The notes under the pieces were generated by a model. It searched no databases. It worked only from the letters and a program-made list of their open reading frames with translations, and was not told the origin of the DNA. 64,000 nt of DNA, from NCBI GenBank assembly GCA_963855995.1, contig OY979717.1:50605744-50669743 (forward strand), given 5' to 3'. Within the stretch, counting starts at the first letter, position 1. Each line of letters opens with the position of its first letter. Position numbers and translations under genes: made by a program. Shown piece after piece: positions 1 through 64,000 of the stretch. The DNA comes from Muricea muricata. Lineage: Eukaryota; Cnidaria; Anthozoa; Malacalcyonacea; Plexauridae.

Positions 1-44
1 AAAGGCTTTTCTTAATATTTTTAAGTGTTTCAGTATGTACTGTC

Positions 45-2092
45 CAGGGGCGGATCTAGGGGGTATCAAGCGTGGCTTGAGACACGGTCAGATTTTTGAG
101 ATATTAATATGCTTGTCCATCGAGACAAAGAAATCAGCATAAATGTCAGTATTTACACACTTAGTTTGTTACGCTTCAAATATAGTCTCCAATACCAACA
201 TTTTAACAAAAGCTCAGCAAAAAACAAAAAAAAAACTGACGCAAAGATCTCAAAGTCTATTTCTTAAGAGGACTAAATATTTAATATGTGTTCTAACGAT
301 GGGAAAACCCCGCAATTCATGATATTTATAGTTTTCCACGAAGTATAACCGAATGCTTCTCGAAGTTGTTAATCATGTTCGGAAAATGATCGCACATGCG
401 ACTGCGGGTTTTAGACACGATTTTGACACGGTCCGCGGTTTTTTGTTACTAAATATAGTAACTTTGAGACACGGTGGAAGGTATCCAACCAATCAGAAGG
501 CCAGATTTTGTGACGTGCGACACGGTGAGACACGGTGGCCATGTTTTTATTGCGCAATGATCAAGAAACAGTTATAATCGTGAACACTTCGGAAAGTTCT
601 TGTTCTAATTCGGGTGTTATATTAGGCCTTCAAAAAGTATAACTGCGATCCCGTTTTGCAGATGGATTAAACCGTAAATATGCGAGGCAGAATGATAGAT
701 CCTGGAAAGGTAAGAGTCATGAAATTTGCTAATACGCAAATCGTTAATGTTTTGTAAATTTTAATACTGTCAATACCAAAGTGCTGATCGTGTGCTGATT
801 GTGTAACTTTGTGTTCATATAAATCCGTGATCCTATACTAAAAACACTTGGTAATATAACATAATTTTTTTAAATATGGCCTGTGTTACTGTGTGCTACA
901 TTGTAATCTATGACCTACAATGTAAAGTAAATGATGGTTTATGTAGTTAATAGAAAGCAATTCTACATTTATTGTCACCTGGATCCCTAGTTGTGTGATT
1001 TGACAACAATTGTTGTAGCATGATTATACTTCAATGCTTTGAACAATATGAAATATTTTGGTGATATAAATGTTACTCAATGTTGTTTCATGTATTGATA
1101 TTTATAACTATTTGTGGGACCCTGGCCTAGATTTCAAAATTTTTCAGTGGCAGCACCCCCCCCCCCCCCCCTCTGCTGGCCCTGCTGCTAAATAAAACTC
1201 ACAGCCATTACAGATTTAAGCCAGCTTGCAGACATAGATGCTCAGCTTGTGACAGCTCATATAGACTGCTTTGATCGAAAGCTGATAATCTGCTTTGTGT
1301 ATAGACTAGGCAAGCAGGCAGATTACCAGTTAATTAAAACACCACAAGCACTTCATCACTGGCATAGCATCTTCTGGTATTAGACAGTGGAAAATGTAGG
1401 GCACGTCTTGTTGCATCTTGTTATAGGGCATAATTTGATGCTTTAACATAATTGACCAAATGAGGTTAGGTACACATCAAATAATCCTCAAAGATTCACT
1501 GCTCTTTCTATGATGTGTTTGTAGCACAGAGTGGAATGATAAAGTCAGGGGTGAAGCCAGGGTGTTAATTAGGTGGGTGAATATTCGTATATTCAGGTTC
1601 TGTCTGACTAATTTCTTTTGAAATGTGTTAGACTTTAAAAGAAATTTGTCAGCCAAAAAACAAGTACTGGTATATGAATCCCCTTCCCCCCTAATTAACA
1701 ATCTAACTTTGGCCCTGAAAGAAAGTACTGCAATACTTTAACTTAATTTGTTAAATGACACACTACACAATAAGTGTCTGTCAGACTGTCATGATAAATA
1801 CTGTCATGATAATATTTATGTATATTTATAAATGTGTCAAATATACATATGTATGTTTATAGATGTGTCAAATTATTGGTTGTTTTTATTTCTTTTTTGT
1901 GAAAAAGCCTGGTCTAATTTTCAAATTTCAATATTTATTTTTGATATTTAACTTTTCAATTTTTAAAATTTTTCCAAGCCGATTTAATTTTCAATTTTTT
2001 TGGCGGGAGGGGGAGGGCATTCCGCTGCTCCCCCCTGAAAATACAATGTCCTTCACAAGACACGGTCAGATTTCAAGCTAGATCCGCCCCTG
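45..2092. mobile_element. 2-kb non-autonomous DNA transposon with TIRs
   Basis: The left end reads CAGGGGCGGATCTAG and the right end is its exact reverse complement (2078-2092). Both ends are flanked by the same five bases, CTGTC, at 40-44 and 2093-2097, which looks like a target-site duplication. The octamer GACACGGT occurs inside each end: at 81, 425, 468, 519 and 529 on the left and at 2059 on the right. Such subterminal repeats are typical of transposase-binding regions. I see no transposase ORF; the open frames inside are under 75 codons, so the copy is non-autonomous. Termini of the CAGGGGCGGAT type are common in hAT-like elements, but those usually make 8-bp duplications, so the superfamily is left open. 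A C-tract lies near 1151-1170 and a smaller palindromic element is nested at 1558-1707. Confidence 0.72.
1558..1707. repeat. Imperfect palindromic element, family A copy 1 (nested)
   Basis: The left arm begins GTTAATTAGGTGGG and the right arm ends CCCCCCTAATTAAC. The arms also share an ATTTCTTTT-type segment and an ATATGAAT-type segment, so the unit folds into one imperfect hairpin of about 150 bp. It lies inside the larger TIR element. A second copy of the same design is at 21067-21217. There is no coding potential. Confidence 0.5.
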
Positions 2093-2945
2093 CTGTCAAT
2101 GTAAACCGATACCCTACAAATCCCAGGTTTTGGTGGGGACTGGGCATCAGTCATGAGCTAATTCATCAATAAAGGGTAAATACCAACCTAAAATGATCAG
2201 GCTTTGTGACTGGACTTTTAAAACAAATGTCATCATTGTTTGTGATTGTTACTAGCGCTTCAACAAGAGATACATTCTTTTGTCGCTTTACTTATTCTCA
2301 AATATATCGGAAAACATATCGAAAATATCGTAAAAACACTCTATATTCTACAATAACAATAACACACAAAACGTTTCTTTCACGTTCTTGAGCACGCAAA
2401 ACATGCCGCTGGTCACTCGCGCCAGGCTGTTCGCATTTCTATCATACTTAATTATGCCTTATTAATTACTGTATCATGATTCGTTCTTTAGAAAACCAAT
2501 TTCTATAGTTTATTGTCTTTCATTGTTATAACTAACCACTCAATAAGCGTCTTAGGATAGGTAGGTGGAGACCCTCAATAAAGGTTAGATAGGCTTCTAA
2601 TCGCCATGTGGGGATGGGTGACGAGGGGTTCGTGGGCGTAACTAGCTCTTGAATTCTGGGAGGGGATATAAAAATGTTCGTGTACTTCTCGACTTATTTC
2701 ACAATTAAGTGGGTCTTCCATAAGGTATTGCATTACGGAAAGACACTTTTTGCATCAAAACATTTCAAATTAGATAGATACCCCCAGCTGTATTTAGATC
2801 AAATTTATATATATAGAGCTCCAAAATACTCGCATGTTTTAGCTAGGTAGATGTGATAATGGTGGTTGGAATAAACAATGATGGTTGGTTGCGAGGCAGT
2901 AACATGAATGAACAACATACGAAAAATTCCAATGGATTCACTTAC
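2093..2945. other. Non-coding stretch downstream of the last LRR exon found
   Basis: I found no convincing exon here on either strand. The UBA-UBX-LRR gene needs at least one more exon, because its last recognised exon ends in phase 1 with a good GTAAGT donor at 2940-2945. That exon is either too short for me to see here or lies left of the window. Confidence 0.4.
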
Positions 2946-5900
2946 TTTTTAAATGCTTCAAACACTTGTTAGTAAGCTGCGTACAATTACTAAAGTCCAA
3001 ATGGATTATTTTCTTCAATCCTAGAAAACAAATAGAATGTGATGCACACGAGAAACTACAACATACACTGAACCTCTCTCGTATCTCAAAGCCAAAGAGG
3101 CTGTTTAATTTATGATGCAGCACATGTAGTTCACATAGTTAAGATTACCGTTTGTTTAATTCGACTTAACGAGCTGGATTGGTTACCACAATCTCATTGA
3201 AGCAGGTTAGACCTCGCTTAGTAGGCAGAAAATTTTCTCATGTACAAAACACTCATTAACGTGCTAGTCCAGTTGCTATTATGAAGACAACCGTTTTTAA
3301 ATTGTGAAATATAAAATGCTGCGATGACTCTCAGGAAAATACCAAACATACAAAACAGTCGCCATAAGCAGAATGTAAAATGTTTATAGCAATTTCGCCA
3401 ACCCGGCTTTCACATAGATAAGCCCCGATTATAAAACATTTGAAATTCATAGCTACAGGTACAGTACCTGCGATTGCTTCCAAAGCTTTGTCAGTGAAGA
3501 CTGTGCATGATTTAACACTCAGATGAGTCAGATTTTTGAATAACCTGCACACAAATATGAACACCAAAAAATTATTAAAATCCCACTCCATACTTCCTAC
3601 TCGTTTATTCTCAAGCAAACGCTTTGGTTAAACAGGCGATGAAATCAAATGACAGTCTAGGGAATGGAATGCAGTAGGATCACTCACCACTGCAACGTGG
3701 TGACTTATTTTTATGTAGTTGACTGACTACGGCCAACCAGACGACCATTTGAGAAATTTGTCGAAAATTCCTAATTTACACGGTCAAAAACATTTCACAC
3801 ATGTTATTTTCAATGCAAATTTGGTTGTGTAAAAGGGGCTTTACGTGTTTATGCGTACCATTAATTCGAGTTATTCAGATTTTCAAACTAATACTTTAGT
3901 TTGCGACTAATTAGAATGTGAAAAATTGTCTTTTTTGGACACTGTGTTCTGTACATGAATTGCTTATAATCAAGCTCAAATTATGAATGTATAATTGCTC
4001 GATAAATAATGTAGCATCCAAATTCGTTTGCAGTGCTTTGTAAAGGTACTCCTTAAAGGGACATGGCAATATCTCTTTCTTGGCTCACCGATAATTGCAA
4101 GTAATTGTAATTTTATCCGTAACATTTAAAAAAACTAAGCATGTTATCACAAAAGTTACAACGGATATAAAAGTTCTTATCATCGATAAGCCAAAGTAAA
4201 AAATATAATGCCAAGTATTTTTGAAACCTTTTTTAAACTTGTAATCTAAATACCTTATGGTATGGAAGAGTTCATTTGTCACGTAAAGATAATGATCCAA
4301 TGCAAGTTGTTGTAGTTGACTACAAGAATAAATAAAGGAATGTTAACTCTGAAGATAATTGCTATTACGGTCACTTTACCTGCGATGGCGAATTTTTCGC
4401 GACTTTTACTGCAGCTTTCTCCTTTTGATATTGTGAAGGAGTGGACGAGTTAGAAATGGTACACAGAATATATTTCACAAGTATACATTTCGAACATCCT
4501 AAGTACTCGTTCAGGTCTATTAGGAGGAGAAACTTTTAAAACTAGCACAAGACGTTGCAGACTAGAATATAATACATATACTAATACTAACGACACCACT
4601 AGAAAAAATTATACATATATTAATACTAATGACAATAGAAATTCTGTCAAACAAGATTATTCCTAAATCTTATAAATACGAAAATTTTGAAATCGAAAAT
4701 TTTCATCTGGATGGGTTTATCAACTATTTTAAATTACTAGATCCATTTTCCTTATCGCAGAAAAAACGCGGTTATTTCATTTCGATCGCTCTGTTTGGTT
4801 CGCCTCTGAAAAGTTCAATTCTGTAGTTATACATCTGCGATAGAAGCAAGCAGGTGCACGTACAGTATATCTTAAATATTCAAAATAAAGGTTTTCTTAA
4901 CTTCCAATATCCTTGTAGAATATTCATATATCAGGCAAACACTTATGAACTGATACCACTTTGAAATCAATTAAACATTCAAAATCGCCCTTTTCTCGAG
5001 ATTCTACTTTAATAAAATTAAACAAAATATTATATTCATAAAAAAAAACTTACCAAGGCACAAAACAATTCAAGGTTTTAGCCGTCAATGTCTTCTTGTT
5101 CATTAAATATTTTAAGATTTTCAAGCACAGACGTTGGGATAAAGGTGCAAGGCTCCCTACTGGATGGTGATGTCCAGGTAATCGTGTTGCAATGTCCTTG
5201 ATACATGTATCCACTAAGGTTGGGACATCGTGACTTGGATGAGACACAGGGTCTGTGTCAAGTTTAACTAGGAAAGAAAAGAACAATAACTGATTATATT
5301 GTGGCTTATAACGTTCATTCTAGATTTAAAAAAACCTGTTTATTTTTATGCGTGCTTAATCCTTAAAGTGCAAATTTTACAATTTTTCCACTTTTGTAAA
5401 TTAAAAAAAAAAGAACTCAAGAACTTCAGGCAAATTCGTTTTTGTAGGAATATGCGCTAATGTGCAACTGAATTTGCAAGATTAAAAGGGGAGAGGTATT
5501 TACTGCGTAAAACGTTCCTCGACTAGATAAGTTTCAAGCAACAATTTGTATTCTCTTCTCATCCCTCGCAGAAATCAACATTTATAAGGGTTGGTATTTC
5601 TTAATCGCAAGTGAAAAACGTACAAATGTCGAAATCCTAACAGGGAATGACAGTGAAAAATATCGCCAGCTATACCTGTAAGGATTCCGGCAGAAGGTAA
5701 ATATTTCTCAATCTCAAAGTGGAAATCATATACATGTCATGCATGTCTATCAAACGCTGGGATATTAGGTAGCGGTGTTGCCTACAAGTGCCTGCAGCTA
5801 ACAGAAATCCATGGACAGAAAGTCTTATGCAAGTTCATGTAAACCAACGAGTGTTGTGGTTTGATGGTTTGACCACTCCCTGGCCGATTTGTTTTATTTT

Positions 5901-8900
5901 TGTTGATCAGCTGGCAATCTCGCATGCTTGGCACATGAAAATTTTCGGGCAAGTCGGTTTGATCAAATTAGCAGATACAGCGCTCATCTAGTCATCTTTG
6001 ACAAGATGATGTAGTAGATAACTCAAAAAATTGCCACGTGCCCTAGCCATGTCGCAATTTGTAAGATCCAAGCAAAGCGGACAAGATTGAACCACGCTAA
6101 TTGCAACTCTTTCTTGCCATCTTCGAAACAAAATATAAAGACATGTCGAAAATAAACATCCATCAACGAAGTCAAAAATTCATTGTTATTCATCATAATC
6201 GTGTCAAAATTAACAAAATTAACAAACATAAAGTGATGCGAAGGAAACATTTTAAATTGTCACTGTTATGAATGGATACGGCTGGCACGATGCACATGTA
6301 AAAAAGTCATGGTATACGATACGAATAAAAAATATACAGATACCTTGTACAGGATCGTGCACAGTTTGCAATCTTGACCTTGCTTCAGCGGCTTCCGCTG
6401 CAGATTCAGCATGAATGACACGATCAATAGCATGTGGATTATAAGGATGTCTGCCAAGAGATAAACCAGCTCCCCATGCATGTTGATGTCGTCTGATCTC
6501 CTGGTCAGGTAATTCAATATCATGACCTATTTCATTTTCGACAAGTATATCATCCTCTCTTTCTGGAGCTTCATTTTCATGCTCTTCTTGTTCATGTGAT
6601 ACATCACTCTCCCTAACATCTTCACTAGGAGTGGCAACATCCTCACCTCCTTCATCTTGTCCTTGTAGAAAACATATTTGCATGTTAAACCACCAAATAG
6701 AAATAAACAGAAGCGCCATTAGAGTCGAAATAATGAGCACAAAATATGTTTAAAGCCCGCGTATAGCCTAATCCTCGGCTAATGTACAATTGAAAGGATC
6801 CCTATCTGCTTGTCTACAAACTTGGAAACACTTCTTCACAAATCTTGTCTATAGATCAATAGTAGTTTCAGTCACTGTAGTATTGAAATAAACGGACTTG
6901 TAGAAATACAGAAACTAAACTAAAACAATAGGTTTACGTTTATCGCTAACCTACTGTAGCATTCAACAGAGGACCCCAAGAATAACAGGCAATAAAAATA
7001 CAGTAATACGCATTTTAAAACGAAGTACTTTTTTAAAATATTTCCTTAGACCAAAACATCATCTTTGCGCATAAGTAACTAGTGGCAAAAAGTAAATGAT
7101 TTAGCTCGCTTTTTATCATCGGTGTGATTTCTAATTGTATATAAATTGATGTTAGAAAACTACAGACAACATTCTTTCATGATATTGTGATGCTACTCCG
7201 AGTGTAAGCCACACTGGGCAGGCTGAAAAATTTGCCTGGCCACAGCGGGATTCGAACCAGCGACCTTTGGAATACTAGCCCCAACGCTCTACCAACTGAG
7301 CTACACGGTCAGGACGGTTCGATAAGTGATATTTCGGAACACAGTCTAGTTCCTTCAATAGAAGGAAAAAGGCTAAAGGAAACTAGCCCCAACTATCGGA
7401 GTAGCATCACAATATCATCATAACCCGAGTACAACATCACCATTAGTATATTATATAATTAGAGTATTAGGTATTGAAGGAACTAGACTCTGTTCCGAAA
7501 TATCACTGACCGTGTAGCTCAGTTGATAGAGCGTTGGGGCTAGTATTCCAAAGGTCGCTGGTTCGAATCCCGCTGTGGCCAGGCAAATTTTTCAGCCTGC
7601 CCAGTGTGGCTTACACTCGGAGTAGCATCACAATATCATATCATATTTACCCGAGTACAACATCACCATTAGTATATTATATAATTAGAGTATTAGGTAT
7701 TGAAGGAACTAGACTCTGTTCCGAAATATCACTTATCGAACCGTCCTGACCGTGTAGCTCAGTTGGTAGAGCGTTGGGGCTAGTATACAGAGAGCAACGC
7801 AAAAACGTAGAGAGTACAGTTACCTGTGGAACATGAAGTTCTCTTCAAAACTATACATCCACCAGGTACCAGGCCTAGGGACACCAGAGACTGTTGAAGA
7901 TCATCATCAGAGAATTTTCTGTGGGGAAATGGCTAAAAATGCACACATCGTGTCACAATTGTTACAATAGGTTTCATAAACGGAACGCTGGCAATAGTTT
8001 GTTGAGAAAATCACCAAATGAGCAGAGATATAAATAATGCAGATAGAGGACGAAAACCACTAGTTTTCAATATATATGTTTATTATTACGGGTTAAAACA
8101 GCGTTTATAATACTCTATGGGCAGTAACAATTTTTGTTTCCTCGGATAAACGGTCCGGAGTACATAAGGTCTACAGTCAACAACCTGCATGCAGAGATGA
8201 GCTGAATGCAAACTTAAGAAGCAGTCCAACTTGATCCAATCAGTGTAAGGGTGCTTCTTGAAGGCACATTATGGCACATGCCTGGGCAAAATTCATTTTT
8301 AATTTGTTTAGATGTATCTAATGTTTCTTCTCTTGTTGTGACGTTACTTAGAATTCCGTTGGAAACTGTATACACTGTCAGGAGTCAGTACTAAAAAATA
8401 CCTGAATGACATCAAGATTGTCCGACTCATTATAAATTTGTTTTATTCTCTGTATAACAACAAGTAATGTTTCGCTACTTTGGCATCTTTCGATCACGTT
8501 TTTTCCATTAGACAACCTGATCTACAAAATCATAAATAAAGTATAGAGAAAATATGTAAGCTTCATATTATTCATAATGATACTTAGTGATAGTGGTTTA
8601 ATTATTGTAACGATAGTGGATACAGTGATACACTATAATCGTTTATTAGTTTTTCAATGTGCTCATTCGCAGTTTGGAATCCTCAGTAAGAACAGTGAAA
8701 GTGTATCAACAAGTTATCTCACTTTTAATCTACATAAATCCTTTGACGCTGTGTCTGATGTTGTTGACGCTGTGTCTGATGTTGCGCCGTCATCGGTTTT
8801 TTCACTGGAAGATTTTTTTCCTGTTCTTCGACTATTGGCTATGGCTCTGTCTTCTCTGAATTGTTGCAAAATTTCCTGGCGAACCTAGAAATGGAACAGC

Positions 8901-11900
8901 AGCGGTAAGGAGTTTATACTTCTTCTTAACGCAGTTTATTTTTTCACTCCACGATTTTGTTCAGTAAAATCGACTAAGTCTGGATAAGAGAGATACGAAT
9001 TTGGTATTTCTAAAAACCTTTCTAGTGTAAGAAATCTTTGCAAAATTCTTATCTCGATAATTCTTTTAAGAAAAAGAAAGTAAAGAGAAACATTTTTGTT
9101 TAGCTATAAGGAACACCCCTATAAAACTATTTTGCGTTTCTAGTCTCCTTCTGATAGATGTGAACAAGTGGATTAACAACAAGTGTCCTGAGTTTATGGT
9201 TTCTCACCTGATCATTGCTAACTGGCTCACTCGTTCACATCAATCAAATGAGAAAATTGCTGTAAAATCGCTGGAAAAATTGCGATTAAGCAAACAGCTC
9301 AAACATGAATCTTGTCTGAATTCTTTTATTTTCATGTTGGCTTTACGAAGTAGGAAGAAACAAGGCAGCAGATACAATGCATACTTGATTGTCAATAAGA
9401 CGTCGTTTTTTAGCATCACGTTGAATTTCATCTCGCTTTTTTTGTTCAAACTCTTCTTGAGCTTTCTTCTGGGATTCATCTGTCGCATATCGACTTACTA
9501 CATGCTCAGCACTCTATTGTCATAAAGCATATCATACAAGTGGACCATTAATTCATGTAGAACATAAAACTAATTCCCTGTGAGAGTTGAAATGGACTGT
9601 AATCGTTTAAGACGTAAAACTGCCAACATTCGCATGGACATAGGCGACATTTTGTCCCTAAGTCGCGTCAGTTCATCATTTTTTAAAATTATTTTTTCTA
9701 TACACGCAAACGTTTGGCTCGGCTGGAGTGCATATGTTTAATCCTCCCCCTTAACAAACTGCTGGATGGTTTCACCAAGCAAATTGCCGAAAAATGCTAC
9801 CTATATACAATATACAACTAAAATACTCTAATACCTTCAACCAACGTTGGCAATGTCAATGTCGAAAAATGCACACAAAACAATAGGATGTCTAAATAAA
9901 GTTTCTGAACCGTCTCTGATCGTAAAATTTATTTAGACTGCAGACTGGCAGTCGATAGCTTGTGCTTAAATAAATTTTACGATCAGAGAATGTTTCAAAA
10001 AATTTATTATGAATCCTCGTCGCGCATCAAGCATTTTTAATAGGATTTCTCTCACCACCTAAACGTTACAAGAAAAAAATCCACGTTTCGAGGGAAGGCT
10101 CTTCGTCGAGTTAGTGGTGACTAACTTTCCGGCAAAGAATCTAGTTCAGTAAATCATCGTTTCGACTAATTATCACAAATAAATACTTTAATGAGACAGG
10201 CACTGCATTTCGCTAAATGCAATCATAGCCTGGGCTTTCCGCACATGGATTTTTTTCCGCCTAGCTTTAGTTGCATGTTTCGGATTTTATAGAAATTTCT
10301 TCATATGGAAGGGATTAATCAAGAACGTTTCAGGGTACCAAATCACTTGCTGTAGCAAATATTGCTTACGTTATCTTCAGCAGGCGGTGGTGAGCGAGTT
10401 TGAGACGGTTTATCATTCTTTGACGATTCGCTCTCCGGAATCGCTGTTTTCTCCACAGTCTTTGATTTACTGCTACCTTCATTAAGCAACCTAATGAAAA
10501 ATTGATGACTATGAACTAAATATGTGTATATTTATGCTCTACGGTTTAACTCTAAGTAACAAATTCAGAGTAATACCACAAACATCATTTTCACTTGCAT
10601 GAGTACACAGCACCAACATACATAAATGGTGCCTGCGTGGTGTTGTAAAGGTGATTCGGACAAAAATCGACAGTGTCTAAATTTTCTCTTTGTATAGGGC
10701 ATTTTAAACCGCGTTATAGTAAGGTATAAGTATCATTCTTCTAAGCCTTTAACTTCAACTGAAAGAAAAAATTGACGGCACTTTCCATAGGAGTGCGCCC
10801 ATTGAAAATAAACTGAATTGAACCCTTGACATGAAGCCTTGCGTCTTTTTCAATTGGTTGTATTCATGTCCCTTGCAGTGGCAAATCAACCTGACAATTT
10901 AGTTTTAAATCATTATCTTTATTGTATAAACACAGAAGTGACAGAACTATTCACAAAACAAGACCAAATCGTGAAAGACTTGCAAATTTGCCAATGTGTC
11001 TTTTACTCAAATAAATCTGACCTGTCATATCCCGTAGTTGTGAGGGTTGTAATTTTATTCAATAATTATTCGTGTGTATCTTGGATTTACCATTCCACAG
11101 CAGCTTCAACAGTTGAATTTCCTTCTGCAATGGCTAGCTGACATCCGTCGAAATCAAAGCCCAACGACATCAAAGTAGCAACAAGGGTGTCCACATCCTA
11201 GAAAAGTATATAATAAGCCAAAAAGAATTAATGTTAGGCTAAATATGAATATTTATTTCTCCAATTGTATTAAGATTGCTTCCTGATTTGATTCATATCA
11301 ATGAAGGGCGAATTTACGTTTGTGTTCATCCTGCGGATGCATGACAGGAAGATCATCTCTTGTTCGCAAAAATAGAACACATTTAAGCAGATCCCTTTTG
11401 TAATCTAAGATATCGATAACAAATTTAATACGTGGAGATTTGTTTAAATGAAGTGGAAATGATTAAAGTCGAAAGATCAGCATATTAATTTTTATCTTAA
11501 TTTTCAATCTACGTCCGAGAGTTTTCAAGATGCATCTAATCAAAATTTCTTTCTACAGGCTTTCACAGTGACGAATGGAAATAAACTTGTAAAATTATCG
11601 ACAAAAACGCAGCTTTTCTTCTGTTTTCGCGTAGCAAACGATGCAGCATGAGTTGTGATTATCCCGCAACTAGCCCTTCACAGCACTCTGTGATCAGCTA
11701 CTTGCCACGGAATTTGATGGATTGGAATGAAGGAATTCTCCGATGAAACGTTAGAGATGCGGCAGCGGTGAATGACGCTTGGAATGACGATAGCGTAAAC
11801 GTGTAGCCCCCATTGCATTCGCACACCCGTATTAACTAACTACCCCCCCCCCCCCTGAACATTCCCTGTTTGTGGAGGCCAGCGTACACGGGGAAACTCG

Positions 11901-14090
11901 TGAATTTCGGCAATTAGCGTTGACTTATTACTCCTTTCGAAAAGACGTGGCTCGAGTCCCAATGTTAAGACCAAAATTGGATCGAACCTGCGACCTTGGT
12001 GAAAGGCGAGCCCAGAACTCAGTAAGGATTAGCATTGTTGGTGAATAATAGCGTATAAATTAGTGAGTTACATGCACTTGGTTATTTGGTGTACACTAAC
12101 CGTAATTTACTATAGCAAAAAAGATGACAGTATGTGGATTTTGTGAGCATCACGTAAGAATAGCTGAAATTTAAATAGGTTAAAAAATAACGTATTGTCT
12201 TCTGTTTGTTCCTCAAAAGACGTCAATTTAACTCATTAAACAATTTTAGACAGCAATGCACTCTGGTAAAATCAACATCCGCCATCACGGTGAGTTAAAC
12301 TTTAACAGATTATACCTTGATATACAGTTGGATTTACAATTTGTAGAAAATAAGACGAGGGCAAACGCCTATGGTTAAAAAAACATTTGCCAAAAACTAT
12401 GACAAATGGTGTTTAACAACCAAGGTTCATATTTTTAAAGATACATAAATATAAACGTGCAGCAAGGATGTCGCAGAAAATTCTCTCTCTCATTTAGATC
12501 CCTTTTCGATTCTGTTCGGGCATGCACCATTCACTAAGTTCAGGAAACATTATTCTTGAAACAATTTTTTTAGGCCATTTCTCTGTATTCAGCCGTTCAG
12601 TTTCGGTATTCGATCGCTTTTTTTACACTGATACAATGACAAGGTCAAGTAAAACATTATCAGTAAGCATAATCCTCATAATTATGATATGCCATCAATT
12701 AGCAAGTAAATTTAATTTTCACAGCGATAAAATGTTCTGATCTTATTATCTGACACGAGTAAAAGTGTGATAATGGTATCTAAAAATTACCTAAATTAAA
12801 TTAACAACATTCTATTCATTCCGAACAGGTTTGTCATTTGCTACATAACCTACGTATCTTCTCTTTAAAAAAGCTAATTAGAAGTGTGCTAAACTAATTA
12901 GAGCCAATTAGAGTCTCTCATCACGCAGAATATCATATAATACAAACAATCACAGCTACTGTATTTAACAAAGTCAACCTAGTAACAACCATGACTCCTT
13001 AGCTTTAATTCAATAGGATTTGTCACAAATTACGTTATAATTGCAATACGAAAAAAATGCAATAAGAAAAAAAATGTAATAGCAACAAGAAAGCATGATA
13101 AAATGACAATTTATATCAACTGAAAGCAAATGAAAACTACAACTAATATCTATCTAATATGATCCACAATACAGGTAACAAATGTAAAAATTATTTAATA
13201 CTGGATTATGTGGAGAGCATGATAAAAGTTTTTCTTTACATATAAAAATGGTTGCCTCCTCAAGGATGTATAAAACACTGATTATAAGGTTTTAGCTCGT
13301 TTTTAATATTGTTCCATAATCTCACTGATCGAGGGAAAATGAGTTGTGATGGAAGCATTGACTCTGACTGAAGTTGCTATAAAGATTGTTGTGTTCAATG
13401 AGAATTTTAATGGGAAGAAACAGGCACAAATAAATAAATTGCTAAATTCCACGTAAGCCATGGGCTAAAGCTATTACTATTATACTGTACTTGTCGAGAA
13501 ATGTAGATATACATAGCTACAGTACTTCATAGTAATGGCATTAAAATCCAATTTGTAACCACGCAACATATTAACATAGCGGCATATCAAAACAGCTTCT
13601 GTGGATTTTTTTCCTTCTTGTGTCAGTTATCGAAAAAGGATTTTTGATTATTATAACAGTTTGCTAATGAGATTTAGCAGGCTAATTAATTATAGCATCC
13701 GTTAATAATCATTAAACTCTAAAAAGTCTATAGGCTATTCGTAAATCGTATTAACTTCGAAAAGCGATCACTACCCACGCTTGGCGATTTGTGCATTGTT
13801 TACTAACATATTAAATCACTTTATTGTTTTGTAAGGTAATGCGTGTACATGCAAGTCCTTGTTAAACCAGTTTCAATGAGATCTACAACTCTTCTTGGCT
13901 TCTTCCTTCTTCTTAGCCGAGTGTTTTTTCAGTACTCAATTGGATGCCAGAAACAAAGAATACTAAAGTACCTCTCCCTCTCAGTCATACGGCCATTTTC
14001 ACACTCATTGCAAATACGAACTCGCTTGCTGGCTGGCTGTTTAACGTTAACGATAATTACTTGCAAACACTCGCAGTGAGCTTTCGACAT
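2946..14090 (-). CDS. UBA-UBX-leucine-rich-repeat protein (3' end not found)
   Basis: Exons in transcript order: 14090-14061, 11197-11091, 10490-10370, 9468-9385, 8884-8723, 8521-8402, 8201-8185, 7918-7824, 6661-6344, 5267-5054, 4319-4254, 3544-3468, 3020-2946. All junctions keep phase and give 495 codons plus one base. Residues 11-50 are a UBA domain (LMSLGFDFDGC, then EAAVEWLLNEG). Residues 87-135 are charged and helical, as in UBXN1/SAKS1. Residues 165-241 are a UBX beta-grasp domain (CRLKIRLSNGK, ending LGLVPGGCIVLKR). Residues 247-300 are very acidic. From about residue 395 come LRRs of the RNI/AMN1 type (NLTHLSVKSCTVFTDKAL, then IHLDFSNCTQLTNKC). By family knowledge, UBX domains dock p97/VCP and UBA domains bind ubiquitin, so an adaptor in protein degradation is inferred. 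I see no F-box. The start ATG (MSKAHCECLQ) rests on one 30-nt phase-0 exon and is less certain than the rest. Confidence 0.82.
7190..7345 (-). mobile_element. tRNA-derived SINE, copy 1 (inverted)
   Basis: The tRNA-like head is at 7310-7239 on the minus strand, with an A box (TAGCTCAGTTGG) and a perfect B box (GGTTCGAATCC). The body that follows (GCAAATTTTTCAGCCTGCCC) runs into TGATATTGTGATG-type DNA. The sequence is almost identical to copy 2 in the opposite orientation. Confidence 0.68.
7399..7747 (+). repeat. Direct repeat of about 110 bp around SINE copy 2
   Basis: The block from GTAGCATCACAATATCAT through CCCGAGTACAACATCACC to TGTTCCGAAATATCACT occurs at about 7401-7506 and again at about 7622-7732. 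The second copy carries an extra TATCGAACCGTCC before the next tRNA-like head. This gives a tandem SINE-plus-spacer unit of roughly 220-240 bp. Confidence 0.65.
7508..7640 (+). mobile_element. tRNA-derived SINE, copy 2
   Basis: The head at 7508-7580 folds as a tRNA-like cloverleaf with weak pairing in the acceptor stem (several G-U pairs and one mismatch). The A box TAGCTCAGTTGA is at 7514-7525 and the B box GGTTCGAATCC at 7560-7570, both close to the Pol III consensus. The anticodon arm is off-size, and the head continues into a non-tRNA body, so this is a SINE and not a functional tRNA gene. It sits in an intron of the UBA-UBX-LRR gene, opposite to its transcription. Confidence 0.68.
7748..7786 (+). 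mobile_element. Truncated tRNA-SINE head, copy 3
   Basis: This repeats GACCGTGTAGCTCAGTTGG through GGGGCTAGTAT and then breaks off into unrelated sequence. The A box is present and the B box is missing. The break lies 38 bp from the UBX exon at 7824. Confidence 0.6.
8185..8201 (-). other. 17-nt micro-exon inside the UBX domain
   Basis: Exon 8521-8402 ends in phase 0 (DVIQ) and exon 7918-7824 starts one base into a codon, so 3n+2 coding bases are missing between them. The only fitting piece I found is 17 nt preceded by gcattcag and followed by GTTGTT. It encodes LISAC plus two bases of an Arg codon. The joined protein (DVIQLISACRKFSDDD) aligns with the UBX segment VQLLSGFPRRAFSEAD of human UBXN1. 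The proline-containing FPR loop that contacts p97 in typical UBX domains is not kept. Transcript evidence is needed. Confidence 0.55.
9913..9989. repeat. Perfect 23-bp inverted repeat
   Basis: The arm at 9913-9935 (starting TCTCTGATCGTAAAATTTA) is exactly matched in reverse complement by 9967-9989, with a 31-bp spacer. It lies in an intron of the UBA-UBX-LRR gene. It may be a small foldback element; no duplication of the target site is obvious. Confidence 0.6.
11198..14060. other. Intron 1 of the UBA-UBX-LRR gene
   Basis: A 2.9-kb intron under the model that starts at 14090. It contains a C-tract near 11846-11856 and AT-rich DNA. I recognise no coding exon, RNA gene or complete mobile element in it. 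Confidence 0.4.
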
Positions 14091-14964
14091 TTCGAGTTGG
14101 TGTTGCGATAAACTCAGCAGATAAACCACGAGCCTATAACCAGAGCCATCAGCTGGGGCGACAGTCACTCGTGATTATTTGTGTGAGTGCAAGACGCCAC
14201 TGCGCTGTAAAATTTGAGAGATTTTTGGCACAAACGCGAAAAAACTTTCAAAATTTTGCCGCTCATGGGAAGAACTGCTTACATCATGAGCATGGATTAA
14301 GGTTGCATAGATGCGCAACTGGGGATACTTAACCTATGATTTCGCTGTCTCACGGATTACGTACGTCACATCCACACCAATTTCTGGCAAGTACATTTGT
14401 TCGAGTTTCAATATAAATGTATTACAGAAAAATGGTTTCTGCCGTTTTATAAGCGACCAGGACAAAAACATAACCTCGTTTGTTGCTTGAAATATACAGG
14501 GCAACTTCTTTTTATATATTTCTGTTAACCAAGGCAATCTAGCGGAAAGTTTTCTTAAAATTGCCGTTTATTTGGCATTTCCCTATCTAATTCCTTTTAA
14601 AATCTCACCTCTGTACTTGCCAGAAATGAGCGTGCGTATGACGTACCCGAAGCCATTCACATAAGACAAGAAATACCTCGAGCCTCACATCTATCTATCC
14701 TTAATCTATGTAGAATTAACCACGACTGTAGAATTTACAATTTCTAAGAAACATGATCTTGCACGACTAATCTTGAATTTGTTGCATATATCGGCATGAT
14801 TGAAAGAGCTTCCTCGCTTTCCAAACATTACGTATAAATATATGTAATGCATACACTGCAAGCATGTCACTGCAGAAGCAAAATTGATCAGTACCACAGC
14901 TGCTACAATGAATATTTATTGAAATCATTTTCAGTTGTTTATTTAAATAATTAGTACATATTAC

Positions 14965-15099
14965 CATAACTCCGCTAGGCTCTTCTGTTAGACCAAAGAA
15001 GTTGTTTGACAAGAGAGGAGCATAATATTGTATTGAAAACATTCTAACTGCTTCTAAGTTGTTGCGTTTTATTCCAAGATCATTATTTTTTACCAACAC
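14965..15099 (-). other. Possible coding exon, unrecognised
   Basis: An open frame containing FSIQYYAPLLSNNF and GLTEEPSGVM ends exactly at a GTAATA donor (14964-14959). The acceptor is not settled. It could belong to the same minus-strand gene as the exons at 17.4-17.8 kb, but I cannot link them. The function is unknown. Confidence 0.25.
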
Positions 15100-16639
15100 A
15101 AAAAATAGGTAATCAGATTAAAGAGTTAACAAGTTAGTGCAAGTGTGGCATGACAGCTTCAGCACACTTCATCAGAATGTAATGGCCACTAGGTGATGTT
15201 TTGTTTTGAATTGCCTCCCTTGAACAGCAATACACTTGCAATAAAATTGCTATTAACATTAACAAAGTTAACACAATGCACAGAGTGATGTTTTAAAGAA
15301 ATATGATGAGTTATTTTTAAAAATGCCACATGAAAATTTTCTCCCCAAACAAATAGCATTGAAAATTTATACAAAGTTATATATTAAATCAGTGTTACAC
15401 CTCATCAGTGACTGCTCTCTTAAATTGCCAGTAGTAAGACCTGGCACTAGGGTACACACTATTTAAAGGTTACAGCACTCTTGGAGTGTGTTATCGAGAT
15501 TTACAAGCACGAGTTCACAAAAAAGAAGAGTGCTTGTAAATCCTAATAACACATAAACAAAGAGTGCTTTAAATGTTTTTATAATCAGTTTGAGTAAAAC
15601 TTTAATACATGCATTTTAATTATGAAATATTTGCGATGTTAAAACCATTAAAAATATACTAAAAGAAAAACAAAAACTTAACTTTAAAAACAGAAACCCC
15701 CATGCTGTCTCTCTTTTTGTATTGACGGGCGTAGCCTCTGAAATTATGTTTCCATTTCGCCTGATGTTCAATCTGCAAACTTTTCTGCCATCTTACTTAT
15801 GCTTAATCAGTAATATCACACTGCCATAGGTTGTAAATGAAGCGCACATGGTACAATTCGACCAATCAGAATATTAAATTCAACCAATTAGGATATTAAA
15901 TTTGACGAAAACTGAATATTAAAATGCATGACTGTGCCAGTCACACCCAGTGGCTGGACATAATTATTAATTGATAACTAATTAACATTGATAACTATCT
16001 ACTAAACACTGAGGATATAAGAAAATGTAACTGAAAGGGAGGGATGTAGTAACTTAATCTATTAATATATCATTCAACTAACATATGTTATGATTATAAA
16101 AAGTTCATTAATCAACTGTCTGAAATGTGTGCTTTATAACACTACAATCATCAACTTTCTATACCCACAAGGACCAAAAAGATGTTTCCATTAGTCAAGA
16201 ACATTATGTCTATTGGGTACCCACAGCAGATACTATTTGTCAAGTCCAGGCTCCTGAAACAGCAACGGCTCGGACATATTCAATTGAAAAAAGGTGCTGG
16301 ATTATCATTGCAAAATTGCAAATGAAATGAAGTCACGTAGATTTTACAGGTGTTAACAATATTACCATATTCTGACAGTTATTCATTATTGCTTATGTTG
16401 CAAGAAGATACAGCAATAATTGCATTTAACATAACTGGTGTTTCTATACATAAATTTACAATTGCCTACATCATATGCAAATGGTTAAATTAGCCTTTTC
16501 TAAGTAAGTGTGCTATTTCATATGACATACCATTAAGAGGTTTGAAAGTCAGGTATTGTAGCAAAGTGAAATTTCGTGTGGCTCAAATGCTAAAAATGGC
16601 AAAATCAAAAACCGTTTGAGATATGTAAAATTACGTGTT

Positions 16640-16908
16640 GTTATTAGTCTGTAGCGTTATATATCCATTTGTAAATCTATGTCTGTCTTGTAACTTGTCT
16701 TGTAACCTGTCTTGTAAGTTGTCATTTATGTTTTATCAATCTGTAGCTTTTACTATACGCATATATATTTGTAAAGGGCCGCTGTAATTGGCGAAAGCTG
16801 TTGCGTGCACCTTGCCATGTAGATTCTATTATCTGTTATTGATTGTATTTGTGTTGTATACTATATATTGAAATGGCAAAGACATATAAAATAAAATAAA
16901 ATAAAATA
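16640..16908 (+). mobile_element. Likely retroelement 3' tail with (ATAAA)n end
   Basis: A non-coding block with short tandem copies of CTTGTAACTTGT-type sequence near 16688-16723 ends in repeats of ATAAA at 16886-16907. An A-rich simple-repeat 3' terminus of this kind is typical of 5'-truncated non-LTR retroposons. No ORF remains, so the family cannot be named. Confidence 0.4.
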
Positions 16909-17039
16909 TCGACTTTAAACTTTGTGTATGTTCATTTCTTATCTATGTCTACTTATACTACAAAAATAGGCAAAATATAAAGTGGTGGATCACACCTCTG
17001 ATGATTTCCCAATTCACATGGAATGACCTTAATCACCAG

Positions 17040-17789
17040 TTAATCCCCACATAGGGTATGGTAAGAGAGTAGGAGCAGAGCAGAAATTTTAATGTCTCCT
17101 ATACATTTTCTATTAAATTTCATTAATCTCTCGCAAGCAACTTTGAACCTAAGCAGTCTGAAGTACGAGTTTGTATTGATCGGCCAGAGTAGATAATTTG
17201 TACTGCATGGCTGAAATATCCAACACACAATTTTGATGCCCTCTATATATTTTATATTCAAATTTGTAAATCTTGGGTCATAATTTTCAAACTGTCTAGT
17301 CTGGTTGACTGGTGAAATATCAAATGAGCTCCAGCAAATGAATTGATCTATGACTGGAAAGTTTGCAAAATTCGCAAGGAAGGGCACTAGTTTGAAAAAA
17401 AATGCACACCTACACACTTGCTGCTTCGCACCTAAGTCATGATGTTCCACAACACTTGAAATCCACTCAAATATAACTTTATTTTTGTCTGTTTTACGTG
17501 CCCACCCAACACTTCCTGATAAAATTTACAGTTTACAATTTCTCAGTTTACAAAATATAACACACAGTATAAAAATTAGAAATGCGCATGAAATTTTTTA
17601 AAAAAGGGTCATGTTTCATAGTTTAAGTGAAAGACAAGCTTGAAGGTGCACAAGTTACGTTAGATATTAAATAAATTCAAGAAACAAAAAATACTGTAAG
17701 AATACAACTCACCATTCCAACGACTGAACCGCCGGGTAGATCAATAACAAAACTGAAAGTCTGAGTCTCTTCTCGTGGATAAGGAGGAG
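17040..17789 (-). CDS. Putative unrecognised gene, two or three exons
   Basis: Exon 17789-17713 has an acceptor (taaaag) and a GTGAGT donor and encodes 25 residues, including PPYPREETQTFSF and DLPGGSVVGM. Exon 17465-17418 (acceptor gag, donor GTGTGT) joins it in phase 0 and adds WISSVVEHHDLGAKQQ. A third phase-0 piece, 17210-17040, ends in a stop codon and could be a terminal exon, but it is weakly supported. The frame of the first exon is open upstream to 17988, so the start is unresolved. I do not recognise the protein. The composition and splice signals are exon-like. Confidence 0.38.
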
Positions 17790-17921
17790 CTTTTAAGACA
17801 AATATGTAAAATTTTAATCCACAGAAATCAACAAATGGCGTACAAAAACGACGCCATATTTGAATTATAAGATTCTTATGGCGGCCAGGGGTCTGGGAAT
17901 AGATGGAATAGAGCTTACTTT

Positions 17922-17938
17922 TGCGCACGCGCGTGCGC
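17922..17938. promoter_or_regulatory. Palindromic NRF1-type site
   Basis: GCGCACGCGCGTGCGC at 17923-17938 is a perfect 16-bp palindrome. TGCGCACGCGCG (17922-17933) fits the NRF1 consensus YGCGCAYGCGCR on both strands. It lies in a local CpG-rich patch just upstream of the putative minus-strand exons. A YY1-like GCCGCCAT sits about 50 bp further on in that direction. This looks like a housekeeping promoter, but only by motif. Confidence 0.45.
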
Positions 17939-18359
17939 GAGGTTGGTGGTTTGGCGCAAATTGCATTGGCGCATTGATTGGCGCGCACTTGGAAGGAATT
18001 TCCTGTGAATTCTAATTTAAGTACACTTTAAGTTCACTGGGAATTTCTCGTGGAGTCGGTCATGTTTAATCCGTGTACGCATAAAAATTGAACAACATGT
18101 TGCAATGTTCATGAAAACATAGTGGATGGTCCCGAATAAAAATGCTAAATCCCACATCTCGAATCTTTTTTCATTCCTGCCCCTTATCCCGTTCGCTAAA
18201 TGCTAATCTCGTAGATCTTGCATCTCACTCCACATTTATTTTCCCAAACATCCCGTTTATCGTTTTCAAAATAAGAGTAATCCCTTTCCCGCAAAACCTA
18301 CCTATTGGGTATCCTCATAATTGAACAATGTTTTGCAACAACAGCTATAGTGTATATAA

Positions 18360-18920
18360 TTATAATAGTGTATTAAGGACAGGGACCATCAAGTTGTTAC
18401 ATCCAATTCGGGTTCATTTCAACCATTCAAATCCCATGGCACTGGTCCAGTAGCACTGGATCGCTTAAAGAATTTAGATCTCTAACCACTCTCTTGTGAC
18501 AGAGAAATCAAGGACTTGATTTTTTATTACAAATGTAGATATGGTCTAATTGACGTTGATGTAGATAGTTTTACCCCTATTGTTGGTAGCGCTGAACAAG
18601 ACAGGGCTTGTTAATGTGCTTGCAGTCCCCTTTAATTTAAAACAAGTACTTAAGTTAGCTTCAGCTTGTACATTTGGAACTTCTGACAACAATATTTGAT
18701 CCGGATCTGCCTTGTACTTACTCATTGTATAGGACGTGTTCTTGTCACTCTTAATTTTATTTATTCAAATGTTTGTATATAAGAATTACAATAAGTTTTT
18801 AATAGTAAACGCTAGTAGTTTGTAAATTATTAGTCAGGCTGACACCTTGCATGGGACTTGTCCCGTTCGTGTCAAACCTTATTTAGTATTTAGTATTATT
18901 ATTGAATTACTGAATTAAAG
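18360..18920 (+). mobile_element. Decayed non-LTR retrotransposon 3' fragment
   Basis: A plus-strand segment near 18512-18570 reads DLIFYYKCRYGLIDVD, which resembles the conserved region after the reverse transcriptase of CR1/RTE-like LINEs (the 'DLxxxYKCxxGL' type). Stops and frameshifts follow at once. The non-coding tail continues to GAATTACTGAATTAAAG at 18920. It is a dead 5'-truncated copy. The family assignment is tentative. Confidence 0.4.
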
Positions 18921-19938
18921 TTGTTAAACCACACAATGAAGTACTACAACATTTAAACTATGACTTGTATCGGGTGTCTTGACCAATGCTCAATCCATTG
19001 TTTTTATCAACCTAGGACGAGTGGCCATTTTGCCCGTCTATATTAATTATTGCGTCTAATGGACGCATGCAGCGTTCAAAATAGAATTATAGAATACCTC
19101 GTGTACTGGTAGCGGATGATTAAAGCCCCTCCTACAATGATGCTGGAAACAAAGGAAAACAAAAAAGCCACCTAGGGCTGACTATGCCCCACAATTCGTT
19201 CCCCCGTTCTTGTTGAATCTATTATGGCCCTAAAATATATTGCTGAAAGATTTGACCAGGGATAATAAAACAGCATAAAGGACTAATGCATGTGCTCAGG
19301 GGCGTTCTGAGCTTTCTTTTTTTAGTGTTTTTACTCATTATTAAAAACAAATGGAGGAGCCGTGTCCCCTCTCACCCCACACACACACGCGCACACATAC
19401 ATGCACACACTTTTTGCCGGCAAATTCGCCGAAGACCACCACCCTATGAATCCTGCTGATGGCTAAGCTTGAAAACAAATTCAACAAAAAGGATCCTATA
19501 CTGGTTAGTAATCGCATCTAAAGTCCTTAACTAGACTTGCTCAGTCTTCCTCTTGCGAAAGTTCTTCGGAGGCGGTAAAAATCTCCTGCGGTATCAATTT
19601 CGAATAACATTTTTGTACACACTTTCGCTTTATATAACTGCCAAATAATTTGGAGCTCCCCAAATTTCAAGGGGCAGAGGAAGTCCAGGCACAACGAGGC
19701 ACAGCTACTATTTTCCATGTGTTCAGCGGTTTGTTTTAATTAACTTTGTTTAAGAGCAGGTTTTTGAGGGTTAATTAAATAACCTCTGTGGAGGAATAGG
19801 CTAGAGGTACCAACCATTGAACAGTATTAGTCAGGGAGTCAGAGATAATTATACCTGCACTCTCGAGAGACAAATCAATTTTGCTCTTAAATTGTTCTTT
19901 GGATGCCTAATATCACAATTATGAATGTTGTTTGGCCC

Positions 19939-20400
19939 GATTTATCTTGTGGGCTTCGATCAACACGTTTTTCTTCAGTTTTATTATAAAACTATTATGT
20001 GGTCAAAAATAGTAAACTTTCAAGTTCGCTCATTTGAGAAATAACTTGTATCATAAGAAAGCTTATAAAAAACAACATATAAGACATAATTACGGGCACC
20101 CTTGTTTTTCAAGCCGTTTTTGAGTTATTGCTGCTTCAAAATGGGAAAGTGTCCTAAAATGGCGCTAATTTCCTGGGCACTAGTCGGAAAATAAGTTTTC
20201 AAACCCTCATAACTCAACAAAAATGTGAAAAATAAAAGTAACCATAATAATGTGTTATATGTAATTTTTTATTACCTTTTTGATAACGTAAGTGGTTTTT
20301 CCTAGAAATAAATCTGAAATTTCGCTTTTCTTAACAATAATATAGTTTTATAGAAAATTTCGGGAAAACGTGTTGGCTGGAGCCCACAAGAAATTTTATC
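19939..20400. mobile_element. MITE with about 70-bp imperfect terminal inverted repeats
   Basis: The left end (TTATCTTGTGGGCTTCG, then CAACACGTTTT and TATAAAACTAT) is matched in reverse complement by the right end (AAAACGTGTTGG, AGCCCACAAGAAATT). There is no coding content. It lies in the spacer upstream of ABCD3. Confidence 0.6.
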
Positions 20401-20596
20401 GCGTTCAACATGCAGAAATATATTTGTTAGACCTAAAGGTACAATATAAACATAAAATGAAATTGTCCCTCGCTATGGTAGTAAACATATATTTTTGTAC
20501 CTCTGCCTGACTGCCTCCCCGACTGCACAGATCAACCAACACTACCATAATTCATCCATCACTACACATTGAGATCAGTGTAAAAAATTAAACAAT

Positions 20597-23500
20597 ATGG
20601 TGGCATTCAGCAAACTTCGGGAGCGATTAACCGAAGCAATTTCTGCGAATAACTATGGTCTTGCTGTTGTAGGAGCTGCAACTGTTGCCTTCTTTATTTG
20701 GAATAAATCTAGACTTGAAGAAAAAGAAAGAAAGTAAGAGGTTGCATCAGTGTATTTGATGACTTCCAATATTTACGTCTTCAAGGTCGATTACGTAATT
20801 ATGAATTATGTGATACTATGGATAAATTTTATGTCGGAAACGGAATGCTAAAGCGATTTCCCTATAGTATTCATAATAGCGTGTAGGATATTTTGGCGTG
20901 TGTCGGGAATTGTAATGATTCGCTTCCCTACCCTTGAAATTCGACTTTGCCCTTTGACATTGTGGATCCTGATATGTCAGGCTTTAATTTACATGACATT
21001 AAGACAGTTCACTATTTTAGTGATTGCAAGACAATGTTCAGGCACTGGTGTAAGTAGAGCTAATTAAGGGGGTTTGTTTATTTATTTATTATTATATTCA
21101 CATCCTGCTCAACCAATTTCGTCTGAAGTTGATTGGATTTCTGATTTCAAAGGAAATTTGTCAAGCAGAGTGTGAATATATGAACATAACATACCCCCCA
21201 ATTAACACTCTAGTTATGCATGTGAAAACAGGATAACTAGTTAATTAAGTGCTGCCAGATTATGTCTGCTGAAAACTTGGACAGGGATGGATGGCAGATC
21301 AACGGATGTGTTACATATATCTTATTGAATGGTTTGACATATAATCCGGCCGAGTATTTTACGAGTTTCGAACGTATTTTTCCGAGCCCTGAAAGGGCGA
21401 GGAAAAATGCGAGAAACGAGTAAAATGCTCGGCCGGATTATATGTCAAACCATTCAATGGGATTTTTATTATATGACATACCTGAAAAAGAACTTTTCCT
21501 TCGTTTTTCGGAGGATTTGCATGTATGTGGCCTTGTGAACGGCAAATTATTTCAAGTGAAATGAGAACAACAATAAAACAAGTTGCGAATTGCATACTAA
21601 ATAAGGAAAAACCGTTTACACTGACATCATCATTCTTTAATCTGATTGAATAAAATATTACAAATACAAAAACCTGTCAATCAAGTTTTACATTTTTCAT
21701 TTTGACTTCAAAAAGTCGGATTTTTGCTTCGTCTATACCAGAAAAACCGGTATAGACGAGGGCAAATACGGCTTTTACCGTGTAATCCGCTCTCAGATTT
21801 TTCGTGTTCTCGTGACCTTATTTGGTAAAATGGCGTCATTGTCATATAATGAATGCATTTTTTGGTTCAGTAGAGTTCATGATGTTGTTGTGTAATAATG
21901 GGCTTCTCCTTAGGACTGAGATCATAAAAAGTCCACAACTACTTATAGAATAAAATCTTTAACTGAAAAATGCTTCTTATACTCTCAAGCCTTCATCTTA
22001 TACTCTCAAGCCTTGAAATAAATATTTTCAGCTGACGGACACTTTGTCTGGCAACTTCTTCGGCACGGAGGACAAAATTTTCATGTATTATATTCCATCT
22101 ATGAGCACAGGCGATCTTCAATATTTTTTTCATTTGATTAACTGTTGATTCGCTAGGTTTTCATCATACCATGCATTGGAAAATGGCAAAAACAATTAAA
22201 TTTGGTACAATGTACATGCAGATGTTCGAAGCAGGCACAAGCAGAGCCGGGGAAGTTTTCATAGTTACAGTCGAACCTCTATTAAGCGGCCACCCTCGGG
22301 GAATTGCCAGGTGGCCGCTTAATAGAGGTGGCCGCTTAATGGAGGTATGCCAAATATAGAAAAAAATATAGTCAAATGTTCCTTTTATGTGCTTAAAATA
22401 AAATCTCGACTTCGATAAAAACAATCTTAACTGGAAAACTATACCCAACAAAACAAAACAAAACAAAAATCTTTTAAATTAAAAAAAAAATGCATTCAAT
22501 GCAAGTACAGTCTGTTGTATACTGACGTCTACTTTGGCTTAAAATAGTCATATTAACATGCTCCTAAACTAATGGCAATCTGGCTCACAAAGTTTCTAAA
22601 ACGAGCGTTAAACATTGGAAAAGTAGTTATTAACAGATTTTTTGCCGTTTAATTGTGGTGAAAACTGTGTTTGAAAAACTCATGGCTGACCGTTTAAAGG
22701 CGGTTATAATTATTAAAAAAACACTGCTTGGGACCACTCGAAGGTGGCCGCGGCCGCTTAATAGAGGTGGCCGTTCAATGGAGGTCTTATCTTTAATAAT
22801 ATATACTAAATATTTTTGGGACTTCGACATGTGGCCGTTCAATAGAGAGTGCCCGCTTAATAGAGGTTCAACTGTATTCTCGTTTCCCGCATCATATTCT
22901 GCTAAAAAAAACCTGTAGAGAGCTTAGAAAAGTTAATTTTTGTGGCAATAAAAATCTTCCAGCGGACAGATGTCCTGCAGATCGAAAGTTGTGCCGGAAA
23001 ATCGAATTTTGACTTTTTCAGCCGGAACGATGTCCGATGTTTGGCACTGTTTCAACGCTGTTACTCTGCTGTTGGGTTAAATTTTCTATTTACTTTAAAT
23101 TTGAATTGAAAAATTACAACTCAGTAATTCTTTGCCATTTGGGATGAGAAAATTATTCATTTAAAAATTAAAGGGATATGGCAACAAAATTTTTTATCGT
23201 CTCATTGGAAAGAGACTCTAAAAAAATATTTAGAAGTCTATTACAAAATTTTTATCACTGTTTTACTTCGGGAGATATTATTGTCACGTAGATCATAGAA
23301 CTGTCCGCCATCTTAAACTAATTTTTAACCTCAATAACAATGTTCTAGTGACGTCAAAACAGGGATAAGCCATTCTAAGCTTTTCCTAAATGCCTACCAC
23401 CAATAAAATATTTTCGAAACCTTTCCAGTCCGTGCTGAAATCCGAAACACTTACCATGTGTGCGGTTATTGGAGAAGATTAATCATTGTGTCGTGAGAAA

Positions 23501-26500
23501 AAAATTGCGTGACCCCAGTTGTGACGTATCATGCATATCTACAAATATCAAAGATGGCGGACAACTAAAGATTTCAAGTCAAAATATCTCACCAAATAAG
23601 GCAGATGTAAAAATTCTGTAATAGACTTCTATATATTGTTTTGGAGTCTCTTTCAAATGAGACGATAAAAATTTTTGTTGCCGTTTCTCTTTAAATAGAA
23701 ATTTTCAGTTTTATTCATATTTTTTGCATTAATTTTTGTACATAGGTTGCGTCAAAAAGATGTAAAGGAACATACAGCAATTTCACTGGAAGCAGAACAT
23801 AAGGAAGGCAAGGTACGGTACTCACCATCTTGATATAAATGATCATCTTTTCATTGTCATGCTGTGTTGTTTACTAACAACATTCAATCGGAAAACATTT
23901 CCGAATGAACTATCGCTTATCGGCATGAATCTTTTCTCCTAGTCAAGCAAAAGCAAAAGTCGAGCTGCTGTTGATAAGACTTTTTTCAGGTAAAGCTATG
24001 TTGATGTATGGGGGAGTTTTATTTTAAGTTTAAGCATATGTAATAAAAACCTCATTAGTGTTATATCTATGGTGTTTTATAACAACAGTCCATGCCACAT
24101 ATTCCCATATGGCACTTAAGGAAAATTGCATTTTACTCTTGACTGAGGCTGGAAAGTTGCATGTCCGCCCGTGTATGATAATGAGGTAATTTATTTGTAG
24201 AAACTTGTTCCAGTTATTAAAAATTGTAATTCCTGGATGGCTGACTCCAGAGGTATGTTGTATCCTTAAAACATGTTTTAGTTTTAGCTTTCATCAAGCT
24301 ACAGATACATCCTGCGATTTTTTTCACACTCCACTGCGTTGCTAGCGCAATAGGAGGGCAGTCAGACCTGTATCACATCCTGTGCAACCAGGCAATTGAT
24401 ATCTGACAGCTTTGGCAATTGTTGCCGAAACTTAAAATCATTGTGGTTTAATTTTCGACAAAGATTACAGAAAATTACAGACTTATGAACTACATGTATC
24501 TGAGTGAGCAAAAGGCAACAGATACCTGTAAACGCGTAAAGTTTTCGCTAACCATAAGAATAGACAAATTTTGAATTTGAAAAACGATTAGCACAGCACG
24601 AAAGAGCATCTTAAATTTCGTACAATTGTCAAGTTTGGTTGCAAAATATTGTAAAATGTGGAAAATATAGTCCTGTAAAGTTTGCGAATTTTCTATACAA
24701 TTGTGTTACGCGCGAAAAAGCGTTACCACTATGTGGAAATGTGGTAGCGCTTTTTCCCGCGTAATACAATTGTATACAAAACCCGCAAACTTTGCATTAC
24801 TGTATTTGCAACATTTTACAATATTTTACAACCAAACTTGACAATTGCACTAAATTTAGGAAGCTCTTTCTAACTGTGCTAAAATTGTTTTTGAATCTAA
24901 AAGTTTGTCTAATTGGGGAATGGTCTATTACGGATAAAAACAAATCCAGGTGCATTTGAAGCAATGGGTCTGTTTAACCGGCCTATTGAAGAAGAGGCAT
25001 ATGCTGTAGCATGCAGTCCAAATGAGTAATATGAAGTTATTTTTTCATATCTCTGAAGATGATTCCTGAAGATATAGAATTTACTGAGTGTAAAACATGC
25101 TCAGTGAGTTATCTATGTGATATGTGTTTATCTCATAACGAAAATTTGTTGTTTTCTAGACTGGTTTGTTACTGCTTGTGGCGGGCTCACTTTTAACTCG
25201 GACATATTGTGATTTATGGATGATACAAAATACTACAAGTGTAGAAAGGTTGGTCCGTTTTGCCTGCATCTCAAATTATCACTCTTGTCCGTTAGGAAAT
25301 TAGGGTTTAGAAATCATCTTGAAGATTAATAATATTTACTTTGAGCAAATTAGCAGATACATATACCCATAACAGACAGTTTTGACAATATGATACATAT
25401 TAACCGGAAAAGCATTGTTTGGTGCCCTGGGATGGTTGAAATTTGTTACCTTCAAGCGAAGTGGGCACAGGTTTGAACCTTGCAGAACAAACCGCAAAAA
25501 ACCTGGCAAATACTGTATACATACAAGTCCAGTCTAATCAATGACTCGATCCTTGCAGGGAAGAAATCAGGTAGAGCAAAAATCTAATTATTTAAGATGC
25601 TTGTAGAGAGTTCTGGGAAATATCATGTTCTGGTTCATCAGCCTTACGTGCAATATTGTCTACATACACTATATTATCTATCTGTACTATTGTGGCTTTT
25701 AGGTCAATTATTGGTCGTGACTTTGAAGGTGTTAAGAAGAATATTTTGGCATTTGTGTACCGCATGCCACTCGTAAGTGTGCGAGTAGTTTTTGGGAATA
25801 TCTCAAAATCCGCACTATTTTACTTTTTTTAAGACATCATGCATCTGACTCTCTAAACTAAAGATCGTTAACGTATACGCTTTATGGATGCCAAAACGAG
25901 TCAGTTGGATGTTTAATTCAATTCTGAGGTCGCAGATCAGATGTGCATAATTTTTTCATCACTGGAAACATTGTGTAAATGATATCCAGTCCTCTTTAGT
26001 TTATGACGTGCGATCATCAGAAACTGGGATTTCTTTGCGAACTGTTAAAGTTCAGCTCCAGTAATAATTCGTTCATGCGCCCTGTGTCGTCAAAAAATCA
26101 GACTAAGAAACCAGTGAGACAAGCACATTGAGAAATTGCATTTGTACAAAGTGTGTATCTCTTTTCCTAACGAAAACATTTTATTCACTTCTTTAGCTTT
26201 CAATTGTTAATAATGTGCTGAAGGTAACCGTAGTTTTTGTTCATTGGTTAAGAGCTGTGTTGATGTACTTGTAACTATAAAATATGCTATGTTCTGCCTA
26301 CAGTATGTGTCTAGTTCCTACCATGTTATATTATAGCATACTTAACCATGCCATTCCATCTCATGCCATGTCATGCAATACCATACCATATCATGCTATG
26401 CTATTCAATGTCATGCCATGCCATGCCATGCCATGCCATGCCATGCCATACCATACCATACCATACCATACCATACCATACCATACCATACCATACCATA

Positions 26501-29500
26501 CCATTACCATACATTTCCACACCACTGCAGTGCCATACATACCATACCATACCATGCAATGCAAGGTGATGAAATATATTCGTATCTAATAACTAAAATT
26601 TTCAGTTGCCAATTGACGTTATTTGGATGTGTTTTATGTCATATCTACTGTACTATGCTGTCTTAATGAACTTAGTTTACAGTAATACAAAATGAACATG
26701 CATCATAATTGTTTCTTTTTATTTAGTTTGGTCTAAATGAATTGGAGCTTCGTTTTAGGACACGAATGACGAAGCATCTCTTATCAAAATATTTAAGGTA
26801 AGTCTCGTAAATATTTTAAAGATCACCTGAACCATTTGATAACGTTTGTTGAATTACAAAAAAATCGTAGTACAGTATCTAACACTAAGTTATTGAAGGG
26901 ATACAATTTATTAATTTACAATTAACAACAACGGTACAATGAATATATACTACATTACAGTGCAGTAGAGTACGGTAAGTACTGTGCAGTACAGTATATA
27001 CTTAGAATAATGCAGTACACCAGGATATGTACAGCATTATATATCACAGTGCAGTGCACTGCATTGCAGTGTTGGGCATTAGAGTAGGGTAAGGTACGGT
27101 AGGGTAGGATATGGTACAGTAGTGTTGGATAAGATGTGGTAGGATAGGGTAAATATGAAATAATTAGTATAATTTCTTTAGTAAATAGTGGTTTTCAAGC
27201 ATTTTGATAGGTTGACTGACTAGTAAATCTGAGCCATTATTTACTAGTTGGCATTTTTTCAAAATGGCCGCCAATGAGAGTCGTTTTGATGTATTATACT
27301 TTTGCCAAAAGTAGCAAATGGAGAAAAATTACATTAATATAAACTCAAAGAATACAAACAAACTTTGATGTTAAACTATCTTAAGGTAATAGATCGTCTG
27401 CAAATACCTTATTTAATATCATTTTTTTTAGTTTACTCGATTCTGATTGGTTAAAAAGTGTGCCGATTAATCCTTAACGGAAACGGGTTATACGTCATGT
27501 AGTAAAATATTTTTGTGATAAAATTTGTCAACATTTTTGTATTTTATTTTGAAATATTCAAAAAATCAGCAGTTTTTGTACAAAAAATGTTCACAAGGTG
27601 GTTAAAAAACTTTCGATGGATGAATACTCGTGTTAGAAAAGGTTTCTTTGAAGAGAAAATGGCAAACCTGAAAGTATTTGTTGCGAAAGTTTGCGAAACA
27701 TATCGCCGGCAGCACTTCATTCACAAAAACAGTTAAGTTCAGCATTGAAATATGTAGTAAAATGATATTAATAGGAAATTACACTTGTTCTCGGAGTATT
27801 AATGAAAAATCTCACTTGTGTTTGGCGAAATATTTATAATACCGCTCGTGCTACGCACTCGCGGTATTATAAACATTTCGCCAAACACTCGTGCGATTTT
27901 TCATTAATACTTCTCGAACCGTGTAATTTCCTATACAAATACTTTTTCACTATTTAAAAATTACAAGTAAACTTTAGTCTTTACTTAGGAATTTTCAGAA
28001 GTAAACCGTATTCATAAAAGACGACAGTGCATTTTATACACGTAAATTTTACTAAAGAAATTATGCTAAAACAATTATTCGCCTCGGTGAATATTCACCA
28101 ATAATCACTTCGCTTTCGGCGAATAATTGTTAATTAATTATCATTATACATCTCTCTTTTTAGTAACTGTGTATACTATAAAATAACCAACTTGGACACA
28201 AGGATATCTAACCCAGATCAATTACTGACTCAGGTACATATTCTAATGCAAACACAGTTTGTGACCGTCCTATGAAAAACATCGGTTGCAAATAGTTAGA
28301 GAGGAAACAGATTAAGTAAGAGCATTGGCAGTCAAGCAAGAGTGGTGGTTGCATCTCTCTTAAACCCTGAACCTCGTTTGTTTTTGTTTGTCGATTTGAA
28401 GAAAGCATTTCGTGTTTTGTAGGATGTGGAGAAATTCTGCAGCGGTCTGGTAGAGTTGTATTCCAATCTTAGCAAGGCAAGTTATTTAATAAACCTGTAC
28501 GACATACAAGAAACCTGTACAACAAATGACTCTCGAACAACAGTAATTGCTGTTTCAGTGGATGTTTATGTGATCTAGTTTTTTAGTGCATGGACGTTTA
28601 TGAAGTGATTATATTAGTGACGGCCAATACACAATTGGGAAACCATCCGAAGTTATCTGCGGACTGTGTCAAACTATAAGGTGATAAGTGTTGTATTTTT
28701 TCATTCTTTGCAGCCAATATTGGATATTATTTTGTACGTCTACAGACTTTCTGGTGCAATTGGTGTACAGGTAATGTACTACGAACAAAAATATCTGTGA
28801 ATAACAGGCAATAAGGATGTCAAGAGTAAAACACTTGCCTGACATCTAAAACCACAGGTGTTCGCATCTTAACAGAATGAAAACATTTTCTTCATGATTT
28901 TGCTAGTTTCTACACGTACAGTAGGGTTGTCATTTGCGGACTGTCGATTTTCTGGCTGATTAAATTCAAAAGGATGCTTAATAATGTTCTATTTTTTGGC
29001 GGCGATGTGGTTAAACTGACTCGACCTAGTCCTCATGTGGAAAAGTGTATAAGTCAACGCTTTCCCAAAACTGTTGGTTTCAACCGGGTACTCCGGTTTC
29101 CTCCCACAGGGAAAGTTGACAGGGCTAGTTAAGTTATACTAATTGGCTGTTGCGGCGAGCCTATCTTTGTGGCTTACTAAATACTGCAAATAACCTTGTC
29201 TTCGGCAAAAAGGCCGTCTGTGTACTTCAGCAGTTTTCTGGTGTGATTCCAATGTGGAGCTAGTTGGATGCCGACGGAACTATATTTGCATACCAAAATC
29301 TTCAAACATTTTCCACCTTTTGTAACGGTCGAGAGATTGGTTGGAAATCGAGGATTTGTTTAACAGTGAATCGTAATTCTCTAGTGTTTTCCAGTTTATT
29401 TTTTTCATAGCTACACTATGTGCATATGCGAAAATATGTGTAATAGTGTTCACAATGAATGCGTGACTATGTTTCTAGGGTCCTCTAGCAATGCTTGGTT

Positions 29501-32500
29501 ATCTTTCGATATCTGGTATTATTCTAACGAGGTACAACTATATATAGCACTTTTATTGTACGTTTAAGCACCGTCTAACTGTTGCTAGGTAGATTACGCC
29601 CTACATTTTAGCACTGCAAACGCGTTATATCCGTATATTTTTTCGAGCAAAATGTATTTGACCGGATTTAAAGTGCAATCGCTAGTCTATCCTAATACTG
29701 TAAATCTGGAATTAATTTTCAGTATTTTGTAATCTGTAATTGATTTTCAGTTATTGAGAACATGTAGAATGTCCTATGTTTCTACCATAGACTGAGACGA
29801 CCGGCAGGAAGGATGACAGTAGAAGAACAACATCTGGAAGGAGAATACAGATATGTCAATTCCAGACTGCTCACAAATAGGTATACATATAGTAATGGGT
29901 ACAGGGACTCGAGTCCAAGACAAGTTCGTGTATTTCACTCACTGCCAAGTTAACAACTGGGTACTTGCTTTTTATTCTCTGCACAAATTGAAAATATTCA
30001 TAATGTCCATGAATATATCATATAAAATATGTTCACCTGTTCACCATTCAAACTGAAAAAGAACTTGAAACCGTGTAAATGTTTTGTCCAGTTGAAACGA
30101 AAAAGCTTGGAACGCCCGGGTTCTCCAGAAAACGATTTACGGAATGTATTAAACAAATCGTGTTACATTTTAGTGAAGAAATTGCTTTCTATCAAGGAGA
30201 TTCACGGGAGAAGACGATAATAAACCATGCTTTTCAAAGGCTTGTGAGTTTTTAATAACAATATTACGGTCAGGGCAACAAAGTTGTTCTTAAAATATCA
30301 TGGTAGTTCATTTGCTGGACATAGACATTTATGTAACTATTTTAATTGTATCCAATTTCATGCATTTATTACTTTTTGATTCTTTTACGGTCAAAGACTT
30401 CAAAAGTAGTGATTTTCAAATTAATTTTTGCAAGTAAATTGCTTCGTATAAACAACTGGTAAATAGAGATTACTGCATGGTTGGCGAGTGCGTACGATTT
30501 TTATGCACAAGTTGTGAAAGATTGCTAAACGAACGAGTGAGTTTAGCAATCTTTCACTGTCAACAACTGCCTAGTAAAACTCGTACCAGCGAGCTAACCA
30601 AGCAGTAATTTGTCTATGGCACATGCCATTATAGAGATTATTTTGACACTGGAAACCAGTCAATGTCGAGACAAAATATTGAACTCTCAATAGTATTCAT
30701 ACCGTTTATTTCATGGTTATTTGGGCTAAATAGTGAGTCAAAGCTGTTCTTTTCGTTTCACGTTTTTATTCGATAAACTTTTCATCTTTTTGACATAGCC
30801 AAATAACTCTTTCGCGCCTTTCCCAACACGGCGGCCATGTTGTGAGCAAAATAACAATACGATTTTCTTCGCTAGTGAGAAAAACCGTATAGCCAATCAA
30901 AATGCTGATACGATAATTTTTCAGCAGTGAAAAAAATCGCACGGCCAATGAAAATGCTTATTCGTTTCTCCACAGTGAAAATACGATTTTTATAGAGTCA
31001 AAAATATACTTCTTGTTTCAGGTTAATCATTTGAGAACGTTTTTACAATTCCGAGTTACCATGGGTTTCTTCGACAGCATCATTGCGAAATGTAAGACTG
31101 GTCTTAGAGATACGTTTATTATGATCGTAATTTTTGTGATTTGGTGATCGTAATTAATATTTCGATTGGTCCTAATTGTTTCAACGAAATATGCTATATA
31201 ATTACAATGTAATTACGTATGATTACAATGGTTCTTTTAGATATTGGTTTGGTTGTTGGCTTCTCTGTCGTCAGCATTCCTTTCTTAAACCTGGCTAACC
31301 CGAGATATATCAATAGTACATACAGTGATAGATTACAGGTAAAACTGTTAATGATAAATTCAAATAATTCCCCTCTGAAATGATTGCTGGCCGCAATATC
31401 TAGCTGTGGTCCTTACCAAACTCGAAGCATTAAGATTTAAAGCCAGTTTACACCACCGGCAATTTTAGTACGGGCCCCATGTCCGAGGTTAGGGTGTTCT
31501 TTTTGAGCTGTGCTAATAAGTATTCCTAATTCAAAAGTTTGTCTAAAAGGGGAATGGCCCATTAATTCAGTACATTAGCATTGAGCGCATGCAAAAACCT
31601 AATCTTAACCTGGTATATAAAACAGAACTTTCAACTACTTATATTAAAATGTTGTGGATGATAATTCTAGCTCATCTTTTTTCTAATCTAAGAAACTTCT
31701 AATCTCAGCATCAAAAATTTTGAACAATGCTAATTTCGCTGATGCATATATAAAACCGGTCATATAGAATAATATAGCTTGTGTCATTCTTCAGGATTAC
31801 TATGTGAGTGGCCGGATGATGGTAAAGATGGGAGAGGCTGTTGGAAGAGTTGCTCTCGCCGGTCGAGAATTAACTAGGCTTGCTGGGTGAGGCGAATGCA
31901 TAAGAACTTTTTGTCTCTTGATACAGTCCGTGCTTTCTTGAACAGGTTTCGCTTCATCAAGAATGCATGGGATAATAAGGGGCAGTACACTGTTGGAATT
32001 ATGTCCGTGAAGAACCAGTATTTAACAGTTCAACAGTGGTCTTTATTTTCCCGTGTTAACGCGTTGCATGTTTGGCGATGATGAGTTTTGTGAAGGTAAC
32101 TGTTGTTTTTTGTAGTTTTACAGAACGAGTTAAAGAAATCATTGATGTTTTAAAAGAATTGAACCGAGGTGTGTATAAAAGAACAATGGTTACGTCAAGG
32201 AAAGAAGACAACGAAGCCGATCAGGGTAAATTTGTCATTTGCATTTCTTGTTAGTAGTTTAGAAAATTGTAAGAAAATTATTTGCACAGCTGTGGGCAAT
32301 AATGGACAATTTGCGTAATAGACTAACATTTGATCTAGGTAAAAAGAATATAATCTTTTACCACAGCTAGAAAGAGAATCCTAAGATTAGGAGAATTGCC
32401 AAAAGGTTGTAAAATACAGCCTTGAAAATATAGCCTTGTGAAGTTTGCACATTTTGTATATATTAGTATTACGCACGGATAAAATTACACTTTTCGCGGC

Positions 32501-35500
32501 AATTTCAGCTCAATTTCAGCGTTGGACAAATATCTACATACTTTGCAAGGCTATATTTTCCGTATTTTACAACATTTTGCCACCAAACTGTGCAGTCCTA
32601 CTAATTTTAAGATGCTGTTTCTAACTGTGGTAAATGATTTCGTTCTTCCTGCCTAGTTCGATCTTTGTCTATTATACAAATTGTCCATTGAGAGCATAAG
32701 AATTTTAACATTTGTATTCATGATCTTGCTGTGGCCTGTGTCGTGACTAGAGATTGTGTGGAAATAGTCGTTGAGATGCTCCGTATAATCAATGGCTTCT
32801 TCTTTGAAAGTGAATGCAGATAATAATGATTGTTTCTATCTTATCGTAGATAGTTCGTTAAAGATAAACACAGACTGTCCATCAGGAACAGTTGTAGAGT
32901 GTGATCATGTAATAAGGTACAGTGAGCATACATGTGGATGTTATTAAGAATCTTTAGATGAACATTTTTGTATATGTACATATCCTATCATCCTCTCCCG
33001 TCCTGAGAAACCTTTGCTGAAGAATTAATCAGTTTTTTAAAGGGAATCGCGAGGGTTTGTGAGTTTCTTGCGCTCCCTTTCCGGTTTTTGCTGCAATTAT
33101 GCTTTAATATGTTCAACCTTTGTGGAGATGAAAACTATAATAATTGTTTAGATTTTAAAATATTTTTTACCTGCCTTTCTTGATTTTTTGTCATTGTCAG
33201 CTATGAAGTCTCTCCATATAAATATCTCCCTCGAAATATTTCCAAGTTTGGAAAGGTTACTCTGTGTATAGTTTAGCAGTAATATATGTATAGGATTCGG
33301 AATTGCTTATGTCACACAGTTTCCTAGGAAAGGTGGTGTACATTCTGCGCATCACATTTGCTCATAATAACAAAAGTGAACATGCTCCCACATATAAAGA
33401 CTCTTCACATAGTTCGAACTTTTCCCGAGTTAAAATCCTGCATTATACACATAAAATAGCATTATACAGCATCTTTAATACAATCCTAGATTAATTTTGT
33501 CCTCATATTGTCCAGATTGCATTGCAATTTATTTTTCAACACTGCCGTGACGTAAACGCTTCAAAGGTCTGTCGCCAGAAGAATATTTAGCGTTATGTTT
33601 GTTTTCTATCAACGTAGATTTGAAAATGTACCGCTGGTGACTCCTAATGGAGATGTCTTAGTAAGAGAGTTGAACTTTCAGGTACAGAACAATCGTACAT
33701 GGTTTGGGTGTGACATCTTGGGATTCTCTGTCTTGTTGCCCACGTGTCTCTCAAGGCTTTACAGACAGTTGCTGAAAATATAGTAATAGAGTAATTCTTG
33801 CATAGACATAGTACATGTATGTAATGAGGTGCGTGTAGTACTTGATTTATCACATTCTGAATATCTATGCATTGTGAATGTGCGCAATGGAAATGTTAAT
33901 TTTTCACCCATTTTGTGATATTCACCTCTTTTAGAATATGAACTTGGCGCCTATGCATCTCTGACTGCTCCCCGCCCGTCGCTAGCAAGGGCTGTATGAC
34001 TGAAAAGGAGCAATAATTTCAGTGACGTTTTATGCATGATCCTTCATGCCTTGTCCTTGATGAATGACTAATGCTAGAATATGGATTTCGCTCTTTATTA
34101 GGTCAAGTCGGGTATGAATGTGCTTGTTTGTGGTCCGAACGGCTGTGGAAAGAGCTCTTTGTTTAGGATTTTAGGAGAGGTAAATTTTATGATTTTATAA
34201 GCGTTGTCTCTTTTATATCTTCGTGCCTGACTTCTGATCAGTTATTGTCTTAAGACTTTTAATGTAATCGAAAAAACTTGTTTTGAAGATTCGTGTTCCT
34301 AGCATCGTTTCGGAGACATTTCAACAACGTTCTGTAGCAACCCAATCGAAAAGTTGTAATTTATTGAGCTATATATACTTTCTTGTAGAGCAGTTCGTAA
34401 TGAAAAGGTTTAATGTTTTGGGCGGACAACATACATATGTTACACTAAATAAATCTGATTTTTCATTTGGAATAGAGTCATTGATCAAACCCATTGAAAA
34501 AGAAATTAGATGTTCGTGAAAAAATAAGCTACTCTCCATTCTTGTTTTCACAAATATTCTGTACGAGATTTTTTTCCACAGTTGTGGCCACTGTTTGGCG
34601 GAAAATTGGTTAAACCTCACAAAAGTAAATTATTTTACGTTCCACAGGTAGGTTTTGCGACAAACCATATGTTTATATATGTGACTAGTTGATAAAACCA
34701 GAAGCAATTTATCTATGTGATCTGAGAACACGGAAAAGTACTTGCACTAGTTGTCAAATAGAAATCCATTTTCCGAGCCAAACTAGCAAATTTCTCATTA
34801 AGTATAATTTACTTGGGTTCCAAATTTCTGGTGGACTAATAATTTACTTTACTAAACATAATTACTAAGTTTCAACAAGTTTCATAACGGAAAATAAAAG
34901 ATATGAATGATTAAAAACAGCAAAATGGATTTCTATTTGATAACTAGTTCCAGGCCTATTACTCACGGTCAGATCAGCTGGATTATAGTGAGGGTTATAT
35001 TCTGAGTAATGAAGATGTGTGTTTGCCAATTGTACATCTCTCAAGAGTAGAACTGCGGTGCAAGTTGTGACAGTGTCTTAACGCATCCCTCCTTATGAAT
35101 ATTTACAATGAATTTAATTTACAATGTTACCATCAATGACAAATTTGTTGTAGATATTTTAAAGAACGAGGAATTCGCCATAGAGCGGGAAAAGAATACA
35201 ATCAATTTCTGAATATTAATTCGACATTTGAATTTGCATAGGAGCTAGACTAAGTTTTCGGGCAGGCTACGCCATAAATTGAAGACTTGTCATTGTGTTT
35301 TCAGCGGCCTTACCTTGCAATAGGAACACTACGGGATCAAGTCATATATCCAGACTCGTTGGAGCAACAACAGGAGAAAGAAATATCTGACAAAAAACTT
35401 GAAGAATTCTTAAGACAGGTCGGTTATTTTATATTGCCTGAGCATTAGAATCCATTATACATTATATAAATCATTAATTTTCTCGTCAGTACGCATTTTT

Positions 35501-38500
35501 GACATCGTTGTGAGAAAGATGTTATCAAAATTTGCTTCCTGGGGATCTGAACAAATTAACTCACGCAGTGAAATATACAGTCATGGAAATATAAATGTCG
35601 AAGTCGTTTTTCTGTAACCGTTAATGACCATATAAAAAGTACTGAATGCAGAAGAAAAATTTTTGAAAATAGAACTGAATAAAAGTAACCTTTGATTTCT
35701 TACGGTAATACGACGAAAAATGTATATTTTTCTACCTGAGTTTGCCTCTAATTTATTAACCTTGCACTTATCTTACTATATAGGTTCATCTCGAATACAT
35801 TTTGGAAAGAGAAGGTGAATGGGATGCTGTTCAGGTAATTATGTAGTCTCTCGTCTATTATGTATTTCATGCTGTTTAATCGCTATTAGCAAGGGTGGAG
35901 CCATTGTTAATAACGATTAAACAAATAAATCCTCTAGAATGTCCAAATTGCCTGAAAAGTGATAACTTCCTTATGGACCACTTTTCTGTTTTACTTATAA
36001 CACTTTAAACATGTTGATTGATGACAGATTTTGATTAAAATGTTTTTGTTGATGTTGTCAAATCTTTTACCCCAAGCCAAATTCGTCCAGCCAAATGTGC
36101 TCATTGTAAACCGGAGTGAAAACAATGTTCCGAAACTCTCAGATTCTAAAGGAATGTTATTGTTCATTTTCTGTCTGATATATCGGAAATTTCGTACCTT
36201 AATGACAGTGCTGCTTTCATGAGATTTCTTTTTCAAATTTAACCTAGCATCTTTGCGTTTTTCAATTTGTTTTGTCAACAGGACTGGATGGATGTTTTAA
36301 GTGGTGGAGAAAAACAAAGAATTGCTGTATGTTTTTTTTTTTGTTTGGTATCTATTTTGTGTCGCAATCGTTGACGAATTAATAGTGATAAAAATTACCT
36401 TTTTTAATCATACTATTAGATGGCTCGCTTATTCTACCACCGTCCTCAGTTTGCGATATTAGATGAATGTACAAGTGCTGTTAGCGTTGATGTTGAAGGA
36501 TTTATCTACAGTCACTGCCGGGAGGTTCGTACTACGCATAACACCATTCCTGTTACTCTTAAATAACTAGCAAAGAATTGTAAATCTTTATTCCTCTTAA
36601 ATAACTCATTCATAATTAAAATTACAATAACATATTTGCTATACAGTCAGTTTACACTATAATCCTCAAACCATTCCAGCTAAAATAAGACCGGTAATGA
36701 AGCTAATACATAAGATGATTTTTTTCATAAGATGTTTTCGGTTTGAATTACTGCATAGAGAGGTGTGGTCAAAGTCAAATGAGTGCAGGGGGTAAAATTT
36801 AGGTAGTAAATCCAAAGGTTAACGTTTCTAAAGTATGTATGAAATATTGTTTTCAAAGCTTTTTGACAAGCTTAATTTCTTCACTTAACTCCTGCTCATC
36901 TTTATCACCATTTACCACTTCTGATCAGTACCCTCTCTCCAACTCCTGATTGAGTGTAGCTCTCTCTTCATTGCTAATGCCCTCTGCCTGACTAAGTGGG
37001 ACACATCCCCGATTTTATTCCCTTCCGGCGTCCACTCTTCAAAATAACACTTGCATAGGGCTTTTCATAATTTTAGAGAAATTTTTTTAGCTTTGCCACT
37101 ACTTACTATGTTTAAACGTTCTCGCAATGCTCTATCCGTGATGAACACTTACGGTATATTAGAACAGAACAGTTGAAGTTTATCATGTCATCTTGTTGTT
37201 TGCTTGCAGATTGGTATAACGTTATTCACGGTTTCACACAGGAAGTCACTTTGGAAGCATCATGAGGTAAGTAATGAAACATCCTGACAATCAGTTTTTA
37301 GCTGATGCCTTGCCATACTGAGCTGTCGTTATACAAACATCAGTAGCGAAGATCGTCGGTTTTTCGGTCTGACGAAAATGAATCAAATCATGGCAATTGT
37401 TAGTCTCCATTGTTTTTAACGATCGTAAAAGCAGTTTCCTTCCAAGTTTTGAACTATTAAAGTTTACTTAGGATTATACCGCTATCAAAAAAGTTATGGG
37501 GATCGGTCATAAACATTATCTGCCCGAGAGGGCCGGAGTAATTTGGGATAAGTCATGGAAAATATTTCAGTTGTTTGGATGGGCCACTAATTTTTTTGGA
37601 AGCGTTGGGCCACCAAGCAAAATTCAAAGTTTGTTTGTCGTATGAGTAACAAGTAACATATAACAAATATCAGTAAAACAAAAAATGTCAGTAACAAGTT
37701 ACAATGTAGTCAAAAAACCTTGAAACATGAAAACCTTTTAAGCAAGCGAAATGAATATCATAAGTAGTATTTTTGGTGATAGGGCGTGCACGGTAATGTG
37801 CCACGCAAAACTTATTAAATACTGTCAAGAAGAAATTTTAGCATTTTCTCTTGCATATATCTGGCTTTTAGTCCAATATATCTCGTGCTACTGTAAGAAA
37901 TTACATAAAAGGTTCGAGAACAATTGTAAAAAGTTCAATGTAAACGAACACACCTGATGAAAATTTGTTTGTTGTACCTTGTATGTTGCGATAGCAGTTG
38001 GAAAAAAATAGGTTTGTCAGGAAAAAAATTCTGTAAGATTTTATGGGCTCTGAAATTTCTATTGACTATCTTTGATGGGTCAGCGAAATTATTGAGAAAA
38101 ATTGTGAAATACGTCCAGCCTGCCCTAGCAGATACTTAATGACCGGTTCTTACTATAATCGTCTTCTTAAAATTTAACTTTTAACACTTTTCTTTTCAAT
38201 TTTGCTACTGTGTAGCTCTTAGCCTCGTTTTGCAGACTTTACTCTTGGCATACATGCTATTCATTTATAGCTATTGCAAGTTTATTGAGTGTTACAGTAA
38301 CCGATAACTTTCCCAAGGTCAAGTGAAATCGTCTCAAGAGTAAAAAAATCCATTTATGATGAGATTTCAGCATTTCGTCTACGATGGAAAATAAAGAGGA
38401 TTAACGAAATACCGATGTCGTCTAAATCTTAAAAATAATAACAATTTGCTACTGTACATAACTACCACATGCAAAAGACGCAAAACATCTGTCAAAGATG

Positions 38501-41500
38501 CAAAATATGATTAGCAAAATCCCCCAAATCCCTAAAAATATCAAAAGAAACTATTTAAATTTTAAAACAATATAGATTGTAAATTTTCAGTTCACGTGCA
38601 CATTTCTGTGAATTTCTGTTTCAGAGCTATATATTAAACAATTATTGAATGAGGTCGAGCAGGGTATGAGGAATTATTAAGGCAGAGGTTTGTGTTATCT
38701 GCCGAAGCCGGAGGCTGAGGCAGATAACACAAACCGAGGCCTTAATAATCCCTCATATCCTGCGAGAAACTAATTCAATAATTGTTTTACTATTTATTAA
38801 AAGGTCGGCGAACCTTTCCTTTGAGGAAGCCATTTGTATTTTCCCGGTATTGACAAAACCCGCATAAGTTAGCGTGACGTCATATCGTGCTACATTGTTT
38901 TTCAATATACGACGAAATGACTGATATTGTCGTATATTTGTTTTCAATATACCACGGTGAAGTCATCACCCCAAATTTGGGCAACTACCAAGCGGATATG
39001 ACGATTTCATCCACAGCTATTAACCAATCAAAACTCTTGAAACATTTTCAATAAGTAATAAATATATATATATTCCATAAAATGTAGCCGCTTTCCACGT
39101 ATTATTAACGCGAACATTTTCGTAAACCCCTAGGCCTTAATAACATTGAAATCACTGGCACTGCTTGGTTGTAGTTCAATGCAAAGTCCCTTACGAAATA
39201 ATTCAAATCATACAAAGTTCTTAATTCTTGAAAGCCGGGAAACAAAAGACGTTTGTTTGATTAAAAAAAATCCTTTTTCTTCACCTCATTAAATATTATT
39301 CGTACTTATTGAATCATTACTCGAAACACAGCGAACTTAATCACCATGCACAAAAACATAATACAGTGACTTCTGCCTAGTTTCAAGGCAATACCATCAG
39401 TGTGTTAGCCAGGCGGCCGTCCGACCCTCCTAGGGACGCATACTTCTGAATTTGGACGGCTATATTTAAGTAGACGGCCACGGACGGCCAAAGGGACTAT
39501 TTTCTTTAAGATAGAAAATTACAACTTGTAATGTTTGTTGATTACCTCGATTTACAGTCATATGCTGTTCATATAACTTATCAATGGTATATATTTTCAT
39601 TCCTTATCCTTTTGAAAACACAGTATGCCTAAATATGACTGAATTAATGTGCAACTCCGTAAAAACAAAAAAATGCGGCAACATCCCAAAACACATGTTT
39701 TTGTCCGACCACGCCCACACAAATACGAGACGACACCAACAAACATATTTGGACGGCCAGATTTGGAATCCTGGCTAACACCCTGAATATCATATATACT
39801 AGACTAGTTATTGAGCTTGTTCTGTCCGTTCAGGAGTATACTACACTCCCACAGGCGAGGTCCACAAACTAGCGTAAAAACAACGAGACTGCGCGGTACG
39901 GACGAAGCAAGCTCATTCAATAAGATCTTTATTGCAGGGCAAAATAAAAACAGAACTTGTTTACAAAAACTCAACATTTTGACTGAAGCGCCAGTAAATG
40001 GTTGATTAGTTCAAAAGCAGTGAAGGAAGCCAGCTAAGACATTGTGTTCTAAAATATCGGCTATACGAAAAAGAAGAAAACCGTTTTAATGCTTTTAAAA
40101 AATAATTAACAAGTTATATTTTCTTGTGTATGATATAAAAAGCATTTGGGTCCTTCTCACTTTCAGTTATTTTACACTCGAGTCCGTTTTCATAACAAAG
40201 ATTTTCTTTAAAAAATATGAAAAGACTTGCCCAAGATTTTTAAAACTCCAAAATTTCCTGTTTGTCAATGTTGAGCGTCCGTACTGTAGGTTACAAACCG
40301 CTCAGGAACCAATCAAAATGCTCTGTTTTGGTGGATGGACCGCTCAGAAACACTTCCATATAATAAAATTTGTTATGACGTTTGTTTCATGCGAACAGTT
40401 AGCTAAATGGCAACAGTGTTTAATTGAATTGAATTGCAAAACTGTCGTGGACGAAGAGAAAAGTCGACTCGCAAAGGCAAAAGCCTAATTATCTTATCTT
40501 TAGGCATGCAAGATTTGGCAGGTTTAGACAAATCCGGGCTCAGACATGTCAAATGAATTTTGATAAGCAGACATATTGCAGTTCTGATCATGACTGGAAA
40601 TGCCCAATGAAAATTATACGCGAATCCAATCATTTGGTGCAAAGTGTATTATCACGCAAGGATTTCACGTTACAGCGATAGCAGAATCTTTGTTTGGTGT
40701 CATATTAGTACGTCGTACGAATAGCTTAGTCGGATCTGTGATTAAAGTAGCTGTAAGCCTTAAACCATGTGATTATGTAGAAGAGACGATTTGACTAAAA
40801 CCATTGGAATTTCGCTGTAATCCGTCATGTTTTCCGACTAACTAATCAGCGCGATTTGAACATTTGCGTGATTTGAAAATTGGTGTTGGTGGGTCTGGGT
40901 CCAGTACACAGTAATATACAGTATACACATGGCAATGACGGAATACATCTTTTCGTTACCGTTAAACATAGACAATTTGCTTATATAATTGGGAGGTTTT
41001 TTGAGTTTCCGAACCATCTATTTTGCTTATACCACGAGTACGCACAGACACACCACATTTTTAAATATTTGTTATGTTTCGTTCGTGTAACATGTATTCG
41101 GCTATATCTCACGCATCAAAATCTTACCTCCTGGTTGGATATATTACACTTTTAATCTTTTTCATCTTTATTAATCTTTCTAGTCTTTTCAGTAACACTG
41201 AACAAACACATTTTCCATTGCCTAACTATTTTTTTGTCGAACTTTTTTTGCATTTAGGAGATTACAAATTATAAATAATATCGAATGAAGCGCATAATTC
41301 ATTTACCTATAATGAAACATTAAAATTTTCTATATGCGGATTTGGATAGTTTTAAATCTTTCATAAGCTAAACTGAAAGACTGAGTTTGAGCGAGAATGT
41401 CGAACTGCATAAAAAACAGCTGTACTAACAGCTATAGTGAAAATGTCAGTAAAAGCATATAATAAGTAAGTACACAAAGTCATCTTCAGTGTTTTTCGCT

Positions 41501-44500
41501 CATGTATTATTCGTCATTGATTCGACTGTTAGGAGGACCCCCTGCAGTGGTGTGCTGGCCCGTCTTCACCTAGGAGGCCCCCTTCCCTCCTTGTAATTTT
41601 GAAATGGGTGAGTGTTTTCGGCAGGTGATTGCTGAGATTTAGATAAGGTCTTGGGCAATGTTTATGTATACCAAATGCAAGCATCTGATTTGGTGAACTA
41701 CTGATTATAACTGTGTGCCATAGGATTTATTGATAACATTGTGTTTACACCAGTGTTATAGTAATTTAAATATGAGAGCTAGAGCTGTTCACAATCCTCG
41801 AACCTAACAAACAAGACTGACTTAACATCCGACGACGTTATTCAAGCCGGAGAATTGGAAAACTACTCCCTCGAGGAAAGAACGCATACAACGAAGATCT
41901 AGCAACTAAAGCTCTGAAGAGGGCTTCGAAGCAGTGAGGGCAAGCAATAGTGCCAACTTTTGTGCAAGGTGCTGAGAGGAAGCGCCGCATGCGCTGGCAA
42001 GGAGCGCGCTGAAAATCTAGCACCACATTTCCATTCCAAGCATGCTACCTCGGTAAAACTGGCCGCAAATTCAAAACGGCATTTAGGAGGCGAACAACCA
42101 AGGATGCTGACTAACGGGAAAACCTTCAATGGGCGGCAAAATACCGGACAAAGCAGAGCGATAAGTATTGATTGCTCGATAGTCGAAGCCCTCATCAAAG
42201 AAATAGGCAAGAAAAGCTGTTATATCTGCCAAAGTAGGGCAAAGCGAATCAATTTCCGTCTCGACACACCAGCTTGCTCCAGGCAGAGTTATTTGTGCCT
42301 GGCCGCCAAGCTGAACTTGGAAGCGTCTTCTGAAATTCCTTGCGCTGCAGGCGCATGCACACATGCCACGCGGCTAGTTGCAGAGTTGGTTGACAACTAA
42401 AGCGTGCGATTGCCCCTGCGGACCGCAAAGAAGCATAGGAGCTCATGCAAGAAGCACTGGTGGGGCAACTGACATGAGCAGCAGTGGGTGCACCAAGCCT
42501 GAGTTGGCCACACTGGGGAAACAAGGATCAACTCGCCCCCTTCCGCTCTCAACTTCGCAGGGCAACGCATGATTAGACAGAAAGGAGGAAACTTGTAGTG
42601 CCCCTCGGTTGACCGGTCCTGTTGAAATGCATCCGTGGTCAGCGCCACTAAATCCGATTTCTCACTGCAAAACCGGGAAAGTTGAGAGTTTAATCGATCC
42701 GCAAAGAGATCGGTCGCACAAGGGCCGCGGATCTACATCTGGGAACAGAAAATTGCTGAGCAAAGATTCAAGTTCCACTCCCATAGAGCAAGAGCGAGGT
42801 TAGAGAAGACTAACGAGCGAGTCCCAACTTGCCGGTTGAGATAAGCCACCGCAGAAGTGTTGTCCTTACGCAGGCGCACATGAACACACAAACGATTTTT
42901 CGTAAAGCTTTTCAGCACAAACGATCCCGCTAGAAGCCCCAGACAATTAATGTGAAGCTTCTGTTCGATCTGAGACCACAAAGCATGCAAAGTCGAGGAG
43001 AGTTTGCTTCCAAACAAAGCGCTGGTATTTCCTCCGATTTCGCTGAATTGAGATCACAAAATACGCGTCCTTTAGATCGATCTTGCACAGCCAATCGTTG
43101 CGCTGCAGAAGATCGCGCAGAAGGTAGATGCCCTGCATCTTGAAGTGAGGGTACTGAAGACATTTAAATCTTTTAAAGGGACAGGAGTTTCCGTCGCGTT
43201 TGGGAACTAAAAATATACTGCTGACAAACTGATCGAAATACCTTGTAAAGTTTGCTTTCCTGACGCGGGTGCTGTGCTGAGCCTTTTCTCTCATGGTAGG
43301 AGAAACGACCCCCGCGATTTTGGTACCTCTGGCTCCATCCATGGCCGTGAGTTGTTGGAGCCCAGGGCTTTTCCAGGCCGGAAGCGAACGAGTCTAGCTC
43401 CTTGGAAAGTTTAAGTTCCTTTAGAAAGGATTTTTCAAATTTCTTCCCGAATAAATCGGTTGAACCTGGGCAAAACAAGGAGGGTCTTTCATAAGATTTA
43501 GGGAATGCTGTGTTCGAAATATAGTATCAGTCGCCTGTCAATCGATAGAATCTGACATCTCTCATTTTTCTTCGAATATTTATGTTGTTTTCTCCAACAC
43601 ACTGTTTTTACGTTGCTTTCTCCAACACAGCACACTAATGTTTCCCGGGGTGTGACTGCTTTTGTCAGCTTATAGTTCTCGCTAAGTGACGGATCAATGG
43701 CCAATGCTACATGTACACCAAATTAAGAAATGTCGACCTCTTGAGGGAACAGGCTTGTATGATCCTCTTGACACAAGGATTTTTCTGACAGTTTCATCAT
43801 TAATATAAAGTGCTTATGACATGCATTCTCTCCAACTATTTTTTGATTGCATTAAAAAGATCACCTAAAATGAAAACATAACATCCGTGGTAGAATTTCT
43901 CTAACTCTCTTCCTTCTCGAGATATATTTATATGCAAATTACACTGTGTATGACATCACTATGCATAATAACTTTTGAAAAATCATCATTTCTTTGCAAC
44001 GTGATCGACTCAGCGATTATTTGTATGTGTAGCGCATTTTTTGTTCTTTCGTATTGTCATTTGCTACAAAATCAGCAAGCTCAAAGATACTCAAAATCCG
44101 CAGTGATGTCATTGGTTGTGTCAGTAATTTGCATATTGACTATCTCGGGAAGGAAGAGATAGAAAAGACGAAAAATTGTAGCAATGGAAGTTGTATGTAT
44201 GTTATATTACCATAATTTTGAGCGATTTTTGCACGGCAGTCAAACCGTTCAGAACACAGCCATGCATTATTATCGCAAAAGTGCTCAGTTTAAACTTTAA
44301 ACCAAGGCTTTGGCTCGAGGTTTGGAAATACCCATGTTCCCAAATTCTAAATATGTAGCTTTGTCATATTTCCGAAAATCCTGGAAATGTTGTCAAACAT
44401 ATATTACAATAGTAAGATATTAATTTGTCAATAGAGACTATCTAGCTTTTGTCTGACCTGTGTTACTTGCTGTTAGCCTAAGCTTATCATATACTAGTGC

Positions 44501-46819
44501 ACAAAAGGCCAAACAATATAGTACTCGAGTATTTGCTCGACCATTTCAATGCTTCGGGTGGCTTCGTATGTATATGTTACCTAACAGGCACCCGTGGCGA
44601 TAATTAATAAACTAATACGAGTCAAGCAGAAACTTGTAAATATTTGCTTATTTACGACTTAGCCCCCTCCCCCCGCCCACTCTCAAATACCCCTGCGGGC
44701 CAGCTTTGCTATTGTGACAATGCAGATTTACTATTTTTTTACCTGATGCAGTTGGATGGGCTAGCACATCCCCCAGCTTTAAATTATTGCAACATTTAGG
44801 GGTGGTCCGACCAGATCTTAAAAAGATTGCATATGTGGTAACACCGAGTTTGGCACTGTAGCTGCAACAACATTAAGATATCGAAGCTTTACATGATTAT
44901 CTAATGGTCAGGGTGTAATGATCTAAAAACGTTGAACACCTTCAACAAACTCTCAGAAATTATAAAAATAACTGTAAGTTACTTGTCTATTGGCTTGTAT
45001 GTCTAAAACTTTATGCGAGACATAAGAAAATATGGAGACAAGAAAATTACGAATATAAGTTCATGGTGTAATCCACAAAATAAATAAAAACGAGACCTGT
45101 GATTAGAACTGTATTTTTTTACTTCAATTTTTTAAGCGAGTCATCAGACGGATTATGACTTTGAATTGCTGATAATGAGGGTCGTAAAATCACTTACTGT
45201 TCGAAATTTATTTCTTTTTCGTACGAAATCTTGCTTATATTTGCTTAATGTGTCTCAATTTATCGACTTTTATAGAATTATCGTATGTAATCATGCTAAA
45301 TGTACATTGTTTCGGGTTCCTTTTTAAACTATAACATTTGCTGTAAAAAATATTATTTCAATTCAAATTTGTTGTTTTTAAAACATGACGCAGTTTATTC
45401 AAAAATAAGTGATTTGTTACAGTCCACAATTATTTCAACGCGCGGCAACCTTTGAAGCAATTTAGAATAGTCATTGTCGAATTTTCTGAACTAGTCTGAC
45501 TTTGCAACACCGGAGGTAAATTTACGTAAAACGAATTAAATTCCGTACAAAGTAATCCTTAACAAAAACATCTTTTAAAAGCTGATTATTTTTATCTGCA
45601 TAAGTGTGTAGTGAAACTTCCGAGATGATATATTCTTGGCGCCAGATAAACTTTCTATCAATAGTTTGTGATCAACTTTTATCATTTACATCTTACCAAT
45701 AACAATATGTTTTACGCATAGAAACTTCACTACTAACGTCGCCATTGTGAACGGCGTATAGTCAAAGACACACAAAAATATAGGATCTTTATACAACTGA
45801 AACGATATAAACAGAATTTGACGTTTCAGGGTTGTGAAAGATCCTATATTTTCGTGTAGATTAATAGAAGAGGACTGCGGATTAAAGGAGATGAAACAAT
45901 CTCAAAAATTTGGAGGACACTATGGCATAGCATGTAAGCAAAAGATATAAGCAGATTTCAACTTTGATAACTTAGAATTTCCGCTTGATTGTCATCGATC
46001 TGTACTTACACTAACCTTTCGAGATTCAACCTTTATTAGCGTAAAAAACTACACACTATTGCAAGGAAGGAAATACCAATGCGAGATAGGTAGAAAGATA
46101 AATGAACGGCGTATTCCCAGAGAATATTTTCATTGAGCTCTAATGTTCGTTTTAGCCCTCACTTATTTCGATAACCAATTACAAAGAGCAAAATGGCCAG
46201 GTTTTATTAAATTGAGGTTTCTCATTTCGAAATGTGTGTGTCAGGTTCTCCATCTTTCTTTTTCGCAAGCTCATAAGAGCTTTGAATTCCAGATATAACC
46301 TGTATTGTTAACTGTAAGCCTGGCTCTCATATGACGCCGATGATCGGACAGTCATTGAAGGAGAAAATTCACAAAGCATTTTACTGAAGAGTGATCTCAA
46401 ACAATGGTCGTTGACGATCTCTGAGATTATTGACACCCAGGCTTTATCAGTGCGTAAAGACACGAATGCTCTGCATACATGAGTATCTTTGTACAATGAT
46501 AAAAAACGAGCAAGAATTTTTTAAACAACTTCAAGAGAGCACTCGTATATTAATCCGTTTTTGAAAATCTAACCAACTGGTCTTTGGGGTACAGTTTCAC
46601 GACTTGAGTCAGTTGAGATGCCTTTTTTGAGTTTTTTCCTACTCTAGGGCGAATCTCCAACCTTTTCTGCCCTCCTTGAAAGCCTGAAATCCAGCTCACC
46701 TAGTTTATTGTCTTAAACCATGTGAATTTTCTCTCCCACAGTTTGTACTCTACCTTGACGGTCGTGGTGCTTACGAATTTAAAAAGATCGATCCTAGCGT
46801 GGAGGAATTTGGTTCTTAA
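20597..46819 (+). CDS. ABCD3: ATP-binding cassette sub-family D member 3 (PMP70), complete
   Basis: Peroxisomal membrane half-transporter for branched-chain and long-chain acyl substrates. It works as a dimer. 28 exons: 20597-20733, 23746-23812, 23943-23989, 24201-24252, 25160-25248, 25703-25772, 26197-26223, 26727-26797, 28164-28233, 28423-28476, 28714-28770, 29479-29531, 29791-29880, 30174-30243, 31022-31091, 31241-31338, 31795-31886, 32116-32225, 32850-32916, 33618-33681, 34102-34179, 34582-34647, 35305-35418, 35784-35834, 36282-36326, 36420-36524, 37210-37266, 46742-46819. They total 2049 nt (682 residues plus stop; the human protein is 659). Visible motifs: N-terminal membrane segment about 20-36, NPDQLLTQ about 203-210, EEIAFYQG 296-303, Walker [10 protein letters not shown] 496-504, Q-loop Q533, signature LSGGEKQR 594-601, Walker B FAILDE 614-619, H-loop H648. 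All phases agree. The intron after exon 10 uses a GC donor, and the last intron is 9.5 kb. Confidence 0.95.
21067..21217. repeat. Imperfect palindromic element, family A copy 2
   Basis: The ends (GCTAATTAAGGGGG on the left, CCCCCCAATTAACAC on the right) and the internal GACAAATTTC-type segment match the element at 1558-1707. It folds into one imperfect hairpin. Confidence 0.5.
21324..21458. repeat. Near-perfect 135-bp palindrome
   Basis: The arms start ATTGAATGGTTTGACATATA and end with the reverse complement. Pairing continues through CGGCCGAG/CTCGGCCG to GAGCCCT/AGGGCGA around a loop of about 3 nt. There is no coding content. Confidence 0.75.
22268..22874. mobile_element. pogo/Tc1-mariner-like MITE
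   Basis: The left end is CAGTCGAACCTCTATTAAGC after TA (22266-22267). The right end finishes AATAGAGGTTCAACTG before TA (22875-22876). The motif GGCCGCTTAATAGAGG, or its GGCCGTTCAATGGAGG variant, is repeated inside on both strands. TA duplication plus this terminus is typical of pogo/Tigger-type non-autonomous elements. There is no transposase. Confidence 0.75.
23172..23690. mobile_element. Kolobok/piggyBac-type MITE with TTAA duplications
   Basis: The left end AGGGATATGGCAACAAAAT and the right end ATTTTTGTTGCCGTTTCTCT are inverted repeats of about 50 bp that also share TTATCGTCTCATT and AGAGACTC-type segments. TTAA flanks both ends (23168-23171 and 23691-23694). A solitary similar left end (TTAAAGGGACATGGCAA) occurs near 4053. 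Confidence 0.72.
24561..24911. repeat. 351-bp long inverted repeat, family B
   Basis: Two arms of about 170 bp (left end TAGACAAATTTTGAATTTGA, right end TCAAAAACAATT-type through TTTGTCTA) meet at the GTTACCACTATGTGG / CCACATGTGGTAGC centre. Divergence between the arms is moderate. It occupies most of ABCD3 intron 4. The right-end motif AAAAGTTTGTCTAA..GGGGAATGG occurs again alone at about 31527-31560. Confidence 0.7.
26340..26562. repeat. CCATG/CCATA pentanucleotide microsatellite
   Basis: Pure CCATG units (about 26410-26447) pass into pure CCATA units (about 26447-26503), with degenerate copies on both sides. The open frames across it (HAMPCHAMP and [10 protein letters not shown] types) are products of the repeat and not genes. 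Confidence 0.9.
27075..27150. repeat. Degenerate GGTAg/GGTAc short repeat
   Basis: A run of GTAGGGTAAGGTACGGTAGG-like units follows a CAGTGCAGTGCACTGCA-type stretch (27050-27075). It lies in ABCD3 intron 8, the same intron side as the CCATA array. Confidence 0.5.
27772..27933. repeat. 162-bp palindromic element
   Basis: The arms run from TAGGAAATTACACTTG to CGTGTAATTTCCTA. GTGTTTGGCGAAAT and ATTTCGCCAAACAC pair inside, and the centre is CTCGTGCTACGCACTCG. Mismatches are few. Confidence 0.72.
28070..28131. repeat. Short inverted repeat
   Basis: AACAATTATTCGCC (28070-28083) is the reverse complement of GGCGAATAATTGTT (28118-28131), and an imperfect stem lies inside. It ends 32 bp before ABCD3 exon 9. 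Confidence 0.55.
30469..30609. repeat. 141-bp palindromic element
   Basis: The arms start ATTACTGCATGGTTGGC and end GCTAACCAAGCAGTAAT. AAAGATTGCTAAAC pairs with GTTTAGCAATCTTT around the loop GAACGAGTGA. Confidence 0.7.
32300..32690. repeat. Long inverted repeat, family B relative
   Basis: The outer arms, ATGGACAATTTGCGTAATAGAC and its near reverse complement at about 32666-32690, enclose inner arms sharing TTACCACAGCTAGAAA/TTTCTAACTGTGGTAA and GGTTGTAAAATAC/GTATTTTACAACA. The inner sequence resembles the 24561-24911 element. Confidence 0.6.
38636..38787. repeat. 152-bp palindromic element
   Basis: The arms begin AAACAATTATTGAAT and end ATTCAATAATTGTTT. GTTTGTGTTATCTGCC pairs with GGCAGATAACACAAAC around GAAGCCGGAGGCTGA. 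Confidence 0.75.
39398..39785. mobile_element. hAT-like MITE
   Basis: The left end CAGTGTGTTAGCCAGG and the right end CCTGGCTAACACCCTG are inverted repeats, with GGACGGC motifs just inside. The flanking octamers AATACCAT (39390-39397) and AATATCAT (39786-39793) match at 7 of 8 positions, as expected for an old 8-bp hAT duplication. There is no transposase. Confidence 0.68.
41838..43478 (-). pseudogene. Decayed DIRS-type retrotransposon (RT, RNase H, tyrosine recombinase)
   Basis: Minus-strand frames give, in order, a reverse-transcriptase piece at 43342-42947 ([30 protein letters not shown]), an RNase H-like piece at 43017-42733 ([20 protein letters not shown]) and the N-terminal part of a tyrosine recombinase at 42364-42083 ([22 protein letters not shown]). 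RT, then RNase H, then YR is the DIRS order. The frame changes at least three times and the pieces overlap in different frames, so the copy is dead. Its G+C content is clearly higher than that of the surrounding intron. Terminal repeats were not identified, so the limits are approximate. Confidence 0.8.
45775..45852. repeat. Hairpin repeat
   Basis: AAAATATAGGATCTTT at the left pairs with AAAGATCCTATATTTT at the right, and ACAACTGAAACG pairs with CGTTTCAGGGTTGT. The whole is a 78-bp imperfect palindrome in the last ABCD3 intron. Confidence 0.6.
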
Positions 46820-46840
46820 TACCCGCAAGGTATTACAAGA

Positions 46841-46846
46841 AATAAA
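46841..46846 (+). terminator. Candidate ABCD3 polyadenylation signal
   Basis: AATAAA at 22 nt after the TAA stop. The position would give an unusually short 3' UTR, so other downstream sites are possible. Confidence 0.4.
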
Positions 46847-46991
46847 AAATGAAACGTTTTAGTAAATTTTTGAATAGCAGTATCTAATGAATAGTATACA
46901 AATAGTGTATATATACATACACGTTATTCTCCTTGGCAATCAGAGCGCTCTATACGAGATAGCAGAGCAATATATTTATTCGACTTTTCTG

Positions 46992-47119
46992 AAGAATCTT
47001 ACAACTATTGGTAAATCGTTACACGGTGTTTCATGCCTTTAGCCAATCATCAGCCGTCTGATAATTGCCTAAAGGCTTGAAACACCATGTAACGATTTAC
47101 CGATAGTTGTAAAATTCTT
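46992..47119. repeat. 128-bp palindrome next to (TA)n
   Basis: The arms start AAGAATCTTACAACTATTGG and end CGATAGTTGTAAAATTCTT. GGTGTTTCATGCCTTTAG pairs with TAAAGGCTTGAAACACC. The loop is about GCCGTC. Confidence 0.75.
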
Positions 47120-47123
47120 TAGA

Positions 47124-47126
<3 letters not shown>

Positions 47127-47213
<87 letters not shown>
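47127..47213. repeat. (TA)n dinucleotide microsatellite
   Basis: About 43 uninterrupted TA units directly abut the palindrome at 46992-47119. Confidence 0.95.
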
Positions 47214-47215
<2 letters not shown>

Positions 47216-50200
47216 GGAAGAAATAGAATAATTATGTATCGTGCGCGCATTGATAGAAATGGATAAATCTAGATAATTCCAAAAATCCTGGCTATTGTTA
47301 TGATCAATGTTGTCTTTACGACCTCACGTTAATAACCTTTCCTATCGAAGAATATTGGTACAATGCGAAGAAATGGATAGGAAACTCGTGGTCGCGTGTA
47401 ATATTTTCAGCATGCTGGTGGCGTTGAGACATGCTATTTGCTTGCAAATTATGACATCACAAACTCCGAAATAACTTTTAGCAATAATGTACTGCTGAAG
47501 ATTTTAATTCAAAAACAAATAAATTTTACTACGCTAATTTTTTTATAAAGTATTTAAGTATTCACAGTGAATTTTAGCAAATATTGCAAAAACTAAATAG
47601 TTAAAACTACATCCCAAATTTCCGTTCAATCATTTCAGTTCTACGACATTTTCATAGCTACCAAAGTAAGAAATTCAAAACAAATATGTGAAATGTTTGC
47701 CTCAAATACTTTGTTGTGTCATAGGCGTGTTTGAAAACCAATAAGACCTATTTGGACTTCAATATTACTTTTTGAAATCGGAAAATGTAGCAAAATAGAA
47801 AAATGCCGAAAACCGTTACAACATTTGCAGTCACTCGTGATATCACGAATCGCAACTAGGTTTCAACACTAACTCTAATATCCTATCCATTTCTTTAACT
47901 ATCCAAGGTGATACAAACGTTTATCCACGACGGTAGAATGAGGTTGATAAAAATTTACAGAATGCGTAAAATTTTACAAGATTCATCCTTGTTGACGGTT
48001 ATGTTTTTTTAATTCAAATTTGTACCGCACATATTTGTAAAGCTAAATCACGCTCAGTGGTCCCCCGAAGTTAAAGTTAAATTTGCATGCATAATTAGCT
48101 TTACTTTCGATAGTCTTGAAGGAATATCCAGTGTACTATTAGATCAGTGGGTTAAACTGGTCGTCCCCTACATGCTGGTGCTTCGTCCCACAAGACGATC
48201 ACCTGTAAGGCAGGCAACAGTTTTCCGTGTTTACACAGACGGATTGTTGGACAAACTATCATCCTGCTAAAGTCTGTTTGCACTGGTAGTCTATTCCTGC
48301 TTTAAATAGGACAATCCCATTTTATGTAATTGAAACAAAAGGTGTGCGGGGATGATCTGTTCGACACACACAAACCTGGAATAAAAATTTTGCAAGCTGT
48401 CATTCAAAGCATGTGAATCACGTCAATACAGCCATAAACGTGGTATGTAAGAACAATTTATAAAGGCGCCCACCCACGTTTAATTCGGATTATAGTCGGT
48501 TACGGGATGGTAGCCAAGATATAGAAGAATATTCTTGTTGTAAAAACATTGCTATTTTATCCAGTATATTCACTCATTATCTTGGCACGATAACCGCCAT
48601 ACTCGCTTGTGACCAAAGGCTAATAAAAGTGTAGAGCTCCTATGCACATATTTATAGCTGTTGTTCATGATGCAGACTAGTTTGCTGACATATAAAGTAA
48701 CAATTTTGAATGGCAGCCTTCTAACAAGTTCATGAAATTGATATATCATGTTGACAAGTAATTGACAGTCTTGTTACAACTTCGATGAGATATTTATGGG
48801 AAAGAAACACGTCTTGATTTAAACGCTATTGATCCCAACAGCCACTTTTTCAACACAAATATGTAACGTACAAACCAACAAAATGATTTCAAATTATTCA
48901 CTGGGCCTAATATACCGAGTAATACACTATATAATGAGCTTAGAGCCTCCACAATCGAGACGATGAGTTGCCAACCACTATTATTTCTCGACAACTGCGT
49001 GTGGTCGGCCACTTTTTGTGGCATTTTCGTGCATTCACACAACGGATAGTTGGCTGTCGATAGCGAGTAGCTTGGCAACTATCTCTCTTTCACTATGCTA
49101 TGTTTGATATTTCCCAACACCCCACTGGTTCAGACCCACAGAGGAGAAAAAGCAGTTACACGTAACGGTGTCAATAGCAATCTGTTGTCGACATCTGAGC
49201 AGTTTCCCTTTGTCACAAGGGAAAGTGAAACTGCGAGTCGTCGACAGCTTAAAATCTTCGCATTTAGTTGTGGAGAATTTGTCTCGCAGACGATGCCATT
49301 TTGATCTCGACCACGCATAGGTGTCGACAGCTTATCGTCCCGGCGGTGGAGGCTCTTACTGGTATACATTACTGACCACAGGTATACAACAGTTTTATTG
49401 ACCGTGCTCGTTTTAATATATAATGTAGTACAACGATTTCAATACCTCATACAACTGAGGTAAAACGGCAGAATAAATACAGAAAATTACGTATGAAAAC
49501 TGTGTGCTAATGTTCTCTTCTGGTATATGCTCTACAGAGTAGCTTTACTGCTATGTGAATCAGTCAGATAGTTTTAAATACTTTGTGGCCTATTTTAGTT
49601 ACAATATTCTTCTAATAGCCATATCTGTGCGAATTTTTTGTAAAATATATATAATTGGGGAAGTAGCTTGAAATGCTTCATTACTTTTTGGAATATATTA
49701 TAACCAACTTGATTATTACTGTGTCCGATCATTCTGATCGTTTAATAATGATGTTATATTAATGTGCTTATGAACATGTTACTTAATCCTAATTTTGTAC
49801 AAAATAAATATCTCTATACCTACATATAGCTAAATCCTTGCCGTCATTGATATAAATATGTGTAGATTTAGACCTCGCTTACACGGTATCTGTTTCGTGT
49901 GGTCTCAACATCGAGTCGGTCAGTTTGCGGTCATATTTAGTCTTACCACTGTTCCAAACATGTGTAGCGCTATCATAAATTTAAGAGTCGCACTCGTCAA
50001 TTTGACATCATGACGACGCAGAACCGGTACCGTGTAAACGAGGTCTTGCTATTGGATAAAACCTCATTGCTCTATGCTTAATATGATGAAACCACTGATC
50101 TATCTATTGTATATGCGCAGCAAAATCCATAGCAGTTTTAGGTCAAGTCTGCTTGCCGAGTAGTTCATTCAAACTGTAAGCCTCCTCGATCAGTAAAAAA

Positions 50201-50385
50201 ACAAATCGAGGCAAACGTCCAAATAGCTGAAACAAACACTTGAAAATATTTCTCAAAAAAGTCTGATCAATGACGTTCCTGAACTATTGAAGCAGATAAG
50301 CGTGCAGAAATACACTCGGATCAAACAAACTAGTCCAGGTACCTAACGTTGCCAGTGTAAGTGGGACAGTGAAAAGTACAAGAAA

Positions 50386-50515
50386 GGTATAGGTTCTCTC
50401 ACTGCCTGAAACTACAAAATTCGACGTTTCGAGCATTTATTACTACTTTGCGACGAAGGGACTTAAAATGTCGAATTTTGTTTTATCGTCTCAGGTAGAG
50501 AAAGAATCTATACCT
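50386..50515. repeat. Imperfect hairpin element
   Basis: AGGTATAGGTTCTCTC at the left and AGAAAGAATCTATACCT at the right pair, as do CAAAATTCGACGTTT and AATGTCGAATTTTG. The centre carries ACGTTTCGAGC and GCGACGAAGGG motifs. Confidence 0.55.
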
Positions 50516-50762
50516 GCCATGTATATTTTCCAGTTCAGTCTTTCATCAAACCTGTCAAGACTACTTCACGTGTTTCTTGCATTATAATAAACAATAACCA
50601 AAATGCGCATTAAGATCAGTGGATTTATCAGTAATATCATGTGATTTCTAAACGCCTATACCTTAATGGCTCCAATACTATAGACACGGATATCGTTTTA
50701 GTTATCGTAAGAGATTCACATATGCTGTCTCATCATAGCTGAACCAAAGCTGCAAAACTGTT

Positions 50763-53700
50763 TTAGACAAACTCGTCTTCAATATCCACAACTTCCATGT
50801 CAGATTTTTGCGTACTATAACGAGGTACTATCGCTGTATTGCTGCAGCTTTCTTGTGCTGCCCTGCCTTGCTTCAGTTCAACCGGCAAGTTCACTGTCAC
50901 TGTAGCTGTCGCAGTGACTTGGGCAACGCCGTGACAATTTCGAATGTTTGATGTATTTTGAGGTCTATTTTTAGAATCAATGTTTGGGTTACGGGTTAGA
51001 GAAGGGAGGGTTTTACCGTACATTTGTTTTGCTGTCACTTCTCTCTTGGATTTTTGCTCAAAAGTGTCCTGTTTGGCTTTTCGGGCTCTTGATTCAATTT
51101 GTTCATTAGTTTCAAGCTGGACGTCGTCTGTTCCTATGGTATCATTTTGTGCTCTTGTGTTGTACTGGCTGGCGTTGCTAGTTAAGTTTGATATGGAGCT
51201 GCATGTGTTGCGTTCAAAAGGCGTTAAACCAAACCATGATCTCGTACATGGCGTAGAGTTCGTATCCTGAAGCGGAACAACCTATACAGGAATAAGAGAA
51301 TAAGTAAGCGATAACCGAATAAGTTTTTTTTCAGGTTTACGCAAAATCGAGGGTTGATTGTGCAAATTTAGACTTCAGCTACAGAAAAATATTCAGCATT
51401 CAAAATATGCACAGTTCTGTTTAGGAGACAGCTTTGGACAATGGTATTTAACTGCTTTAATCTTACAAAGCTACTCTTTTATCTCCTTTGTATCTGGAGA
51501 CTTTGTTTCTATCCCTATCACTTGATTGAGCTTTTATTCATTTCATCTTTTCAAAACTCAAGCACTTCGTTAGTCTGGTCCCACAGGTTTATGTTGTAGG
51601 CTTAGTTTATCTTTTAAGTTTAAAAATATTGGCTGATGAATAAGATTGGATTTTATTAGTATGTAAAATTCAAATCATCTCCCTACCTCCGGGTTGGGTC
51701 CAATTAATGAAAGGATAACAGGCAAGAGAACAATGCCGTTAACGAAACCAATTACAATCATTGCCGCCAAAACGTGGAAAAAGTATCTGCAAATGGGAAA
51801 AGGTGCCGTCAGAAACAACGAAGCTTAGCTTTAGAATTTCAAGAGAAAAATATTTAAATATTAAGCTATGTATCAGATTATAAATTGAATAATGATTAAT
51901 ACTGATTAATGCTTGAGTAAAATATGTAAATACAAGAGAAAAATAACTCCGAATAGTATTTTGTTTTCTTATTTTGAGTCTACATTTCGACTAGCAAGTT
52001 TCGTTTAGTACGTTTCGCGTCGTCGAAACGAGGATTGAATAAAAATATAGTCGAAAAATATGGTCCAAACGTAGATTCAGTGAAGCTATTTAGCAATTAA
52101 TCGTCGAAGGCGGGGTGAATATAGGCTTGTAATTACCGAGGCTTGAAATTACAAATACTAATCAACACAACCTTGTAAAAGTTTACTTTAAATTTGTTGC
52201 TGCATTTAAAAAAGCAAACGTCACTGGTCAGTGACTATCACTTTAGAATTTTGACCAATCAGAATACAGGAAAAACAGTCACCTGGAAATTTATACTAAA
52301 AATGATATAGAGTTATTGGCTGCTGGTTAGTTATCAATTGATTGATAGCCAGTATTATCTGAATATTAGATTAAAATCAAGTGATTGGTATAATGATTAA
52401 TTAGTTAATGATTTTTGGGTGAAGTGTTCGTGAATCGAATAGCATAACTTATTGTCATGGTCCGACGTTAAGCAGACATTTAAATCAGATACTTACTTGA
52501 CAACAAAATCAAATTCAGAACCAGCCAGCATAACCACACCCAAAATAGTTGATACAGCACCATCAACAACAGGAGAAAGAACGGTTTCCAACGCTTGTTG
52601 TATTCTGTCATTTCTCGTTCCTACTGAGGCTACAAATACCTTTAAACAGAAAAGTCGTGATAAATATGTAAGATATGGTTTCTCACAATCACGGAAACGA
52701 AATTAAAAAAAAAATCAATGGCCACAGCTTGGTAGAACATAGCGAAATTACTGTAGTAAAATTACACAAAGTTTTACTGTAAAGTGGGGAAAATATATAT
52801 GGCCATGCATACAAATTTTGCATATCTTTGTATTGCAGGCGCAAATTTATAACACTTTATGGCTCAAAAATGGTGACAATTTTATTAACAATACAATCAC
52901 ACGATTCTGCAAACTTTACGAGATTTTTTTTTAGCATTGTCTGGCATTTTGGCATATGTTCTTTCCGATAATTTTGTTTCCTAGCTAGATCAAAAAGTTG
53001 TCTAAAATGCAAATCGAGTCTATTGTTCAAGAGCTTTTTGAACCACTAAAGGGAGCCAGAACACGGTGATCACATTTACAACTGGTGTAGAAAATTCCTT
53101 ATTTCCATGAACATAGGTTTGGCTGCAATATACCTGGAAACACGAGCATGCGTAGAGATCTGAATAGATACATTGAGAGCTCGCATATTTTTATTGGTGT
53201 TTCGTGATGATTGAATAAACAATATTAAATAAGATTAACAAGGTCACGAAATTTCTTGCAGTTCACTTGCATGTAAACAGCCACGTCTGAGCACATTTTG
53301 AAATGGAAATCGTGTTATTCCGCTTATTCAAAGATACATCTATTTAATTAAATATGATTTGGGCTTGGATTAATTTGAGAAAAATATGCGAAATATAGTA
53401 ATTGAGCCTGACATCAGCATTGAGAGAAAGGTTAGCAATCCACAGCAATGCATTTCCTAATGCGCAGCAACTACATGTTATTTTAGAACGCACCCCTCTT
53501 CCCCCACCTTCCACCTTCAAAAGAGTTTTGAGAAGCTACTGGTATTTCAAATTTTCACGTTTTTTTTTAAATGTTAACACAAAAAATATGTACAACTAAT
53601 TCCGACATTTGTAGCAATTAGTTTTTAATTTAAAACATTTGGTTGGGTAGACGACGAGACTTGGTTGGGTAGAGCATGATGTGTTTAGCTCTGCATTGTG

Positions 53701-56700
53701 TGTGCGTACTTCAAACATCAAAAGCTTTCTTTTCAGGAAAATGCCCTTCAACAAAATCATCACTCGGTTTTTAGAAGACATTGTTTAATGTCACCAGATT
53801 CTATTCTTATTTTCTGTTGGTTTTGTAGTCTATTAATTTAGTAGGCACTAAACCACTGAATCTGTGCAAAGACAAAAATTCAGCTATAGCGTGAGCAAGT
53901 TTAACATTAATGTACTGCGCTTGTTTATTTGCCAAACATGTTTCAAATATTTTCAGAACTGCAATAATTATTTGTACGTAAGTCAAAACTTCAAGTGCAT
54001 GTATCAAAACACTCAAAGCTCTATTTCCTTAAACCTATCATTCAACAACTAAACATCTAAGATTAGCCTTGCATGCTTTCTGACGTTTCATGTTTCAAAT
54101 TTCCATCTCATGTGACTGCCAGTACCTTTATAATAACAAGAAATTCGGTCCTAACGAGTAATGAAAACAACACATTTTGATTTTTCGCGTTATTTGCGAC
54201 CATGCTACCCCATCGGGTTTAGTTCGTATTGAAACACCATATTTAGAAATATCGAAGCTCGCAAGATGAGTTTAAGCAGCGCGCTGCTATTTTGACTGCG
54301 AGTAAATGAACAACATGTGGGGCAGAGCATATTACAATTGAGTGTGTAAAGGTCACAAATCACGGGAAGCAAATGGTACTTGCACCAATCCTCAAAAAGC
54401 AAGAGCCGACTTTTGGGGGTATTTGCGAAATTTGTTGACATTCCAACTGATGATGCAAAATTAATCTAAATCTAGTTTCAAAATGTTCATTGTACCTCAA
54501 ACGTTATAAAGGTCATGAGAAGTGGCTTAGCCACAGGATGCAGATTCATGATTGGATTAAACTGCGTGTTTTCCTTCGCTGCTCCTACGGTCAGCAAAAA
54601 CAGAAGGAGACACAATGAACATTTTCTTTTGTCAATACAAGGAAATGCCGTTATATACTTGACATGACTGCGTCAATTATGTTAATTAGGAGGCGAACGC
54701 GCACGCATATTCGATGTTACATAACTGTGTACACGAAATGAAGTTCATTTGAATGCCAACTTAAGAAGCATTTCTTGCCGTTTCTAACATGCGGATTTTA
54801 CATTAATATTAAAGCCTAATCTCTCAGTGGGTTGCTTCTTTAGTCCGCGTGTGGAGGACAAGTAAAGTATTACGCAATGCTGAATGGGCCCTACAAAAAT
54901 GCAGGAAATACCGTATCGAAAACACATGGAGTTGTCAATGGCAATTTACAATAACATGTGAGATATAAATGCGTACAAAATGCGGCATTAGCCTGAATTC
55001 TGGCCACATTTCATCAGTTGGCTCGGATTACAAGTGCGCAGCGGGTATGTGACAGGATTACACATGCGCTAATCGCATTTCATCTCTCCAGGAATAGCTC
55101 TTGTGTAGTCATTTAATATTTATTCTAGCTATGCAAAAAGCACTCGAGGCAAAACACGCACGATGAACATTTCCTGTGACAGGAAAGCTGAGTGAAGTAT
55201 TTCAAGGAGTAATCTACTGCACTAGCGATAAATTCTGGCAATACCTAGCACTTAACACTTAGGGCACTTGATTTTTTACATGAACATTTCATATTTTTAC
55301 CAATAGTACGTAGATAGCGTACGTAATTCATTTTATGACTTTCTATCATATGCGCGCTCATAGCCTAATCGATTTACAAAAACCGCTGACTTAACAGAAG
55401 TATGTTATTTGCTGATTGAAGTCTAGAATTCGGAATCCTTTAAGTTCCCAGTATATTTATATATAACAAACACCACGTTATGTAGCAATTTAATAAGTCA
55501 TCATTCAACCAAAGAATATCAAAGTCACGAGTAAGTATGTTATATGGGAATATACCTTGACATTGTGCGGCGAACTTCAAAGGAAAGTGGGTGTCAATAT
55601 TAATATTTCAAGCCCTATCAAATCTAAGTGGATCTTCACCCATGCGATACCGAAGAAGAAAAACTGCGCAAGCGTTATACTTATTATGATATGATTGAAA
55701 CGCATTATGAAAAGATCATTATGCCAAATCTTTGCTAAACCATCCTGGTTAATTTCCTGTTCAATTTAACCTCCAGAACTTTGACAGCGTATCAAAACTC
55801 ACTGATCTCACAGAGCGTTCGACCGTTGTTTTTTTTTCGTTAGGCTTAAGTTGTTTTAAATTTTTTCGAGCTGGTGATGCTGGTATTTTATCACGCGTGT
55901 CTCACTAGAATTTGAAATGAGCAGTCTTTTAAATTTGAAATGAGCTGTTCATTTCGCTTCGTATGGTTCATTTCGAATCATTCGAGTCATTTTATAGAAG
56001 AAATTTGTTTACTCGAAACAAAATCAGCATAAAGCCTATGAAAATTTTCGTGATGTTTTATAAGATATAACCCAGAAGCGGAGATATACTTTTGTCTTTC
56101 ACGAAAATTTTTTAATCTGAGTGGTTTTTTTATTGCTAAATAAATGATGAAAAATTGACATTGGAATTTCACCGCGGGTAAAGTAAGTGTAAAAGCTTAC
56201 CATGCAAAGATGTACTGTGAATTCCACTCCAACACCCACGGAGAATATCAGAGTGACTGCTGGGATAGCGCTGAGTTTGATGCCAACTAGACCAAGGAAG
56301 CCAAACAACTCAACCGTAGTCATTGCTAGAACTACAACCTGCAAAGTGATAGCAATACAAACATAAAATTTAGATTTCATTTAGAGCGGCACGATAAACC
56401 CGTTTCTAATGGAGTGATGCATTTTAAATACACACGATAGGACATTTTAGTTGCGGCTAGCCGCTAGACGATCGTTTTTCACACGGCGTGAAAATATCTC
56501 ACTCAAATTGAAAGTGCAAAGTCTGGCGAGTCACTTTAAAAGTGCCAAAACATTGCCTTATTAATGTTTTAATACACTCATTGGACTCAACATGATCGCG
56601 ATATTTAAAAGGTAAATATCGCGTGGAATGGAGACTAATTTCATCAGCCAGAGGAATTCTAAGCTTTGTTTTTCTAGTACGATTTCTGACTGTGTTTTGA

Positions 56701-59700
56701 CTTATTATCTCACCATGACCAAGCGTTTATATGTGCGTTGGTATATTCAACTTAATCTATGTCCAACTGGCTTTAAAATTAATATACAGTGTCTTTGAAA
56801 GATAAAACAGTCAGAAACGAGATAATGGTTTCATGTCTAAATTTGTCCTGGTAGTAAATGAGCTAGAATCTTCGGACTGCGTGTGAAAAAAGGGCCAGAA
56901 TTTTTAACTTATTCTGGGGCCTGTCACCCAGTATATGGTAAAAGCAATTTTGGAAATGGCAAAAAAATGAGATATAGCTACTTAAAATAAGTCCTTAATT
57001 TTTATATATGTCATGCATGCGATCCTATTTTGAGCGCCCTCTCTGTCCTGTAACGATTAATGAAACGCATCCATCGTGACTCACCACTATAGTTCCGGCC
57101 CAGATATTCACCAGTATTACTGAAATAATGAGAAAACTCGCAACCAACACAACGATGACTGTAATAAGCAGTTGTTTTCGAAGCCAGATGTATTGTTCCC
57201 AAAACGTGAATGGGGCGCCACGAGGGTAATTAGAAAGGCCTTCGTTGGTAAACTTATCACAAATCTTCCGTACTTGCTAAATAAATGAAAATGAAATGCG
57301 TCGTGAATTATAGTCTGTGGTAGCATACATCTGTACTTAGCGAAGGATGGTATACAACTAAAGCCTCGTTTTCGTGTCTTGGCCATATAGCTGTACATAT
57401 AATCTAACTATGTAAACTGGTACATATAATGTAACTATATAAATGACTTAGCAATAACATTTTTATTGCATTGTTTCGGTAACAGATTCACGAGCAACGT
57501 AGCGGACCAAACAATCAACCAAGGTCCATACGGAACGAAAACGAGACTAAATAGCAGGAAAAACTACTTTTCTATCAAGGATCTCTGACAGGGATATGAG
57601 TAAATTTCTTACGTGGCAAGGCACATGGGCCTTGGAACTACATTAGTTTATATTGATCAGCTAAATTTTTTAAGTAAGTAAAGACAAAAGTTTTTCGGCC
57701 TCTGGCCTTTTTTATAAGGGTTATATCGGTGCTATAAGAGTAATGTTTTACCCTCGTAAAATAACGTTTTAATAATACAACATGCAGGATACAAAGATAA
57801 AGTCTACCACGATATTACGAATCAAAGTAAAACTTTGGGACATATTTTTAATTAACATGTATGTGTACATTTGCACGAAGTTGTTAAACCATACCTTAAT
57901 CACCTTGATGTAATCAGAGGTTTCTTTCAAGCCATTGACGTAGAAAGGAATTCGAGCATATTTGATCTTATCTGCTGGACGGACTGTGAAGGTACATAAT
58001 AACCAAAGTCAGTGTTACATATACGTCATGGCGTATAGTGCCCTTGGGCGCAACAGCCCTGTTGCTGTTGGGCGCAACAGCTATGCGTCATGGCGTATAG
58101 TGCCCTTGGGCGCAACAGCACAAAAGATGCATGCGCTTCATGTCCGGACATGAGTCGCAACATGTCCGCCAGAGGCGCTCTTAATCGAAAAGCCTTAAAC
58201 TAAATTGAACTAAAATTCTTGAAATTTATTTTACTCAACCAATTTACTCGCTTTATGACATAAAAAACCTACACACCTGCTAGTACATAGTCATCGTGTT
58301 CGAATGGTTTCAAGACAGGCTTGATTTTAACCTAGGAAATAACAAAAACGTTTTATAATTAGTCTGATATTCATTCGTTACTCTTACGCTTTTCATTACT
58401 TACCTTTTTTTTCATTTCTTTGGAATAAGATGTATAGTTCAGTTGCAATATTCATTTAAATGATAATTTTGCTTACCCTTGAGCTCTCGTAACCCATCGG
58501 ATCTTTTTGATACCACGCTCTGAGAAAACTGTAAAATCCCTTTCGATGTATAATCCCTTGTTTGTCAACAAACTCTTCTGTATCGACCTTAATATCAAGC
58601 ATACAATTATAATATATATAATACCCGTGCATATCGCCACTGCATAAACACCAGCAAAAATAAACTGGTTTTAAAAAGTACTAGTTTTTATAAATTTAAG
58701 CACTTTTGAAGACTTTTAACTTTATTATGATCCTTCTGACATTTTGAACTTTGCGGGTAGCTACTTATATTATAATTCAGGTTAGTAAAGTGTTGTTATG
58801 CTTACTGTTGCGTTCTCTCCTGTAATGCTCAAGAGAAGACGGTGAGCAAAGCGTCCAGAGCTAGATGCATTTTTGCCTACACCTTTGGACGTTATAGATC
58901 CATTTTCCCAATCATCTTTAAATGCTTTCTGTAAACCTGCATTCAAAGAGAAAATCATTTTAGACAATAAACGATGCTTGTTCTAAACCTTTTGTTGGAA
59001 TAGGGTCTATTCTCTAGGACCATCGGTCCTTTGCATGCACATTTGCATTTCAAATTTGAAATGTACATGCAGGAAACAAACATACAACTAAAGAAGTGCT
59101 TAATACAATGTTGTTTGAAAAGATTTTAATCACGAACCTTGTAGCCATTCTCTGAAGTAGTCTAGCCAAAATTTAGAAAGCTTTCCGTCTTTATCCTTTA
59201 CGATATAATCAACCTGAATGTAAAATACAAATAGTATGGAAAATCAGGTTCTTATGTAAATTTTTTTACCTTAGGTACCCGAAACGAACTTAAACACATC
59301 TTAAATATCGCTATGCTATCAGTTTTTTCTAACCAGTTTGGGACTAAATATTTCTAGTAATTTATTGTACCTTTGAGAACTCTTGGTGCAGTCGGTGGAG
59401 GTCAGGTTGTCTGTTTGCGTAATCAAAATCACCTTTTGTGATGATGAAAATATCATAAAATGAAAAGTAGTCATTTCTTGTTTGTAAAAACTTTTCCAGC
59501 TTTGTACCTTTTGGTACAACATCAGTGACGTCAATACCATCCTTGACCTGAATACAGCCATAAATGGAGACCGAGAACAGTACGGCGAAAAGGAGGAGAA
59601 CTACAACCTAAAGAAAAAAAATACCAGACGTTTCAAACTCCGTAACTCACTTCTTCATGATTGCTAAACAAATTGGAAGTGCATATAGTTGAATGGATGG

Positions 59701-62700
59701 AAGTACAGAGTTTAGATTTTGATTTTCCAAAATAATTGCATATTCCACGCTATGGAAAATGCCTGGCAAATCCATGGATTCTGGTATACTCATATCAAAT
59801 ATTCAATATTTTTGAATCGGATAAATCCACAGCATAGGAGACATTTCCATCCTATGGATTCATAATTTTAAAAAATACTAAAATCACATTGGTTTAAAGA
59901 TTGATAGATTTAAGGGATAAACTAAAAATACCTATATAGAATATTTGTATAGGGATAATCCTCTGTCATATTAATTATTTTTCTTTTTGGAATGCTTTTG
60001 AGATGATGTAACACAAGTCAATTTGGTGGCACTATCTGAAATTTCGTGTAACCACTTCTCTACTGCAAGTTGTTATTACAGCTTTTAGTAAGATTCCCTT
60101 TGAAAGATGGATTGTGTTAAACAGGTTTTAAGTACTGATAAATGTTTAAACATCTTCCAAAGGGCTATGTAACTAAATGCCAACTAATATAACCTAACGT
60201 ACCTTGACGGAAGTCTTTTGCAACAACGGTGCATAATATGTTCTAGTCAAATGTCCTAGACTGAGCCGGGTTATGTTTTGAACAAGTTTCGAATTAATTG
60301 TTCTCTGCCAAGCCATGCTGCGTTGTCGAGACCTTCGTGCGCTTTCTGGTCTGAGAATGACTTCTGCGTTTGAGGAGCACGATGGTTCTTCGCGGGTGGA
60401 ATCTACTGTAGAGTTGGCAGATACCTGCATGCTACTTATTTTTGGGTTGCTGTTTTGGCCATTTGGGCTCACTTTGTTAGGATTTATTGCTATATTAACT
60501 GAGCTTTGTGCATTCTTGGTTTGTTTGCCATCTTCGCTGGTAGTTCCACTAGTACAACCATGGTTTATATTTGATGGTACATCTTTCATTTTTCTGCTGT
60601 TAGTGCGACTTTTATTGCTTGCACTACTGGATGCATTTATATCGAGAGTACGCCCTCTTTTATAGCTTGCATGTAATCTTGCATTAGCATTGTGTGATGA
60701 TCCTCCGTCATTGCTCTGTCCGCTCGATGACACAGACACAACAAGATTCTCCATTCCAGGCAAAGACATGATATCTCCTCCAAGTACACTGTTACATATT
60801 GAGTCATTAATGTTGCAATTAGCTGAAGCTTTAAGAGCAATACCTGGTAGAGTGAATGCCTGATCAGATTGATTAATAGAAACGTTTGCGCATGACGATA
60901 TTTGGTGTAACGATGAATCATCATCCGAAGAGGTTTGGTTGTAAGTGGCCATTGAAGAAGTAGTTCCTGGTCTAATATTTCTTACACTTGTGGTATTGTC
61001 CCTGTAGAACATAATTATAAATAATTACTAGTATTAATTACATTTGCAGGTGCATTACGTTAGTCGTCAGAAAAATTTATATACCATTCTTAATGGCCTC
61101 GATATCCTATCTAACCACATTGAATAACGTCACAAGTGTATCCCTGCAGTTATTAACTTTTATATGTGTTTTTTCATTGCAAGTGAATCACATCTTGCAA
61201 TATTAACACAAATGCGCTATTAAACTTTTGACTTCGGCGAAAAGTACGATAATTAAGTGGTGACATTTGAGAATCGGGTTCAATTTGCTCAAAATACAAA
61301 AATGCTGTAAAAACTTAATGTTATGCAGCTACTATATACCTTTGAACGCAACAGAATATATCATAACGTTGATCTTCGCGTCTTTTCACATCGATCCCAA
61401 TCATTGCTGGGTAGATAACGACAATGGAGAAAAAATTGAAGATAATTACCACGCCCGCCTGAGGAAAAGAAATTTTCTAGATTAGACTGTGCGAATAATA
61501 CTGAAGGTATGAATGTTATTAGACTAATTATAGCTATACTATTTAACATCAGCTCTCGGGGCTTGGTCAATTTTAGTATACACGTATGTACTGATCAAGG
61601 TAGTAAATCTTTCATTTTTTAATCTGATATATAATTCATTGAATGTTTAAGTGTTGATTTCCTGTGATTTTAGAATTACAATCATTAATCACTCTTAAAA
61701 TTTAGAAACATAATGTTTAAATGTATTTATTTTGGACCTATGATTCTAAAAGAATGTTTAGATCAATAATAAAAAGTGTATAATTTCGAACAAACTGGAA
61801 AAGTATATTGCGAAGTTATACATACGCTATACGTATATATACGTCAATCATTCTCATTTTTTAAATGAGAATAAATGATCTGAACTTGCTTAATATAAGC
61901 ACGAGTTGATTATACCTATGAAATGTTCGTGACTCTCTTTAAACAGGCTTTTCAAAACCTTCCCTTAGGGTAAACTTAGTGGAATGTCTGATTTTTAAGT
62001 ACATGTCGGGTGATTCTGAGGCAATGTTGAGTGACCTAAGCCTCTAAAATGATTATAAAGTTGCTCACTAAAACAAAAAAAAATTTTGCTACAGTAAAGC
62101 CTGTAATATGAACCTAGCTAAATCTAGACAACATTTTACCTACAAGTGCTATGTTTAGATTGCGTTAAAAGACAGCGATAAAAGTTTAAAAGGATTTCTT
62201 AATGACTTGCCTGTATGCATAGTGTTCTCAAGGCTGGTATGGGAATGATTGCCGCGAAGAAAAAAGCAGCAGCATTAGTAATGCTAGTCAACATTATACT
62301 GACTCCAGTTGTGCTCAAACAGTATCCAGCATATTCCTGTAATGAAAATAAAAATAAGATATCAAGTAAGATAGGTGAATACATATATGATTTGACGAGG
62401 ATCGTGCTATGTACATATAATTTAAAACATAACAAAATATATTTATATAGTGCTCAATTCCCCCACATACCTTAGATCTCAGGTTCCTACTGTTGAGATC
62501 TCTATATGTATGCGACAGTAGGAACATATCGTCGACTCCAAGACCCAAAGCAAGGAATGGCAAAACCTGCGTAGATGCAGCGTTAAAACTGACACCAACA
62601 AATGAGCATAAACCGAGACCAGATGCTACAGATAAGGAGACTAGCAGCACGCCGAGAATCCCCATGCAACCTTGTGATTGAACAACACTGTTCCAACGTA

Positions 62701-63822
62701 TCATGGTAAAACAGGCATAAAGAAGCTGTGAAAGGAAAATAAGTAAATTATACATCTACCCCGCGGAAAACGTGTACCAGATTTTACACTTCTGTACCAT
62801 ACTATCAAACCATACTAAATTACAGAATATGGTGTCATACTATTTTGGGCAATCGCATGCCTTAATTATTAGGTAGTGAACGGAATGGACATGAATAAAA
62901 ATTAGTAGGAAAAATTGAAGGGATCGATGGATGAGTGGTACTCTACCATACACGCTCATATTTTTTGTACAGAGTGCTTTGGATTCCACATGTGTTTGAC
63001 TGCAGCAAACTATCCTGGTCTCACAATCTTTTAGTCATCATTTTTAAAGGGGAGGACTCTCTATACTGTTTTCCATCTTTTTTTAGCCTTATGGAAGTTT
63101 TTTTACAACATTTCGCAGTAGTAAAACAATTGCCTACTGACCTACTCTAGGTTTTGGAGAGAGATATAGCGTAAAAAGAGACGTATATGTGCAAGCAACG
63201 AGCTTCTACTCTATTCAAAGTAGAATCATAAGCCTTTTGTTGTGCATCTGGCATGCATAACTACTGTACATATGGTATATTCTGTATTTTTAAAAATTTA
63301 CTAAATATCTAACTTTACCATGAGAACATAGCCGCCAATGATCAGGTTCTGATTTGGTGAAGAAAAGTTTCTCAGTAGATCATCTAAGGATGTGGTTGAA
63401 AAAGCCATAACGTTTTGCTTGTTGCTCGAAGGCTCCGACAGTTCATTCACAACCTTAAAAAGATATAAGAAATGACTTGAAAAGTGTTTTTTTGCGATAC
63501 TGACATGACCATGCTGTCATTTCTTTACAGTATCTCGAGGATATCCCTCAGTGTAATACCATGAGTCCATGATTACACCGATGTCCAATACTGTATCTAC
63601 GTTAATACATGAGAATGGCGAGTACGTTAATCATATCTTACTTCAACAAACTTTCTTTGCCAAGTATTAAGAATTTTCTTTGCGGCCTCAACATTCCATC
63701 TATTTGAGGCTTTTAAATGTTGAACTTTGGGCTTGTCATTTAGAAATCCATCGGAAGACGTCCAATATTCATACACCTCGTTTTCACTCATCAAATTAAT
63801 GATGGTTTGTAATGCTGCAGCA
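50763..63822 (-). CDS. PTCH1: Patched, Hedgehog receptor (5' part outside window)
   Basis: RND-type 12-TM sterol-sensing protein that represses Smoothened until Hedgehog binds. Exons in transcript order: 63822-63642, 63453-63319, 62725-62471, 62336-62211, 61458-61340, 61001-60203, 59607-59371, 59213-59138, 58936-58806, 58587-58477, 58331-58277, 57983-57895, 57276-57085, 56338-56201, 52639-52497, 51786-51687, 51281-50763. All phases agree, giving 1134 residues plus stop. The reading starts late in extracellular loop 1 (TWQRKFVEV). Next come the sterol-sensing TM2-TM6 block with the RND motif GVDD (62528-62536), a 266-codon cytosolic middle loop in one exon, TM7, extracellular loop 2, TM8-12 with GVGVEFTVH, and a tail ending [10 protein letters not shown]...[11 protein letters not shown]. 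The tail matches the end of vertebrate PTCH1 (VTASASVTV, VEVIELQDVE). The intron after exon 4 uses a GC donor. The PTCH1/PTCH2 distinction does not apply if this is a single invertebrate copy. Confidence 0.93.
52640..56200. other. Patched intron of 3.6 kb
   Basis: It lies between the exon ending [10 protein letters not shown] and the exon starting [11 protein letters not shown] see no additional exon and no complete mobile element. Short open frames at 53.4-54.4 kb occur on both strands and have no recognisable content. Confidence 0.6.
58024..58119. repeat. 34-bp direct repeat with internal palindrome
   Basis: CGTCATGGCGTATAGTGCCC followed by TTGGGCGCAACAGC occurs at 58024-58057 and again at 58086-58119. 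Between them, CAACAGCCCTGTTGCTGTTG forms a small hairpin and GGCGCAACAG occurs a third time. It lies in a patched intron. Confidence 0.75.
59608..60202. other. Patched intron
   Basis: AT-rich intron between the middle-loop exon and the TM7 exon. I see no gene or clear repeat in it. Confidence 0.5.
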
Positions 63823-64000
63823 CTGCAAGAGGAACCGTAAAGTGGACTTGTTATGAAGCAATATATCATTGCGTTTCTGCTCTAAACTATATATTTCACA
63901 TCAAACCGATTTGCTTATGTGATAAAATAAATGTTGCAAAAACACTGTATAAATACTGGAACAATTTTCCCTTTTAATTGACTCTTAAATTGCATTACGG

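Follow-up and report, generated by a model that had tools for sequence, protein, structure and literature searches.

The p97 unfoldase has many adaptors, and a standing question is how its clients are selected. A locus of the cnidarian Muricea muricata, for which a preliminary description proposed that a UBA domain, a UBX domain and leucine-rich repeats (LRRs) appear in one polypeptide, bears on this question by asking whether an adaptor could carry a client-recognition domain of its own. We analysed the 64,000-nucleotide stretch of DNA that holds the locus (the window, C2:50605744-50669743) in the context of the whole genome, which comprises 453 Mb in 74 contigs.

Structure of the gene

The gene was rebuilt on the minus strand from splice sites and reading frames. 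The resulting model has 22 exons and 21 GT-AG introns, with 2472 coding bases including the stop codon, and encodes 823 residues. Twelve exons lie in the window, running from 14090 to 2946 on the minus strand with consistent phases and 0 internal stop codons, and a further ten (exons 13-22) lie beyond the left edge of the window at C2:50605547-50598292 and terminate in TGA. The gene extends past the window, and the end of exon 12 at 2946 is not the end of the gene. The features in the window, numbered from its first base, are as follows:

14061..14090, minus strand: exon 1, with the start codon, the residues MSKAHCECLQ and a moderate donor (GTAATT)
11091..11197, minus strand: exon 2, UBA-like domain, beginning DVDTL
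10370..10490, minus strand: exon 3, end of the UBA-like domain and start of the linker
9385..9513, minus strand: exon 4, charged stretch with many K, R, E and Q residues and with the weakest acceptor among the 21
8723..8884, minus strand: exon 5, charged stretch and first UBX strand, ending CRLK
8402..8521, minus strand: exon 6, middle of the UBX domain
7824..7932, minus strand: exon 7, end of the UBX domain with the FPHR loop (7929-7918)
6662..7823, minus strand: intron 7, the UBX/linker junction, 1162 bp
6344..6661, minus strand: exon 8, acidic linker of 105 codons in a surrounding open frame of 165 aa
5054..5267, minus strand: exon 9, stretch preceding the LRRs, with a BC-box-like motif
4254..4319, minus strand: exon 10, beginning of the LRR region
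3468..3544, minus strand: exon 11, LRR
2946..3020, minus strand: exon 12, LRR; the last exon in the window, from which the gene runs on leftward to C2:50598292

Thirteen exons had initially been described as joining without a phase clash. The phases indeed agree at every junction, and the rebuilt model has the same junctions at 7824/6661 and 6344/5267 and the same boundary at 2946, but the number of exons found between 14090 and 2946 is twelve. The least certain of the predicted exons is exon 1, which is supported by an ATG and a donor of moderate strength; its codon score is -0.16.

A search of the M. muricata genome with the encoded protein returned 27 matches at E <=1. Nineteen of these are exons of this gene in place (the shortest exons, 1, 13 and 15, were missed) and the other eight are LRR stretches elsewhere, with 25-45% identity; therefore, no second copy of the gene is seen among the matches listed (best candidates, E <=1). 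Residues 1-509 matched 0 families among the NCBIfam profiles, and a search of viral contigs for relatives of the same residues gave two pattern matches, with 0 confirmed.

Several other features of the window were recorded. Intron 7 contains a divergent pair of repeats headed by tRNA-Thr(AGT), at 7236-7311 on the minus strand and 7507-7582 on the plus strand. The 76-bp minus-strand unit has at least 46 matches in the same genome (481 candidates, of which the best 40 were scored); 34 among the 46 matches listed are 100% identical over all 76 bases, and several are likewise arranged as divergent pairs, ~60-300 bp apart. The 46 listed do not include the plus-strand copy in the window. The pair resembles a palindromic, tRNA-derived element with recent activity. 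Elsewhere, open frames judged by eye resemble exons of a Patched-type sterol-sensing transporter (~56102-62755, minus strand) and fragments of a decayed reverse transcriptase (~41900-43530, minus strand), and a simple repeat at 26281-26663 on the plus strand, with three open frames, reads as Tyr-His-Thr-Ile-Pro and Met-Pro-Cys-His-Ala repeats.

UBA and UBX domains and their relation to SAKS1/UBXN1

Pfam places a UBX domain (PF00789) at residues 177-253 (E 9.6e-11, 42.2 bits with a cut-off of 21, profile positions 4-81 of 82) and a UBA_7 domain at residues 14-50 (11188..10478, exons 2-3; E 3.2e-6), the latter barely passing its cut-off of 27 with 27.4 bits. No SEP domain family was reported by Pfam for residues 1-509 at a threshold of E 1, and the VIM motif, taken here as RX5AAX2R, has 0 matches in the protein. 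With the start of exon 7 set at 7932, the UBX domain includes an FPHR loop (DVIQ-PFPHRKF). The consensus Phe-Pro-Arg loop of UBX domains contacts p97 (PMC10641518, cited here in part). In the present protein the Phe and Pro are kept and the Arg falls one place later. The loop is close to this p97 contact, and its departure from FPR weighs against the adaptor reading proposed below.

Outside this locus, the top UBX match in the genome is at C4:18851322, within a gene that has MSDVDTLMEMGF at its start, followed by charged helices and a C-terminal UBX domain, and which we take from this layout to be SAKS1/UBXN1-like. Proteins of this type comprise a UBA domain, a charged helical stretch and a UBX domain, after which the protein ends. 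The C4 gene opens with MSDVDTL, comparable to the DVDTL that opens the UBA domain here, and has FPKK in its UBX loop; the identity between the two UBX domains is 24% over 72 aa (E 0.84). One intron is common to both genes, located at CRL(K/Q)|(I/F)RL(S/T)NG in phase 0 (CRLQ|FRLTNG in the C4 gene), and another nearby intron differs from that of the C4 gene by ~2 codons and in phase. Since the genome also holds this SAKS1/UBXN1-like gene, the UBX-LRR gene is a separate one, and its N-terminal half plausibly arose by an old duplication of a SAKS1-like gene, the ordinary version of which is still present. A plain SAKS1 orthologue was considered as an identity for the locus and rejected, as the ordinary one is on C4 and 570 residues follow the UBX domain here. 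Three additional UBX matches of 30.3 bits each were noted at C1:27962261, C1:80045155 and C3:49254286, in open frames of 544, 801 and 455 aa with near-identical surroundings; they probably represent copies of a single repeat or gene family.

A putative second p97-docking motif

The acidic exon 8 holds RRHQHAWGAGLSLGRHPYNP, and it includes the following feature:

6453..6482, minus strand: SHP-box-like motif HAWGAGLSLG, residues 320-329

This motif resembles the SHP box of Derlin-1 and is likely to represent a second p97-docking motif. The pattern H.WG.G..LG occurs in 0/20000 protein shuffles and a looser SHP pattern in 327/20000, counts that overstate the significance because the patterns were set after the sequence had been seen. 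Residues H240, W242, Q244, F246 and R247 of Derlin-1 are contacts or key residues, with H240 and W242 contacting p97 (PMC10575581, in part). A study of Ufd1 describes two glycines as strictly conserved in SHP-containing adaptors (PMC5042407, in part), and both central glycines are present in HAWGAGLSLG. The motif departs from the strict SHP consensus, F-x-G-x-G-x-x-h (PMC8181520, in part), because the Phe is replaced by Ala, giving A-W-G-A-G-L-S-L. A phmmer search of the PDB with the 56-aa SHP region returned 0 matches up to E 10. The box of human Derlin-1 is likewise without the Phe of the strict consensus.

As a control, the open frames of the two Derlin-type loci in the same genome were read, revealing the tails GGGHNWGQARRLDDN and GGFNWGAREEV. 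The Derlin-1-like tail on C7 contains HNWGQARRL and the C14 tail contains FNWGAREEV. Both keep NWG and are without the second glycine, and pattern scans demanding two glycines found no SHP box in these loci; therefore, the control supports the NWG/HxWG core and not the full pattern. UFD1 was also located in this genome.

The leucine-rich repeats

No LRR model passes its cut-off with the in-window portion of the protein alone (LRR_6, E 0.075). For residues 366-823, Pfam reports LRR_4 (E 1e-14) and LRR_6 (E 3.9e-14), with six stretches each, as well as LRR_8 (2.1e-7), and LRR_At5g56370 also passes its cut-off. As judged from these profile matches, the exons beyond the window put the LRRs beyond doubt. 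By a simple ad hoc score, eleven LRRs start in the interval from residue 464 to residue 780. Among PDB sequences, the in-window protein matches FBXL2 best (E 4.2e-6 for the whole sequence, with the strongest stretch at residues 460-507). The LRR part matches 97 PDB sequences at E <=1, and the top three among the 60 matches listed are a GALA protein, an internalin and FBXL2. These matches show the type of fold, not the function.

The domains and motifs described above lie in one open frame. The joining of UBA, UBX and LRRs seen in the preliminary description is thus upheld by a domain search of the joined protein, a check that the description had itself proposed: UBX, UBA_7 and LRR families pass their Pfam cut-offs, and the frame runs on to a stop codon.

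A predicted client-selecting p97 adaptor

We favour the interpretation, at a probability of roughly 0.72, that the locus is one gene whose 823-aa product is a p97/VCP adaptor, descended from a UBA-UBX protein of the SAKS1/UBXN1 type and equipped with a C-terminal LRR horseshoe that would choose clients. By analogy with its family, the UBA domain would hold ubiquitin on the client, and the UBX domain and the SHP-like box would together dock to the N domains of p97. The LRR array may recognise either the client itself or a partner bound to the client, and p97 would in this way be directed to selected targets instead of to ubiquitylated proteins at large. Binding, client choice and expression as one protein are features that we infer from the sequence. 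A substrate-selecting p97 adaptor had already been suggested for this locus; that suggestion is strengthened by the likely second docking motif in the linker, which had gone unmentioned, and the role itself is still one that we infer.

Alternative interpretations

Two segments near the LRRs raise the possibility of a further activity:

5191..5220, minus strand: BC-box-like motif TLVDTCIKDI in exon 9
5116..5142, minus strand: Cul2-box-like motif LSQRLCLKI, with Ser in the place of Pro

Exon 9 might form a VHL-type box, composed of a BC box and a degenerate Cul2 box, that binds Elongin BC and CUL2 or CUL5. The protein would then be a cullin-RING receptor fused to a p97 adaptor, which both ubiquitylates the LRR-chosen client and passes this client to p97. 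We consider this rather doubtful, and it would add to the p97-adaptor explanation rather than exclude it. TLVDTCIKDI conforms to the BC-box consensus (S,T,P)LXXX(C,S,A)XXX-phi (PMC4878042), the Cys form of which is also found in 3064/20000 shuffles, and this motif is suggestive only. The strict Cul2 box, phi-P-x-x-phi-x-x-x-phi, does not describe LSQRLCLKI, and its sole strict match in the protein (residue 380) overlaps the BC box. LSQRLCLKI is similar to a Cul2 box with the Pro replaced, and VHL has V181 at the site of P343 in LRR1 (PMC8682755). The candidate box is positioned directly ahead of the LRRs, as in ZYG11B, where a VHL box is followed by LRRs (PMC13379236), and a connection between CRL2 and p97 is known to be made by UBXN7 (PMC9358472, in part). 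Alignments of the box with the genome's own ZER1-like and FBXL14-like genes score no better than shuffles, and phmmer with the 96-aa box region returned 0 PDB matches up to E 10. Human AMN1 aligns co-linearly with the exon 9 stretch, although not significantly. The indication of a cullin-receptor box ahead of the LRRs is weak, and it seems unlikely that one chain serves both as a cullin-RING substrate receptor, through a BC-box-type box and LRRs, and as a p97 adaptor, through UBA, UBX and SHP.

The locus could instead represent two adjacent genes on the same strand, namely a SAKS1-like UBA-UBX gene that ends after the UBX exon and an SHP-LRR gene that starts near 6683, an arrangement that we regard as decidedly improbable. 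Consistent with two genes, the UBX frame read past its donor meets a stop within ~15 codons, an in-frame ATG is present at 6683, ahead of exon 8, and the UBX domain of plant PUX proteins is C-terminal (PMC8181520, in part). However, the donor at the UBX end, CAG|GTAACT, scores 9.7 bits and ranks fourth best of 21 in leave-one-out scoring, the phases agree across the junction, and the exon past it holds the likely p97-docking motif. Moreover, neither AATAAA nor ATTAAA occurs on the gene strand in 7823-6662, and intron 7 is the only one without such a signal, each of the other 10 of the 11 in-window introns having at least one; its length of 1162 bp is within the range of the in-window introns (201-2863 bp). 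The acceptor of exon 9 scores 10.4 bits, third best of 21; against a single gene, the exon 8 acceptor ranks fourth from the bottom of the 21. Exon 8 has a codon score of 0.26 bits/codon, the top value among the 11 exons with >30 codons, where intron controls give a 95% value of -0.06 and a 99% value of 0.00. The score of exon 9 (-0.02) falls between these two control values. Exons 1 (-0.16), 7 (-0.06) and 12 (-0.07) do not exceed the lower, 95% value, and the codon score is therefore a weak test for short exons. The single-gene reading predicts that both halves are carried by one transcript.

We give almost no credence to an FBXL-type LRR half that carries a degenerate F-box, which would make the protein an SCF receptor joined to UBA-UBX: LSQRLCLKILKYL resembles an F-box core and FBXL2 is the top PDB hit for the in-window protein (E 4.2e-6), yet Pfam reported no F-box family for residues 366-823 at a threshold of E 10 (HMMER filters drop most weak matches), and an alignment with the F-box region of the FBXL14-like gene in this genome has a Z of -0.01. 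The LRR half was accordingly rejected as an FBXL gene, no F-box having been found by Pfam in residues 366-823, and the earlier remark that no F-box stands ahead of the LRRs agrees with the lack of any reported F-box model in Pfam searches of residues 1-509 and 366-823.

Comparison with known p97 adaptors and LRR receptors

No description of a UBX-LRR protein was found by title or abstract in a partly covered and mostly non-subscription literature. The available part of a review of p97 adaptors (PMC10641518) has 0 uses of "leucine-rich", and that of a review of plant PUX proteins (PMC8181520) has 0 uses of "leucine-rich" or "LRR". It is quite possible that this architecture represents a widespread family that is unannotated. 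Known adaptors such as UBXN7 read ubiquitin and borrow their specificity from a separate ligase. If the favoured interpretation is true, this UBX adaptor would recognise clients through LRRs of its own and so choose them directly. If exon 9 is a cullin box, recruitment of a ligase and of the unfoldase would be combined in one protein, in a natural parallel to the link between UBXN7 and CRL2; were such a dual receptor and adaptor true, ubiquitylation and extraction of a chosen client would be hard-wired in one chain.

The predicted protein shares with SAKS1/UBXN1 the order of UBA, charged stretch and UBX. Whereas SAKS1/UBXN1 ends at the UBX domain, 570 further residues with an SHP-like box and LRRs follow here. 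In p47/UBXN2 and Shp1 the layout is UBA, SEP, SHP and UBX. The UBX domain and SHP box of p47 (PMC5042407, in part) exemplify the two-point binding of the p97 N domain by UBX and SHP (PMC5042407; PMC10641518; both in part) that is predicted for the present protein. Here, in contrast, a SEP domain was not found in the Pfam search, the SHP-like box comes after the UBX domain, and an LRR domain is present.

Derlins are membrane proteins, and the likeness to Derlin-1 is restricted to a short motif, the HxWGxGxxL pattern of its C-terminal SHP box; at the published positions given above, Q244, F246 and R247 correspond to A, L and S here. The CRL2 receptors with LRRs, ZYG11B/ZER1 and LRR1, resemble the predicted protein in having an LRR horseshoe that adjoins a helical box (with the box first in ZYG11B), but the similarity of their box to exon 9 is not significant, and these receptors are not known to include UBA, UBX or SHP. 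The nearest working parallel is, by analogy, UBXN7 (UBA-UAS-UIM-UBX), which bridges CRL2-Lrr1 and p97 and is thus a UBA-UBX adaptor that couples the client choice of a CRL2 receptor to p97 (PMC9358472, in part). UBXN7 borrows this receptor via neddylated CUL2, whereas in the M. muricata protein the putative recognition domain resides in the same chain.
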